Shown: one piece after another, positions 1 through 64,000 of the stretch
Position numbering within the stretch: the first letter of the stretch is position 1
Layout: the number at the start of each line of letters is the position of its first letter
Origin: Porodaedalea pini
Lineage: Eukaryota; Basidiomycota; Agaricomycetes; Hymenochaetales; Hymenochaetaceae
Reading direction: 5' to 3'
Assembly (NCBI GenBank): GCA_002794775.1
Contig: NBAY01000044.1
Span: 332,840-396,839 of the forward strand
Length of the DNA stretch: 64,000 bases
Position numbers and translations under genes: made by a program
The notes under the pieces: generated by a model
Seen by the model: the letters and a program-made list of their open reading frames with translations, nothing else
The model's database searches: none
Told to the model about the DNA's origin: nothing

Positions 1-678
1 AATACTCACTGGAAAGACCAACTTTACACTGACACCGTGTACATGTACTGTTGAAGAGCTGTCAAGTAGCTTGACAATGTGAATAAAAAAAGCACGCTTT
101 TGATCCTGAGTCTAGTACTGATGCTTTACGGGATGTGCTCGACGCGTCGAAGAGAGCACTGCATTGAACGGTGAGGCCACGCTCCGACTCGATGAAGGAC
201 TTCAAGTAGTAGGCGGCGAGCGTAGGAATGGGCTCCTTTTTCTGAGTGGGACTCTTACCTCCGAGGCCCCGAGCAATCTGCAAGATCGAGTTTCCGATCG
301 CGAACTGTGACTCTTGCTTAGATTACCCTTAATAGGCGTAGTAGAGCTAAAAGTAAGGTAAATTTCGTATTTGTGGGAACATGACATGACACGTGTAAAC
401 AACACGCGTTGCAACAGCCGGAATATTAATGGTTTACCAGAATAAGCGAGTTTCCGTCTTCCATCGGAATGTACTCAGGGACCCTGGACCTTATTTCTTT
501 GTCTTTCATGCTGACTTTTTTTCTGCATTTTGGTGCCGTCGCGGAGGGTTTACAAAAATGCCATCCGAGTGCTTGTACGCGTTTCTCTTCCTTTCGTGCT
601 CCCATCTTGCATCCACTCCCGTTCCTATCTGTGGTTGAAGGTCACTCGTAGCCCAGGATTAGCAACGCCATCACCACC
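1..678. other. Left edge, no supported gene
   Basis: Only short open frames are present. The longest on the minus strand (62-283) reads as a possible gene tail, but it has no motif I recognise and no clear splice partner. I see no repeat or RNA structure here. Confidence 0.4.
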
Positions 679-2311
679 ATGTCGCTAGATGACACTGTGC
701 GTATCAGTGGTCTTCATCGTGGAATTCATGATTGATGGTCTGGCGGTAGTTTGGGAGCTTGATTCTTGCATCGGTGTACGTGCGCATTTGAGCTCTTCCT
801 TCGGTGATAATTAATAGTGTTTTGCTCACCAGGTTCACAATGGGGTGCGCTTTGCATTTTTGCTTCGACTTCTCGCTGAATGTTACCGACTAATTTTCCG
901 CGGTAGTCTATGGGGCGCTGGTACAGTGCAGGTCTATTATTACTACAACGTACGTCACATTTCCCTCTTTTATCTCTCGCGTTGGATTTACGTCTGTATG
1001 TACTATCCTTGAAAGAGACATGGCAGCGACTCGTGGTCCCTGAAGATACACGTTTTTGCTGTCTGGGCACTCGATACGGTACATCAGGCGTTCGTCGTCG
1101 CCAGCACGTACAGGTACCTAATCACCAACTATGCAAACGTGGCACAGCTCGCGAAGTTCGAGAGGTGAGCCGTCAATGACCTTGTAGAAACGCGCATGAG
1201 GCTCATTTTTTTCGAATTTAGCATGCTTCGCGACTCGATCATCCTCACGGCAGTCATAAGTGTGCTCGTGCAGTCCGCCTTTGCCGTCCAGATATATCGT
1301 CGTATGTCCCGCTGTGCTGCTTGCCCTTCATTTGCCTCGCAGACTTACATGCGATCTACACAGTAAGCAAGAAAAACCTGATCGTGACGGGCATAATCAC
1401 CGCACTCGCCATCGCTCAATTCGTCTGCACAATCGTGTACTACGTTAAATGCTACAGATTTACCACCTTCGCCGAGCTCCACTCGATCTCCAACGTGATG
1501 CGCACTGTAAATATCGTAACCGCTGTCGCCGACGCTGTCATCGCTGCTATGCTCGTCTTCCTCTTTCACTCCAACAGAACGGGGTCTAAGAAGAACGATA
1601 GCATAGTTAACAAGCTCACAGCGTTTACAATAGACACGGGCGCACTGACGGCTGTGTGTGCAATTGTGTGCTTGATTACGGGCGTCGCACTCCCGAACAC
1701 GCTCGTGTATATCTTGTTTTATCTTCTGCTATCGCGTCGTACGTATCCTCTTCATTCTTCATTTGCTATGCTTAGAACGGAACCATCGCGTCTAGTGTAC
1801 ATGAACTCAATGATGTCGTCGTACGCACCATGTTGTTTTTCTTTCTTCGAGGAAGCTGCTGATTCGCAAAGCCACCAGACTAAACTCGCGTCAGACTATG
1901 CGAGGTAGGACCACAGAGAGCTCCAACACGCCTAGGCTCAACTACTCTATGAACGACATGCGCAATAACCGGCCGGACCAGATTCACGTACGTCTTATCT
2001 CTCTCCCATCCGTTTGTTTTCCACTTTCGCTTTCTCTTCCTTCGGCTTCTCTATGGCATACATGACATACTCATGCAACTCTGGCACGCAGCCCTCCGCC
2101 CCGCGCGTCGTCACTATTAAAGTCGACACGGAGACTATCCTCGACAATGAGATGCACAAGGTGCGTCTCGTATTCGCTTTCCGTCATCTATCATGGCTTA
2201 GGCTGACGCGGAAACCGTCCGGTCGGCGTTATTTTCTAGGGACTCGGCAGGTCGGACTCAGATGTAGGCACCGAGACATCATACCAGAGGTCGAAGGGGA
2301 CGGAGTATTAG
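679..2311 (+). CDS. DUF6534 family multi-spanning membrane protein (spliced)
   Basis: Joining exons across short GT-AG introns gives a typical basidiomycete DUF6534 protein, a multi-helix membrane protein of unknown function. In order I read: a tyrosine-rich end of helix 1 (VQVYYYYN, about 920-948); a second segment with WALDTVHQAF (about 1,050-1,100); YLITNYAN (about 1,115); a helix ending in VQIYR (about 1,290); two further helices (1,345-1,570); the hallmark NRTGSKKNDSIVNKLTAFTI (about 1,570-1,630); and LPNTLVYILFYLLLSRLYMN across an intron near 1,740-1,797. A charged tail follows and ends at TAG 2,309-2,311. The likely start is ATG 679 (MSLDDT), but the first transmembrane exon between 690 and 900 is unclear. 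One inferred intron (1,821-1,851) is only 31 nt, unusually short, so one exon edge may be wrong or a small deletion may have occurred. Family assignment is firm. No function is inferred. Confidence 0.8.
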
Positions 2312-4331
2312 AGCTTTCCCTGCGCCCCGTGTTTCACGGCATCGACGTGGTATGTATCATCCCGGACAGACCACCGTAAACCGTCGACCTTCCCCTCTGT
2401 CCTTCGCTTGTCTTGTTGGGGACGATCGTGCCCAAATCAGACTCGAGGCCGTCATGTGGCATCTGTGTTACTCTTCTTACTCTTCTCAAGCCCGAGCATA
2501 GGCGGAGGCTTCTCTCCTCCCACTCTTTCTTTCTATCGCTCTCTTTCCAGTACATTATGTGCTTTACTATGTGGATAGATAATACTATATCAATGCAAGA
2601 CGCGGATCATTTTTCAGTGTCAGCCTTGTACACTAAATGTACGGCGCGGCCAGCTCAACATCTAGCGACCAAATGGTATGGATTTGTTTATGGCAGGGAT
2701 GAGGAGCACCGGGTAAAGTATATAACCCATTGGGAAAATCGATTGGCGCGGTCGAAAAGCGAAAACTTGGGGAGCACCGTAATATGCCTCTCTTGCGAGT
2801 CTGCCCGAGGTAGTGGCTATGTATGGCTCAACCAGTGTATTATCTGTACGAACAAATTGATATGAAACCGACTCCCTGCTTCGTCTAAAGATGAAAATTG
2901 CGTGACGGTCAAGGACTTTATCCCGTAACCTGTTTCTTGACTAGACCCGCGCTCTTTCGCATCTTTCACGTTGAAGAGTACATGCTTGCCTGATATGTGA
3001 AGACAGGATGAGTTCCAAGGGCGTCTAGCATCGGGTCCCACGTAGAAAGAGCATTGATAAATGTAAGTATTAATCTTTCGAGACTGAAACAGAACCGGTC
3101 TTCTCAATATTAATGTCCAAAGAGCGAGCACAAGGGACACTCAGCTTTGTCTATATATCATCTCTCTGATGATGATCTTCCCCCGAGAAAAAATGATGTA
3201 CTCTTTAACGCTATTCACGAAGTTCCCCGACTTAGCAAGACAATAAATCGAAAGGTCAGACACATCTGCGATGATACACTCATTGACTGATCGTTTCGGC
3301 GAAATGAATAACCGATATGCATATATCAAAGTCATCTCAGATGAACCTCGAGCCGATAATAGTGGGAGTCCGACAAAGCGGTCATCACAAGAGCCATGCA
3401 CTGGCCTGCTCCTAACGCGGGGGAAAAGAACGAGGGGTTACTCCGCGGAGCGCCAGAGGAAAAATTTGTTTGGATGACCGCGCTCCGATCCATCGCATGC
3501 TACACTCTCTAATACAGCATGCCGTCTTGCTTGACGATGTCGTAGCTACAGCTTCGAGAGATATCATGCATCCCCATGCAATCATTGGTTTCTCACCTGC
3601 TACAGTCTTCATGACCTACAGGTTTCAACAGCAGATTCTACACCGGGAGTGAGGTGTGAGCCCCAAGTCAAATAAGACATTCTTTATTCACCGCGGAGAT
3701 TCAGCGTGAAAGATGCGAGAAAGAATAGATGACGAAACAGGAACCAGAAGTTGAACAGCAACTGTTATGATTTTCTCGAACTTCTCGGTGATGGTATTCA
3801 TGAACTCCGTTTCTGTAGAACAGCGCGGCTTTATCCGCCTAAGCCTCGGCGGTCATTTCACTTGATGAGTTCGAGTGTCTTCAGAGAGGCCTCAGTCTTG
3901 TATTAGCATGAGTATCCGGGGCCGTGCTGACAAGTGCTGTTTTTATGTCCATGATTAGTAATATTGGCAAGGTCCCAAAGAGAAGACTCCTTCGATGACT
4001 AACTTCCAAATTGAGCTTCACCATCCCACAGTCCCGTGATGCTCATTTTTTGAATCCTATCGCTATTTCAGTCGAATATCAACCGCTGAGCCGGTAGTAT
4101 CTGTAGTATAACATGGCGCATGCCAAGTCGCGCTGTCAACATTCAAGCTCCCGCCGGCGCTTCGCTCTAACGTCTTATCAAGAAGTACCCATACTGCGTC
4201 CCTCCTCATGGCCATCCATGAAGCTTAAATAACTTATATGGGTGATACTTCTTACGTATCGCCGGATGAACGTTTCCTGTCATTCACAGATTCTATCCGA
4301 GCGAGAAAGTTCACCTTGATGTATCGCTGCT
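2312..4331. other. Intergenic, about 2 kb
   Basis: No convincing gene. Frames of 60-150 codons on both strands lack motifs and have no compatible splice partners. The sequence is of mixed composition and may hold decayed gene or repeat remnants, but nothing specific can be supported. Confidence 0.35.
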
Positions 4332-5338
4332 TTGCCATACACTATTCTCCTTTCCTTCGGCCTCGAGAATATCATGTCTAAATCGTGCGTGCACTCATCG
4401 TTAGTGCCGACTCATATGACGCAATTTCACAAGTGCTCGTTATGTTGTGGAAGAGCTTACCTGCGGACTTCGAGGAGAGTGAAAGCACCTGATCGCGTTT
4501 GCCACCTAAATGTACTAACCGAGTTTATCATGATCATGGCCCTCGTGATGAAATCTATGTACCCAGATCAGTTCGTCCAAATGTCTTTCTACATCAATAT
4601 CAAGCGTGTGAGTCCTTCCTCCTCCTTCCACGTTGTATTTGAATTAAAAGCTGAGAAATGGGCGTCTGATAACACAAGGCAATGCACTCCTGCCGACGCT
4701 GAACTGTTACAAAATGTACGGCGAATTGTCCGACGAAGCAAACCAGCATCGCAAGGCGAGCGCTTGGAAAATTCTCACGACCGCTTCCTCTCTTACAACA
4801 TCGAGTCCGATCCGATCTCACACATACTGTTTTTCATCTCATCTCGCAACGAAGACCTGCAGCAACGAAAAAATTCGCTTGCATCTCTGAGCCACAACAT
4901 TGAGGAACACAGTGCCAGCGCTTCTTGTATCTTCTCTGGTCTTCGTCTTGGGTTTGATTTGATACGACAGGACCCGATCTATCTGCTCACTTTCCCACAA
5001 GTATTCATTTTCATTGGAGGGGGATTGCGCTTGCTTGAGACGCTGTAAGTAGTGCTTATCGTCTTGCCGCTCACCAAGCACTAATCATCTGTTTCTTAGA
5101 TCTATTGAACTGTTTTAACTATACCCTTGGCGCTTGGAAATTTGTAATCATAGTCGTGGAACATGTGAGCCAGGCTCTCTGCTCAGCCTCTGCCCTTCCC
5201 GGGTCTATTTCGAACTTCATCAAGTTCAAGGGGCACTCTTGGCGCAAAGGAACGTATCGCGACCGCTCTTGCAATGGAGCCGAACTTACGGAGACACAGC
5301 TTGACACTAATGCTTCCCGCACTCGAAGATATTCCTAA
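4332..5338 (+). CDS. Unidentified gene candidate or remnant
   Basis: A long plus-strand frame (4,332-5,048) is followed by another open stretch to 5,338, with a plausible intron between them (GTAAGT near 5,046 to TAG near 5,100). The predicted product contains hydrophobic stretches such as DPIYLLTFPQVFIFIGGG, compatible with a membrane protein. Competing spliced readings exist around 4,610-4,860, and I recognise no family. It may be a real but poorly delimited gene or a decayed one. It lies directly upstream of the DUF6533 gene in the same orientation. Confidence 0.25.
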
Positions 5339-5653
5339 CACACGTCCGAACTCGATTCATTTCCGAGTGCTGAAACAGAGATGATGCTCTGGACACATAT
5401 CATAATATCAGTCCAAAAGCGCCAAAGGCGAGCGACGACCTCAGTTCTTCTCTCTTTGATGTTGGTGAGACCATTTATTTTTCATACGTTGATCTTTCTT
5501 ATCTAGCGACCAATATCAAGCCATCATCCCTATTCTGTTCGGTAGTAGAGGGCTTATCGAGGCATGTATATAGTGTGCACTTTTTCACGCGACCTAGAGA
5601 TACACCTTCCAATTCCTATCTCTGTTTAAGCTGGAGCAACGGATTTTTTCCAT

Positions 5654-7259
5654 ATGGCACTTTCTGTTCGATCCCATCCCGAGTTTACCGATCCTTCACT
5701 TGTCGAATCCTTGGTGTCAGAAGCAACTATCGCCCAGTATTTCCAAGTAGCTACTGTCACTGTCTTGGTCTACGACGCCAGTACGTATAAATATTTCGTG
5801 CTCAACAATGTTTCAAGAACAGCTCACAGCTATTGAAGTCATTACAATGGATAAAGAGGTACGATCCACTTTCTTATCCTGCTATATAACACACGAAAAA
5901 AAAGCTCATGCACTGTCCTCCAGGTCAAATACTTCTGGGTATGTACTGGAAACCCGCACAGTAAACCCGAATGCTTATAGCGTACATGTCAAAGAAAACT
6001 CCACGCAAAATTGTGACTGTTGTGTACTTTGCGGTGAGTAGCAATAAGTTAAACTATTTGGTTCTTGACTTACCTTTGCGTAAACATTTAGAACCGTTAT
6101 ATTGGACTCCTAGGTGCTATTGCATATCTGCCTTGTGAGTAAATGATTACGCTCTCAATGGAGCGGGCAAATTTATGTCCTCAACTAAACACCTTCAAAA
6201 GGGAACTCTTTCGGAGAGAGTCTCGCATTGTACGTATAAATGCATATATGTCTATAGAGAAATATGACGTTTGTCCTTAGGTGTAAAGAACAGTATTTGA
6301 GAGCTCCATTTAAGCCACTGACATGTCTCAGGCAAATTTTCCCAGTGGACCCGGAATATCTCCAGTGAGCTTTCCAAATATAGTGAAATGAGTTATAGCT
6401 GACAGAACATTCAGACTGGACAAGCATCGTCTTGATTGACTGTAAGTGATCAGCCGCACTCAATATCGATTCCATCAATCTTATTTTTTTTTCTGCAGAT
6501 ATTCTTATGATCCGGGTTCTTGCACTTTACTCTCAAGGTGAGTTTTAAGGACGTGGAAAACAGTAGCTCAATATTTCGCAGATGAAAAGCTGTCAATCTG
6601 GCTAAAATCATTGCTTGGCTTGGGGGCAGCGTCAAGGCTGGGAATTGTGATCTATGGCACTCTATCCGAAGACAGTATGGCGCTCCGTTAACCACTTTGT
6701 TCAAAAGTTGACTTCGGATTTAGTTTTTGTGAATGTTCTCACGACAGATGTCAAAGTTTGTGGTCAGGCCAGCACGGCACCATTGGAATGGGGATACATA
6801 GACTGGTATGTGGCTAGGATATTGTAAATCTGTCATTAACTTTAAAGTAGGTCCATCCCTATGGTATACGGAGTCATAGTTATGGTCATGGCTCTGTACA
6901 AGGCTGCCGAGCTCTGGAGAATTTCTGCTGGATTCAAAGGTCTCACCCTTGTCAAAGTCCTAATTCAAGACCAATTGATCTATTTCATCCTGTGAGTCTA
7001 GATTTTTACAGTATCACAAACAACCAGTTTGACAATCCTCCCCAGAGCCATCTCATGTTGTGTTTTGAACATATTGGAGTTCAAGATACGAGTTCGGAAT
7101 GCTTTCTTATCAGCTGTCCTGGGATGCCTTGGAAATGCCACTTTCCTGTGTGTCTTAGGAAGCCGTATGCTGGTCAACCTGAAGGAGGCTGGTGAACGAG
7201 GTTTCAACCAGGGAACAAGCTACAGGACGAAGTCCATGAGTAAATTGGAATTCTGTTAG
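5654..7259 (+). CDS. DUF6533 domain membrane protein, copy 1 (spliced)
   Basis: A multi-exon gene for a DUF6533 protein, a basidiomycete family of GPCR-like multi-spanning membrane proteins of unknown function. Exon 1 starts at ATG 5,654 (MALSVRSHPEF) and reaches TVTVLVYDA. Short exons then give the signature IEVITMDKEVKYFW (5,830-5,938), KTPRKIVTVVYFANRYIGLL (from 5,995) and, after further introns, ILMIRVLALYSQ (about 6,500). Next come a helix with WLKSLLGLGAASRLG (about 6,590), SIPMVYGVIVMVMALYKAAE (about 6,850) and a last exon ending at TAG 7,259 with LNILEFKIRVRNAFLSAVLG. The tail is charged and Ser/Thr-rich. A diverged inverted paralogue lies at 32,660-34,262. Both copies share an intron layout in which the acceptor after YFW falls inside what looks like coding sequence (AAG before KTP or KPP). 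No stop was found in the parts joined, so the gene may be intact. Confidence 0.8.
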
Positions 7260-10187
7260 ACCTAGAGAAAGCAGTCAGCATTTTTCCGCAACTATTAATG
7301 GCTAGACAAGAAACTGATATCAACCCACAGATGGCATTATTAACCGCTTCGAAATGCATGTCAAGATCCTACTCTATAGTTTTATTGATAGAAGTTATTA
7401 ATTCTCAATAATAGTCTACGAAAAAGCCTCATCAGACGAAGAATAAGCAATGAGCTCAAAATGTCCCCACACCGTGATTTATGTTTATATAACGCACATA
7501 AGTAGCATTCGATTGCTTCGCAACCGAGTCTTCCACTCCACAGAAACTGCTTCTTGTAAACATATATATTTTAAGGACCATACTTAAGAGCGCAAGAATG
7601 AAAAATCGATTACTTGAATGAGCAGAAATTACTGAATAGAATCATAAATGTGCAAGAAAATTCTAGATGTGCTAATAAGACCGTCTTTTGAAAGTCCTTC
7701 AAAGCTCGGCAGAGACAGAAATTCTAATGAGAAGACTGTGAGTATATTTGTGCATCCTTTGAGGTGTGCTATAAGTGATCGTATTCCTTACATTTAGCCA
7801 TTCGATAAAGAGAAGAGAGACGAGTTCTATTTGAAGTCATGAAGGGAAGGTAACGCACGAGCGACTGACAAAAGTAGAGTAAGGAAATGGATTATAATAC
7901 TTGGCCGTCAACACAAATAAGACAATTTTACTAGGGCTCCTTAGGACTCATATCTAGGCGACAAGACCGCAGAAAGTGCAATGTACCGTCGAGTCGAGGA
8001 ACGGCTAGCAGCGGATCACGGATCGACGGGGTCAGAGCTCTAGTCAGTAACTAGTTCGCACGCCTTGCAGACGCGTCGCAGACGGAACCGTTTCTCGTGT
8101 CATGTTCAGTGTCTGCGAGCTGCCTCGTCAAAAACCTGCATGTATCTGCCAGTGCTCCTGATTTCCAACGCCGATGATTCTCTGACATATATCTCTGCTG
8201 TAATTGATCTCATAAAGAAGCTCGAGTCCTTGACGAAAGTCCAATCATACCCAGGACTACCTTCGCCTCCGTTCCTTGGGAGATTCCTTGCACGTAAGAG
8301 TGGATTGTCAACACGAATTATCTCAAGGGCATGAGGCTAAATGCTAGCGAGGGGCTTTGAGCTGCACGGAGGGAGGCAGGTGGATTTCATATCTTAACAA
8401 GCACCGTTGTCGTCACCGAGAACACTAGCCTTGTTTTTCTTCTGTACTTGCCTAATGGACTGATTACGCTCCTCCCTCATTTGAAAATACAGCACGTCGG
8501 ACGTCATAGCTTAAAAGTTTTTGCTAGACACCGCATCACAACCTAATCCTTTATTCGCTTACGGGAGCCTCATCGAAGGTATTGGGGTGTTCGTCAGTCG
8601 AAGGCTCGCGGATAGCATGTACACCGAATGTTGTGGGAGAGGCAACAAAGTTCAAGCACGCGGATAGTCATGTATGGTGCTGACTGAGATGCCGCACCAG
8701 AATCATAAGGAGGCGGAAAACGTGCCTGGTGGAGCTTATTGGCACGGTGGCATTGTGCCCCATCAGTTAGATTCAAAGAGTAATTTCGGGTCGTAAGCAT
8801 ATTCCTTTATCGTATCCATGCGGTTGGCCGACACCATTCTAAGTTTATCTTCTGAAGCCGCGTTCTCCTTTCGGCAGCACCTTCAGTATTTCAAGCCTTC
8901 TTGCCGGCTGGAGCCCTACGCTCTTTACATACGGATACCTCACGTCTTTTTGCCTCAATCCTTCCTTTTCTTCAGTCTAATTTGGTCAAGCCACGATGTC
9001 CCCAACACTTTGGAGCTAGAAGATTGTGTCAGAAAGCACGCCGAAAACCGCGGACTTCGGGAGGTGAGGCATCTTCTAAGTGAGATGGATTATCCGCAAG
9101 CTGAGCACTGACTTGGCAGAGCGCAGTGAGGCACATCCGTGAGCGTGTTGAGCTGGCGCAATGATGAATTGTCAAGGACGTAATGCCTCTGTGAGTTAAA
9201 AAATCTGATGTTTCTATACTGTGCATCTTATGATTTGCCACGATCTCAATGGTTCGCGGCGATTACGGTCCATCAAGGTTTTCACGTTAAAGTTCGTATG
9301 TTGAGTTCTCACCGCAATTTGATCACGCTAAAGGCTTTATCACCCTGGTGCTCGGACTTCCCTGTGCTCCATATTCAACTATAGAAGGAACTCTAAATGT
9401 ATCGACATTTGTGCACAAGCCGGCTCTTGTCCAAACTTTTTACGGAGTTCCAGACCCACATCTCTTAGATGGTGGGCATTTCATTCTTCCCGTCCACCCT
9501 GCGGCGAAAAAGCCGAATTCTTCTGACTATGAGACGTAATTATGACAGCAAACTCAGACCTGAATTACTTTTCAGCCCTTTCGAAGTCCTTCGTTATTTT
9601 GTTAGCTAGGAAGCCGTCTGTAAGAGCCAATGCCGTCCGCTAAACCTCAAGCTTCTGAAACTCATGGCATACCTTCCTGCTCCACGGTGAACGGAAAATA
9701 CACCCTTTTTTCGCCCGTTCTGATGACGAGACCATTGCGCTCATGATTATTCCTCAGTAATGAAAATGAACGGATCAACAAAATCTTATGAGGAGAATTA
9801 ATCGAGTAAAATTCCCCGACGCCCGAACCAGGGGATCTAGAACATCCGATCAGAGCCTCGTTCGGCTGCTGGATTGTGCTACGCACACGCCTCAAAGAAC
9901 GAGGGAGGGCGCGTGACACAAGCTCTTATATAACGACTTCTACAGATCCTTCTGAGCGGCGGCAACGAAGACGGGACGGATGCAACGCGGTGACCCTTTT
10001 CTGAAGACATCGGAGGTTTGTCTGCCCCTTCCTTTTAGCTTTATTTCGATTGAACCCAGCGATGCCCGACAACAAGAGCCGGCAGCCTCTCCGCATTACC
10101 CGGTGGTCCGCCTTATGGGATATAGTGGAGAACGCACTCGCATTTCAGGGTCAGAATTCCAATTTCACTCATCTACACGATTCCATC
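7260..10187. other. Intergenic, about 2.9 kb
   Basis: No recognisable gene. 7,300-8,000 is AT-rich. 8,045-9,550 holds several short frames on both strands (for example 8,065-8,334 plus, 9,029-9,241 minus, 9,348-9,539 plus) without domain motifs. A leucine/serine-rich reading on the minus strand around 8,950-9,200 could be a worn F-box or LRR tail, but this is too weak to call. Confidence 0.35.
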
Positions 10188-10195
10188 TATAAAAG
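10188..10195 (+). promoter_or_regulatory. TATA box of the pseudokinase gene
   Basis: TATAAAAG lies 220 bp upstream of the inferred start ATG (10,408). It is followed by CT-rich leader sequence (10,210-10,400), an arrangement common for expressed basidiomycete genes. The assignment rests on position and motif only. Confidence 0.5.
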
Positions 10196-10407
10196 AGGAT
10201 CTTTCGTCTAGATACTCTCTTCTGTCTTTATCTTTAGGAAGTTCGTAGGTCTTTGACCTCTCCCTTAAGATCCAGGCTCTCTGTTTTACCTCCGCTTCTA
10301 ACACTGTCAGCACCCATTTCTTAGGATTCTTCTTCGTTTGTCCCTGCCTCCTCTAAATATATATTCTACCGTCACTGTCACCTCGATTCATTCGGACTTT
10401 CTTCACT

Positions 10408-11966
10408 ATGAACGGTTTATGGGCGAAAGCAGCGACTGCTTCCAGCCGTAAGCGTATATCTTCTTATATCTCGTCGTGATGTTTAATCTTTAACGTAACC
10501 TTTAGGCAGAATTAGCGAACAAGGTCTGTCTGGCATTGCATTCTGATTCTCACGCAATAAACTTTCCCTTCTGACATCCAAACTGTTGGTTGACTTGGTT
10601 AGAACGCAAAATGAATGCCCATCGGCGGCTCTCACTTAGACGAGCTACCTGCAAGGCCCGCGCACATCAACAACAGCTTCTCGCAGAGGTTTATTATAGC
10701 GCGCTCCCTGATACTTACGATGATCCGGCTTCCGACATACTCGTCCTCTGCTTAGAGCGCAACACTCGCATCCCTAACGCAGTCGAGAATCGTATCCTCG
10801 ATGCATTCAATGGCGAAGGCGATATTCAACGAGAGAAACGCACGCATATTGAGAATGAACTATTGGGGTTGGCTCGAAAAGCTCTTCCATCTGTCGACCG
10901 TTTCTTCGTTACGGCGACGCGTATCAGGATCCGGACTGAAGCTGGGTCGGAAATGGAGTACACGATCAGCGAGGAAGATGAGCTCATCTTTCCTTTCTCC
11001 GAGCTTCCGCGTTCAATTACCTTGCTGCGTCCGTCCATCGTACAAATCACAGAACTCAAGCGTCTTGGTCCTGCTGGCCGCTTCGGTCTATCGGCGGGCG
11101 TCGATCGAGTGCACTGGAGGGAACACGACGGTGTATTTGCCTTCAAGCGGGCAGGGCGTGACCTCAACGCTACGACTTGCGAGATCGAGTTACTGCTGCA
11201 TCCTCGACTTCATGCTGATGGAATACCAGGTATCTTGAATCTATCAGCCGTCGTTGTCGATTTGCGCGGTCGCCTTCGTGGGTTTCTTTCACCTTTCGAG
11301 CCTTACGGAAGCTTAGAGGATGTCTTTGCGAACCGACAACTACCTCCGGCTTCGAATCCGGACTGTGGATGCGATATTGGTAGTGTCATCTTCCCGCGCC
11401 AGCCAGAGTGGAAGGATAAGTTGCGCTGGAGCACTCAGCTGGCCCGTGGAGTTGCCACGCTTCATGACGGGAATGCAACAGCCGGTCCGCTCACCCTGCG
11501 CAACCTGAACCCGCGAAACGTGCTCGTTTCTGGGTCTGCCTCGTCCTCGAGCTCTCGAGACACTTTCCTCATCATCGCTGGGCTTCGCGGGGCTGCATCT
11601 TCAACCGGAATGCGCTACTCTGGGCGCTGGGCCGCACCTGAGCGCTTGCGCAGATCAACATACGAGATTGGAACAGCTCTCGACGTAGCAAACCTCGGCA
11701 TGGTTCTTTGGGCTCTCGCGGAGGAGAATTTCGATGGATTCCCCGATATTTATCGCAGCGTACGTCGAGATTCAGCAAACAGTAGTACCTCAAGGCGCGG
11801 TGGGCCAGCTCCACAGGGACGCAGCGACCTATGGCAGAAAGATGATCCTCCGACTCCTGGTTGGTATAGGTTACTTATCGAGAGCTGTGTTGAAGAGGAA
11901 CCCGCGCGTCGCCCTAAAGCGGCTGAAGTCGCCGCTGTTTTAGAGAGACAACTTCAGTTCTCCTGA
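10408..11966 (+). CDS. Protein kinase-fold protein, predicted pseudokinase (spliced)
   Basis: Three exons (10,408-10,447; 10,506-10,523; 10,603-11,966) join in frame to give about 473 residues. The start ATG 10,408 is chosen because both small upstream exons splice in phase into the long frame. A ~170-residue N-terminal region of unknown fold precedes a kinase-like domain: VFAFKRA supplies the beta-3 lysine (about K201) and WAAPERL resembles the APE motif. The catalytic loop HRDxKxxN is replaced by LRNLNPRNVL (about 318-327): His and the catalytic Asp are lost while Asn is kept. The DFG position reads AGL (about 343-350), so the metal-binding Asp is absent. A late DVANLGMVLW helix and a C-terminal ARRPKAAEV match the kinase C-lobe. 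Family knowledge predicts no or very weak phosphotransfer and a scaffold or allosteric role. The partner is unknown. Confidence 0.72.
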
Positions 11967-12589
11967 TCGTGACGTAAAAATCTAGCTCTGTTTGCTTCCC
12001 GCGTCGTGTTCTCACCATCATAGTACTTCTACTTTGTCCATACTTCGGCATTGTCTCCTAGATTGCTTTCGTTGCTGTTCGCATTACATCAATACAGTTG
12101 TTTGTTCGTCGTAAACGCAGGCTCGAGCAGACACGCAATAAAATTCTGAGAACAGGTGAAGAAAAGAAGTTGATAGAAAAGCGAAGACAAGGACAAAAGT
12201 CGGGTCGGAACAACAGGTTTCTATATACTGCAATTTACTCCCCCAATGATACAAGGATTTGAGTTCAATCCACACCTTAAGCTTGGTCTCCTTCAGCATC
12301 TCCACCGACCTACGCTTCCGCGAGTCTCCTGAAGATGTTCGACGGCACCCTCCAGCTTTGCTCTCACCTGTTCCAGAGCAAAATCTAGAGTACAACCTAT
12401 TCCGCTAGCTATCTCGCCTTCGACCTCATGAACAACTGTAAGGACTCTCGTCAGCATGTGCATCGCTATAATGAGAAGCTCAGCTCGCCTTTTGCATGGC
12501 AGGAACTATGGTCCATCTCTTTAAAGAACAGTTTACTGTCCGGATAATACAATTCAATCGCTGGAAGATGATCTGTGTCAGATTGGACT
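11967..12589. other. 3' flank of the pseudokinase gene
   Basis: AT-rich untranslated-type sequence with no supported gene. A 103-codon minus-strand frame (12,084-12,395) has no motif and is probably fortuitous. Confidence 0.35.
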
Positions 12590-13083
12590 TCCATGTATAG
12601 TCAGCAGTGCCCACCATCGAAGATATCGCGCCAGCGCTTCATCTTTCGGTCCTCTCGAATAGCGATGTCATATTCGTAAAGGTGGCATAAATAGTCAATA
12701 GCAACTTTCGTGGTCCTACCGCATGCCCGGAAGCCGCAGATGACATGTTCGACTGGTAGACTACAACGTTAGTCGTTGTAGATGTTGCCCCGAAGCATGT
12801 AGCAAACCTTTGACATGCCTTCGCATGTATTTGTCTGTCTTATGCATCACCCGAACGTTCACATATTTCTTGTCTATCACTATAAGTGAGAAGTTCGCAA
12901 GTTAGTATTTCATTCTCCGATATGTTCTTAAAACCTCACATCGGAAAAGTTCCGCAAACCTCTCACTGCTACGACTCACATCTTCAAACTCTAGCTCATA
13001 TTGCATTTCTTTTGCTGCCCAATAAAGGTCACGATCTAAGACTGCTACCTTTCCGCGTAGAAGATGTTCGACTGTTCATACTA
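12590..13083 (-). pseudogene. Possible decayed spliced gene, unidentified
   Basis: Reading the minus strand, three coding-like stretches line up with plausible introns: one with RGKVAVLDRDLYWAAKEM (about 13,000), one with VIDKKYVNVRVMHKTDKYMR (about 12,850) and one with EHVICGFRACGRTTKVAIDY ending KRWRDIFDGGHC then stop (about 12,600). The paired Cys and nearby His suggest a small metal-binding module, but this is speculative. A stop interrupts the join between the first two stretches, so a remnant is more likely than a working gene. I recognise no family. Confidence 0.2.
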
Positions 13084-13160
13084 ATGTGAGTTTTTCGTTC
13101 GGCTGGTGGTAGGACAGCGATACACCTACAAACATTTTACTCTGTAATAAACGTAGGTGT

Positions 13161-13829
13161 TTATTGATTCTTCCCTGTAGAAGAGACGACCGCCCCTGAA
13201 ACGTCGATCGATGACTGCGACACGCGTTTCGTAAGAGCTTTTATAGGTTCAGGGAATGAGGACGCACTGTGAAAAACAGAGTGAAAGAGTCGCATATCCT
13301 CCCTGTCATCTCTCCGCGGCTCAATCCATCGCTTCTTTCTCCTCTTTTGCATCCAGTCGCGCACAAGATTCGAAAGAAATCCCCTTCGCTTTGTTGTATA
13401 GCTTTTCCGACTATCATCCTTCGATCGTTTCAACAGCCTGTAGGTCAGGTTCCGCACACTCTCCAGATAGAAGCGCGGCGTCCTGCTGCCTCGATACGTG
13501 CCCTTTCCAAGTCGCAGCGGGAATTCTGAAGACGGCCTAGCCGATTCCAAACTCGTGCTCTCGATCTTGTCTAGGTCCAAATCATCAATTAAGACCGCGT
13601 GTCGCTTGTAGCGGTGAGGAAGAATTGCGTCCGGGACATCGACGTTCAGAGGTCGAAATTTGCCTGTCGGTAAGGGAGGAGGCGTTCGCCTCCTCTTTGC
13701 AAGCTTCCCATTGCGAGGCGGCAACGCATGTTTCGCCCTGGGCATCTTAGCCCTTCGTGTGGCGGTCGGATAGGAGTAAGAGACGCCGCACGCCTGTGGG
13801 AGAACGATATGTAGCGTGGTTTGCAGCAC
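13161..13829 (-). CDS. Unknown basic protein
   Basis: An uninterrupted 222-codon frame ending at 13,161. The product is rich in Arg, Lys and Pro, with clusters such as KLAKRRRTPPPLP near residue 45 and KRRKKRW near residue 165 that resemble nuclear localisation signals. An internal Met (13,745, MPRAKHALPP) is an alternative start and would remove a poorly supported N-terminus. No domain is recognised. It lies between the pseudokinase gene and the mannosyltransferase gene. Length and composition favour a real gene, but conservation cannot be judged here. Confidence 0.4.
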   Translation of the reverse strand: MLQTTLHIVLPQACGVSYSYPTATRRAKMPRAKHALPPRNGKLAKRRRTPPPLPTGKFRPLNVDVPDAILPHRYKRHAVLIDDLDLDKIESTSLESARPSSEFPLRLGKGTYRGSRTPRFYLESVRNLTYRLLKRSKDDSRKSYTTKRRGFLSNLVRDWMQKRRKKRWIEPRRDDREDMRLFHSVFHSASSFPEPIKALTKRVSQSSIDVSGAVVSSTGKNQ

Positions 13830-14170
13830 CTTTCATTTCAGCCCATTTTACGCTCGATTGATCGTGGACTTCGACGCGATCGATGAAGGTGCATAATGCA
13901 AAGCGCAAAGCTCCGTGGTGACGCTCTGCAAGAGCAAATTAGAAAAGTGGAACCCAGGGAAGCCGATTTACCCCGATTCCATGATTTAACCACTTTCATC
14001 TTTCTCCTTCTAGACTAGGCCCTCCGCCTTGATAATCGAGATGACTTTATGAGGCCAAAGCCAAACGCAGACCACCTCCTCGCCACTGGCTTACCGGTGA
14101 AGAGCATCGAATAGAAGAAGTATAAGTTACAGACAAAACGGTGATTACACAGTGAATTACAGACGAATAG

Positions 14171-15577
14171 CTATCGCCCACGTTTCTGGTCTTCGCAAGT
14201 GCAATGTTCGCCTTGTACACCGTTGTGCCAGTACTGCATGCCGCAGTACTCCTCGACGTCCTTCCCTAGGTCTAGATACATGCTCACGGTAGCAAACCTG
14301 ATCGGAGCATCGCCTTTCAGAGAGAGCAGTCAGTATGAAGCGTGAGTAGAGTGAACAGCACGACGCACCCCATCGATATTTGTATATACGCTCTGGCACG
14401 CGCTGTACCTCATCAAGCCACTCCCGCACATCTGGCTGGCGAAATGCATCGAGTCGCACGACCTCGAAGTTGTTGTAATACGTCGGAAATGGCTCCTCGC
14501 CCATCTTCCCCTGTTCGCGGTTCGCTGGCCACCTCCACCCGTTCTTTTCCAAGTTCTTCTCCACCTCGGGTCGAGCACGCGAAAATTCGTCTGCGAGCGC
14601 CCACATACCGTGCGTGACCCATGCCGGGTCGGTCGTCCGCGAGCGGTACCCGTACGTGCGGTTGCGCGAGTGGAAAATGTCGAGCGGGTCGTAGCACAGC
14701 GGTTTGAAGATGTACGAGTCCGTGTCCATGCGCAAGTAATATGTGACATCGCGCAACCGTGGATGGTCGAAGATCTGCTTCGCGAAGAAGCCGCACATGA
14801 GATGGTAGCCTGGCCATGCATGGATGAACACTGGGTCGACTTCGACCTTATTGTGCGAGATTCCCGCCGGTAGGGCCCACTCTATCCGCTCGAACTCGAT
14901 GCGTGACATGAACCAGCGCACATCCTGGCCGCCACCAAGGAAGTCGTACAGTCGGAGCATGAACTCGGTGCGAGAGGATTGGTCGTCCATGTCGTCCGTG
15001 TAGAAGAGCACGATCGGCCACGGGTGCATCGGTACGTTTTGGTAGAGATAGGAAAGTGAGAGCATGAGGTCACGTAGTCGGGAGGCGCTGATGAGGTAGA
15101 GCACGACAGCCGTGTAGCCTAGCTCCTGCGCCGGGATATTCTTGGCGGGTGCATCTGCGAGCGGGAGAACATAAATTAGAGATGATTCATGAAGCAGTGG
15201 TTGCATAATTTCAAGCATCGACTTGGGAGGCCCAAGACCCGATAACTTTCAACAGTCGCAGAAACTGGGACGCTCGCGTAAAACTTTCATAACTCAAACA
15301 GCATGTCATGGCCAGCATCGAGGTCCAGCACATCTTCCGCCACGCGTCGCCTTGTCCAACAAATACAATACCAAGACAAGAACTCACCTTGAGCCATGAA
15401 CAGAGGCGTCATCTCCATATGATACTGTACAAACTGACCCGAAGAGTAGAATCCAGCAGTGTAAGATCCGAGCTTGACCAGAACATAACCAAGAAAGAGA
15501 AGAGTAACAGATAAGATGAGCAGATGGAGAAGCCTCCTGGACGACAGCCAGCGAAGGGGAGCTGAGCTCGGTGCCAT
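14171..15577 (-). CDS. Glycosyltransferase family 15-type alpha-mannosyltransferase (KRE2/MNT1-like)
   Basis: Three exons on the minus strand (15,388-15,577; 14,369-15,154; 14,171-14,313) join in frame. The product is a type II Golgi protein: a short basic N-terminus (LRWLSSRRL), one signal anchor (LLILSVTLLFLGYVLVKLG) and a lumenal catalytic domain. Family landmarks include ALVLYL-like VVLYLISASRLRDL, IVLFYTDDM, YYLRMDTDSYI with a DxD-type acidic motif, GMWAL, YYNNFEVVRLDAF and YKYRWGDAPIRFATVSMYLD split by the last intron. Family members transfer mannose from GDP-mannose onto glycoproteins of the secretory pathway. The RMDTDSY form is the divergent version, not the classic yeast VEPG form, so acceptor and linkage are not inferred. 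No disruption is seen. The 233-nt first intron is long for this window. Confidence 0.8.
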
Positions 15578-15589
15578 TGAGAACCGAGG

Positions 15590-17115
15590 CGTGTCACGAT
15601 CGTATCGCTGTGGTCGTCGTTATGGTCGTCGATGATGATGAGTGTGTGTCGATATCATATTTCGTTTCGCTTCACGGGCGCCGCGAAAATGGTTTGCTCG
15701 ATGTTGATTTTTGGGTTGATCACGTGCTGGCCTTTCACGCCGGCAGTGATCTCTGCTACAGTGGAAAGCGGGTAAAGCCGACAACTCAAAACGCGTGAAC
15801 TCCCAAACCTATCTCCTTCGTCAATACACCTTATTTAGCACTATAAACTAGGTGTTTGGATAGCTGTAATGCATAAGCATAGAACTTGCTGCTCCAATAT
15901 TTTTTTATTTTGAGGGGGAAAATTCCGGTCAGCAAGATTTGAAACAAATATTTAAATAAATAAAAATCACTTTTTTTAATTACTAAGACGTCCAAGAAAG
16001 GCTATTTTACATCAGATCAGCGCCGATCACAATATTAATTACTTTTCAAGTTCCTGTAGTTGCTTGGACTTCCTAACTATCGGGGATGTGGTGGGACATG
16101 TGCTTCTTCATGGCAATGGCTGCCTGAAGAAAGTCAAGTCCTTTCCTGGGTGTGAAATTGATATTACTGCATTAGATATATAAAAAAAGGAAAGATTTAC
16201 CGTAGGGACCATGGTAAAGGCCGACGGCGGCTGGCCTTTTAGACTTAACAGTCCTCGATTTCACGTCCTTTAGCACCATTATCACACAACTGAGGCCAAG
16301 AAGATGTTAGTTGGGGCGAACCAGGCTTGACATCGTCACCCTCTGTTTTTCTTTTCGACTATTTTTGGCATTACTATTATTATTATATATATATTTTCTC
16401 AGGACAATTTGAAACACGTCTAGTTTTAGAAACACCCTCCAAATTGCGAGGTATTTGATAACTTTGTTACTTCTATTAGAGAAAAAAAATTCACAGCCTC
16501 CGAAACTCAAAACTCCAGGCCGGGCGGAGTTGATGGAAACTGCCGCTTTCCACTGTAGTGAAAGCTAGTTAATGACCACTTTTGACGATGCTGTATGCAG
16601 TGGACCGGACTATGATGTCTCTACTTCGGACTAGTTCCCATACCCCACCTCCAATAGATCTCTATAGTCGCAGCAGCTGTGCATATGTGGATCGTCTGGA
16701 AATGAAGGGAAATGAAGGGTCCATGCGTACCCAAGGGCCAAGGCTGGCGATCCGAGGTAACTTTTTTACGACTTGATGACAAGTGCCCCGATTAAGGAAC
16801 ATAGACAACAGAAAGAGCTGTGCTCCTCTAGGTGAATGGTGACTTAAGTCTCTAGTCGAATATGGGTGCGTGTTCAAGTTCTTTTTTTCTCGTGAACTCT
16901 CTCGGGACTTTCCTTATATGTTTTCATCCTTTATTTGATGTTATATGCTCATCTTGTAGCTCTAGATATATCCCTTCTGTTATAATGTGTGACCAATTTA
17001 AAATTGTCGATAGACATTCATTGAACTAGACTACTTCAGCCCAATTTGTGAACGATAGAGCCACTTTACACTTGAGCTCAGCACGGAGCGGGACAGTAAT
17101 CAAAGGGAATGCACG
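15590..17115. other. AT-rich intergenic, about 1.5 kb
   Basis: Low-complexity AT-rich DNA (notably 15,880-16,000 and 16,370-16,500) with no credible coding region. 15,590-15,800 is probably the promoter and leader region of the mannosyltransferase gene. I see no clear terminal repeats. Confidence 0.4.
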
Positions 17116-17119
17116 ATTC

Positions 17120-18450
17120 GCACTATTTACTACGAAAGGAACACATAAAGGCAACCATTATCAGCCATATAGCAACTACAGACATGCACGCAGGAAAGAA
17201 AAGATGATAGCATACTAGCTCCCTCAAGGTGACGGTGCCGCTGCCAAAATATTTGCTTTGGAATGTGATCCCTATAAAACATCGAAGCAAGTTTCCAACG
17301 CGCTGAGTTATTGTAACATGTCTTTCAGGCGGACTCGCTTCACTAGCCATACGCATGCCCTTATCATGAAGAAAATGAGGCAGTCTGAGCAGAGAGTCAG
17401 ACACGGCAACCATATGAAAAAACGCAAGCGAGAAATCCAGGAGTGAAATCAAGTCTATTCCGCCCCAGACGGAACACGCATCGTAATCACACCTGATTTT
17501 TAAGCCGTACTGTAGCTCCACAGGTAAGATGGTGATGTATTCCGAGAGCGGCGGGACGACTCATGGACTCTATGGGTGAAATGAGAATGAAGCCAAACAT
17601 GACGACGAGACCGAGGCTGAAGACAGACATAACGACCAGTTATATTTTCTCGAGGTCGTCATGCTCAGCCATGATTTACTTCGTATGAGCAAGGAGTTCA
17701 GTATGATCATTTGGAGAGAATAAAGTGATGAACTAATAACGTAGCGTGAGGAGAAGCGGACATTGCAATATTCGTCGATCCACTCGTTTGCATCGGAGGT
17801 AGTTGCTGAGCGCGTCGTGGTGATAATTCAGCACCACCGCAAAAGCCAGACGTACACGTCCAGGAGCAAGGTATTCACGACGGAGATGGTGTTTTGTGCG
17901 CGCAACAGAATCAGATGACCACTTTCAGGTCGGAGAAGAGCAAGATGTTTGCTAAAACTACAATCTATCAGTACAAGTTCTCGCACGAACAAGAGACTCT
18001 GATCATGAATGACGAGCCGATTGCTCTGAGGACCTACTAGCTGTCGACCACGTGTGGCTGAGAAAGTCCTGCGAAATCGTGTCAGTCGACCACCAAGAAC
18101 ATGATTTGAATAAAATGCACAGATGAGCAAACGCACGCCGCCGACAACCTGTTCCACCGCCTCTACAAATCCAGGAGGTTCCCCCTCCCCCAGGTCCTAC
18201 GCTCCTGCCGCGCGATTCATTTGCTCAAGGTCGACACGGCGGCAATTTGAGCGTACAGCTCTGGTCGCGCGTTTGGGCAAGCGTCGAAGGAGTGTCAACA
18301 TGTACCAACGTGAACGATTTTCGTTGCGGCGTGCTACGGGAGGATGAGTGAGAGGCAGCCATGAAAGGGACATACAATGTTGCACTTGCTTAAGTGCGGT
18401 ATATCTGAAATTATCTACAGTCGGCAACTCATAGAAAGAGTAAGATACAG
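17120..18450 (-). repeat. Dispersed subtelomeric repeat family, copy 1
   Basis: Read on the minus strand, this segment matches the blocks at 25.75-26.85, 31.04-32.3 (by its gene-like core), 34.98-36.0 and 52.6-55.2 kb. Shared words include GRQLVGP and VVGG with aromatic-rich flanks, and a 3' part reading NLLRCFIGITFQSKYFGSGT. It contains an uninterrupted 132-codon frame (17,123-17,521) with hydrophobic stretches. Frames elsewhere are broken by stops. It looks like a decayed multi-exon gene or element body that has been copied repeatedly. I cannot assign a family. Confidence 0.6.
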
Positions 18451-18933
18451 AGGGCTCACCCTGTTCAAGTTAAGCTCACCCAGCTCCGAGCACGACGAGC
18501 TTCAAGTCGCTGAGCCCAGTGCTACGTGGCAGGCCGTTCTCTTCACATCTACCGGCGACGAAGGTGGAGACAAAGTCACGTAAATCTGCAACGTTGAATT
18601 GTTATTCATGGCATCTAGTTTTGCCTCCTTGGACGAATGTGAGGGAAGATCTTGGTTGTAGTTGGTCAATGAGTGAGTATTTCGTTGAGAACGATGGGAA
18701 AGTCTTGTGTAAGCACGTACGGTTAAATTCTTTCGTCATTGGCGATAAGCATCTTCCCTTAGCCAAGCAACTCATTCAGCATTGCAAAGGTGCATGGATC
18801 TACCCGGAGTAGAGAAGGGGGAAGATCTGCTTGCGTATTACTGAGAACGCATCTGTAGGTACTTGTTCACCAAAAAACATTTCAGAAAGTCGCGACATTC
18901 AAGAGCTCTTAACTTTGTGGACGCAGTCTTGCT
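18451..18933. other. Spacer with no supported gene
   Basis: Short frames only, between repeat copy 1 and the 3' end of the next gene. Confidence 0.3.
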
Positions 18934-20090
18934 TCAATCAGAGTCCTAAGTGTGTTTATCAGTACAGGTTTGGCATGTCACCAGAAGCAGACTTACCGAG
19001 AGCACTTCCTCACGCTCCTCATCACCGTCATCCTCCAGATGACCCCACGGAACGTCTACCTCCGCCCAACTACTCATAGAGATATAAATCTGCATGTACA
19101 CACAGACTAGAATAGAACTCACCTGTCTCCAGTAGGAGCGTTTGGATTGTATTTCTCTCGCCGCCTAGGAGGTGGAGTTTTGACGGTCTTGATGAGATAT
19201 AACGCTGTGAAGTTCGCCTCATGGCTGAATCCCTTCCGAAACAGCCCAGAGTCGCCGTCAGTCCACCACATAGCGTCAACATCAGCACCAGTTGAAACGG
19301 CTGGATTAACAGGTGCGTCTGCCTTCAGAGCAATCTTGACAGTCTCGTTATCTACGCAAAGGGATAAATACCAGCTTGAGGCATATATATATGAGGGGCA
19401 GGCACTTACTCTTGTTGGAAAGATAAAGGGCGTAAGCATGGCAAGAGAATACCTGGGTCACGAGCATTTTTCCTTTCAGGAACTGGTTGGCAGTTGTAAA
19501 ATTGCAGAACTCGTCCGGCACTACGGACATCTGAGGCTTGTGCATGACGAGCAAAGCTCCGCGTGTCTTGTCAAAATGCCACTGGGTCGCGAATGCTGCA
19601 TTTGCAAGCCCATGGACATCCCTGCGAGCTCAATGAAGTTGGGTGTGGATAGAAAAAGGATTAGAAAAGGGAATAAATGCTTACACATGTGTGCTAGCGT
19701 CGAATGTGCCTTTTCTCGAGTTTATAGAGCTCGCAACGTATTCTTTCTCTGTCGGCGGGTTAGTCGGCAAATAGGAAGCCGCAATGCTGGCAGTGGATGG
19801 GTGAGTGTAGATATTGCCCTTCCTCACAAACTGGCCGGAATCGTAGTTTATGTCGCCGAAATCGCCTGCCTGTGAGCCAAATGAACAGGAAAAGAAAAGA
19901 CGGCTACAGGGGCATTGACAGCTGACCTTGATGCAGAGCGGCGGATCCCAGTTCGCCCACTTGGACGAGGTTTGCTTGATCAGATCGACATACTTGCACG
20001 AGGCCTGTTTCGTCTTGAACCAGCCGTCAAACATCGTGTTAATGATGGGGGAGATGAAGAGGTCGTACCGCTGAACACGGATCGCTGCGC
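18934..20090 (-). CDS. Conserved-looking basidiomycete hypothetical protein (spliced, 5' end uncertain)
   Basis: At least six exons on the minus strand join in frame: about 19,927-20,090 (MFDGWFKTKQ), 19,685-19,869 (KAGDFGDINYDSGQFVRKGN), 19,410-19,621 (WHFDKTRGALLVMHKPQMS), 19,123-19,351 (NETVKIALKADAPVNPAVST), 18,997-19,072 (SWAEVDVPWGHLEDDGDEER) and 18,934-18,945 (DSD, stop). All introns are 45-66 nt GT-AG. The clean joins argue for a gene under selection, at least until recently. It resembles a soluble basidiomycete hypothetical family I have seen without an assigned function. No signal peptide is visible because the N-terminus is uncertain. Coding similarity runs up to about 20,090, and immediately upstream lies a dispersed repeat (20,120-20,385) that may have replaced the original 5' end. 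Confidence 0.6.
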
Positions 20091-20119
20091 TGCTCTATTC
20101 ATGGTATCAACTTCATCTA

Positions 20120-20385
20120 ACGCTGAAAGTCAGCCGACCAAGCTCCTTCCATGACTTCAAGGCTCTCTAAGCCCGGTAGACTCCACGGATAGGAGCACGA
20201 GTGTGCACAGAATGAGTTTCGTATCATGTTGCAATTCTGCACAGCGACTGTTTTCAGGATGAACGTGAGTTATGATGGCAATTCGATGCGTGGGAACTTC
20301 TGTGCTGGCCAGCGAAACTTGAAGTCGAGTCGGCGCGTACCAACAATCGACGGGTTGCATGAGATTGCCTATGTACATACACTCT
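20120..20385 (-). repeat. Dispersed ~250-bp repeat, copy A
   Basis: Reverse complement closely matches 52,315-52,565, including the stretch around TTCCCACGCATCGAATTGCC and the end GGTCGGCTGACTTTCAG. It abuts the 5' end of the hypothetical gene at 18.9-20.1 kb. It has no coding capacity I can support. Confidence 0.75.
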
Positions 20386-20816
20386 GCATCTGCGATACCT
20401 TAATGTTCGTCATGGCGTCAGACTTGCAATGTGACTGATCGTACCTCAGGCTATTCTAGTGACAGTCTTGTTCGAGACACGCCTCTAATACGTTGTTGGC
20501 GATGTCGTGACCATCGACATTTCTCTGCCCTAGATTCCTCCTTCCTCCCTCCATCTGAGAGACACAGATATTACGCAGTTCCTAGATAAAGTATGACACT
20601 GCATTCACAAATGTTGCATCGTAACTGATCAAGTCTGCCTTGCAGTGTCTCATACGTGTATCGATCCAATTCGAGGATTTTGGGTGTCACTGAAGGATAA
20701 GGTCTTAGCTGTTGGCCTGTTCTATTTTCATTTTCTTACTTTGCTTTTCAGCATTCTTTGCTGCAACTATTTCGACTCGGTGACGACACGGAACATCCGC
20801 AGATTCAGCTCGACTA

Positions 20817-23332
20817 ATGGACAACCTCGACGAAGAAGTCACTCGCTGTCGCGATGTTTTGGATTTGCATCCTCCTGGACATCCCGACCGATCTAGTTCA
20901 TTATATGATCTTTCTTCTGCTTTGTGGAGTCGTTTCGAACAAACTGGGGAGACGAATGACCTTGACGAGTCGATAGCATGTGATCGTGACGCGCTTCTAC
21001 TACGATCTGAAGGCCATGCTAGCCGCCCCGATTCCCTGGAGAGCCTCGCCGTATCTCTCATAACTCGATTCAAACAGAGCGGTCGCATGGAGGATCTGGA
21101 AGAGTCGATTAGACTGCACCGCACCGCATTGGATCTCCTCCCTCCCGGCCACCCTGATCGTTCCAGTTCGCTGATGAACCTTGCAAACGCTGTTTTGACT
21201 CGATTCAAGCAGAACGGTCGAACGGAGGATCTGGAAGAGTCGATTTCACTGTACCGCACCGCATTGGATTTCCGCCCTTCCGGCCACCCTCTTCGTTCCT
21301 GGTCGCTGATGAACCTTGCAAGCGCTGTTTTGACTCGATTCAAGCAGAACGGTCGAACGGAGGATCTGGAAGAGTCGATTAGACTATACCGCTCCTCATT
21401 GGATTTCCGCCCTCCCGGCCACCCTCTTCGTTCCTGGTCGCTGATGAACCTTGCAAGCGCTGTTTTGACTCGATTCAAGCAGAACGGCCGAACGGCGGAT
21501 CTGGAAGAGTCGATTAAACTGTACCGCTCCGCATTGGATCTCCTCCCTCCCGGCCACCCTCATCGTTCCAGTTCGTTGATCAGCCTTTCAAATGCTCTTT
21601 GCACTCGATTCCAGCAGGTATATCACGAGAAGGATCTCGAGGAGGCCATTCAATTGCTGGAGTCTGGCGCTCATCATGAATTTTCCAGCTCATTCACACG
21701 CCTCCGATCAGCTCGCCGATGGGCGAACCTCGCACGATCGTATAACCATCCCACTACTCTCGGGGCGTACAGCACGGCACTGCTCCTCCTTGAATGCTCG
21801 CTCAATGTCGTTCCCACTGTGAGCATGCAGCACGAGCTATTAAACGGAAAAAGTGGTTATCCAACACTAGCCGTAGATGCTGCATCACATGCAATTGAAA
21901 AGCGCGATCTCGCCCGTGCTGTCGAGTTTCTTGAGCAGGGGAGGGCCTTGCTCTGGTCCCAAATGCGTGGGTTTAGGATGACCATTGATCGCCTCGCGGA
22001 AGTCAACAAAAAACTGGCTGACAACTTCAAGGACGTTAGTAATGAGTTGGAGGCTCTTGCCACTGGCGCATCACCTGAGACGCGTATCCCTGGATCGAGT
22101 GTAGCTGATGGCCTTGCAGATAACTTGCGGAAAGGACCTCCATCATTTGATGAATTGGTGACACGGAGTCGACGTCTTTCAGAGGACCGAAAGAAACTAA
22201 TCGGCAAATACAAGAACTACCTGGTTTCAAAGACTTTCAGCGACCTACCAGATTCACAACGTTACGGGATGCGGCTGCTGAGGGCCCCATCATTGTTATC
22301 AATCACTCCAGCTATCGCTCAGACGCTATCATTGTTACTAATGTCCACGATCCCGTCCTCGTTCCACTATCAGAAAGCGTTCATAAGTTCTACGAAACGG
22401 TGTTCGACCTGTACAGGCGTCTTACAGATGCACATCGAGATCTTTCATCCCTTCCGAAGAATTACGGCGAAATCCTTAGATTTGTAATGGAGAAATTGTG
22501 GACGCTGATCGTGTCCAAGGTGGTCGAGAAGCTCAAGGAGATTGGGTTTCCGAAACAAAGTCGGATTTGGTGGTGCCCGACTTCCATTTTGCAAGCCTTA
22601 CCATTGCATGCTGCCGGGATATGGTCCAAGGACGACAGGGGTATAACGGGCTATCGTTCACACAAATATATATCATCTTATACACCTACTCTCCAAGCCC
22701 TAATCCAGTCTCGGTCCAACATATCCCTTGACTCTGCGCGTGCACCGCCATTCCTTGTTGTTGGCCAGCCGGACGATAATTTCCAAACCGTCGGACACGA
22801 AATCGATCTGATAGGGAATCCTGGAAGGTCTATGAGGCGCCTCGTCGGAGAGCAAGCAACTAGCAGCGAAGTAATCAGAAACCTGAAAGAACACCCATGG
22901 GTCCATTTCGCGTGTCACGGGGAGCTTGTGCGAGGCAGACCTTTTGATTCGTCTTTCCGGCTTTTTGGAGGTGATCGTCTTAGTTTGCTCGAAATTGTTC
23001 GCGCTCGTTTCCCAAACGCCGAGGTTGCCTTCTTAGCTGCCTGTCATACTGCGGAGCAGACAGTTGATAGCGCACACGATGAAGTGCTCCACCTCGCTGC
23101 GAGCGTGCAGTTCTGCGGGTTTCGGAGCGTGATCGGGACGATGTGGGCAATGCTGGACGAGGACGGGCCAATTCTTGCGCAGAAATTCTACACACATATT
23201 TCTGCAGAAGACGAGACGCCGGAAGCAGGGTTCAAAAAATCCGCACGGGCTCTTTACAAGGCAACGAGAGAGATGCGGAAGAAAAAATTGGCGCCCGAAT
23301 CATGGGTGAACTTTGTTCATATTGGAGCATAA
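20817..23332 (+). pseudogene. TPR-CHAT protein with a frameshift
   Basis: An N-terminal array of tetratricopeptide-like 45-residue repeats (20,817-21,640) is followed by a linker and a CHAT domain, the caspase-HetF-associated protease-like fold. The putative catalytic dyad is present: His in HFACHGEL (about 22,907-22,925) and Cys in FLAACHTAEQ (about 23,030-23,055). The C-terminus ends normally (WVNFVHIGA). Reading frame 1 is open to 22,487, but the expected conserved segment LRDAAAEGPIIVINHSSYRS (about 22,263) lies in another frame. A small out-of-frame deletion therefore sits near 22,231-22,260, where roughly ten residues expected before this segment also appear to be missing. The CHAT part resumes from there to TAA 23,330-23,332. 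An unrecognised intron is the alternative, but no good donor/acceptor pair is obvious. Family knowledge suggests a signal- or damage-triggered protease. The substrate is unknown. Confidence 0.75.
21139..21600 (+). repeat. Near-identical 135-bp tandem TPR-coding units
   Basis: Units start around 21,174, 21,309 and 21,444, spaced exactly 135 bp, each encoding LMNLA-A-VLTRFKQNGRT-D. The flanking TPR units are more diverged. Near-identity at DNA level indicates recent expansion or gene conversion within the TPR array. Confidence 0.85.
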
Positions 23333-24325
23333 GTGGTCGTCATCTGGTGAGTATATAAGGTCTCTTTGATTTCATCCTAATGGATACTCATGTTTGCCAG
23401 GTCCTTTTTTGGTATCTACCATTCTCTGCTTCAGCGCTGTCGACGGGAGCTTCCCAGAAGTTTGCTGTACTATTAATAATCTTCTTTCTGTCTTGATGTT
23501 GTCCGACTACTACAAGAGCTATGCAACTTATGTGTACTTTCGGGCTCTGTACTACATTTAATGTTTGCCCTACTGTGACGAGGAATAAGCGTACGACACT
23601 ATTTGATACTGAGATGCATAATATTTACCTCGCTCTACTGCCTATCTTTCTATTCCAATTGCCTGGACTTATACAAACTGATTTGACCGTATTGAGTCAA
23701 GGGGTTTGGTGCGTTATACTGGGACGGAGATTTGGAAAGGAGGGTGTCATCTGCGGTCTGTGCATGTTTCCTTGCCCTTTCGCAGCTGACTCAATCATCA
23801 CACCCTCTTCTGATGCAGCATACGGAAGAACATGATCATCGCCGCCACCGTACTCTCGGCCGTGCTCAACCTCCTCTCGCTCGCCATGCTGAACTGTACC
23901 TCTGTGACGAGCAAAACGCGGTCGACGAGGGGCTCGATGGCGAGGTGCACGAGCTGCGACATCAATAGATTGTGCGAAGTTGGAGCACGATATATATGGC
24001 ACAGGTTTGGAGGGAAACGAGGACGTAATAGAAGTCGTTTTACCTTCTTGCACGCTTTCCATCTGCACAGGCTTTCTCGCTATGATGTCCATCAACTATT
24101 GAATGAATATCGAAGTTTAGTAAGACATTGTGGTAATAAAGACAAAGTTACATTGATTCAGTGATGAGGGACATGTGCCTCTTTTAATCCGATTTGATCT
24201 ACCTAAGTCCATGAACACGATTTCGTCTATTAAAAAAGGTGGCGAAGAGAGACAACGAGGAATCAATGGATGACGCGAGAAACCCAGCAAAATAGAACGC
24301 GGGTAAAAACGAAAGCAGAGTATGA
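23333..24325. other. Intergenic, about 1 kb
   Basis: A possible exon-like stretch (23,829-23,968, IIAATVLSAVLNLLSLAMLN) encodes one hydrophobic helix and may be a remnant of a membrane-protein gene. Nothing else is supportable. Confidence 0.3.
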
Positions 24326-25610
24326 TCATTGATCTCCAGGTTCCCCTTCCTCCATGTCGTCCTCATCCTCATCCTCATCCTTCGCAGTACTCCACGGCAC
24401 CTCCGGCACCAGGCAGCGGGTCCGATATAGGTTCGCTGCCCCCACCAGAGAGCGGAATCCCGCTGTTACGTCCTTTCTCCCAGGCGAGCCCGCGTGCAAA
24501 GAGCGCAGAGGCGGTATACGGGCCCGACGCAGCGCATCACGGAGATGGTACACTGCGCGAGGCCGTTCACTGAGCCCAATGTCGATTTGCCTCTGTGTGG
24601 CTTCTTCGTCTTTAGAGCTTTCTTGACTCCAATGTTTCTGGACGAGGTCGATGAAGCAGACGGGAATGAGGGTCGCGCTGGAGGATGAGGATGAGATGGG
24701 CAGACGTGAGGAATGGTTGGATTTCAAAGGAATGGCGTTCGCCGCAGCCGTGATACTAAAGATGAGAGTATATGCCTAACAGAGTCAACATACAAAATGA
24801 ACACACTGCTGTGGCACATATTGAGCAACAGTGTCAACCCAAATTGAAGTGTCATAAGCACGACCAACGCCGGTCTAATCGTGAATTCTTCCACACCAGA
24901 CACCGAAGTAGATACTCGGTCTTCCGCACGTACAACGTCACTCATGGCAGGGAACAGTGCAAAGATTGGCACCCCACTCGCAATACCAACGAGGTACACT
25001 GTCTCATTTCCCATCGACGAGTAAGGCGCGCAAAGAACCCGACCTGGAAGATCCCATTTGCGAGTCCCAGAAATGCAAGTGCGACACCTATAGCATGAGG
25101 AGGGAGTCCAAGCCCACCAAGGAGTGCGGGGTCGCGTAAAAGACTGGCTACAGCACGCGATACGCAATATCGAGTAAGGAAAGGAGGGCGTACGCCGCGG
25201 TTGAGAGAAGAACAGGCGGAGTGATTATTTTTCGTAAAGCCGGCGCCTCCGGAATGGACGGAGTGCTAGGCCCCATATCCAGTTTTAATGAGTTCGAAGA
25301 TATATGAGTGCGATGCGGGAGAAGCGCATGGAAGGAGAATCCAGTCGGGTTTGTGTCTTTAAGCAATAAATATGTGGTACTCCAAGCCAGGATACTGAAT
25401 GTCACCGGAATTGAACAGGGCAAGAAGTACGGGTACTTCTTCAAGAAGGCGCTTCCTCCAAAACGCTCGGAAACTGCTCCATAGGGTGGGAGAATGCACG
25501 CCCAATAAGAGGACCTACCGTCGCTCCTGTGCTCCAGGAAATAGGTTGATACGCAAAAGCTTGAGTAACGTTCGTAGGGGTATCAGCTCATCTATCATGC
25601 TCTTTATCAC
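24326..25610 (-). pseudogene. MFS transporter, decayed
   Basis: Minus-strand segments match the C-terminal two thirds of a fungal major facilitator superfamily transporter. In order: QAFAYQPISWSTGATVGPLI (about 25,540), KKYPYFLPCSIPVTFSILAW (about 25,430), PPVLLSTAAYALLSLLDIAY (about 25,180), ETVYLVGIASGVPIFALFPA (about 24,980), GSVNGLAQCTISVMRCVGP (about 24,560) and an acidic tail DEDEDEDDMEEGEPGD before TGA at 24,326. The frame shifts near 25,440 (GAAGCGCC before FLKKYPYF), stops occur further upstream, and no N-terminal helices are found. The gene is therefore broken and 5'-truncated beside repeat copy 2. The substrate cannot be inferred. Confidence 0.7.
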
Positions 25611-25754
25611 GCAGATATTTCCATTACGGACTCTGTTCTATTGTTTTGTTGTGAAAGCGGGCACGGAGGGGCCATGTCAGTACGTAGACTTCTTCCGAAA
25701 GTCCAGAAAACTTACGAGAGAGCGGGCTACGACGAGAGCAGGGAAGGATCTTGC

Positions 25755-27082
25755 AAGCGAACTTCAGTGGCAAAGCTCAGACATGAAAAGATATACATGC
25801 AAGAAGGTAAGAACGAGCAGAGCATGCTAGGCAGGCCGCCTCGAGATGCCGGTGCCATTGCCAAAAGACTTGCTTTGAAATCTGATCCGTATAAAACATC
25901 GAACCAATTTTTCCAACGCATTGACTTATTGTAAACATGCCTTCGAGGCGGACTCGCTTCACCAGCCATACACATACCCTTATTGTGAAGACTTAAAGTG
26001 GAAATGAGGCGATCTGAGCTGCACGTCAGACATGGTAAGCATGAGCGATCGAAAAGATATGTACATAGCCAATAAGAAAAACATCAAGAGAAATCCAAGA
26101 GTGAAACGAAGACTACTCCGCCCCCAGACGGAAGGCACATCGTGATCACACCTGATTTAAGCCGTATTGTGGCTCTACAGGTAAGATGGTGATGCATTCC
26201 GAGTGGCGGAACGACTCGTCGACTCTAAGGGTGAAATAGGCACGAAGCCGAATATGGCGACGCGACCGACGCTGAAGATAGACGAGTTATACTTTCTCGA
26301 GCTCGTCATGGCTCAGCTATGATTTACTTCGCATGAGCAAGGGAATCAGTACGATCACTTGCAGAGAATAAGGTGATGAACTAATAACGTAGCGTGAGTA
26401 GAAGCGGACCATCGTAATGTTCATCGATCCACTAGTTCATATCGCGGAGTTAGTTGCTGAGCGCGACGTGAAGAGCAAGATGTGCATGCTGATCATAAGT
26501 GACGAGCCGTTGTTCCGAGGACCTACTAGCTGTCGACCACATATGGCTGAAAAAGTCCTGCGAAATCGCGTCAGTCGAGCACCAGAAACATGATTTGAAG
26601 AAAGCGCACACACGAACAAACTCACGCCGCCGACAGCCTGTCCCAACGTCTTCACACTTTCTTGCTTCCAGTCAGGGAGGTCCTCGCTGTCACATGCTCC
26701 GCCACGATTCCTTTGCTGGACGTCGACACGGAGACGACACGCTTCCCCTCCAGCTATTTGAGTGAAGTTCAGTTCTGTGTCACACTTCGGGCCAATATCG
26801 TCGACCCGAAGGTATATCATAGCAACAGCATCGAGCATGCTGAGACAACAATGCGGAAAATCAGTTGAAGGGATTCCTGGAGTATATTACGGATGAGTAG
26901 AGCGCACCATCTAGTCACGTCAGGACTATTGATGTCTCGGCTTCGGATACTCGTCTCCGCCGTCCTCGCAAAGTCACTATAACATCCGCATCTTGATTCA
27001 GGTTATGACGAGCACGGCCAAAGCCCTGTAAAGAAACATGAATTGCACTCAGAATTGAAAGGCGAGCATGCATCGCTGCACT
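25755..27082 (-). repeat. Dispersed repeat family, copy 2 (left part of duplicated block)
   Basis: This segment reappears in inverted orientation at about 54,012-55,225 with very high similarity, for example around the stop-proximal frame MCMAGEASPPRRHVYNKS versus VDGEASTPQRHVYNKS. Its right end is cut at 27,082 by the 3.96-kb insertion. The rest of the same block continues at 31,039. The family core reads QIAGGEACRLRVDVQQRN and GQAVGG on the minus strand. Confidence 0.8.
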
Positions 27083-27100
27083 CATCAGGAAAAACCTCCC
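27083..27100 (+). repeat. Left terminal inverted repeat
   Basis: CATCAGGAAAAACCTCCC, the exact reverse complement of 31,021-31,038. Confidence 0.9.
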
Positions 27101-27179
27101 AACGGAATATCATGGAATAATTTTAGAATAGAAAGACATTTGTAAAATAGTTCGGAATGGCATTAGGATGGATTTGGAC

Positions 27180-27345
27180 CCCTTGGAATTGCACGGAATT
27201 GAGTAGAAAAAAGGATCTGTATTGGAATTTGCTAGAACCGGCAAGGTGGTTTGTGGAATTGCACGAAATTGAGTAGAAAAATAAAATTGTATTGGAATTT
27301 GCTGGAATCGGCAAGGTGGGTTGTGGAATGAGACAGAAAATGTTA
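27180..27345 (+). repeat. Left subterminal tandem repeat
   Basis: Two units of about 75-80 bp containing GGAATTGCACGGAATTGAGT and TGGAATTTGCTGGAATCGGC-type words, followed by GGCAAGGTGG. Such subterminal arrays often bind transposase in DNA transposons. Confidence 0.7.
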
Positions 27346-27388
27346 TAGCAAATGCAGCATTTGAGCACCTCAGAAACTTGTAAAATCT

Positions 27389-27980
27389 ATATCTCACTCA
27401 ATTCTTCACAGAATCAGTTCAAAAAAGTTGCTAAATTTATGTTTCGATGGCTTCTAGAATTTTGTGAGCTTAGTGGACAGAAGGTGGAATATTAAAGCTG
27501 CAGTAGTGAGAATAGATGTTTTTCCAGCAAAACTCCTTCCTTGATTTTTACTGAGCTCAAATTTGAAGCTAATGACATGACACTTGTTGGAGAATGGTCT
27601 ATATATTATATGGTTGATTTTATGAGGGCTGAACTAAAGTGAATATTAATGTCTCCTCTTGTTCTGCTTGACTGTTGTGCTGAAACTCTCAAATTTGCTT
27701 GACTCAGACAGTCTTCAAAAAATTGCCTGCATTGTTATAAGCCATCTAAAATTCAATATACATTATACAGACCATTCTCCAACCATTTCATGCCGTTAGC
27801 TTCAAAATTGAGCTCAGGGAAATTCAGGGAAGGAGTTTTGCTAGAAAAACACATATTCCCACCACTGCAGCCTCAATATTCCATATTCTGTCCTCTAAGC
27901 TCAGACACATTTTTGAAACCATTGAAACATAAATTTAGCAACTTTTTTGAAGAGTTTTTGTGAAGAATTGAGTTAGATAT
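27389..27980. mobile_element. Nested foldback (MITE-like) element, ~592 bp
   Basis: Two arms of about 240 bp (27,389-27,630 and 27,735-27,980) are imperfect reverse complements. Both carry AGTTGCTAAATTTATGTTTC, AGCAAAACTCCTTCC and GGAGAATGGTCTA/G on corresponding strands. The ends read ATATCT and AGATAT. It has no coding capacity. It sits inside the left part of the larger element, so it inserted later or was carried along. Confidence 0.8.
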
Positions 27981-28142
27981 GATGTATTTTGTATTTGGAG
28001 GCACTTCAGGTGACAAAAACTGCTAAGTCCAATTTCCCACACCTGGATGCGTCGTCCACAGAAGAGGTGTGGGAACTTGATCACATGTATGTTGGTTTTG
28101 ACGCGGCGCGCCACACAGTCTTCACATCTGCTACCACTCCAA

Positions 28143-28322
28143 TATGTCTGGCGCCAATGTCCTTACAGAACGTCTGAACATACCCTCGATCACACCCACC
28201 GCAACCATTATGCACACAGCAGTAGCCTTACCGGCCGCCTGGTGGGACGCACTCACTGCCGCAGGCAACACGCCGTCTGACTTCCGACTTTCAACTTGCT
28301 CATCTTCAAGCCAAAGACCGTA
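28143..28322 (+). CDS. Short unknown frame inside the transposon
   Basis: A 59-codon frame (MSGANVLTERLNIPSITPTA...) with GC-rich, gene-like composition unlike the AT-rich arms around it. It could be a third captured exon or part of an element gene. I recognise no family. Confidence 0.25.
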
Positions 28323-28589
28323 AAGTCTGAACTTCTCTGCACTGAACAAACTGTCAAGTGAAAAGTGCTTCATGTGCTCGACATCAATGAGTGGTGGGCA
28401 TGGCGGCCTTCCAATCGCAGGCGGGTGTCCATCGCCTATGGTTCGCTCTTCCAGTCAGGTGGTGCGGGCGCTGTGGGCAACAAGCGTACGTGTAGGAAAT
28501 GTGGCTGCTCAACATGCAACGAGTCGGACCGTATCAGTGCTTCTGCCAATCAGTCCAACGTGAATGCTACTTCCTCCTTCAAACACGTC

Positions 28590-30100
28590 GCGCCGAGCAG
28601 TCTGCGAACCACTGGGTCGCGGGCAGCACGTCCAGGTGTGGGGCCTCAATTGACACAGATTCACCCGAGATTGTGGACAAGAAAGTCCATTTGCTGCTCA
28701 ACAAGCCCACTATTGAGAAGTTGGAGTCCATCTCAAACCAGATCATTGCGTGGGTAAACAAAAGTGAGAGCGTGAAGGATGGGCGTACGCTCATTCAGCT
28801 CATTCGGCTTGTGTTCGAGAGGGCGACGGATGAGGCGGTCTGGAGTGAGACGTATGCTCGCTTGTGCCGTAAGATAATGGAGCAGTCCAGTCCGAACGTG
28901 CAGGATGATGTTATCCGCAATGCTGAGGGCAAGCCAATTACAGGTGATCTGCTTTTCCGTAAGTACCTTCTGAATCGCTGTCAGGAAGACTTTGAGCGCG
29001 GCTGGACGCAGAAGGAGTCGATGGCGGCAGCGGCTCTCGTGAAGGCGACAGAGGATCAGGCTGTTAAGGATGCCAACGAAAAGGAAGAAAACAAGGAGGC
29101 TTGCGAGAACGCGCTGTACTTGGACGGATACCACACTGCACAGAAGGCCAAGCGTCAAGGTCTCGGACTCGTCAAGTTCATCGGTGAGCTCTTCGATCTT
29201 CAGATGCTCACGGAACGTATCATGCATGAGTGCATCAAGAAGCTGCTCAACAAGGTCGACAATCCCGAGGAGGAAGAGATCGAAAGTATATGTAAACTAC
29301 TGACAAGTGTTTGTCAGGCGCTCGATACCTCTTAAGGCTCGCGGACACATGGACGTCTATTTCAGTCAGATGAAGGAGCTTGCGAAGAGCAGCAACGTGT
29401 CGTCTTGTATGCAGTTCATGTTACAAGTGCGTACCCTCTGTTTCCTAGCCTTTCGTTGAGCTGACTTTCTTGGACAGGATGTGATTGAATTGCGGGAAAG
29501 GAAATGGACTACCCGCAACTCGGTCGCTGCTCCGTCGACAATCGCTCAGGCGGTACGCGCTCTTGCTTTGTTACTCGATTTCACTTGAGCTTACCAATAT
29601 ACAGGCCGCGAAAGAGAAGGCGCAACAGGAGCAACATAACTTAGCGCGGTCGGCCATGTCTCGCGGTGGTTCACGCCGTGGCCATGATCGTGATGGAAAT
29701 GTTCAAGTCGGTCCCGATGGATGGGCTGTCTTCTCTGGCCCTTCGAGGCCTGCAAACGAGGCGGGTGATCTGACGAACTCTGGCAAGATTCAGAAGGGCA
29801 GTGGCACCATGAACTTCGAACCCACTAGCATCTTCACAAAGAAGGGAGACAGCAAGCGCGACAGTGCGAGCCTTTCAAGGATGAGTTCGAACACGAACAT
29901 GTTCCAGATGCTGCAGGCCGCTGAGGCCGCTAATGAGGCTCCTACTGCATCCTCGTCTCGTCCAAGTCACCCGTCAAGCCTTACAAGGAGCGTCCACTTG
30001 ACCCACAACGCACCTGTGGAACCTGCCCAACCTGCTCAGCGTCCCAGACTCAACCTGCTTCCCCGTTCGAAGCCCATGCAGGAGAAGTCGGAGAATAGTC
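28590..30100 (+). pseudogene. Captured eIF4G fragment (MIF4G region)
   Basis: The translation matches the middle of fungal eIF4G, the translation-initiation scaffold that binds eIF4A and eIF3. Visible blocks are SANHWVAGS just before the domain, KLESISNQIIAWVNKSE, LCRKIMEQSSPNVQDD, LFRKYLLNRCQEDFERGW, QKAKRQGLGLVKFIGELFDL and ICKLLTSVCQALDT (about 28,600-29,332). After a frameshift at about 29,333, KARGHMDVYFSQMKEL and VIELRERKW follow. Then comes a low-complexity Ser/Arg-rich stretch with GPDGWAVF and LNLLPRSKP (to about 30,085). At least two introns typical of the native gene remain (after FMLQ near 29,429 and near 29,553), so genomic DNA was copied, not mRNA. The N-terminal eIF4E-binding region and the C-terminal MA3 domain are absent. 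A functional product is unlikely. Confidence 0.82.
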
Positions 30101-30167
30101 GGCACAAAAATTCAATCATTCCTTATTTCTCGGTTTTCGTGTGGACTTACAAATGACTTTTTGTCCA

Positions 30168-30645
30168 GGGTGTTCCACTTCGCCTTGAACTCGGTCCGGT
30201 TGATATCCAGAAGAAGCAAACACGTTCTGTGCGACGTGATATGGGCATGGAGGAGACTCCCGTACCTGCACTTCTCAAGACTATTCAACAGATGTTCGAG
30301 CGCACGAAGGCTCTGTACACTCTGTACATGTCTCACCTGCGTGTCGTAACCAAATGGGACGATGTCGTGCCGACACTCGATAGCAAATATGTTGCAGTCC
30401 TTCCGTGGTGCGAAGAGAAAGTGTGCGAAGACGACATCAAGGAGCACAGTGGACGCAAGTGCGTGTCTCCTCTCCTTCCTCCACTTTGCTAAAGGGAGCT
30501 GACCATTATTCTATTCTACATAGCTTGGAACCACAAGACGTATGCGCGCCGTCCGCAGGCACAAAGTCGTGTGCCATTCCCTTCAATCAGGTGCAGTACC
30601 CACCCATCGAGTCTGGCGCCAATAGCACTCGCAGAACTGGAGACT
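30168..30645 (+). pseudogene. Captured prolyl-tRNA synthetase C-terminal fragment
   Basis: Joined directly after the eIF4G piece in the same orientation, the frame switches to the C-terminal part of eukaryotic-type ProRS: GVPLRLELGPVDIQKKQT, VRRDMGMEETPVPALLKTI, VVTKWDDVVPTLDSKYVAVL and PWCEEKVCEDDIKEHSGRK. A retained intron (about 30,459-30,522) follows, then LEPQDVCAPSAGTKS and PFNQVQYPPIE. These are anticodon-binding-domain and C-terminal zinc-domain sequences. The catalytic class II core is missing. The fragment loses similarity after about 30,620 and runs into element-end repeats. Confidence 0.8.
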
Positions 30646-30769
30646 GCCGTATCTATGATCAGCATTGTGGCTATTATTCACGGTGATCTTCCTGGTGTGC
30701 TCCATGACCTGTTTGTTAAGTAGGTTGAGTAATTACGGACATGTATGGAATGAGTACGGAATAGCATAA

Positions 30770-30920
30770 TTTATATTGATGAAAGTTTGGAATACGCAAA
30801 TAAATGAGGAAGGAAAATCGGAATACACGAATAAACAATGAAGAAAAATTGAAATGCACGAATAAATGACGAAGAACTACTGGAATGCACAAATAAATGA
30901 CATAGAATACTAGAGAAAGT
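30770..30920 (+). repeat. Right subterminal tandem repeat
   Basis: About four degenerate units of 35-38 bp built on GGAATGCACGAATAAATGA, just inside the right end of the transposon. Confidence 0.7.
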
Positions 30921-31020
30921 CTAGAATACCACAGAATACGGAACACCCTTATAGAATCTGCCTAGTATGGAATCAGTCGGAATCACCGGCTGATTCCGGC
31001 GATTCTGCTATTTTCCGCTG

Positions 31021-31038
31021 GGGAGGTTTTTCCTGATG
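31021..31038 (-). repeat. Right terminal inverted repeat
   Basis: Exact reverse complement of the left terminal repeat, followed by the CT duplication at 31,039-31,040. Confidence 0.9.
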
Positions 31039-32330
31039 CTGACACTCACGTATCCGTTATACAAAAGATACAAGCTAAACCTGTCTGATAGCGGTTCGGC
31101 ACATGACGACAACTGAACCAATGACCAGACCCTTCAGGTTCATGACCCTGTGCGAAGCACCCCGGCGGTGAAGTGCGTGTGTTCTGTTCGAGCGCGCGAG
31201 AAGAGAAAGGAAGTGTGCAGGCGCGGTTCGTACAAGGAAAACTCAAAAAGGTCTGCTTTCATCAATCGTGTCGATGGACGGATCTTGTCCATCTTCAATT
31301 ACGACGTCCATGTAAGTGACTTCATGTGCGACCCGATTATCTCTCGCTAGTCGGACGGGGATACCACTTAGTGACGCGAGCAGTGGATAAGGCGAAAGGA
31401 GGGAGAAACAGCGACGCGACCGAAGCGGGAGATAAAACCGGCAAATAGTCCCTCGAGCCCGTCGCGGATCGGCCACGAACTGTTTTGTACAGAAAATGAC
31501 TTCAGTATGATCACTCCCAGGGAATGAGATGAGATGAATTGACAGAGACAGAGTACGTCCGGAAGCGCGAGTAGCAACGGCGCATCGTCATGCTCGTTCA
31601 TCAACTCGTTTGAATCGCGAAGCGAGCTACTGATCGCGTCGCGGTGGTAATTCAGCGTCGTTGCAAGAACCAGACAGAAACAAGATATCCGCGACGGTGA
31701 TGATGACACTTCGCGCACGAGTCAGATAGTTGCTTTCAGACCGAAGCAGAGCAAGATGCCCGCTGAAAATACGACCTATAAATGCACAAGCTTTGACGTG
31801 CACAAACGACGTACCGATCGCAGTTTTCGTCAAGGGCCTACTAGTTGTCGACCACGTAGCTGAAAGGCTCCTGCAAGATCGGATGAGTCTCTCATCAAGA
31901 ACAAGATTCGAAGAAAACGCGCGGACGAATGAAATGCGCCCCGCCAACAGCCTGCTCCACAGCCTCCATGTATTTCTGTATCGGATCCAGGAGGCTCCTC
32001 GCCGTCTCACACTCTTCCGACACGATTCCTTTGCTTGTCATCGACACGGTGACGATACGCTTCATCTCCAGTCATTTGAGCGAAATACAACTCTGCTCAC
32101 GTGCCTAGGCAAGTGTCGAGGAAGTGTCAGCATATACCACCATGAACAAGTTCGTTGCGGCGTGCGAGAGGAGGTATGCGATTTGTCGGTAGCTGCTGAA
32201 CAAAGAGGAAGATACAGCGCACTCACCTTGTCAACGATAAATTCTCCAAGCCCGACGCGCTTGAAGTCGCTCAGCCCAATGGGTCGGCTCCTTCATGACG
32301 CCCAACCTTCTGCGGTATTTTCCTGCGTAT
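31039..32330 (-). repeat. Dispersed repeat family, copy 3 (right part of duplicated block)
   Basis: Continues the block interrupted at 27,082 and is present inverted at about 52,700-54,010. Minus-strand words include VRSESNYLTRARS and RRRGASWIRYRNTWRLWSRL, the latter identical in the other copy. Frames are short and stop-interrupted. The block as a whole behaves as a segmental duplication. Confidence 0.8.
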
Positions 32331-32659
32331 ACCTCTCATTCTCGCTCGGCTTCCACGCGTACCAACTTACAACCGAAATAATACTTCTTATTATCCTCCT
32401 TCGCTTCCACATCAAAACCGGGCTCTCAATAAATAGTACTTCAAGTACAGCGCAGCAGCCGTAACGTATCCACATGATTGGATATGGTTTACAAAAGAGG
32501 AATCCAGAAAATAGCAACAAAACGAGACAGAGAAACGAGACAGCCAACTTTACTAGTACATGGGGGAAAAAAAGGTCATGTCGTTCATCCCTAATCGCTT
32601 CCTCCACCAGCTGCCCCCCTGCGCATCGATATAAACAGATCCTACAATATTTCCCAGAG

Positions 32660-34262
32660 CTAAGCAAACTCTATGTCGCTCACCGACCCCATCCTGTAAC
32701 TTGTCCCCTCATTGAGTCCCTGCTCCCCTGCCTCCTTCAGATTGACAAGGATCCTGCTACCTAGGACGCAGAGGAAAGATGGACTCCCTAGACAATCCAG
32801 GACATTTGCCAGAAAGGCATTTGATATCTGTAGCCTGCGCCGCATCATGCTGAATACAGAGCAGGCAATAACACTGAACAAAAGTTTTCAGCCGACTGCT
32901 ACGAAAGAAACATGCAAACTCACATAAAGAAATAAACCAATTGATCTTCAATAAGGACTTTAACTAGATTGAATCCCTTGAAGCCATAAGACATTCTCCA
33001 GAACCCGGCTGCCTTGTAGATGGCCAGGACCAAGAGTATGCCTCCATACATCATTGGAATGATCCTGCTTTAAAATCAGTAACAGCTCCGTCTTACCCAG
33101 ATCACTCACCATTCTGCAAGTCCCCACTGCCATGGGACAGCATTGTTTGTAGTGCAAACTGTGACACTTTCGGAAAGAACGCCGACGACAACTAGATGCA
33201 AACTCAGTTTTTGCACCATCAGCCGAATACGAGGCTCACCGTCCTGAGCTAAAGTGCTATAAACAAAGACTCCCAACGTGAAAGCCGCCTCCAATCCAAG
33301 CAATGCTTTGAGGCATACTGATAGTCTTCTGTCTGCAAAGCAGTGAGTAGCAGCTTTGTTAAGTTCTGTTATACTCGCCTTGGGAATAAAGCGCTAGGAC
33401 CCGAATCATAAGGATATCTGTACGGAAAATAAGTCATTTGAGAAATCATTTCAATTTCATCACTTACAGTCAATCAAGATGATTGTAGTCCAGTCTAAAC
33501 TTATTATCAGAGAGACATCTTGTGCAATTAGGTCAAACAACTTACTGGCAATATCCGGAATCCACTGAGCAAATTTGCCTGAGAGATGTCAGTGGTATCT
33601 ATGTACTTAGCCTCGAGACTTTGCCACTCACACCTGGCAGTGCTGTCAATATTTGCTATGCAGGATTGAAATCTGCGAAACTTACAAAGGAAGGTCTGTT
33701 CTGTATGAGTTCCCTTCGAAGGCAGTTAATAGAGCATTTTTCGAAGAGACAACCACATGGTAAATATTGCTCACAAACAAGATATGAAACTGCACCCAGG
33801 AGTCCGATATATCGGTTCTGATAACGTCTCAGCTATTCTGTCATTGAGCTACTAGCCAGAACGAGACACACCGCAAAATAAACAATATTCACGGTCCTCC
33901 ATGGAGGCTTCTTCAATTTATCCGACATAAGCACTGCACCGGTAGCTTAACGACCGAAAGCGGATTGGCCGCAATGCATACCCAGAAGTATCTAATCTGA
34001 AAGACAAAATATGTAAGTCAGTCTTTAGTACAGAAGGTGAGAGGGGAAAACGGTCTTACCTCTTTATCCATTGTAGTCACTTCGATAGCCGTGAGTGCTG
34101 TTGAAGTAGGCTTGAGCGGGATATATTGTACGTACTTGTATCATAGACCAAGATAGTAACAGTTGCTACTTGAAAATATTGTGCAATGGTCTTTTCTGAG
34201 AGCATATCTGATACCAGGCTAGGATCAATAGGCTCGACGTGGGACCGAAGAGAGTGTGCCAT
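32660..34262 (-). CDS. DUF6533 domain membrane protein, copy 2 (spliced)
   Basis: Inverted paralogue of the gene at 5,654-7,259. Start ATG 34,262 (MAHSLRSHVEPIDPSL) leads to TIAQYFQVATVTILVYD. Short exons then give TAIEVTTMDKE (about 34,060-34,095), IRYFW, KPPWRTVNIVYFANRYIGLL (about 33,880 and on), DWTTIILID, RVLALY and further helices. The last exon reads RRLQISNAFLANVLDCLG and ILVNLKEAGEQGL, with the stop at 32,660-32,662. One acceptor differs from copy 1: its AG has become GG (about 34,096), so an AG seven bases upstream must be used. That choice keeps this copy in frame. I see no clear disabling mutation, but not every exon was resolved. Function unknown; the fold is GPCR-like by family. 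Confidence 0.75.
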
Positions 34263-34984
34263 GTAGTAGGGTAAGACAGCCTCAATTTGCGATGACCGGA
34301 GAGGGGAGGGGGGGGGGGGCTGGCGGGGCTTGCCTCTACTAAGCTTTCAGGAATGCGTCTTTATATGCATTGACTGAGAGATCGCATACGGAACAGATAA
34401 GAGCCAGATGCATTGCTCAGTGACGCGATTGAGGGCGCCAGACTGTAAGAGGAAAAGACGGCTTTAATGCGAGAAAGGAATGCGCGAGGAATTCTTACGG
34501 ACGGTTGGTGTATCAGCAACTGCCCGGCTCGAGAAATCAAACGGTTACGCGGCTTGCCGACATGCCTAACACAGTAAAGAATGATGGCGTGTTACTGTAT
34601 TAGGTACGCTTAGCCATCGGAGTCTCAAAAAGAAGCCCTTGCTGATACACTCAGTGACTCTAGTGACAGCAGTTATAACGGAATTCGTTTGCGATGAACG
34701 CGCATCCAGAAACTAATGGACCTTAAGATTGCTTGGAAGGCCGTCTGATTGGCGCGTAGCAATTTTGTGATTGAATGCAACAGTGGCGGTGTTGTACGAA
34801 AGCGGACGAGCGAGGAAACGGCGCTTGCGGCTCAAGGCTGTCTCCGCAAGTTCTGTGAGGATTCCCTTCAGGCACATTGTAGACAGATAGTTAGCAGGAA
34901 AAACGATCGTTAAACTAAGCTGTGAGCGTTAAACTCGGCCGGAAGACAAGAGTACTTCTAGCGCATCTAGGTGAAGAGATTTCG
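34263..34984. other. Intergenic with a 12-G run
   Basis: No gene. A run of 12 G (34,308-34,319) lies in the presumed promoter side of DUF6533 copy 2. The rest is unremarkable. Confidence 0.4.
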
Positions 34985-35990
34985 CCATCTCTTTTCACCG
35001 GGCATACTGATCTCTCGGCTTCCGATTAGTTGCATACTCGCCTCCGTCGTCCTCGCGGACTTACATCAGCAGCCGTATCTTGACTCAGGTTATAACGAAC
35101 GGGGCCCAAAGCTCTGTAACGAAGATGTGCATTGACCTCAGAATAGAAAAGCCAGCGTGCATCGATTTACTAATATTCATCCGTATTCCATAAGGTACAA
35201 ACCAAACCGGTGCTTCGGCACATGACGACAACTAAGCCAATAACCAGACCCCTCTGCTTCATGACCCCGAACGAAGCATCCAGGTGGTGAAGTGTTTGTC
35301 TTCTGCTCGTGCGCGGGAGAGGAGAAGGGATGTGTGCAGGTGCGGTTTATACAAGGGAAATTAAAAAATGTTGGTGGCAGCGCACGACCGCTTTCGCGAT
35401 CGCCTCCATGGACAGATCATCTCCATCTTCAATAACAACATCCAAGCCAGTGACTTCGTCCGAGCCCCAATTATCCCTTGCTAGTCAGACAACAACACCG
35501 CTTGGCGGGTAAGGCGAAAGGGGGGAGAAACTGCAACGCGACCGAGGTGTGAAATAAAATCGGCAAGTTAACCCTTGACGTCGTCGTGGATCGGTCACGA
35601 ACTGCTTTGCGTGAAGAAGAATTTCAGTACGACCACTCCCTGCGGATGAGATGAGATGAGATGAAATAATGGCGCATCGCCATGTTCGTCGATCAACTCG
35701 TTTGAATCGGCGAACCGATTTGCTTGACGCGTCGCGGTGGTAATACAGTATCGCTGCAAAGCCAGACGAGTCAGTTCAGAAACAAAATATCCGCGACGGT
35801 GGTGATGATGGGCTTCGCGCGTGAGCCAGATGATTGCTTTTAGGCCAACGAAGAGCAAGTTTCCGCTGAAACCACAATCTGTCAACGCACAAGCTCTCAC
35901 ATGGACAAACGACGTACCGATCGCAGTTTGTCGCTCCGCTGGAAGCCTGAGTTCCAGATTTTCGCATTCCACGCACGCCTGCCCGCGTTG
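34985..35990 (-). repeat. Dispersed repeat family, copy 4 (carries an uninterrupted target site)
   Basis: Aligns by eye with 26,920-27,082 joined directly to 31,045-31,900: TCGGCTTC..., the TTGACTCAGGTTATAACGA word, then TTCGGCACATGACGACAAC. There is nothing between the two halves at about 35,170, so this diverged copy lacks the 3.96-kb insertion. Coding frames are broken. Confidence 0.7.
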
Positions 35991-36883
35991 ATGCTATGCG
36001 TATGTGCGACGTGGGTTGCATGCATGAGATAGAGTATGCCTCTCAGAATGGTGAAGGGAACGAAGAGCTAAGGCCGAAGAGCTTTTCCGATCGGCCAGGG
36101 TTAGCTTTACGCGTGAATGAAAGTGTCTGCAGAACGTACCAACTATTTGACACCGAGCACCAGTTGGTTATTGTCTGGATGTATCGCCCAAGCAAGAATA
36201 CGCTGCATGAGACCAAGGCGAAAACAACGAAAAACAAAATCTACCGAACGAAAGAAATGAGTCTCCTACGGCTTGCTCAATAACCTCCATTTCTCTCAGA
36301 ATCATTTCTATGTCCAGGAACTTCGTTATGTGCAAGTATTTGTTTGGATTCATACAATCGAAGAAGGTTTGGTCTGGCGTCGCGTATGTAGGCTCGAGCT
36401 ATTTGCGCGCGACTGGCGTGAGGGATTCGTCGCCGGGACGCGAGACTGTGAGACCGTCATGGGAGATGATGATGATTCCGTGCTCGTGCTCGTGCTCGTG
36501 CTCGTATGTGAGATGGGCAAAGACGAGTGGACAATATCTGAACTACTGACTATTGAGCGAACGGTCAGTGAAGAAGAGGTATAACAAACGTACCTGGTAG
36601 GCTCTTCCAGCCCGTGTCCAATTATCTCCTCAAGCTCACTCGAATTCCGCATGCAAAACCCTTCCTCCTCATGTCGGCTACCTCAAGCCATACGTGCTGT
36701 ACGCCGCTGTTCAAAGCGTCCTACGTGTAATGCAATCCGTGAAATTGAAGGTGAAGTCGGCGTGTCAGTGTTACCGGAACTTGCTGTAAATACTCTCACG
36801 GTATCACGCTCTCCTCTGCAAGCACATCCATGCTGAGTACCATGCAGCAATGTCGAATGCGCGTTCCCGTCCACAAACTGCAG
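35991..36883. other. Spacer with a GCTCGT microsatellite
   Basis: A GCTCGT-type hexanucleotide tract lies at about 36,480-36,507. Overlapping frames on both strands (36,273-36,584 plus, 36,350-36,652 minus) are driven by this repeat. MRNSSELEEIIGHGLEEPTR on the minus strand may be a genuine first exon, but I could not extend it. Confidence 0.35.
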
Positions 36884-37455
36884 GGTTCTCAATTTTTCTG
36901 GGATGGACTAAATTAATTATAAAGGATTCGCTCGCTGTGAGACTGACGGTATGAGGTTCTCACTTTTATGTCCGTACTTGCAACGCTCACCATCGCTCAT
37001 CACTTCCTTTCAGCTAGTGTCTAGCGCAGCGTCTTCCTTAAGCATTACTTCGACGCACGTACTTCCAGCTACTTATTCTATGGGGATTGCTACAGGTTGG
37101 AGTTGACTTGGACCACATGTTACACTAGTACTGTCTCGCTCACTTTGCCAGAAATCCTACATGCGAACTGCAAATTGTCCGGAACAGATAGCTAACAATC
37201 ATACAGCATCTCCTCGGTGCTTGTCAAAATACGGTGCTACCCCTGACGTATAGCTAGATTTTGACCAAGATGTTGGACGGGGAATGCGTTTCGTCGGGCT
37301 GACCTCCAGCAAGGAGTCGTGACAGGGGAAGTGTATAAGACATCTCCACCACTCGCTGTGGATCCCTTATTCACTTTCTATATCGCAGTTGCTGAGGTAG
37401 CGGGAGACAGGGATCGAGCAGAGCGTGAGTGCATTCCCTCCTTGGAACACTGTGC
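36884..37455 (+). repeat. Long direct repeat, left copy (LTR-like)
   Basis: Matches 38,378-38,935 in the same orientation, with moderate divergence and small indels. Shared words are TATGAGGTTCTCACTTT, CCAGCTACTTATTCTATGGG and GGAAGTGTATAAGACATCTC, the last a TATA-like signal near the right end. The pair could be degenerate LTRs of a small retroelement or a simple duplication. Confidence 0.65.
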
Positions 37456-37707
37456 CGCACTACAATTTACGAAAACTAGCTCAACGACTCGAGCAAGCCT
37501 ATCTGGGTACTTGGTCATGAGCGCTCATGGTTAGTTCATCTCATCTCGTTCTCAGAGTTCGCTTCCAACTGAACTCTACAGTACGAAGGATTATTGCGCG
37601 ATGATGAGTCAAGATGTGACAGCCGTGGTGCCATTCCGAGCCTTAGTCTGGTCCCCTTCACTTCGCTCCGTCTTCCCTCTCTGGTACTCAAATGTTCGCT
37701 CATGTCA

Positions 37708-38190
37708 TTAGTTGGCTAGAGATAGATATTCGGTGCCAGGGATAGTCGCAGATGTTGACATCTGCTTACGCTCATGGGACTCTCTCATGTCAAACGTACC
37801 TGCACTCTTCTCCGATGCAGTGCCGGAGAAAGGGGGCTCCGGTTGAAAATCAAAATGCGAGCGCTTGGAGAGAAGAAAGAGATTCAAATGCTGTGCATGT
37901 GTAGGAAGCGAGTACAGGTCAAGGGTGCATGTAGCATTACTATCGGCTTGATCTGACCCTTTGTGCTGTAAGATGGGTAGAGCGATGACCCTCCTTTGAA
38001 ATGAACCCCCCCTAGCGTCTATGATTGCGGATTCTATTAACTTTGACTGGGTCATCTCCAGAGCATTCTGATACAGATACAGCTCGCACCGCGTTGTATA
38101 GATTGATAAGAACGCACCATCGAGATTGGATATAAGTAATAAATTGAGTAGTTCAGAGTATTTGTAGTACACTGGCCATAAATGATTCAC
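37708..38190 (-). CDS. Unknown 160-codon frame between the long direct repeats
   Basis: An uninterrupted minus-strand frame (MNHLWPVYYKYSELLNLLLI...) lying entirely between the two direct repeats. It shows no retroelement motif (no protease, RT or zinc knuckle). It may be fortuitous or part of the segment trapped between the repeats. Confidence 0.2.
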   Translation of the reverse strand: MNHLWPVYYKYSELLNLLLISNLDGAFLSIYTTRCELYLYQNALEMTQSKLIESAIIDARGGSFQRRVIALPILQHKGSDQADSNATCTLDLYSLPTHAQHLNLFLLSKRSHFDFQPEPPFSGTASEKSAGTFDMRESHERKQMSTSATIPGTEYLSLAN

Positions 38191-38377
38191 CGCTCCGTAA
38201 CGGAAGTTGCTCGCAGAGAAACAAAGTGCCCGGGTGAAGAACTAGGGGCTGCATGTAATGAAAGAGCCATACAGGATGTCTGGATGATTCGAAGGCGCTT
38301 GTTGTAAAACTTCAAGGTATATGCATGAAAAGCACGTTGTAGATCTGCTTCTACCTGCAGAAGAACACAGCAAGTGA

Positions 38378-38935
38378 TAGTTACAGACTTTTTCATAGGA
38401 TGAACTAAACTAATTATTAAACATTCACTCGCTTTGAGACTAGTGGTATGAGGTTCTCACTTTAGGTCCGTACTTGCAACGCTCGCTATCGCTCATCACC
38501 TTCTTTTCAGCTAGTACTAGCGTCCGGTGCGGTGTCTTCCTTAAGTATTATTTTGACGCATGCACTTCCAGCTACTTATGCTATGGGGATTGTTACAGGT
38601 TGGAGTTGATTCGGACCATGTTACACTGTCTCGCTGAAAATCCTATGCGAACTGCAAATTGTCCGGAACAGATAGTTAGCAATCATATAACATCCCCTTA
38701 GCGCTTGACAAAAATACGACGTGACCCTGACGTATAACTAGATTTTGACCAAGGTGCCGGATGGCGAATATGTAGTCACCGGGCCGACCTCCGGCAGGGA
38801 GTCGTACCAGGGGAAGTGTATAAGACATCTCCACCACTCGCTGTGGATCCCTTATTCTCTTTCTATATCCCAGTTGCTGAGGTAGCGGGAAATAGATATC
38901 GGGTAAAGCGTGTGTGAACTCGGCCCTCGGAACAC
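38378..38935 (+). repeat. Long direct repeat, right copy (LTR-like)
   Basis: Partner of 36,884-37,455. An A-rich tract (38,990-39,010) lies just downstream. Confidence 0.65.
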
Positions 38936-39176
38936 CATATTCGCCTACATCAGCTTGAAGTGTTGATAGCGTGAAATGATACGGGTATCAAGTAAAAAAA
39001 AACAAATAAGTTAAAAAAGGTACATCAGAGCGAGTGGGAAACAAAACGGACACAAAGGGCGTGCACGTGGTGGTGTAACAGAAATTGAACACACTAAAGT
39101 ACATGTACACAACTAGTGAGATGGATAATAAAAGTATAAGTAGTACAAAACAAAATAAAGAGTCCTTAAAGTAGAA

Positions 39177-42100
39177 TCATGGCAACATATTTTCCTTGCC
39201 TTGGAAAACGCCTCTCGGTGAGCCTAGCACCTTGCCCTTATCGACTTCCATCGAAACCGTGCCGTAGGACAACTTCAGGCACCCATCCAGCCCTTCCATG
39301 TCGTCAACTAGCAGACTGCGCTCGAAGCTACTATCACCGAACCCCTCTACTTCTGCAAGGTCTGAAAAGTCTGAGTCTTCGGCGTCCAACAGGTTCGGCG
39401 CTTCTCGCACGCTTCGAGCGAAGTCTGCCTTCACAGGGCTCGCAGATGGGCTCTGCTGGGTCAACCGCTGACGAGGAGGCGAGATGGTCTCGGGAACAGT
39501 GGTCAGACCGACGGAACATGAAGGGTGGCGGCGCGATGCGAATGCGGTAGGGCCCAATGATGCTGATGGCAATACCGGCTGGCGAAGGTGAGAAGGCATA
39601 GTTGGAGCGGATGCGAGCCCGAGAGAGTCGAAACGAGTGACGAATGCGGCCAGCGCGCGACGCTCCTCTTCCAGCTTAAGACGCATCTGAAAAGCACTGT
39701 CAGAATTTTGATTCCTATTGTGCCAGAGTTGCGAAGACGCCTACGTTTCTTTCCTTCTCCAAACGACGGACGAGTTCCTCTGCCCATGCCTCTTTCTCCT
39801 CACGAAGCTTACGCTCCTCGTCCAGCTGCGCACGCCACTCAAGTTCGACATCTTCTTTCACCGCGCGCAATGGCTCTCCAAGGTTCTCTTCGTACCCGCG
39901 TACAACAATCTCGAGTTCTCTGACTGTCTTCGTCTGCTCTGCGATGAGCTTGTCCTTCTCGCTGTCCGGTGCATCAGCAGACAGTTCCGGTCGCGCGAGG
40001 AGTGCTGCCTCCAGCGAAAGTATCTGTGTCATCTGCGACTCAATCTGCCTGCGTGCAGAAAGAAGCTCCTGTTGCAACTATGAAAGCCAATAAAGTTAGC
40101 TGGAAAGCCAAAAGCAATGGCGCCGGGCTCACTTGGTAGGGCTCCAGATCGAAGTCCAGCTTGGATGGGCTAGCTGGTCGCGTTTGGTCACCCTTCGTCT
40201 CGTCCACAGATTGGCTTGTCAGGATAAGCTTGGTGAGTTGCTGAATTCGGGAATTGAGCTCATTCATCGCGCGGCTTTCATCCAGTTGCTGTCCGTGAAC
40301 GTTGGTTTAGTATTATAAATGAGCCAACAAAGAGGAATGGTCACCTCCTTCGCACTGAGACGTCTGCCCTGGGCGGGTACAACAGCCTCGCGTTCTGCGA
40401 GTCGGTGTTTCAGATCCTCGATCTCTTTCCTGTAACGCTCGAGCAGCGCATCTGTATCGACAACCTCCTTTTTCTTCGCATTCAGCTGAGAAAAAAAGAA
40501 GCCGTTCCAAATTCATTCTCCATTAGAAGATACGTGTTCAACGTACCTGAACACGTTTCACCCGTTGAGCAAACAGTAAAGTGCTCGTTGTCTCTGCGAC
40601 AGCACTTGGGACAGGATTAATCGTGCATATGACAGAGATGCGTGCGTTTCCTGAAAGGGAGGGTTGAAGCATCCTTGTAAGCTTCGAGTTTCGGAAAGGA
40701 ATGTGATCGCTGTACAAAACGCGTCAGATCAAAAGGAGTATTCCTTGTCACGGAAACACTCACTTCTTTCCCTTCGCCGCATTCTCAGCGAGTGTACCGA
40801 TGACGGATCCTAAGGTAAGAAGACTACTGTTGTCAGAAGCGAGAGTCTTGAAGCAGCGTGTTGAGCTCACCTCGTGTTTATGTACCGCCCTTCTCGAGTC
40901 CGTTCTTTGTCAGAGGTCGCTCTCTCTGAGCCAGCCAAATCAATCAGACTCTGCGCAGTATGTGAGCAAGAAGATTTCAGATGAATGTAGGAGGAACCTA
41001 CCAAAACGCTCATTTGCACACTGCGACCGCCCCTACTTTGCAGCCGTGTTCCTCCCGGCATTGGAGGGACCACAGGTGTCGCCCGTCCGTCCTCGAGACC
41101 GCCGGGCGATCCACGTTCTCTGCTCTCAATCACCAAGCGAAACACGGAGTGAGAACGCGAGCTTCGTTCGTTCCAATCTGTGCTTGCCGTGCGCCTATTC
41201 CCGTAGCCGCGATCGAGAACCTCATGGACGCTCTTCAAGCTCGTGACGACTTCCTCGCGAAGCGGTGCAAGAATAACGTTATCTCCGATACCCTGAATCT
41301 GCACTGTGTTCGCGGCGGAGCGTGCGGAAGGCGGTGCCAGTAAATCGAAGATGGCCTCATTGTAGATCTCGAGGTACGAGCAGCGTAGGAGATACTCTCG
41401 GGTTGGGGTCCGACGGATGTATGCGAAGACGTCCTTCATCGCGCGTGGAATAATACCAGGCTCATCATCGGTTCCAGATAGCGTGAACGTCTTCCCGCTC
41501 GCAGTCTGGCCGTACGCAAAAACGACGGCATTGTAGCCGTCCATCGCAGCGTTCACATGGCTTCGTGCCGCAGCGTTGTAAACCGGCTTGTTCTCTTGGC
41601 CCGTAAGCACCTCGTCATAGTGATACAGTGGCACTGGAGTCCCTGTAGACTTATGGTATTGCGGGAGAAGTTTGAGGGAACTTTCGGCAGGCATGATCGA
41701 CCAGGCTTGCGTCGCGTCAGTAGGGCGGACTCTATAAACTTGTCAGATAAGTTTTGCTCCAGTACATGACTGCTCACCTCACAGACACGTGGACTTTGTC
41801 TTCCCGGCCGTATTGCAGAGAACGCAGCTCCCGCTCGTCCAACTCGAAGCTAAGGTCAACGTCCACATTCTCCGCATCCACAAGCGCTTGTTCCGGGTCG
41901 ACGCGGCTCACGTCCATCTCGCTTTCCATCAAGACATCTTCGCAGCGGCTCTGGCTGCGTAGCGGGGTACGCGGGCTCCCCAGAGGCACGGGCGTCGTCG
42001 AACGTGAGCGCGTTGGGGTACGAGGCGAGTCTAGCCCTGACGCCGAGGCAGGCCTGGTCATCCTGCGCGTTTTCGACTCTGTTGAAAGTGCTGCCTTGTA

Positions 42101-42244
42101 TTTCTTGACAGCAGATCCGCCCGCGGGCGACATAGTGCCTTCCACATTGGACTGGCGAGCGGCGAACGTTGTCGAGGACGCGGTGTTGGCTCTGCTGACC
42201 GGCCGATCTGACGTGCTTGGAATTTGAGGCTTTGAAGGACGCAT
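39177..42244 (-). CDS. Kinesin motor protein, kinesin-7 / Kip2-like (spliced)
   Basis: A minus-strand gene with a Ser/Pro-rich N-terminal extension (MRPSKPQIPS..., about 155 residues, with TPTRSRSTTPV) and then a complete kinesin motor. Motifs: beta-1 VHVSVRVRP across an intron (about 41,780), YNAAARSHVNAAMDGYNAVV, P-loop GQTASGKTFT (about 41,490), switch I NERSSRSHS (about 41,170), switch II DLAGSE (about 40,920), SDHIPFRNSKLTRMLQPSLS around 40,700 and a LFAQRVK end. Coiled coils follow (EQLDESRAMNELNSRIQQL, QQELLSARRQIESQMTQILS and an Arg/Glu-rich helix), then a C-terminal tail ending at 39,177. The N-terminal extension with an internal motor is the layout of Kip2/CENP-E-type kinesin-7 proteins, plus-end-directed microtubule motors. 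Introns are short and frames open, so the gene looks functional. Subfamily is inferred from layout, not phylogeny. Confidence 0.85.
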
Positions 42245-42444
42245 GATAGTTATATATACAGTGTCGCCGACGCTGTGGACGTCGCCTTTGAATCGTGATT
42301 GAGGATGAGTTGAAGTCGATTTGAGTTCGCGTTCGTTTCGTGAACATGGGAGTCACGAGACTAAAAGTCACGGGGTCGCGCAGCTGTACATGATGAGATT
42401 ACCTTACGCATCTCTGTCTCCAACCACATCAACACAAGGCGACC
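42245..42444. promoter_or_regulatory. Shared divergent promoter region (kinesin / MYND gene)
   Basis: Only 200 bp separate the start codons of the minus-strand kinesin and plus-strand MYND genes. A TATATATA-like stretch lies at about 42,250-42,258, on the kinesin side. The region must contain both promoters. Confidence 0.5.
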
Positions 42445-44688
42445 ATGAGGCGGAGCAATGGTATCCGAGTCAGCCCGGACAGAATCTCTGCGAGCTACGA
42501 TGCTGACGTTGAAAGGGCTAGACAGCAACTGAAAACTAATCCAGTCAAGGTACGCTTCTACTTCGTGTAGAGGAGCTCTGTATAATCACAAAAATACCAA
42601 ATCAGGTCATAGAGGCAGCAAAGGAAGGCTCGTTAATCGATATGATTGCGCTCTCCCTGCTGGACGATGCAAACGAAATCCCCAAGGCTCTGCATCCGCT
42701 CATCGAAGGATTACTCACACATCACATTCGTGTATGTCCTCCCGATCATGAATCTCCGAATAATATCACCTCGTCTTCCAATCGGATGATTTCTCTTTGC
42801 TTCGCCATACTCCACCTCTTTTCTGGAAATGGGAGATACTTTGACGATGCGGTGAAGCAGAGAATATTATTGGATCTCTGGCCGAATATTTTCAGATGGC
42901 TCAACTACCTGGCGATACGATTGGCTGAGCCGGAATTGGTGGGGGCCATAGATGGAGAAGATGCCAGTTTTGTACACCTGCTAGCAATCTCGCAAGCTTT
43001 CATATCAATTTCCAAGTGGCCTTCGACTGCGAACGAAGTCCTTAGCGACCTCGATGCATTCCGTCTCGCAGCTTCAGTATGGGCAGACCCCACAAACTCG
43101 ACCAAACCGCAGAAATTGCGCTGCTCCGCGGACTGTCTGATCTCGTTTCGATGGTGCGATCGGAAAGAGTCCGGTCGCTTTGATATCCTGAGCGATATAC
43201 TCGGCGGAGAGAGCAACGTTTCTGCTCACGCACTCCGGAGACTCCGCATTTCCCATTCAGATGATCCTTCTGCAATTTCCAGCGGATACAATGATTACGA
43301 CGCTATCGCCGCTCAAGTCAGTATCCTTTATCTTCTCTGTGGAGGAGATGAGACTTGCTACCATTCGTTGCGCAGAACAGTTCTCTGGGACGGCGCCCTG
43401 GGACTTGTCATCGATCTTTTGTCGAAGCTTACTATCGACCTGAAGACCAGAGGTAAAGCTTCTGGAGCCGTATGCGAATGCCTGAAGTTCATAAGCCTCA
43501 TCTTCTTAGCTGCTGATGCAGCAGTATGGACACGTTACGCCCTTCGACATCGTGTCATTGAAGTGCTCTGGGGCTTAGGTCCTTTTTACGACCGCCTTAC
43601 TGGCTTCGGGAAGGATAAACTTACGGAGACGATTATGGGTTTCTGTCGTTTTCTGAATATCGGCAAAACTCGTTCCGTTGCATTTGATGCTTTCTGCAAG
43701 ATTGGATCCGAGGTGAACTCCGCTCCGGTCGAGTTCGTTGACACTTGGAAGGTGCTTAGAACTTGTCTTTTGAGCCGTTGCATTCTGCGATGTATAAATA
43801 CCAGACTTTCGACTTTCGGGGCGGAAGTGCTTTGTTGCAGTAATGTACGTCCATTTGCGATACGGACAACAGAAAACTAAACAGCCTTCATCTTAGCCCG
43901 CTTGTGATTTTTCGGGACACAGGAGGTCCTTCAAGACATGTGCAGGATGTAAAAGCACGTTGTATTGCTCGAGAAAATGCCAGACTCAAGGATGGCGAGA
44001 TGGCAGGCATCGGGAAGAATGCGGTGCAATCCGGAAGCAAGGCCGTGAGTTGTTCGCACAGAGCTAAAAGATCGGAGGATTTACAAATTTCAACAATACT
44101 ATAGGCACGACTATCTTTTCTATCCGCGACAAGAGAATCGTCACAAGGATTGCACTCGCGGAAATCCGGCGACATATACCAGGCTTGCGAGTCTTGGCTG
44201 CGAGGAATTTCCCCAATGTGACCTTTGAACACCTCAATATTCATGTTGACTTGTCTGCGGAGCCCGCGATTCTCAGTGTCGAACCAGCTCAACGCCCCGA
44301 CGGGACTGCTGTCAAGATGAAGCACCGAATTGGTGATCATATGATGCGTGTAGCTCGGGCTCGCCAACAACGAGGGGATAAACATGCGACCTTCGTGCAC
44401 ATCAAGTTCGAGGACGGAAGTTACTGCTCGCCGGGCCATTTGTATCTCGCCACTCATATAAGCAAGGCAATGCAGTTTCCGACCCTTGCGAAGACCAAGT
44501 CCTTGAGGAAGGCTGCCGTCGACTATGACGATAATCCGCTGCCTAATTGGCTCGACGAGATTGACGAGCTCGTTAAAATTGTCACAGAGTCGTCAACCCA
44601 GTTACGCATGCCAGTCTGGAACGAGCTGCTCATGAAGTCAGTTATAGCAGTGTATATTGCAGACAAGGATTCTAAAAAGAACGCTTAA
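42445..44688 (+). CDS. MYND-type zinc-finger protein (spliced)
   Basis: Starts at ATG 42,445 (MRRSNGIRVSPDRISASYDA). The first intron (after NPVK, about 42,550-42,605) splices in phase to a ~410-codon helical region (DDANEIPKALHPLIEGLL, ILYLLCGGDETCYHSLRR) typical of the armadillo-like N-terminal part of basidiomycete MYND proteins. An intron near 43,843-43,897 joins CCSN to PACDFSGHRRSFKTCAGC, giving a full MYND finger: CxxC pairs, LYCSRKCQTQGW and HREEC. MYND modules bind proline-rich peptides, and basidiomycetes have many such proteins without known roles. A further intron (about 44,046-44,104) leads to the C-terminal part ending at 44,688. I see no disruption. The substrate or partner is unknown. 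Confidence 0.75.
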
Positions 44689-44899
44689 GCACCCAAAGGA
44701 TGCTTAATTAGGATCATTCTAATAATACATAAAGTAAATATGAAGATGATGTCGAAATATGAAATGCAATGTTAGACATAACTGATTGAAATTATCTATG
44801 AAATTCGTTTTTGCGAGAAAATACACTATGCTCCAAAGCAAGCCTCGTTATTAAAGAGCGTACTAACTATGACTCGGTCATTCAGCCACAAGGTTCATC

Positions 44900-45200
44900 A
44901 CGAATCCCGCACACACCGATATATAACTTTGCACGCTGGCGAGCGCAGGCTGCGAAACATTTTCCAGATGATAATTTTAAGTATCGTAACATACGAATGG
45001 ATGGGCGTGTATCTTCTGAGCTCGTAATACTTAGCGTCAGAAAATACACTTTTTACAACTTAGACGGCAGGATTGGTGATCATATGTTGTGTGTTGTGTA
45101 GAACCGCCAGTGGTGGGCGACGCAAGCGCAACGTTCGCATATCATTGGCCGGGATGGGGGCTGGAGCGCTGTTGCGGTGCATATCGATAAACCCATGCGT
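44900..45200 (+). pseudogene. Relic duplicate of the MYND gene 3' region
   Basis: Short plus-strand similarity to the C-terminal exon of the preceding gene: AKHFPDDNFKYRNIRMD versus ARNFPNVTFEHLNIHVD, LVILSV versus AILSV, and GRIGDHMLCVV versus HRIGDHMMRVA. The frames are broken by stops and frameshifts. This indicates a tandem partial duplication that has decayed. Confidence 0.55.
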
Positions 45201-46022
45201 ATCTGATAGTCGCTGTAAGTGGGGACTACGGTGGCCAGTGACTCGTAAATTGACACATCGATGCTGACGAACACTAGAACACGCCTTATTATAGGTGTAT
45301 AAAGGAATCGGAGTTGGGATCTTCTATTGGTATACGAAGCGACCTTAGGCATTTAGAGCTATAGGAGTCCTATAAAGCTCAAGTATCCAGTTTGAACACT
45401 GCAGAACACCTTCTGCACCAACCCCACTTCCAACTCGGTGAAGAGCGCGAGTATCACCCACGCTTTAGCAAGTGCAGAATCCGACGTCGCAAACACTAAT
45501 ACAGTGTGTAGAGCAGGGTTGAAAATGTCAAATAGCCGTGTCGGCGCTCCTTCTCCGATGACAGCCGGTGCGTCGGGTGCGCAGCTCGCACGTCCCGATC
45601 TGCAACTCTGTATCCGTCTGGAGGACCAGATACCGAGCCAGGGAACCATTCATCAATGACAACCGAGCTCCAGCGATAGTGAATATCGAGCTGGAAGAGT
45701 TTATGACCGCGGAACCAGACTTCATCTTCGGCTCTTGGCAAAGTATCTCAGCTTGCTGGTTTTCCGATTGTACATAGCGATTGTACAGCTCATTCGTAAG
45801 CTTGAGAAATCGAATACAAAAAGTACGAGCCGTAATTGCAAGTTCACCAATACAAAAATTCAAGCAAGAATATTGAAGGCCAAATAGTTTGAGATGAGAT
45901 AGGGAGATGAGCCGTAAACCTTTAGCCATAATTTAATATGGCAAAATCTTCAATTGCCTGTGGAATCAATACTTAAGATAAACAAATTCTGACCTCATAT
46001 TGTCCTTTGGTTAGATTTTAAC
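45201..46022. other. Spacer, possible further decayed sequence
   Basis: Overlapping short frames on both strands at 45,359-45,930 with no recognised motif. Confidence 0.3.
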
Positions 46023-46280
46023 TTACTGTGTTTTTCACAAATAATGACAGTCAGAAAACGAAAGGAATGTTTCACGGGTAGTCGCGACTATTCTGGCACC
46101 AATGGACCAATCACAGACCTGGAAAGGCTGACCAACATAAATTGTAAATCGAGTTGACGCCAGAAACTCAATAAATCTAGCCAAATATGGGTGTTCATCA
46201 GCAGTGCCGATCGCCACATGACTTTCCGAAACACTTTCATGATATTCACGGACTGTCATTAGTTGTGAAAAACACAGTAA
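46023..46280. mobile_element. Small MITE-like element, 258 bp
   Basis: Terminal inverted repeats of about 28 bp: TTACTGTGTTTTTCACAAAT at the left and the reverse complement of TTACTGTGTTTTTCACAACT at the right, both continuing AATGACAGTC. There is no coding capacity. A target duplication is not obvious. Confidence 0.7.
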
Positions 46281-46680
46281 TTTAGGAGACCTAGTATAAC
46301 CGTCAAAAGCAGGTGTGAGTGTGGTACACAATTCTTTTCACCAATTACGGCGCCAAACACGGCAATTACGATTACGGCACTTTGCGGAGCCCTAATTGCG
46401 TGTGGCTACCGCTACAAGACCAATCGAACTTACTGGATGCTCTGCACATCTGCCAGCTCATGCGCTGTGCAGAAGAACTTCAAGGTCTTTCTTATAAGCT
46501 CATGCCGATGACTTTACTCGCAGCTGTTACCATGGGCGATTCAATTGGAGTGGCGGAACTTTGCGCGAGATAACTTTGCAGCTGTCTTTGCGTTTTCAGA
46601 CCCTGTCGCAATTTATAACACCTTGCATGCCGCTCATGCGTACCATTAGATTATTTTTCTACTGATCCGCTGCTTGCGCT
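46281..46680. other. Spacer upstream of the next gene
   Basis: An 84-codon plus frame (46,319-46,573) is open but has no motif. The promoter of the gene starting at 46,681 should lie here. Confidence 0.3.
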
Positions 46681-48093
46681 ATGGCATCCAATTTGCCAGT
46701 TGATTTATCCAAGAAGCGCGATGCCGGGTTAGCGCTTATGGGAGAGAAGGTGACGGACGCGACACTTTTCATATGTCCTTCGGAAAAAGTGGAAATGACC
46801 GTCCACGTATCCGCATTTCAATCTCCAGCGGAGAAATTAGCGGAGCCAGAGATGATGCATTCGCCATCAGACGAGCCTGAGAAGGTGGCAAATCAGACAA
46901 TTTCTTCCATTGGCGAGTCGCTTGTGTCTCTTCGATCTCGAGCGTATAAAGCATTCAAGAAATCACCCAAGGTCTTCGAATCCCCTCGAGCAAGGCGAGA
47001 AAAGCACGCACGAGGGCCGAAGTGGGTTGAAGTCGAACACGGTCTCGAGTATCTACATCATGATGATGCCGATACTCTTCGGCTCACGCTCAATGGTGTG
47101 TATTCGTGCTCTGCATGTTGTTGTTGCTGTTAGCTGGTATTGATGCAAGAAGGTAGTCGCCAATGAGAACTACAATGGAGGAAAGCTCTACTTCAGGAAG
47201 ATTCACGTAGGCGAAAGCGGAGCTCAGATCAACTGGCAAGTGAAATGTAAGATCGGTCCTCACCAGTTGCCATGATCTTAGTCCTCATGCATTGTTACGT
47301 AGTCGAGCACAAAACCCGTGGCTGCAAAGAGCAAGCTATAGCTTTGAAAGATGCAGCAAGAAAAGTAAAGAGCTACCTCGACTTCAAGGAGCCAAGTGAT
47401 AATGACGAAAGATTTAAAGTTCTATATGATTGTAAGAAATAGTTTCTGAGATTTCCGATCTGAGCGCTTAAGGTATTCCGTTTCTGTTATAGATATCCGT
47501 AGTGACAAGCGGTTCGAAGGAGCCTTGCTCTTATTCAAGGAGGGAAAGGGTAAAGACTTCTACCCGTGGAAAGTTAGAGGTACATAAATACGCTTTCAGA
47601 GCCCTGCTCGAGTCTCTCATAATGGCCTAGTTCACCACGAGACTCGCGGATTCACCAAAGTTTCAAACACCTTACTTGAAGCGATTCGTGCAATGGAGGA
47701 GCATCTCTCTTACAAAGAGGCAACACCGGAGGAGCAGCATGGATTAATTTGGGAACGGATCTTCACTGGTGCGTAGTGCATCTGAATAGAGCTCAACTCG
47801 ACAGCACTGATATGTCACCATTGTGGCAGCTCTGGAAAACCACCCCAAGTGCAAAGCGTTCTTCAAGGAGATCAGCGAAGAAGGGCCATATGGCGAACTG
47901 GAGAAGGTTTGGCGCATGAAAGGTATATTCTAATTTTATCAAGCTTTTATCATTTGGATATAACATTTCCTCCGCAGTTGATCATCCTATTCGGGGTATA
48001 CAGTTTGAGGCGAAGAGCCGTATCTTTCAGGAGGCCGCTGGGCAGATATATGACTATTTGGAGGAGAATACGAAAGGCGACATGAAAGTTTGA
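46681..48093 (+). CDS. Unknown multi-exon gene
   Basis: Start ATG 46,681 (MASNLPVDLSKKRDAGLALM). Exon 1 runs to about 47,098 and splices in phase to KVVANENYNGGKLYFRKIHV (about 47,152). Later exons read AARKVKSYLDFKEPSD, YIRSDKRFEGALLLFKEGKG, HHETRGFTKVSNTLLEAIRA, AALENHPKCKAFFKEISEEG and VDHPIRGIQFEAKSRIFQEA, ending GDMKV at TGA 48,091-48,093. Five or more short GT-AG introns with preserved frame argue for a real protein-coding gene. The product is hydrophilic, with no signal peptide and no membrane segment. I do not recognise the family. Confidence 0.55.
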
Positions 48094-48456
48094 TTGTCCG
48101 GAGTCGGAAATCAAGCCGTTTCTTACCTCGAGAGACGAAATAAAGAGTAAACTTACGTTTTTATGCTGGGATAAATTCTGGGACTCATAGAAACAATGGC
48201 TATCTATTCTTGCGATTAAATAGAACGTCGGCGTCGTCATCTCGATGTAGGAAAATTGAAAGGTTTATGTTGCAATTTAGAAATCCAAAAATGATCCGTA
48301 TGCGATAGACATCGAGCGAACGAAATACGCCACTGATTATACAAGAAAATACAACATCTATATAATTTGCTAGACAACAAGAATTTCCGATCTAAAAGCT
48401 ATCAGACCAATACACCTCGGTGGAAAAAGACAGCAGCTCGCCCTCATTCCCCTCCT

Positions 48457-49771
48457 TCACTTCGTGCGCTTGTAAATCTTGTCGAGGAAGCTCGTAAAGA
48501 CCTCGCGTTTGAGCGGTCCATCCGCAGGAAGCTGGTGGATAAGACCCGTGACCTTTTCATAACTTTCCTTCTCATACGCGTTGTACTTGCCAACCAAGTC
48601 GAGCTCCGCGTACACCTTCTTCACCCGCGCCTCCTTCTCAGGACCTTTGCGCCCGTAGCATTCATCCAACACCGCACGCTGTTCGGAACTTGCGTGCGCG
48701 AGCGCCACATTGATCAGCCACGAGCACTTGTTGTCGATGATATCCGTCCCGATCTTCCCGATCTGCGCCGGAGTGCCGAAGCAGTCCAAGTAGTCGTCCT
48801 GCACCTGGAAGTACTCTCCGAGAGGGAGAAGGATCTCCTTCGCGCGCTGGAGTGACTCTGGCGATGCAACAGCGGGCGTCGTGGGCGAGACGAAGAGGAG
48901 GGCGAGCACGACAGGGAGATAGAATGAGTAGTACGCAGTCTTGTAAAGGACGATAAAGCGGTGCTTTTCGAGCGAGAACTTGGAGAGGTCGACGGCATCT
49001 TCGGGTGCGGTGATGAGATCCACAAGTTGGCCCATCTCGGTCTGGTACGTCGTCTCGTGCATGAGGTCGAGCAGGTCCGTGTAGTATGTCTCGGAGCGGA
49101 AGTGCTTGCGGAAGAGGTGATAGATCGCGGCCTCAAGCATGAAGGAGTCGTTGATCGCGATATTGCCGACACTTGGCACTCGGTACCAGCAGGGTTGGCC
49201 ACGTCGAGTTATGCTTTGGTCCATCATGTCATCCGAGACGAGAAAGAATGCTTGCAGCTGCACGTGTTTGTAAGTTAGCGTACAATATGACAACAGCTTC
49301 AGCCACCGTTCGAGAACATCGGAGCGTCAGTGATACAACGTCAGACTCCAGACAAAGTCACCTATTTGTCTGTCAGTAATCCTGAGAACAGAGCACGACA
49401 TGCACATGGACAATCTCTGGCATTCGATGTTCCCAAACGAGGCTTCAACAACGTACGCACCAGCTCAACACTCCAACCAAGGATTGCCGCACGCCGGTAC
49501 TCAGAATCGTCGAGCGGACGACCGTACAGGATTTCTACAGTGTCCGTGACGGATATGCCACGGTTCAGCTTGCCACCGGGAACATTGTAGTCAAGATTCT
49601 GCGCAGCGCTCGTTATCGACCCATCGCGTCCAGAGCAAGCAGACTCACATTTTTGTACCACTCCTGAGCGTCCTTCGGCATGTTCTCTTTCGCAAAGTTC
49701 GAGATGAGCTCATCGCGGATGCTGGCGAAGACATCGATGAAGCGCTGCCGCTTATCCTGCTTGTCCGACAT
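48457..49771 (-). CDS. ERG20: Farnesyl diphosphate synthase
   Basis: Three minus-strand exons (49,649-49,771; 49,461-49,598; 48,457-49,257) encode about 353 residues, the usual length. The enzyme condenses dimethylallyl and isopentenyl diphosphates to farnesyl diphosphate for sterol, ubiquinone, dolichol and prenylation pathways in the cytosol. Signatures: GGKLNRG with the substrate-binding Lys and Arg, ILGWSVEL, first aspartate-rich motif [20 protein letters not shown], and second aspartate-rich motif [11 protein letters not shown] followed by [14 protein letters not shown]. The C-terminus ends DKIYKRTK, as in the family. Start [11 protein letters not shown] is preferred over an upstream in-frame Met because it gives the standard N-terminus. 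All catalytic motifs are intact, so this looks like the functional, probably essential copy. A relic of its 3' end lies 0.7 kb away on the other strand. Confidence 0.93.
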
Positions 49772-50479
49772 GACGAGATGAGGCACGATGGTAGTCTGAC
49801 GAGTATCTTTATTAGCAAGATACGTTGGGGAGCAATTGTCACATACAAAAGGGGAGGGCGAGACTGCGAGATGGTCGGGGTAGGAGGACAAGGCGCGTTG
49901 GGGATGATGTGAGCCCAATTTCCGTGTTTCACGCGTTAGCTCACTGCTCTTGTCCAAGACTCAAATCTATGGCACGTGATCAGAACGCGTCGGAAGTACA
50001 TAATCCAAGTTGTCGTTCGATCGCTCTTAGAGTCTTACGGTAAAAGTCGCCCGACGAGGTTGAGTGGTGGAATTATGATTAAAATAATTCTCTTAGAATC
50101 AGAGAATGATAAATATTGATATATGGGTAATACTTCTGAATATTTATATCTCTTGAAATCAATGGAACTTATCATGGCTTTCTGAATTCCGTGCAGGATG
50201 AAGACTCAGGAGCGCCGCATAGTAAAAGTGGCCTTGCAATATGCAATCCGCCTTAGATTGTTGCCGCAGTGCATGCCATAAGCAAATGCAATCGGACTAG
50301 TCGGATTTATCACGCAATCACGTGATTCTTATGACTTGCCGTCAACTCTCTTTCTATCACTAGCAACATCATCTTCTACGTACAAGAAATTCACGTGCCT
50401 CATCGTGATATATCTTTCCCTGGAACTCCGAGCAGGACGCAACAATTGGCACCTCTTAGGGGCTTAAGGAACAGACATG
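49772..50479. other. 5' flank of the FPP synthase gene
   Basis: Promoter-side sequence followed by AT-rich DNA (50,070-50,300). No gene seen. Confidence 0.4.
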
Positions 50480-50625
50480 CACAAAGAAGGTTTACGCGGA
50501 GCTCAACTTGGTCGACAAACATCATGCTTATAAAAAGCCGAGTCGTAAGGAGACCATGGAGCCTCGACAATGGGTTTACTTCCATAACATTCTCGAAACC
50601 TTTCTTTTCAAGATCCACAGGCACA
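50480..50625 (+). pseudogene. Relic of a farnesyl diphosphate synthase 3' end
   Basis: The plus-strand translation KKVYAELNLVDKHHAYKKPS matches [20 protein letters not shown] near the C-terminus of the neighbouring synthase. Similarity fades into ILETFLFKI downstream and stops shortly upstream. Orientation is opposite to the intact gene, so the fragment arose by inverted duplication or from a lost second copy. Confidence 0.6.
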
Positions 50626-51313
50626 TGAATCAGGGTAAGTGAGTGAGTTACCATGTTTCCCGCCGAGTTGCGCTGCTATCAGTCTTAGATTTAAAATTCC
50701 AGGACCATATGGACTACATGTCTTAATGAAAAACGAGACCCATTTGCCCGATGAAAGGATTGTATATTCAAGCTCTCATAGCCCTTTCTAAGAGCCTCGC
50801 CACGATCTCACTCACATTCGCCACGCACCCAGGCTATCAGCATATGGTACGCAGCTAACTCAGCGGCGTTCTGAGCTAGCTCCGATTCCTCTAGGAATAA
50901 TACTCTCCGTGGATTTTCTCAAGTCATATGCTTCGCGTCCTCATGCGCTGGGGATTTTCGTTGTCCTCCATCTGATGGCCTCGTTCATCTACGATCAAGG
51001 TACAATGTGTTCGTGCGACTCTCCGCGTAGTTTTCGTACAAAGATGGGCGCGCACATCTTTCGCCGTGTCTTCAAGGAACGCACACTAGGTCATATGTGC
51101 CCGAAATCTGAACATCTTCAGCATACAACGTCGACCTCTCCTTCGGCCAACAAAAAAATGGGGGACTAAACATGCAATTTTCCTTGACATTCTGTGCGAG
51201 CTCTCCGGCACGCCTTAGTTCACCATTTGCGGTGCAAATATAATTGACAGGATAAATAGCGGGCTGCATTGTCTCTTTGGAACCCAGTCCTTCATCCAAG
51301 GTCACAAACAAGA
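50626..51313. other. Intergenic
   Basis: No supported gene. An AT-rich TATA-like element (GATAAATAGC, about 51,251-51,260) lies about 55 bp upstream of the following gene and is a plausible promoter element. Confidence 0.35.
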
Positions 51314-52216
51314 ATGCTTTCCCTCCTACTATCAACTGTTCTCATTGCCATCGCCAGCGCTCGTGCAGAGTCGCACACGGTGCATTTCACGAACAAGTGA
51401 GTGCAAAACGTTAAATGTACTCATGCTATCAGATTGACACTTTCTCATCTGCAGCTGTGGCTTCGGGACAGTACGCGTAGAGTATTCTACCCAGCAAAGT
51501 TGATCTGACCACGCCTATATATGTAGCCGACGCTTATCCAAGGACCAAATGTCCTGTCGACTGGTGGTGATTTTACCATTGGCGGACCTCTCCTGGGCGC
51601 GATTGCGTAGGTCCCAACGCTATTATCTTCTGCCCGTTGCTAATCAACTCGCGCACTCAGGTATCTCCAGACAGGGGGATGCGGATTCAATGGCGAAGAC
51701 TGTACTCTTGTTGAGACGACACTGCGGAACCCCACGACGGCAGGCTCGGGTTCAAGCACTGACATATCTCTCATTCCTCCGTACGTCTTCATTCCCTGCG
51801 CATGCCTATTCCTTACTCACCTGCTCTTTTGCATCTTCCAGCCATGCCTTTTCCGTGACAACCGGCTTTGGGTATGTTCATACTTTATTCATGAATTATT
51901 TATCTATTGGGCTCCTCATGCTTGCTTTTAGGTACTTTGATGGATGCGACGGGGTCGGCACAGACTGTAGGTCTTTCTATATATCCCCATGACGCACAGA
52001 GCTAACTGGGATCGACTCGCATCATCTTTGGACTGTCAGGTACCAGCCCGAGTTGCCCGCTGGCTTTCCGTCAGCCGAGCGACACGTTTGCGCAAGTCGC
52101 CTGCCAGGCCGACAACGTAAGCCTTCCTCTACTGCCACCTATATGCGTTATTCTCTCGTCCTAATGCACGTTTATCCGTCTCGTAGGTGAACCTCGCGAT
52201 CACGTTCTGTGACTAA
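51314..52216 (+). CDS. Small secreted thaumatin-like protein ('glycopeptide' family)
   Basis: Eight short exons separated by seven 45-85 nt introns encode a small secreted protein. A signal peptide (MLSLLLSTVLIAIASARA) is followed by ESHTVHFTNNCGFGT, PTLIQGPNVLSTGGDFTIGG, YLQTGGCGFNGEDCTLVETT, HAFSVTTGFGYFDGCDGVGT and FAQVACQADNVNLAITFCD, then TAA at 52,214-52,216. The Cys pattern and TLIQG/CDG motifs match the thaumatin-like 'glycopeptide' family common in basidiomycetes. Related thaumatin-like proteins bind or cleave cell-wall glucans, but activity is not established for this short form. Every exon joins in frame, so it is probably functional. Confidence 0.82.
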
Positions 52217-52314
52217 ATATGAATGAGAACAAGACTAGGTGGAAGTGATGCTGCGTCGGTTCCGATTCATTGTACTTCTAGGAAATCATCAGATTTTTAT
52301 GCCTCTGAACTTGA

Positions 52315-52565
52315 TGTGCTTGTAAGGCTACCCGTCAATTGTTGGCTGCGACTTGAAGTTTCGCTAGTCGGCACAAAAGTTCCCACGCATCGAATTGCCA
52401 TCATAACTCACGTTCATCCTGAAAACAGTCGCTGTGCAAAATTGCAACATGATACGAAACTCATTCTGTACACACTCGTGCTCCTATCCGTGGAGTCTAC
52501 CGGGCTTAGACAGCCTCGAAGTCATGGAAAGAGCTTGGTCGGCTGACTTTCAGCCATGAAGTGCT
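52315..52565 (+). repeat. Dispersed ~250-bp repeat, copy B
   Basis: Inverted partner of 20,120-20,385, roughly 90 percent similar by eye. It sits between the thaumatin-like gene and the large duplicated block. Confidence 0.75.
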
Positions 52566-52639
52566 TTACTCATGCAGCAACTACAACCACTCGTTGAGGG
52601 CAAACTAGATGCATATGGACGTCGATTCATCACTGCAGA

Positions 52640-55225
52640 TTTACGTGGCTTCGTTATAGCATTGCCCTATCAACGCTCCCTGAACCTTCATCGTCGGCCC
52701 TGCTCTGTACGAGACGATAGGTGAAGAGAACGGCCTGACACATAGCATTGAGCGACTCTAAGCGCGGCTCGGAGCTCGAAGAATTCATCGTGAACAAGGT
52801 GAGCCCGCCGTATCTTCCTCTTCGTTTAGCAGCTACCGACAAATCGAATGCCTCCTCTCGCACGCCGCAACGAACTTGTTCATGGTGGTATATGCTGACA
52901 CTCCCTCGACACCTGCCTAGACACGTGAGCAGAGTTGTATTTCGCTCAAATGACTGGAGATGAAGCGTATCGTCACCGTGTCGATGACGAGCAAAGGAAT
53001 CGTGTCGGAAGAGTGTGAGACGGCGAGGAGCCTCCTGGATCCGATACAGAAATACATGGAGGCTGTGGAGCAGGCTGTTGGCGGGGCGCATTTCATTCGT
53101 CCGCGCGTTTTCTTCGAATCTTGTTCTTGATGAGAGACTCATCCGATCTTGCAGGAGCCTTTCAGCTACGTGGTCGACAACTAGTAGGCCCTTGACGAAA
53201 ACTGCGATCGGTACGTCGTTTGTGCACGTCAAAGCTTGTGCATTTATAGGTCGTATTTTCAGCTCTGCTTCGGTCTGAAAGCAACTATCTGACTCGTGCG
53301 CGAAGTGTCATCATCACCGTCGCGGATATCTTGTTTCTGTCTGGTTTTTGCAACGATGCTGAATCACCACCGCGACGTCACGGTGATCAGTACTTTGCTT
53401 CGCGATCCAAACGAGTTGATCAACGAACATGGCGATGCACCGTTGCTACTCGCGCTTTCGTACGTACTCTATCACTGTCAGTTCATCTCATCTCATTCCC
53501 TAGGAGTGATCATACTGAAGTCATTGTCTGTACAAAGCAGTTCGTGGCCGATCCACGACGGGATCGAGGGACAATTTGCCGGTTTTATCTCCTGCTCGGT
53601 CGCGTCGCAGATTCTCCCTCCTTTTGCCTTATCCACTGCTCGCGTCACTAAGTGGTATCCCCGTACGAATAGCAAGGGATAATCGGGTCGCAGTCGAAGT
53701 CACTTACATGGACGTCGTAATTGAAGATGGACAAGATCCGTCCATCGACACGATTGATGAAAGCAGTCGTGCGCTGGCGTCGGCCTTTTTTGAGTCTTCC
53801 TTGTACGAACCGCACCTGCACACTTCCTTTCTCTTCTCGCGCGCTCGAACAGAACACACACACTTCACCACCGGGGTGCTTCGTCCAAGGTCATGAACCT
53901 GAAGGGTCTGGTCATTGGTTCAGTTGTCGTCATGTGCCGAACCGTTATCAGACAGGTTTAGCTTGTATCTTTTGTATAACGGATACGTGAGTGTCAGTGC
54001 AGCGATGCATGCTCGCCTTTCAATTCTGAGTGCAATTCATGTTTCTTTACAGGGCTTTGGCCGTGCTCGTCATAACCTGAATCAAGATGCGGATGTTATA
54101 GTGACTTTGCGAGGACGGCGGAGACGAGTATCCGAAGCCGAGACATCAATAGTCCTGACGTGACTAGATGGTGCGCTCTACTCATCCGTAATATACTCCA
54201 GGAATCCTTTCAACTGATTTTCCGCATTGTTGTCTCAGCATGCTCGATGCTGTTGCTATGATATACCTTCGGGTCGACGATATTGGCCCGAAGTGTGACA
54301 CAGAACTGAACTTCACTCAAATAGCTGGAGGGGAAGCGTGTCGTCTCCGTGTCGACGTCCAGAAAAGGAATCGTGGCGGAGCATGTGACAACGAGGACCT
54401 CCCGGACTGGAGGCAGGAAAGTATGAAGACGTTGTGACAGGTTGTCGGCGACGTGGTATTGTTCATGCGTGCGTTTTCTTCGATCACGTTCTTGGTACTC
54501 GACTCACGCAATTTCGCAGACGTTTTTCAGCCACACGTGGTCGACAGCTAGTAGGTCCTCGGAACAACGGCTCGTCAATTATAATCATACACTCTTGTTC
54601 GTTACTCTTGTTCGTGCGAGAACTTGCACTGATAGATCTTAGTTTTAGCAAACACATCTTGCTCTTCACGACGCGCTCAGCAACTAGCTCCGCGATGCAG
54701 ACGAGTGGATTGACGAACATTGCGGTGGGCCGCTTCTACTCAACCTACGCTATTAGTTCTTCACCTGTTCTCTGCAAGTGATCATACTGAACTGGTTGCT
54801 CATTCGAAATAAATCATGGCTGGGCCATGACGACCTCGAAAATATAACTCGTCTATCTTCAGCCTTGGTCGCGTCGCCATATTCGTCCACGTTCTCATTA
54901 CACCCTTAGAGTCGACGAGTCGTTCCGCAACTCTCGGAACGCATGCTTACCATGTCTGACGTGCCGCTCAGATCGCCTCATTTCCGCTTTAAGTCTTCAC
55001 AATAAGGGAGTGTACGTGGATGGTGAAGCGAGTACACCTCAAAGGCATGTTTATAACAAGTCAGCGCGTTGGAAACATTGCTTCGATGTTTTATACGGAT
55101 CAGATTTCAAAGCAAGTCTTTTGGCAATGGCACCGGCATCTCGAGGTGGCCTGCCTAGCCTCTGCTCATTCTTACCTTCTTGCATGTATATTTTTTCATG
55201 TCTGAGCTTTGCCACTGAAGTTCGC
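52640..55225 (+). repeat. Inverted duplicate of the 25.8-32.3 kb repeat block, without the insertion
   Basis: The plus strand here reproduces, in order, the reverse complement of 32,330-31,039 and then of 27,082-25,755, joined seamlessly at about 53,990-54,012. It comprises two related units in tandem (about 52,700-53,900 and 54,250-55,200). Matching frames include RRRGASWIRYRNTWRLWSRL at 53,015 and YLRVDDIGPKCDTELNFTQI at 54,264. Divergence from the other block is low apart from small indels, such as a deletion at about 53,263 and differences near 53,380. Confidence 0.85.
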
Positions 55226-57660
55226 TTCGGTTCGGTTTCAGCAAATCGCTGATGTCTTCGAACGGTTCAACGAGGCTCGCCTGGTTTAGCACATGTTCTA
55301 TCTAATTCTGAATCTCATTCAATAATCCATCAGAAACACGCTGACTCAATGTTGCTATCGAAAAGTATTGCTTTATAAACGTGGTAGCATGTTCAGATGG
55401 ATGCATGTTGTCGATGCAGATCATCTGTTTTATTCCCCTGTGATACTGTAACGAGTCCTCGAACACGAACCCCACTGTGTCCTAATCAAAGGTATCGTCA
55501 ATTACTGCCCTTTTCAGAAGTATTGTCACACGTGACTTCACTGATTTTCATGCCACAAGAGCCTCAAAACACAAACATTTTCATATCTCAACCAAAAGTC
55601 GACCTTTTTGCATCATCTAAGTTGCTAAATTCATTTTTTTATCTCATCTTTCATATTTCAACAAGAGTTATAAGAAATAGTCAAAATTAGAGTCCAAAAC
55701 AGTGAAAATGTTGTTTTTGAACCCATTTCCCTTGTTCATTTTTTCCTGCACTCAGATTTCACTGTACAGTGCTCCAGACCATCCCAGAATTCCAGTATTA
55801 GTCTATTATGAATTTACAGACTGATTTTGAGATGTATTGTGAGGTAGATGTGCTGAACTGGTGCATGCCTAAAACACACAAATCCCCTCTGTTTCTGCAA
55901 GCCCCCCAGCCCCCAGGAAAAATTCTTCTCAACTAAGTTCATGCATGTAAATTCATTCAAAGTGTATTGGAAGAGATTTGAGCAGCATACATGGATACAG
56001 GCTTGCTTCATGAATCAGGGATATGTTCACAAGAATAGTGCATACAGTCAGAATCTGGTACTCAATTCAGCTCACTGGTTGATGCTAGAGCCCTGGATGC
56101 TGCTCAAAACTCTTCCAATACACTTTGAATGAATTCACATGCATGAACTTAGTTGAGAAGAATTTTTCCTGGGGGCTGGGGGGCTTGCAGAAACAGAGGG
56201 GATTTGTGTTAGAAGATTTGATATATATAAATGTTGATCAATGTTGATCACTGAAGATCATCATTACATAATACAGTGAACAATGTCACTTCAGCAGAAA
56301 TTCAGGACTGCAGAGGTAATTAGACAAAGACAGCCACTTAAGCCAGAACTGGCAGAGCACCCAGACATTGGAGGATATTATGAAATATGTCAGGCAGCAT
56401 ACAGGACAGGATGGTATGTATACTGAAAGATCATTGAACGCGTACACGCAGCCGACATAGTCAGAAACAATATAAATATTTACTATGACCATAAAATGTA
56501 CAGTGCTTTTTTTGTCCTGGATTTTTCTCTAATTTTTTTTCATATTCAGTTAGGACACCATCTAATGAGTACACCTGCAAAGTTATATTAAAATTGTTAG
56601 TGTAGTTAAGGAGCAAAAAATTTGACAAGGAGGGGGGGAACACGTTGAAGTGACTTACCCAATTCGGACATTAATGATCAGCGTGAGATGTGTCGTGCCC
56701 ACCACCCCTCCTCCCTTCCTCAAATTACTATTCAACACTCCTGTTGACTCTAATAAGCATAGATCTGCATTCTAAAAAATATTAAAGTATAAAATATATC
56801 TTTCTATAAAAAAAATCCAACAATCTGACACAAATTTCGTCCTGTACAAGCATATACTACATTCACTCACCCATTGACTCCTGCTCACCCATCCTCATCT
56901 CCTCATTTCTCCATTCTCTATTTCCATATAACTTATCTCATGCATACATACTCTCTCTCTATATATTATCATTCAAAAAACCCATGTATATACAGTTCTT
57001 TTTTTGCTACCAGTGAAAGGCAATGGTATGGCTCTGCAGGAGGACTCAGACCTGGTTGAGTTCAGCCACTGGGGGTTCACTCTAATGTGTCCGGTGGAGG
57101 GGATAGTGTCAGGAAGTGTAGGGAAGTGTAGGAGAATACTCAGGGCTAGATGTTGACTCAGGGGTGCGAGTACAGAGGGTGACTGGCAAAATGTGCCTAA
57201 ATGCAGTCGGAGTACAAAGAGCAACTATGACCTTGACAACCCAGGCTCAGAAACTCACCAGTGAAGACAGAAATCAAAATGATTCATCGAGACAATTCTG
57301 AATCTGAAATGATCTCAAGACACAATGCTGAATTGATGGAGATATGGTGGTTGCACTGTTGCGGCTGGCGGAATGCATGGAGCTCCTAGAACTGAAAAGC
57401 TATTTTAGTAGCTCTATGATGCAGGCTCGGAACTGTGCAAAACAAAAAAGTGATCGAAAGTGATTGTTGACAAGATTAAGAATCTGAAGAGAGCTTGAGA
57501 ATTGGTTTAGGACTGGGGCAATATAGTGAAAGCAAGATTTAACCAAAAGCAGATGGGGTGGATGGAACAACACTGAATGGCAACAGAGATGAGAACCAAA
57601 GACTGGGACTGACTCGGGGGAACTAAACTTGTATTCCTAGATGTAGGACTCTCAGAAGCT
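55226..57660. other. AT-rich repeat-like DNA, no supported gene
   Basis: Low-complexity AT-rich sequence with a foldback element at 55,876-56,209 and purine- or pyrimidine-biased stretches (56,700-57,000). No frame has recognisable content. Composition contrasts sharply with the GC-rich gene fragments that follow. Confidence 0.45.
55876..56209. mobile_element. Foldback (MITE-like) element, 334 bp
   Basis: Two arms of about 113 bp are almost perfect reverse complements: ACACAAATCCCCTCTGTTTC through AGTTCATGCATGTAAATTCA to GAGATTTGAGCAGCAT on the left, mirrored from 56,097. The loop is about 108 bp. Very low arm divergence suggests recent formation. Confidence 0.85.
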
Positions 57661-57699
57661 AGCCCTAGAGGGTATTCCGCCCCGGAACGGGGGGGCCGT

Positions 57700-57860
57700 T
57701 CTCAGGTTCGGTTCGCGCTCCGACCGAACTCCGACCGACCCCGACCGACTCCGACATGCTCCGACCGACTCCGACCAAACTCCGACCAAACTCCGACCGA
57801 CCCTGACCGAACTCCGACCGAACTTGACTGATGGACGCTGACCAAACTCCGACAGGCTCC
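57700..57860 (+). repeat. CCGACC(A/G)A-type minisatellite
   Basis: More than ten degenerate units of about 11 bp (CTCCGACCGA, CTCCGACCAAA) run through this region and create spurious Ser/Gly/Val/Arg-rich minus-strand frames. Confidence 0.8.
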
Positions 57861-57924
57861 GTCCAGACAGAACCCCGATAAGATGTGTGTACGATACAAT
57901 ACACACACAGGATGACGATGGCTG

Positions 57925-57950
57925 TTTTTTTTTTTTTTTTTTTTTTTTTT
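57925..57950 (+). repeat. Homopolymer, 26 T
   Basis: An uninterrupted run of 26 T. On the minus strand it would read as a poly(A) tract, but no retroelement body is recognised next to it. Confidence 0.9.
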
Positions 57951-58249
57951 GGTAAAATAAAGTGGCCCGGTTGAATTAAAAAATCGGTCGAAAGCAGAGT
58001 CGACGACGACAGGGCCCACACGTGATCTCCAAAACCCACGGGAGGCACCCTTGCGGTCGTCGATGAGTCTGTTTCGCTGCAGCGAAGACACTCGCTTCGC
58101 TCCCTCCTCATGTGTGATCCTCAGCGGGAGGCACGCTTCTTGAGCTGATTTGTCGCCTTCACTTTTCTCTTGGGCTCTCTCTCTGCTTTTTTTTTTCTCT
58201 GCTTTTTTTTTAGAATCACACTACATCACTGCTTCTCATGGTAGCCGTC

Positions 58250-58560
58250 TCGTCATAGCTGCCCGCCTGCCCACCCGCACTGCTCGAGGCAACAAAGAGG
58301 TCGACGACAGCATGGAAAGAGGACCTCCAATCGCTCTTTCATCGCAAGAAAGATCGCTTCCCAGATGTCGTCTGGGATCTACTGGATGAGGACGCGATGG
58401 ACGAAGGAAGCAACGCGGACTCGGAGGTTTGGGGACACAAAGGTGAGCACGAGCACAGAACCTACCACCTGTCCTTGAGACTGACAAATGCTAGCTATCG
58501 TTTTATGCTCGCGCTATCTCTCGTTCTCCTCCTCGCCGGCGCCTTCCCCACCTCTTGCTA
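58250..58560 (+). pseudogene. BTB/POZ-type gene fragment
   Basis: The translation WKEDLQSLFHRKKDRFPDVV, WDLLDEDAMDEG and EVWGHK spliced to AIV (intron about 58,443-58,495) resembles the start of a fungal BTB-domain region, where DVVW...VWGHKAIV marks the first strands. Stops lie upstream and the frame dissolves after about 58,520, so this is a fragment. Assignment is by motif memory only. Confidence 0.45.
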
Positions 58561-58570
58561 AATCGGAGTC

Positions 58571-59875
58571 GTGGCCTGTACGGTTGTTCGGCTCCGTCAA
58601 AGCAACGCAAAGCGGCATGCCGATGACAGAAAAGCCGTCTCTGGCATCTGCATCTTCCATCTTATCTGCTGCATTGTCGTCTTCTGCGGCATGAGGGTTG
58701 AAGACACTACTGAGCGCGATAGCATGAGCGCGTCGCATTCGCTTCGTACGAGCGTGCTGAACAAGAACCTTGCTCGCAGGAATGCGGCTGTCGCCTCGTC
58801 TAGCGCATCTGTCCGGAGCGTAGCGCGCAGCGTTGCGTCGACGACTAGCCGAACGGCATCGCGCCTTACGACTGCAACGGAGCGTGAGCGTAAGAAGAGC
58901 CGGCCAGACTCGAAGTTTGCGCCGTCCACCCCGCGTAGCACGAGTCCAAGCGTCCACAGGGCACCGAGTGCGCTCTCGTGTACTTCAGGTATGGACGTGG
59001 ATGGACGTGGATGGACGTGGATGGACGTGGATGGGGAGGGTGACGAACAAGAAAGCCCGCGACTAAAGGGCTCGACCTCGTCCCTTGCGCGCTCTACCGC
59101 ATCATCTTCCGTGGTTTCTCGACGGCCCGGTGTAGCTTCTCGTTCTCCCGCGCACAATTGGGAAAGACGCAGGTGCCATGAGTGTAAAACTACCGAACAT
59201 CGTCTCCACGCAAAGACCAAAGTCTGTCGCCGCCTCTGCTTCATCTACTCGTTCACATGCATCGACTATCCACAAAAATGCCGCCACTGCAGGCCAGCAA
59301 GGTACTCTTTGTCCACCTCATCCGCCCTCGCGACCGACATCCTCGCTCTCGAATGTGTCAATGTCCAGCAGCAGGAGCGGGGCTTCAACACGCGAGTCCA
59401 CATTCAAGACGCGTCGCGAGAACATGACCCACGCGACTCTGTTACTCGGTCGAGGAAAGTCTCGACCACGTCAATGACCTCGATGCGCAGCACCGGAACC
59501 TCAAGATCGCCTAAAATGTCGGCGCCTACGCTACTGAAAGGACGGCCGCATCGCGTCTCTGAAACGAGTGCGGCACCAATCAGTACGGTAAACGCGGCGT
59601 CGCGCACATGGAAGGTGTCGCCCATTACTACCAGTATCTACGAAAGCAACGGCGAACAAGACGCCCGTCATTCGAAAGTCACCGTCGGCGAATTCAATTC
59701 GATCAACTGCATCTGTGTGGCAACAACAGCCGGAGGGAGAAAAAGACAGCGACGAAGATGTCCCCTGCAGTCGATGAGAGAAGAAGCGTTCTCCGGCAAG
59801 GCATCGCGTGCGACTGATGCCTTCCTTACTCTAGTACGTGTTTATCCACCTTCAACTCATTTGTATGGTCGCTGA
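58571..59875 (+). pseudogene. Ser/Thr/Arg-rich region, possibly the N-terminal half of a CAP-Gly protein gene
   Basis: A 434-codon frame of very low complexity (ASTTSRTASRLTTATERERK, SVTRSRKVSTTSMTSMRSTG). A 10-bp minisatellite lies inside it and shifts its own frame. A better reading in another frame near 59,640-59,740 (TPVIRKSPSANSIRSTASVW) shows that frameshifts have occurred. Such Ser-rich sequence commonly precedes CAP-Gly domains, and a CAP-Gly fragment follows at 62.2 kb, so both may derive from one gene split by RPB1 sequence. This is inference. Confidence 0.4.
58991..59034 (+). repeat. 10-bp minisatellite
   Basis: ATGGACGTGG repeated four times plus a partial unit. A 10-bp period cannot preserve a reading frame as copy number changes. 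Confidence 0.9.
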
Positions 59876-59882
59876 TCAGTGT

Positions 59883-62155
59883 ATTTTTTAGCCTTTCGTC
59901 TAAATCTTTCCGTCACTCCACCGTATAACGCCGATCTCGATGGCGACGAGATGAAGATGCAGTATGTCACTTTCAAGATTAGCCTTACATCTCTTTCTCA
60001 GCTCCATCTAGCATTCCTCAGAGCGAAGAGACGAGAGCCGAGCTCAGTCAAATTGCATGGGTTGCGAAGCAGATCATCTCGCCGCAGGCGAACAAACCCG
60101 TTATGGACATCGTACAGGACACGTCGTGCGGTGTCCGGAAATTCACTCTGCGGGATAGCTTCCTCGACTGGGCGCAGGTGCAAAACATCCTGCTCCGGGT
60201 GCCGGACTGGGACGGCACGATTCCGACGCCAGCGATCTTGAAGCCGAAGCCATTGTGGACGGGCAAGCAGATTCTTAGCATGACGATTCCTCGCGGAATA
60301 AACGCATATCGCTCGCCTGATCTGAAATCTTCGAGCCCCGTTTTCGACGATGGCATGCTCATTGAAAACGGCGAGATCATCTCTGGTGTCGTGGAGAAAA
60401 AGACGGTCGGAGCGTCGCAAGGCGGTCTTATCCACGTCGTCTTCCGCGCGAAAAAGGTCCCGAAGCGACTCGTACGCTGTTCACTGCCCTCCAGCAGATC
60501 GTTAATTACTGGCTGTTCCACAATGGATTCAGTGTAGGCATTGGTGATACGGTCGCGGATTAGGAAGACAATGGCGTACATCACGGAGCAGATCAAGATG
60601 CGGAAGCAGAATGTCGTGCAGGCCATTGACGATGCATCTGACGACCGTCTGAATGCTGCACCGGGTATGACTATTCGCGAATCGTTCGAGAGTACGAGTC
60701 GAAACGCGAGCTCAACTTGGCGGGTGACCACTCCGGTCAATACGCACAGAAGAACCTGAAGGAGGACAACAATGTCGAACAGATGGTTGTCGGTCGTCGC
60801 GGGTTCGAAGGGTTCGTTCCGTTCATTCACATCTCGCAGATGTCCGTCTGTGTTGGTCAACAGTCCGTTGAAGGGAAGCGAATCCCGTTTGGCTTCAGAC
60901 ATCGCACACTACCTCACCTTACGAAGGAGGATGACTTCAGCCCAGAGGCGTGCTGTCAAGACGGCCGAGACCGGTTACATTCAGCGTCGACTTGTAAAGG
61001 CACTCGAAGACGCGGCCGTCTGCTACGACGGGACTGTACGAAACTCACTGGGTGACCTGATCCGATTCGTGTTATGGCGAGGATGGTATGGACGGTGCTT
61101 GTATTGAACGGCAAACGATCAAAAACGTTCGGTAGCAATGATCGCGAGTTCGAACATCGCTACCGGGTCGACGTCACTGACCCGGAGGGTGGATTCCTTC
61201 CTGGTGTTTTGCAGGTCGGTATCGATGACTCATCCCTCGAGCTCCGGCAAAAAAAAAAAAAAAAAAAAAACTCGACGAGGAATATGACCGTCCTCATGAG
61301 GATCGTGAATTGCTCCGTGAATTCATTTTCCCGGGCCGTGACAATTCCGCTGCCCACTGTCTTCCTCCTGTCAACCTGAACCGCATCGTGCAGAACGCAA
61401 CGCAGATTTTCCATATCGACCGCAGAAAACGGAGCGATCCGGAGCCTGTTTACATCATTGAGCAGGTGCAGCAGCAGCTGGCAGACCGCCTCATCGCTGT
61501 GCGCGGCGACGACCTTCTTGATAAAGGAGGCTGCCGAGAACGCTTCTGTTGCATTCCGCATGCACCTTCGGGCGACTTTTGCCCCGCGCGTCCAGTCCTA
61601 GAGGAGTTCCATCTCAACGGAGAAGCGTTTGACTGGATCTTGGGCGAGGTGGACACGGAGTTCAACCAGTCGGTCGCTCATCCGGGCGAGATGTGCGGCA
61701 CACTCGCTGCCCAGTCAATTGGTGAGCCGGCGACGCAGATGACACTAAATACCTTCCATTACGCTGGTGTTTCGAGTAAAAACGTCACGCTCGGTGTGCC
61801 GCATCTTAAAGAAATCATCAACGTCGCCTGAATATCAAGACCCCGTGTACCTGGACCCAGAAATTGCTGCTGTTGACACGAGGGCCAAGTCGGTGCAAAC
61901 AAGAACTTGCGTACACATCGCTGCGTACCGTTACAGCGGCGGTCGAGATCTACTACGATCCTGATCCAAGTACGACGATCGTTGAGGAGGATAAGGAGTC
62001 TGTTGATGCATTCTTCTCCATCTCCGACGAGGAAATTGAGTCGGGTCTTCATCTTCAGTCGCCATGGCTACTTCGTCTTGAGCTCGGTCGCTCGAAGATG
62101 CTTGACAGGAAACTTACGATGAATTACGTTGCTGGCCGTATCGCGGAAAGCTTTG
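59883..62155 (+). pseudogene. RNA polymerase II largest subunit (RPB1) core fragment, decayed
   Basis: The translation follows the central RPB1 core in order: FRLNLSVTPPYNADLDGDEM (catalytic loop, normally NADFDGD), [10 protein letters not shown] after a retained intron (about 59,960-60,009), [80 protein letters not shown] and then a stop (about 60,558). [89 protein letters not shown] and [11 protein letters not shown] follow. Lesions: a frameshift near 60,460, the in-frame stop, loss of about 30 residues including most of the bridge helix near 60,945, a 22-A run at 61,249, and more frameshifts. The N-terminal clamp and the C-terminal repeat domain are absent. Retained introns show genomic copying. 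It is non-functional. Confidence 0.9.
61249..61270 (+). repeat. Homopolymer, 22 A, inside the RPB1 relic
   Basis: The run replaces the codons expected between SSLEL and LDEEYD, where the native sequence would have only a few A. It points to slippage expansion after loss of constraint. Confidence 0.9.
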
Positions 62156-62159
62156 CCAT

Positions 62160-62910
62160 TGCCAAAAATGCCGTCTAAGGAAAATATTGACCCTGAAGAT
62201 CCTCCCGATACAGGCAGTACATTGACGATTACTAAAGGGAAGGGGAAGGGGAAAGGGCGGGTGGATGCCATCATCGCAGACGACAGATCTCTGCGATCGA
62301 GCGACAACGGATCAAATACAACTCTCGCTACATTGCGGCACAAGGGATCGAATGACACCATTACTCTCAATCGAGTGCCTGGGGGGGGGGGGGGAAGACG
62401 GCGTCTGCAGGCGAGACGGACATGCTGCAACCCCATGGCGCTACATTGGACATCAGCATTCCATGTATCATCACTTCAAAGCGGAAGCGGTTCCGTGCGT
62501 TTGCCCGTTATATCGGCGAGGTTGAGGGTGAGAGCGGGCCATGGGTCGGTGTCGAGGTGCCCGTGGGCGATGCTTGGACAGACGATCAGCTCGAGGGCCG
62601 CCGGTGGAATGACGGCTCGTGGGTGTGGCGTGCGCTACTTTGACGTCGGGACTTTTGCATCGGAATGGGGCGACGACGAATGCGTGACCCACCGGCAACG
62701 CGTTGATTTGACGAATGACTATGGAACTAGCGTTATTAGTGGCTGGGAAGGGCACGAAGCGTGAGGGGGAGCAGCTCAGCGTTGACCGCAAGAAGCTTTT
62801 CCGTAGCACGTCACCGTCAGTGTCGGACGTGTCGAACGCGGAGTGTCGAGGTCTCTTTGTGAGGCCACAGCAGGTGCTGTATGTTGTAGATGCTGTCGGT
62901 TCGGACTTGT
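62160..62910 (+). pseudogene. CAP-Gly domain gene fragment
   Basis: Begins directly where RPB1 similarity ends ([20 protein letters not shown]) and carries a Gly/Lys stretch (TKGKGKGKGR). After a 14-G run (62,381-62,394) that breaks the frame, it reads a CAP-Gly domain: IPCIITSKRKRFRAFARYIG, EVEGESGPWVGVEVPVGDAW, RRWNDGSW and VRYFD. CAP-Gly domains bind tubulin and EB-protein tails. The frame is further disturbed near 62,625, where GSWGGVRYFD is expected, and the downstream sequence is short. It is a broken gene. Confidence 0.75.
62381..62394 (+). repeat. Homopolymer, 14 G
   Basis: Lies between the linker and the CAP-Gly domain and breaks the frame. Confidence 0.85.
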
Positions 62911-63439
62911 GAATCTTGGAACATATTTAAGTTCGGATTCCTGCCCCTTTTTTCTTTTTCTTTCTTTCTTTCTTTTACCCTACTCCCATGTTTAGTCACT
63001 CCTTGCTCTGGGCAGATGCCTTCATCACCGAAATCACTTGTTGGCATGTTCATATTCCTCTTTTATCTACTCGATCAGATCGCTCTGGATTCTCGAATTG
63101 CACCTTTTGGAGAATCTTTTAATCAGTTTTTGAATGCTGTCGGTATTTTAGTTAGTTAGTGCATTTGTGTTGAGTTTCTGTACAAACGGCATTCTTGTGC
63201 CTCATGTGATAAGTTAGAAGTCATTTTGGAGTACGTTAGCACACAGAGGAGTTGTGCGTTGCATTTCAATTGGACGCACAGTCAGTGCTATAATAGTAAT
63301 ATAATGAAGGCACGATGAATAAGGCAATAATACGTAGCTACGTCACCAGAGTCCAACCAAGCTACCTAGGAGAGAACAATGACAAAAAGTAAGAATACAG
63401 ACAACTGTAGAGAAACAAAGGATTCAACTATTTGTCTCT
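62911..63439. other. AT-rich subtelomeric spacer
   Basis: Contains a CTTT microsatellite (about 62,955-62,976). No gene seen. Confidence 0.45.
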
Positions 63440-63778
63440 ATGTACCTGAGGTAGTGGGCCATAGGGATGGCAAGCTACGATTACTGTTTTCCGTGTCTTT
63501 CATTTTACATATGAGAGGACTAAAGCAAGCTTGAAAATTATACTAAAACATTATTCTTGTTAGTGGATTATTTAGTATTGAGTCAACAGTAACTTGAGGG
63601 TAGTGGGCCATTAGGATGGCAACCTACAATTACTGTTTACTGAATACTGAATAATTCACTAATGAGAATAATATTTTAGCATAATTTGCAAGCTTTAGTC
63701 CTCTCATATAAAATGAAAGACACAGAAAACAGTAATCGTAGCCTGCCATCCCAACAGCCCACTACCTCAAGTATACAT
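63440..63778. mobile_element. Foldback element beside the telomere, ~339 bp
   Basis: Arms of about 140 bp (63,440-63,585 and 63,630-63,778) are imperfect reverse complements containing TGAGGTAGTGGGCC, TACGATTACTGTTTTC and GAGAGGACTAAAGC. A third partial copy of GTAGTGGGCCATTAGGATGG sits in the loop at about 63,600. It is noncoding and lies 88 bp from the telomere repeats. Confidence 0.75.
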
Positions 63779-63865
63779 GATACACTGTGTACTGTAGCTA
63801 TAGCTGAAATGTGCAACAAACAGCTCCCCAGTCTCATCATCCACCTTGAGCATTGGTGTGGTATT

Positions 63866-64000
63866 GGGTTAGGCTTAGGGTTAGGGTTAGGGTTAGGGTT
63901 AGGGTTAGGCTAGGGTTAGGGTTAGGGTTAGGGTTAGGGTTAGGGTTAGGGTTAGGGTTAGGTTAGGGTTAGGGTTAGGGTTAGGGTTAGGGTTTAGGGT
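63866..64000 (+). repeat. Telomere repeat array (TTAGGG)n
   Basis: About 22 TTAGGG units run to the window end, G-rich strand 5'->3', as expected for a right chromosome end. Variants: TTAGGC (about 63,869-63,874 and 63,905-63,910), one shortened TTAGG (about 63,960) and one TTTAGGG near the very end. The open frame reading GLGLGL through it is an artefact. Confidence 0.97.

Follow-up and report, generated by a model that had tools for sequence, protein, structure and literature searches.

The 3,956-bp segment at positions 27,083 to 31,038 of the window, by which we mean the whole 64,000-nucleotide stretch of Porodaedalea pini DNA analyzed here, is very probably a non-autonomous cut-and-paste element of the PlavakaB type. 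Our data support the Pack-type interpretation proposed by a sequence-only reading and indicate, with the same high confidence, that a prolyl-tRNA synthetase (ProRS) gene was captured first and part of an eIF4G gene afterwards, and that this cargo is now a decaying passenger.

Structure and copies of the element

As the sequence-only reading had described, the segment is bounded by perfect 18-bp terminal inverted repeats (TIRs), complementary at 18/18 positions, with a CT on each side as target site duplication (TSD), and it carries subterminal repeats at both ends. Its features are as follows.

27081..27082, unstranded: left CT of the TSD; a single CT is present at the empty site on contig C136
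27083..27100, + strand: left TIR, CATCAGGAAAAACCTCCC, 100% complementary to the right TIR, with genome-wide matches
27184..27323, + strand: left subterminal 70-bp direct repeat, two copies, from repeat analysis
27389..27980, unstranded: long imperfect hairpin, whose inverted arms measure 72, 116 and 37 nt and are 81-88% complementary
28118..28329, + strand: 5' ProRS piece (host 550-762), 79% identical to the host-like ProRS on contig C57
28330..30100, + strand: eIF4G piece (host 1147-2933), 90-91% identical to eIF4G on contig C33
30107..30616, + strand: 3' ProRS piece (host 2478-3009), stopping short of the host stop codon
30615..30650, + strand: second occurrence, 36 bp long, of ProRS host 2623-2658, from alignment to the host ProRS
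30788..30900, + strand: right subterminal repeats, four units of about 20 bp at 31-bp spacing, from repeat analysis
31021..31038, - strand: right TIR, complementary to the left TIR
31039..31040, unstranded: right CT of the TSD, from the empty-site comparison

The hairpin has a predicted RNA fold of -288.8 kcal/mol (z -22) and is common to all four Pack subtypes. No transposase was seen in the two open reading frames (ORFs) run against Pfam, in agreement with the earlier claim: one matched MIF4G at 28496-29332 (E 8e-31), and the ORF at 29485-30153 had no match.

The sequence-only reading had made its interpretation depend on a second copy with the same termini, and the genome-wide search returned many same-end copies, some with other cargo arrangements. 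With up to two mismatches, the TIR occurred 267 times (133 + 134), and the reversed control gave 0 + 0. Scoring 40 of 376 candidates, we found at least 13 window-type (A) copies including the window copy, at 98-100% identity, together with 27 partial relatives; the alignment was full length in 11 of the 13. The eight window-type copies that were fetched all end at the TIRs, in differing flanks and with 2-bp duplications. Furthermore, among 30 fetched elements with both ends (L039, L040, L044, L045 and L051, with one clear end, were left out), the 2-bp flanks matched in 27, compared to 0 to 3 of 30 at each of seven shifted offsets and a chance expectation of 6.5%. The duplications span 11 different dinucleotides; three elements have no matching duplication, and a 3-bp duplication was found in one of the 30. 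Finally, contig C136, a second contig for the window locus, harbors the exact empty site, where the flanks join at one CT. With this second contig, the other refuting condition of the sequence-only reading, the same eIF4G-ProRS arrangement at this locus in all relatives without TIRs, does not count against the interpretation either.

The near-identical copies, the excess of TIRs over the control and the exact empty site place the element beyond chance, and the copies in different flanks together with the empty site argue that it would be mobile as a unit. That the segment is instead ordinary host sequence between chance inverted repeats, whether duplicated as a segment or a genuine gene neighborhood, is highly improbable. 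Indeed, eIF4G and ProRS both belong to the host, and introns are retained in the eIF4G piece, as this explanation would have it, but the empty site and the 27 matching TSDs contradict it, as do the fetched copies ending at the TIRs and the position of the host-like genes, on C57 and C33 and tens of kb from the contig ends.

A nested cargo and the probable order of its capture

The sequence-only reading had placed two intron-bearing gene fragments side by side, both on the plus strand: an eIF4G fragment at 28,590-30,100 and a single ProRS fragment at 30,168-30,645. Aligning the cargo to the host genes on C33 and C57, a comparison which that reading had proposed, confirmed both genes and their strand, as well as the introns and the end of the eIF4G piece, and revised the rest. 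The eIF4G piece starts at 28,330, the ProRS limits are 30,107-30,616 plus the 36-bp duplicate, and a further ProRS piece at 28,118-28,329 had been missed. This 5' piece comprises 26 bp of upstream sequence, a start codon at 28144 and the N-terminal coding part. The order is thus ProRS, eIF4G, ProRS, with eIF4G nested inside ProRS rather than adjacent to it. The eIF4G piece covers the MIF4G region followed by the linker and retains two introns.

The host-like ProRS on C57 can be read from ATG through to the stop codon once its exons are joined by eye, and it and the host-like eIF4G on C33 are likely the parental genes. The window element combines the features of a Pack-TYPE element: it is a non-autonomous TIR element with host gene fragments, host genes corresponding to ProRS and to eIF4G are present elsewhere in the genome, and it would be mobile as a unit.

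Some sister elements carry only ProRS, and others carry ProRS and eIF4G joined differently, which points to a stepwise capture of ProRS and then eIF4G. The ProRS counts are lower bounds, 40 of 161 candidates having been scored in one search and 58 of 455 in another. The ProRS/eIF4G junction was present in 16/16 fetched elements with both genes, and a ProRS deletion junction (1381/1677) is common to 19 of the 21 non-A elements. Putative older MIF4G-ProRS loci lie at C24:32,491-35,512, C31:103,154-106,175 and C135:3,501-7,119. Capture of both genes in one step, as neighbors, was rejected, since the host-like genes are on different contigs and ProRS-only sisters are present.

The eIF4G introns are kept, and therefore no spliced mRNA intermediate was involved; a retrocopy origin was rejected on this ground. 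Because the junctions are nested and scrambled and the introns retained, repair synthesis or template switching is probably the route of capture. The left breakpoint of the A type shows little or no microhomology. Retrotransposon-like sequence adjoins ProRS at two loci (L030 and L032), and we considered whether an LTR retrotransposon had taken up ProRS. This was rejected on the basis of a longer stretch on C10: there, a repeat of about 1 kb, shared with the C88 retrotransposon, lies inside a ProRS copy and is flanked on both sides by host ProRS 1114-1128.

At C25:489,336, a 323-bp A-type right end adjoins LTR-retrotransposon-like sequence, and new cargo was rejected there. In L039 and L040, a left end of C or A type runs for 360 and 416 bp before the sequence changes, and neither ProRS nor eIF4G was found in the 5.1 kb fetched at each; they may be truncated or carry other cargo. 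L018, L024 and L028 have additional sequence in the middle, and five ORFs taken from it had no Pfam match that passed the cut-off.

Transposase-bearing copies and relation to PlavakaB

The search for an autonomous copy, also suggested beforehand, yielded large copies on C36 (11.7 kb) and C7 (13.5 kb) that have the same TIRs as the window element, each with its own TSD. Both encode a Plavaka transposase (PF18759), with matches of E 2e-77 and 1e-23 in the C36 ORFs and of 259 and 83 bits in the C7 copy. The closest organism-named matches of the transposase come from Sanghuangporus, as Plavaka-domain proteins with 57-59% identity. Of 15 strong transposase loci, seven have a listed TIR at a distance of 1.6-1.7 kb; among the other eight, the distance is 1.8 kb on C93 and 9.2 kb at two loci, and the remaining five lack a listed TIR within 15 kb. 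These distances are based on 121 of the 267 TIR places. By BLAST, the autonomous C36 copy shows no similarity to the window type outside the 18-bp TIR. Sister types C and D, unlike A and B, resemble it over longer ends (115-200 bp, 74-88%).

PlavakaB elements are described as having termini 5'-CATCA..TGATG-3' and a 2- or 3-bp TSD (Kojima 2025, PMC12730594). The window element has these termini, the empty site shows one CT, consistent with a 2-bp TSD, and same-end copies encode PF18759. By its termini, its TSD and the transposase domain of these copies, it fits PlavakaB (CMCT clade). It resembles the PlavakaB elements reported from Agaricomycotina in these respects and differs from them in lacking a transposase and in carrying ProRS and eIF4G pieces; the cargo given in that account is a TET/JBP dioxygenase rather than ProRS or eIF4G (PMC12730594). 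We found no TET/JBP match at E<=0.01 in eight large-copy ORFs (seven from C36, one from C7), in which introns could hide one.

Helitrons have neither TIRs nor target duplications, and the window element has both. A Helitron-like or retrotransposition product carrying gene pieces is therefore very improbable, even though gene-fragment capture by Helitrons is described in basidiomycetes (PMC4289320); the retained introns, which exclude a spliced mRNA intermediate, and the Plavaka transposase of same-end copies also stand against it.

We thus favor the PlavakaB explanation, in which the transposase of full-length copies would act on the common 18-bp ends and the element would have inserted with the 2-bp duplication visible in its anatomy. 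An ancestor would have taken up the ProRS gene at the DNA level, and a later copy would have gained the eIF4G part within ProRS; repair synthesis or template switching where the element was broken internally is the most likely route. The resulting ProRS/eIF4G chimera would then have been amplified, and its cargo, which shows no sign of protein function, would be a passenger in decay. Against this explanation stand the missing similarity to the C36 copy outside the TIR, the three elements whose flanks do not match, the eight transposase loci at other distances and the scant microhomology, if any, at the A-type left breakpoint.

State of the cargo and comparison with known systems

The cargo looks unconstrained. 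We considered selection on it and rejected it: the eIF4G exon divergence between elements fits a rough neutral simulation in 4/4 pairs (rough weights, based on 8 of the 13 copies). Furthermore, the cargo shows CpG decay. It is quite unlikely that the pieces yield a protein or RNA that affects host genes or protects the element. In favor of such a function, the MIF4G frame of the window copy is open for 279 aa, the MIF4G match is free of stops in 7/13 A copies, the very strong hairpin is retained in every subtype, and the pieces were retained while the element multiplied. However, 6/13 A copies have a stop within the MIF4G match and most non-A elements share the ProRS deletion, and the neutral fit and the CpG decay likewise argue against it. 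We also regard as unlikely that these PlavakaB elements form a long-lived capture lineage that repeatedly rebuilds mosaics of essential translation genes, in which the sequence shared with these host genes and the hairpin would shield the elements from silencing or feed small RNAs against ProRS and eIF4G; if true, selection rather than accident would account for capture.

In plant Pack-TYPE elements, cargo with introns and cargo from several genes are known. The window element resembles these (Pack-MULE, Pack-CACTA; PMC8903248, PMC13317346) in being non-autonomous, bounded by TIRs and loaded with pieces of host genes, and differs in its fungal host, its Plavaka lineage and its nested genes. 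It also resembles animal Pack-TIRs, in which host sequence lies between TIR ends. In the published account, multicopy animal cases are explained by template switching plus transposition, the median for the duplicated regions is 224 bp, and four multicopy cases are named in reference genomes (PMC8277862); in contrast, the cargo here spans about 2.5 kb and two genes and is present in dozens of copies.

The sequence-only reading had considered that a clear fungal case with two unrelated host genes in one element would be notable. This is not the first fungal gene capture by a TIR element, since transduplication has been described for histone H3 in hAT and for an ORF in Tc1/Mariner, in the fungi Pyrenophora tritici-repentis (PMC3538342), where a shortened non-autonomous form also occurs, and Pseudocercospora fijiensis (PMC6710886). 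As here, a host-type gene was amplified within a TIR transposon. However, these accounts concern Dothideomycetes, the H3 elements retaining hAT sequence and a transcript or retrocopy having been captured in P. fijiensis (PMC3538342, PMC6710886), whereas the window element keeps introns, is a nested two-gene mosaic and has Plavaka ends. The present case is of a different transposon lineage and structure. Our literature search returned no report of Plavaka gene capture or nested two-gene mosaics among the matches listed.

The element extends Pack-type capture, with introns and nested genes, to a mushroom-type basidiomycete; such elements are well known in plants and little described in fungi. 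One genome holds ProRS-only sisters, nested sisters and transposase-bearing copies, along with an empty site and what are likely the parental genes. The order and breakpoints of capture can thus be read off directly, and competing models of capture become testable. In such genomes, transposons can also inflate the number of ProRS and eIF4G genes counted.

Element ends, copies and target sites

The sequence-only reading had claimed perfect 18-bp inverted termini, a CT duplication and subterminal repeats, and all were present: the element at 27,083-31,038 (3,956 bp) is bounded by a perfect 18-bp terminal inverted repeat (TIR), carries subterminal repeats and is adjoined by CT on each side. We searched its own genome (53.3 Mb, 201 contigs) and scored 40 of 376 candidates. 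This gave 13 copies, including the window element, at 98-100% identity, 11 aligned full-length and 2 split by insertions (contigs C125 and C66); the further 27 places scored align chiefly to positions 274-3018 of the element query or shorter. The 18-bp end, with at most 2 mismatches, occurs 133 + 134 times in the genome, compared to 0 + 0 for the reversed control, and the same reading had proposed such a search; sister elements with other cargo arrangements exist. Second copies of one locus were seen (C136 and window 22559-32281; C24:47200-52100 and C71:1300-6300), so that some contigs represent another haplotype or a redundant contig and the copy numbers given for the genome may be slightly too high.

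Contig C136 contains the empty site: it matches the 3,000 bp preceding the window element at 100%, and both flanks join there at one CT, exactly at the element's expected position. When more sequence is compared, identity between the two contigs is 99.2% on the left and 96.8% on the right; C136 is either a redundant contig or the other haplotype. Identical 2-bp flanks were found in 27/30 complete elements (all except loci L014, L037 and L038), against 0-3/30 at each of seven shifted offsets and a chance expectation of 6.5%. The matching flanks comprise 11 dinucleotide kinds (TA 6, AA 5, the rest 1-3 each). Since L017 and L025 are one insertion seen on two contigs, the 30 elements represent 29 independent loci.

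The surrounding window has features of its own. The left flank (24083-27082) belongs to a diverged repeat family, which is matched many times on C44 and also on C78 and C84. Two ORFs in opposite orientation, 20 kb apart (31730-32464, plus strand; 52654-53307, minus strand), share a long near-identical protein stretch and are a second dispersed repeat. By eye, 20784-23332 (plus strand) encodes repeated TPR-like units followed by a putative CHAT-type protease domain.

Nested cargo and proposed order of capture

We compared the cargo to a host-like prolyl-tRNA synthetase (ProRS) gene on C57, which reads from ATG to stop across several introns when joined by eye, and a host-like eIF4G gene on C33, which encodes MIF4G and MA3 domains.

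Cargo of the window element (element positions; host-like gene positions; identity over ungapped columns, then by BLAST, which counts gaps)
1036-1247: ProRS 5' piece; host 550-762; 79.7%, 79.3%
1248-3018: eIF4G piece; host 1147-2933; 90.8%, 89.9%
3025-3534: ProRS 3' piece; host 2478-3009; 90.0%, 83.5%
3533-3568: 36-bp ProRS duplicate

The Pack-type assignment was right in kind, but the two fragments do not lie side by side as first described: the order ProRS, eIF4G, ProRS places eIF4G within ProRS. Capture was at the DNA level, and the eIF4G fragment, described earlier as intron-bearing, indeed retains both introns of the captured stretch. Two eIF4G-like genes lie on C33, 31 kb apart in opposite orientation and 92.6% alike (L033, C33:46164; L034, C33:77030), L034 missing some MIF4G-region residues; a third, more diverged copy (L036, C24:314502) has stretches missing.

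Four Pack subtypes were distinguished, all containing ProRS and a hairpin region.

Pack subtypes
A: window type; ProRS and eIF4G
B: L012, L013, L017, L018, L024, L025, L028 and the C88 element; ends as in A; ProRS without eIF4G in 8/8
C: L009, L014, L015, L016, L019, L020, L021; different subterminal sequence; ProRS and eIF4G in 7/7
D: L037, L038, L041, L042, L043; C-like ends; ProRS alone in 5/5

The hairpin, at 27389-27980 in the window, is imperfect, spans 592 nt and adjoins the cargo; its RNA fold has an energy of -288.8 kcal/mol (z -22). The hairpin could represent a foldback element nested here or provide double-stranded RNA.

All 16 fetched two-gene elements (8 A, 7 C and L044) share the ProRS(757-762)/eIF4G(1147) junction. 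The right junction is eIF4G 2933 to ProRS 2478 in A and eIF4G 2684 to ProRS 1190 in L020 and L021, and in L014 it lies at eIF4G 3204 onwards, with a scrambled bit. A 1381/1677 ProRS deletion junction is present in 19/21 elements of subtypes B, C and D, with L045 included, and was not seen in L017 and L024. In 6/7 C elements a second ProRS piece reaches 1537, so that ProRS is partly doubled there. L030 (C3:887984-891745) harbors two tandem ProRS copies with the 2764/1089 junction of C and D, and neither L030 nor L032 has the 1381/1677 deletion, so they look like an older form. The simplest order is that ProRS was captured first and eIF4G later within it, followed by reshuffling. In L020, which has C-like ends, the eIF4G piece is 94.6% like that of A; this suggests that the types have exchanged sequence.

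At older-looking loci (C24:32491-35512, C71:18207-21825, C135:3501-7119 and C31:103154-106175) a weak MIF4G match precedes ProRS, with identical order and strand; they may represent an ancient version of the cargo. Insertions are also nested in B-type elements: in L024 a 2.9-kb insertion (locus coordinates 3905-6826) lies inside the hairpin, has inverted ends of its own and contains glutamine-rich ORFs, and the ProRS-bearing C88 element (L026 and L027) contains a gag-pol LTR retrotransposon with 432-bp LTRs, 97% alike.

Plavaka partners and proposed mobilization

A search for an autonomous copy had also been proposed, and two large elements with the window element's 18-bp ends, each with its own 2-bp duplication, encode the Plavaka transposase domain PF18759: C36:371,139-382,885 (11.7 kb) and C7:494,687-508,176 (13.5 kb), 96.7-97.6% alike across two long blocks. 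Both parts of the domain are present in each (E 2e-77 and 1e-23 in the C36 ORFs; 259 and 83 bits in C7). Genome-wide, the Plavaka family gave 64 matches. When the 15 loci of at least 100 bits were compared with 121 TIR places, of the 267 occurrences, 7/15 lay 1.6-1.7 kb from one, that on C93 at 1.8 kb and two at 9.2 kb, and 5/15 had none within 15 kb. The closest organism-named transposase relatives are Sanghuangporus proteins (57-59% identity), and the top-ranked organism-named eIF4G match is from Phellopilus nigrolimitatus; both belong to Hymenochaetales.

As outlined by Kojima (2025, PMC12730594), PlavakaB is defined by CATCA..TGATG ends together with duplications of 2 or 3 bp, and the window family agrees in its ends and 2-bp duplications. 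The window element is a Pack-type PlavakaB transposon. Outside the TIR, BLAST finds no similarity of the C36 element to the window type; the C36 element has 115-200 bp of end sequence in common with subtypes C and D (74-88%).

Transposition would occur in trans, through the Plavaka transposase of same-ended copies. Capture probably proceeded through repair synthesis or template switching: the nested, duplicated and scrambled segments agree with template-switching models as outlined in PMC8277862. At the A left junction examined, there was no clear microhomology.

Age, selection and standing

The 8 of 13 A copies aligned are 98.4-99.5% alike (mean 99.1%). Among them, C>T/G>A changes affect 68/3,551 CpG cells versus 40/11,713 other C/G cells, a bias that would be expected of methylated DNA. 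For the eIF4G exon, four pairs of A and C copies gave a dN/dS of 0.55-0.77, and host copy C33a compared with 15 element copies gave 0.21-0.29. In a rough neutral simulation with the observed mutation spectrum, 4/4 element pairs fell within the 5-95% range, so the element lineage shows no constraint; one host-host and one host-element pair fell outside, with 0/300 simulations as low. Constraint along the host-element path must belong either to the host side or to an unsampled donor. The MIF4G match contains a stop in 6/13 A copies and none in 7/13.

Among the open-licence papers listed in a limited search, no title or abstract opening reported Plavaka Pack elements. In ascomycetes, hAT elements have been described to transduplicate histone H3, and a Tc1/Mariner element an ORF (PMC3538342, PMC6710886). 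The window element is an extension of an already known phenomenon, not the start of a new one.
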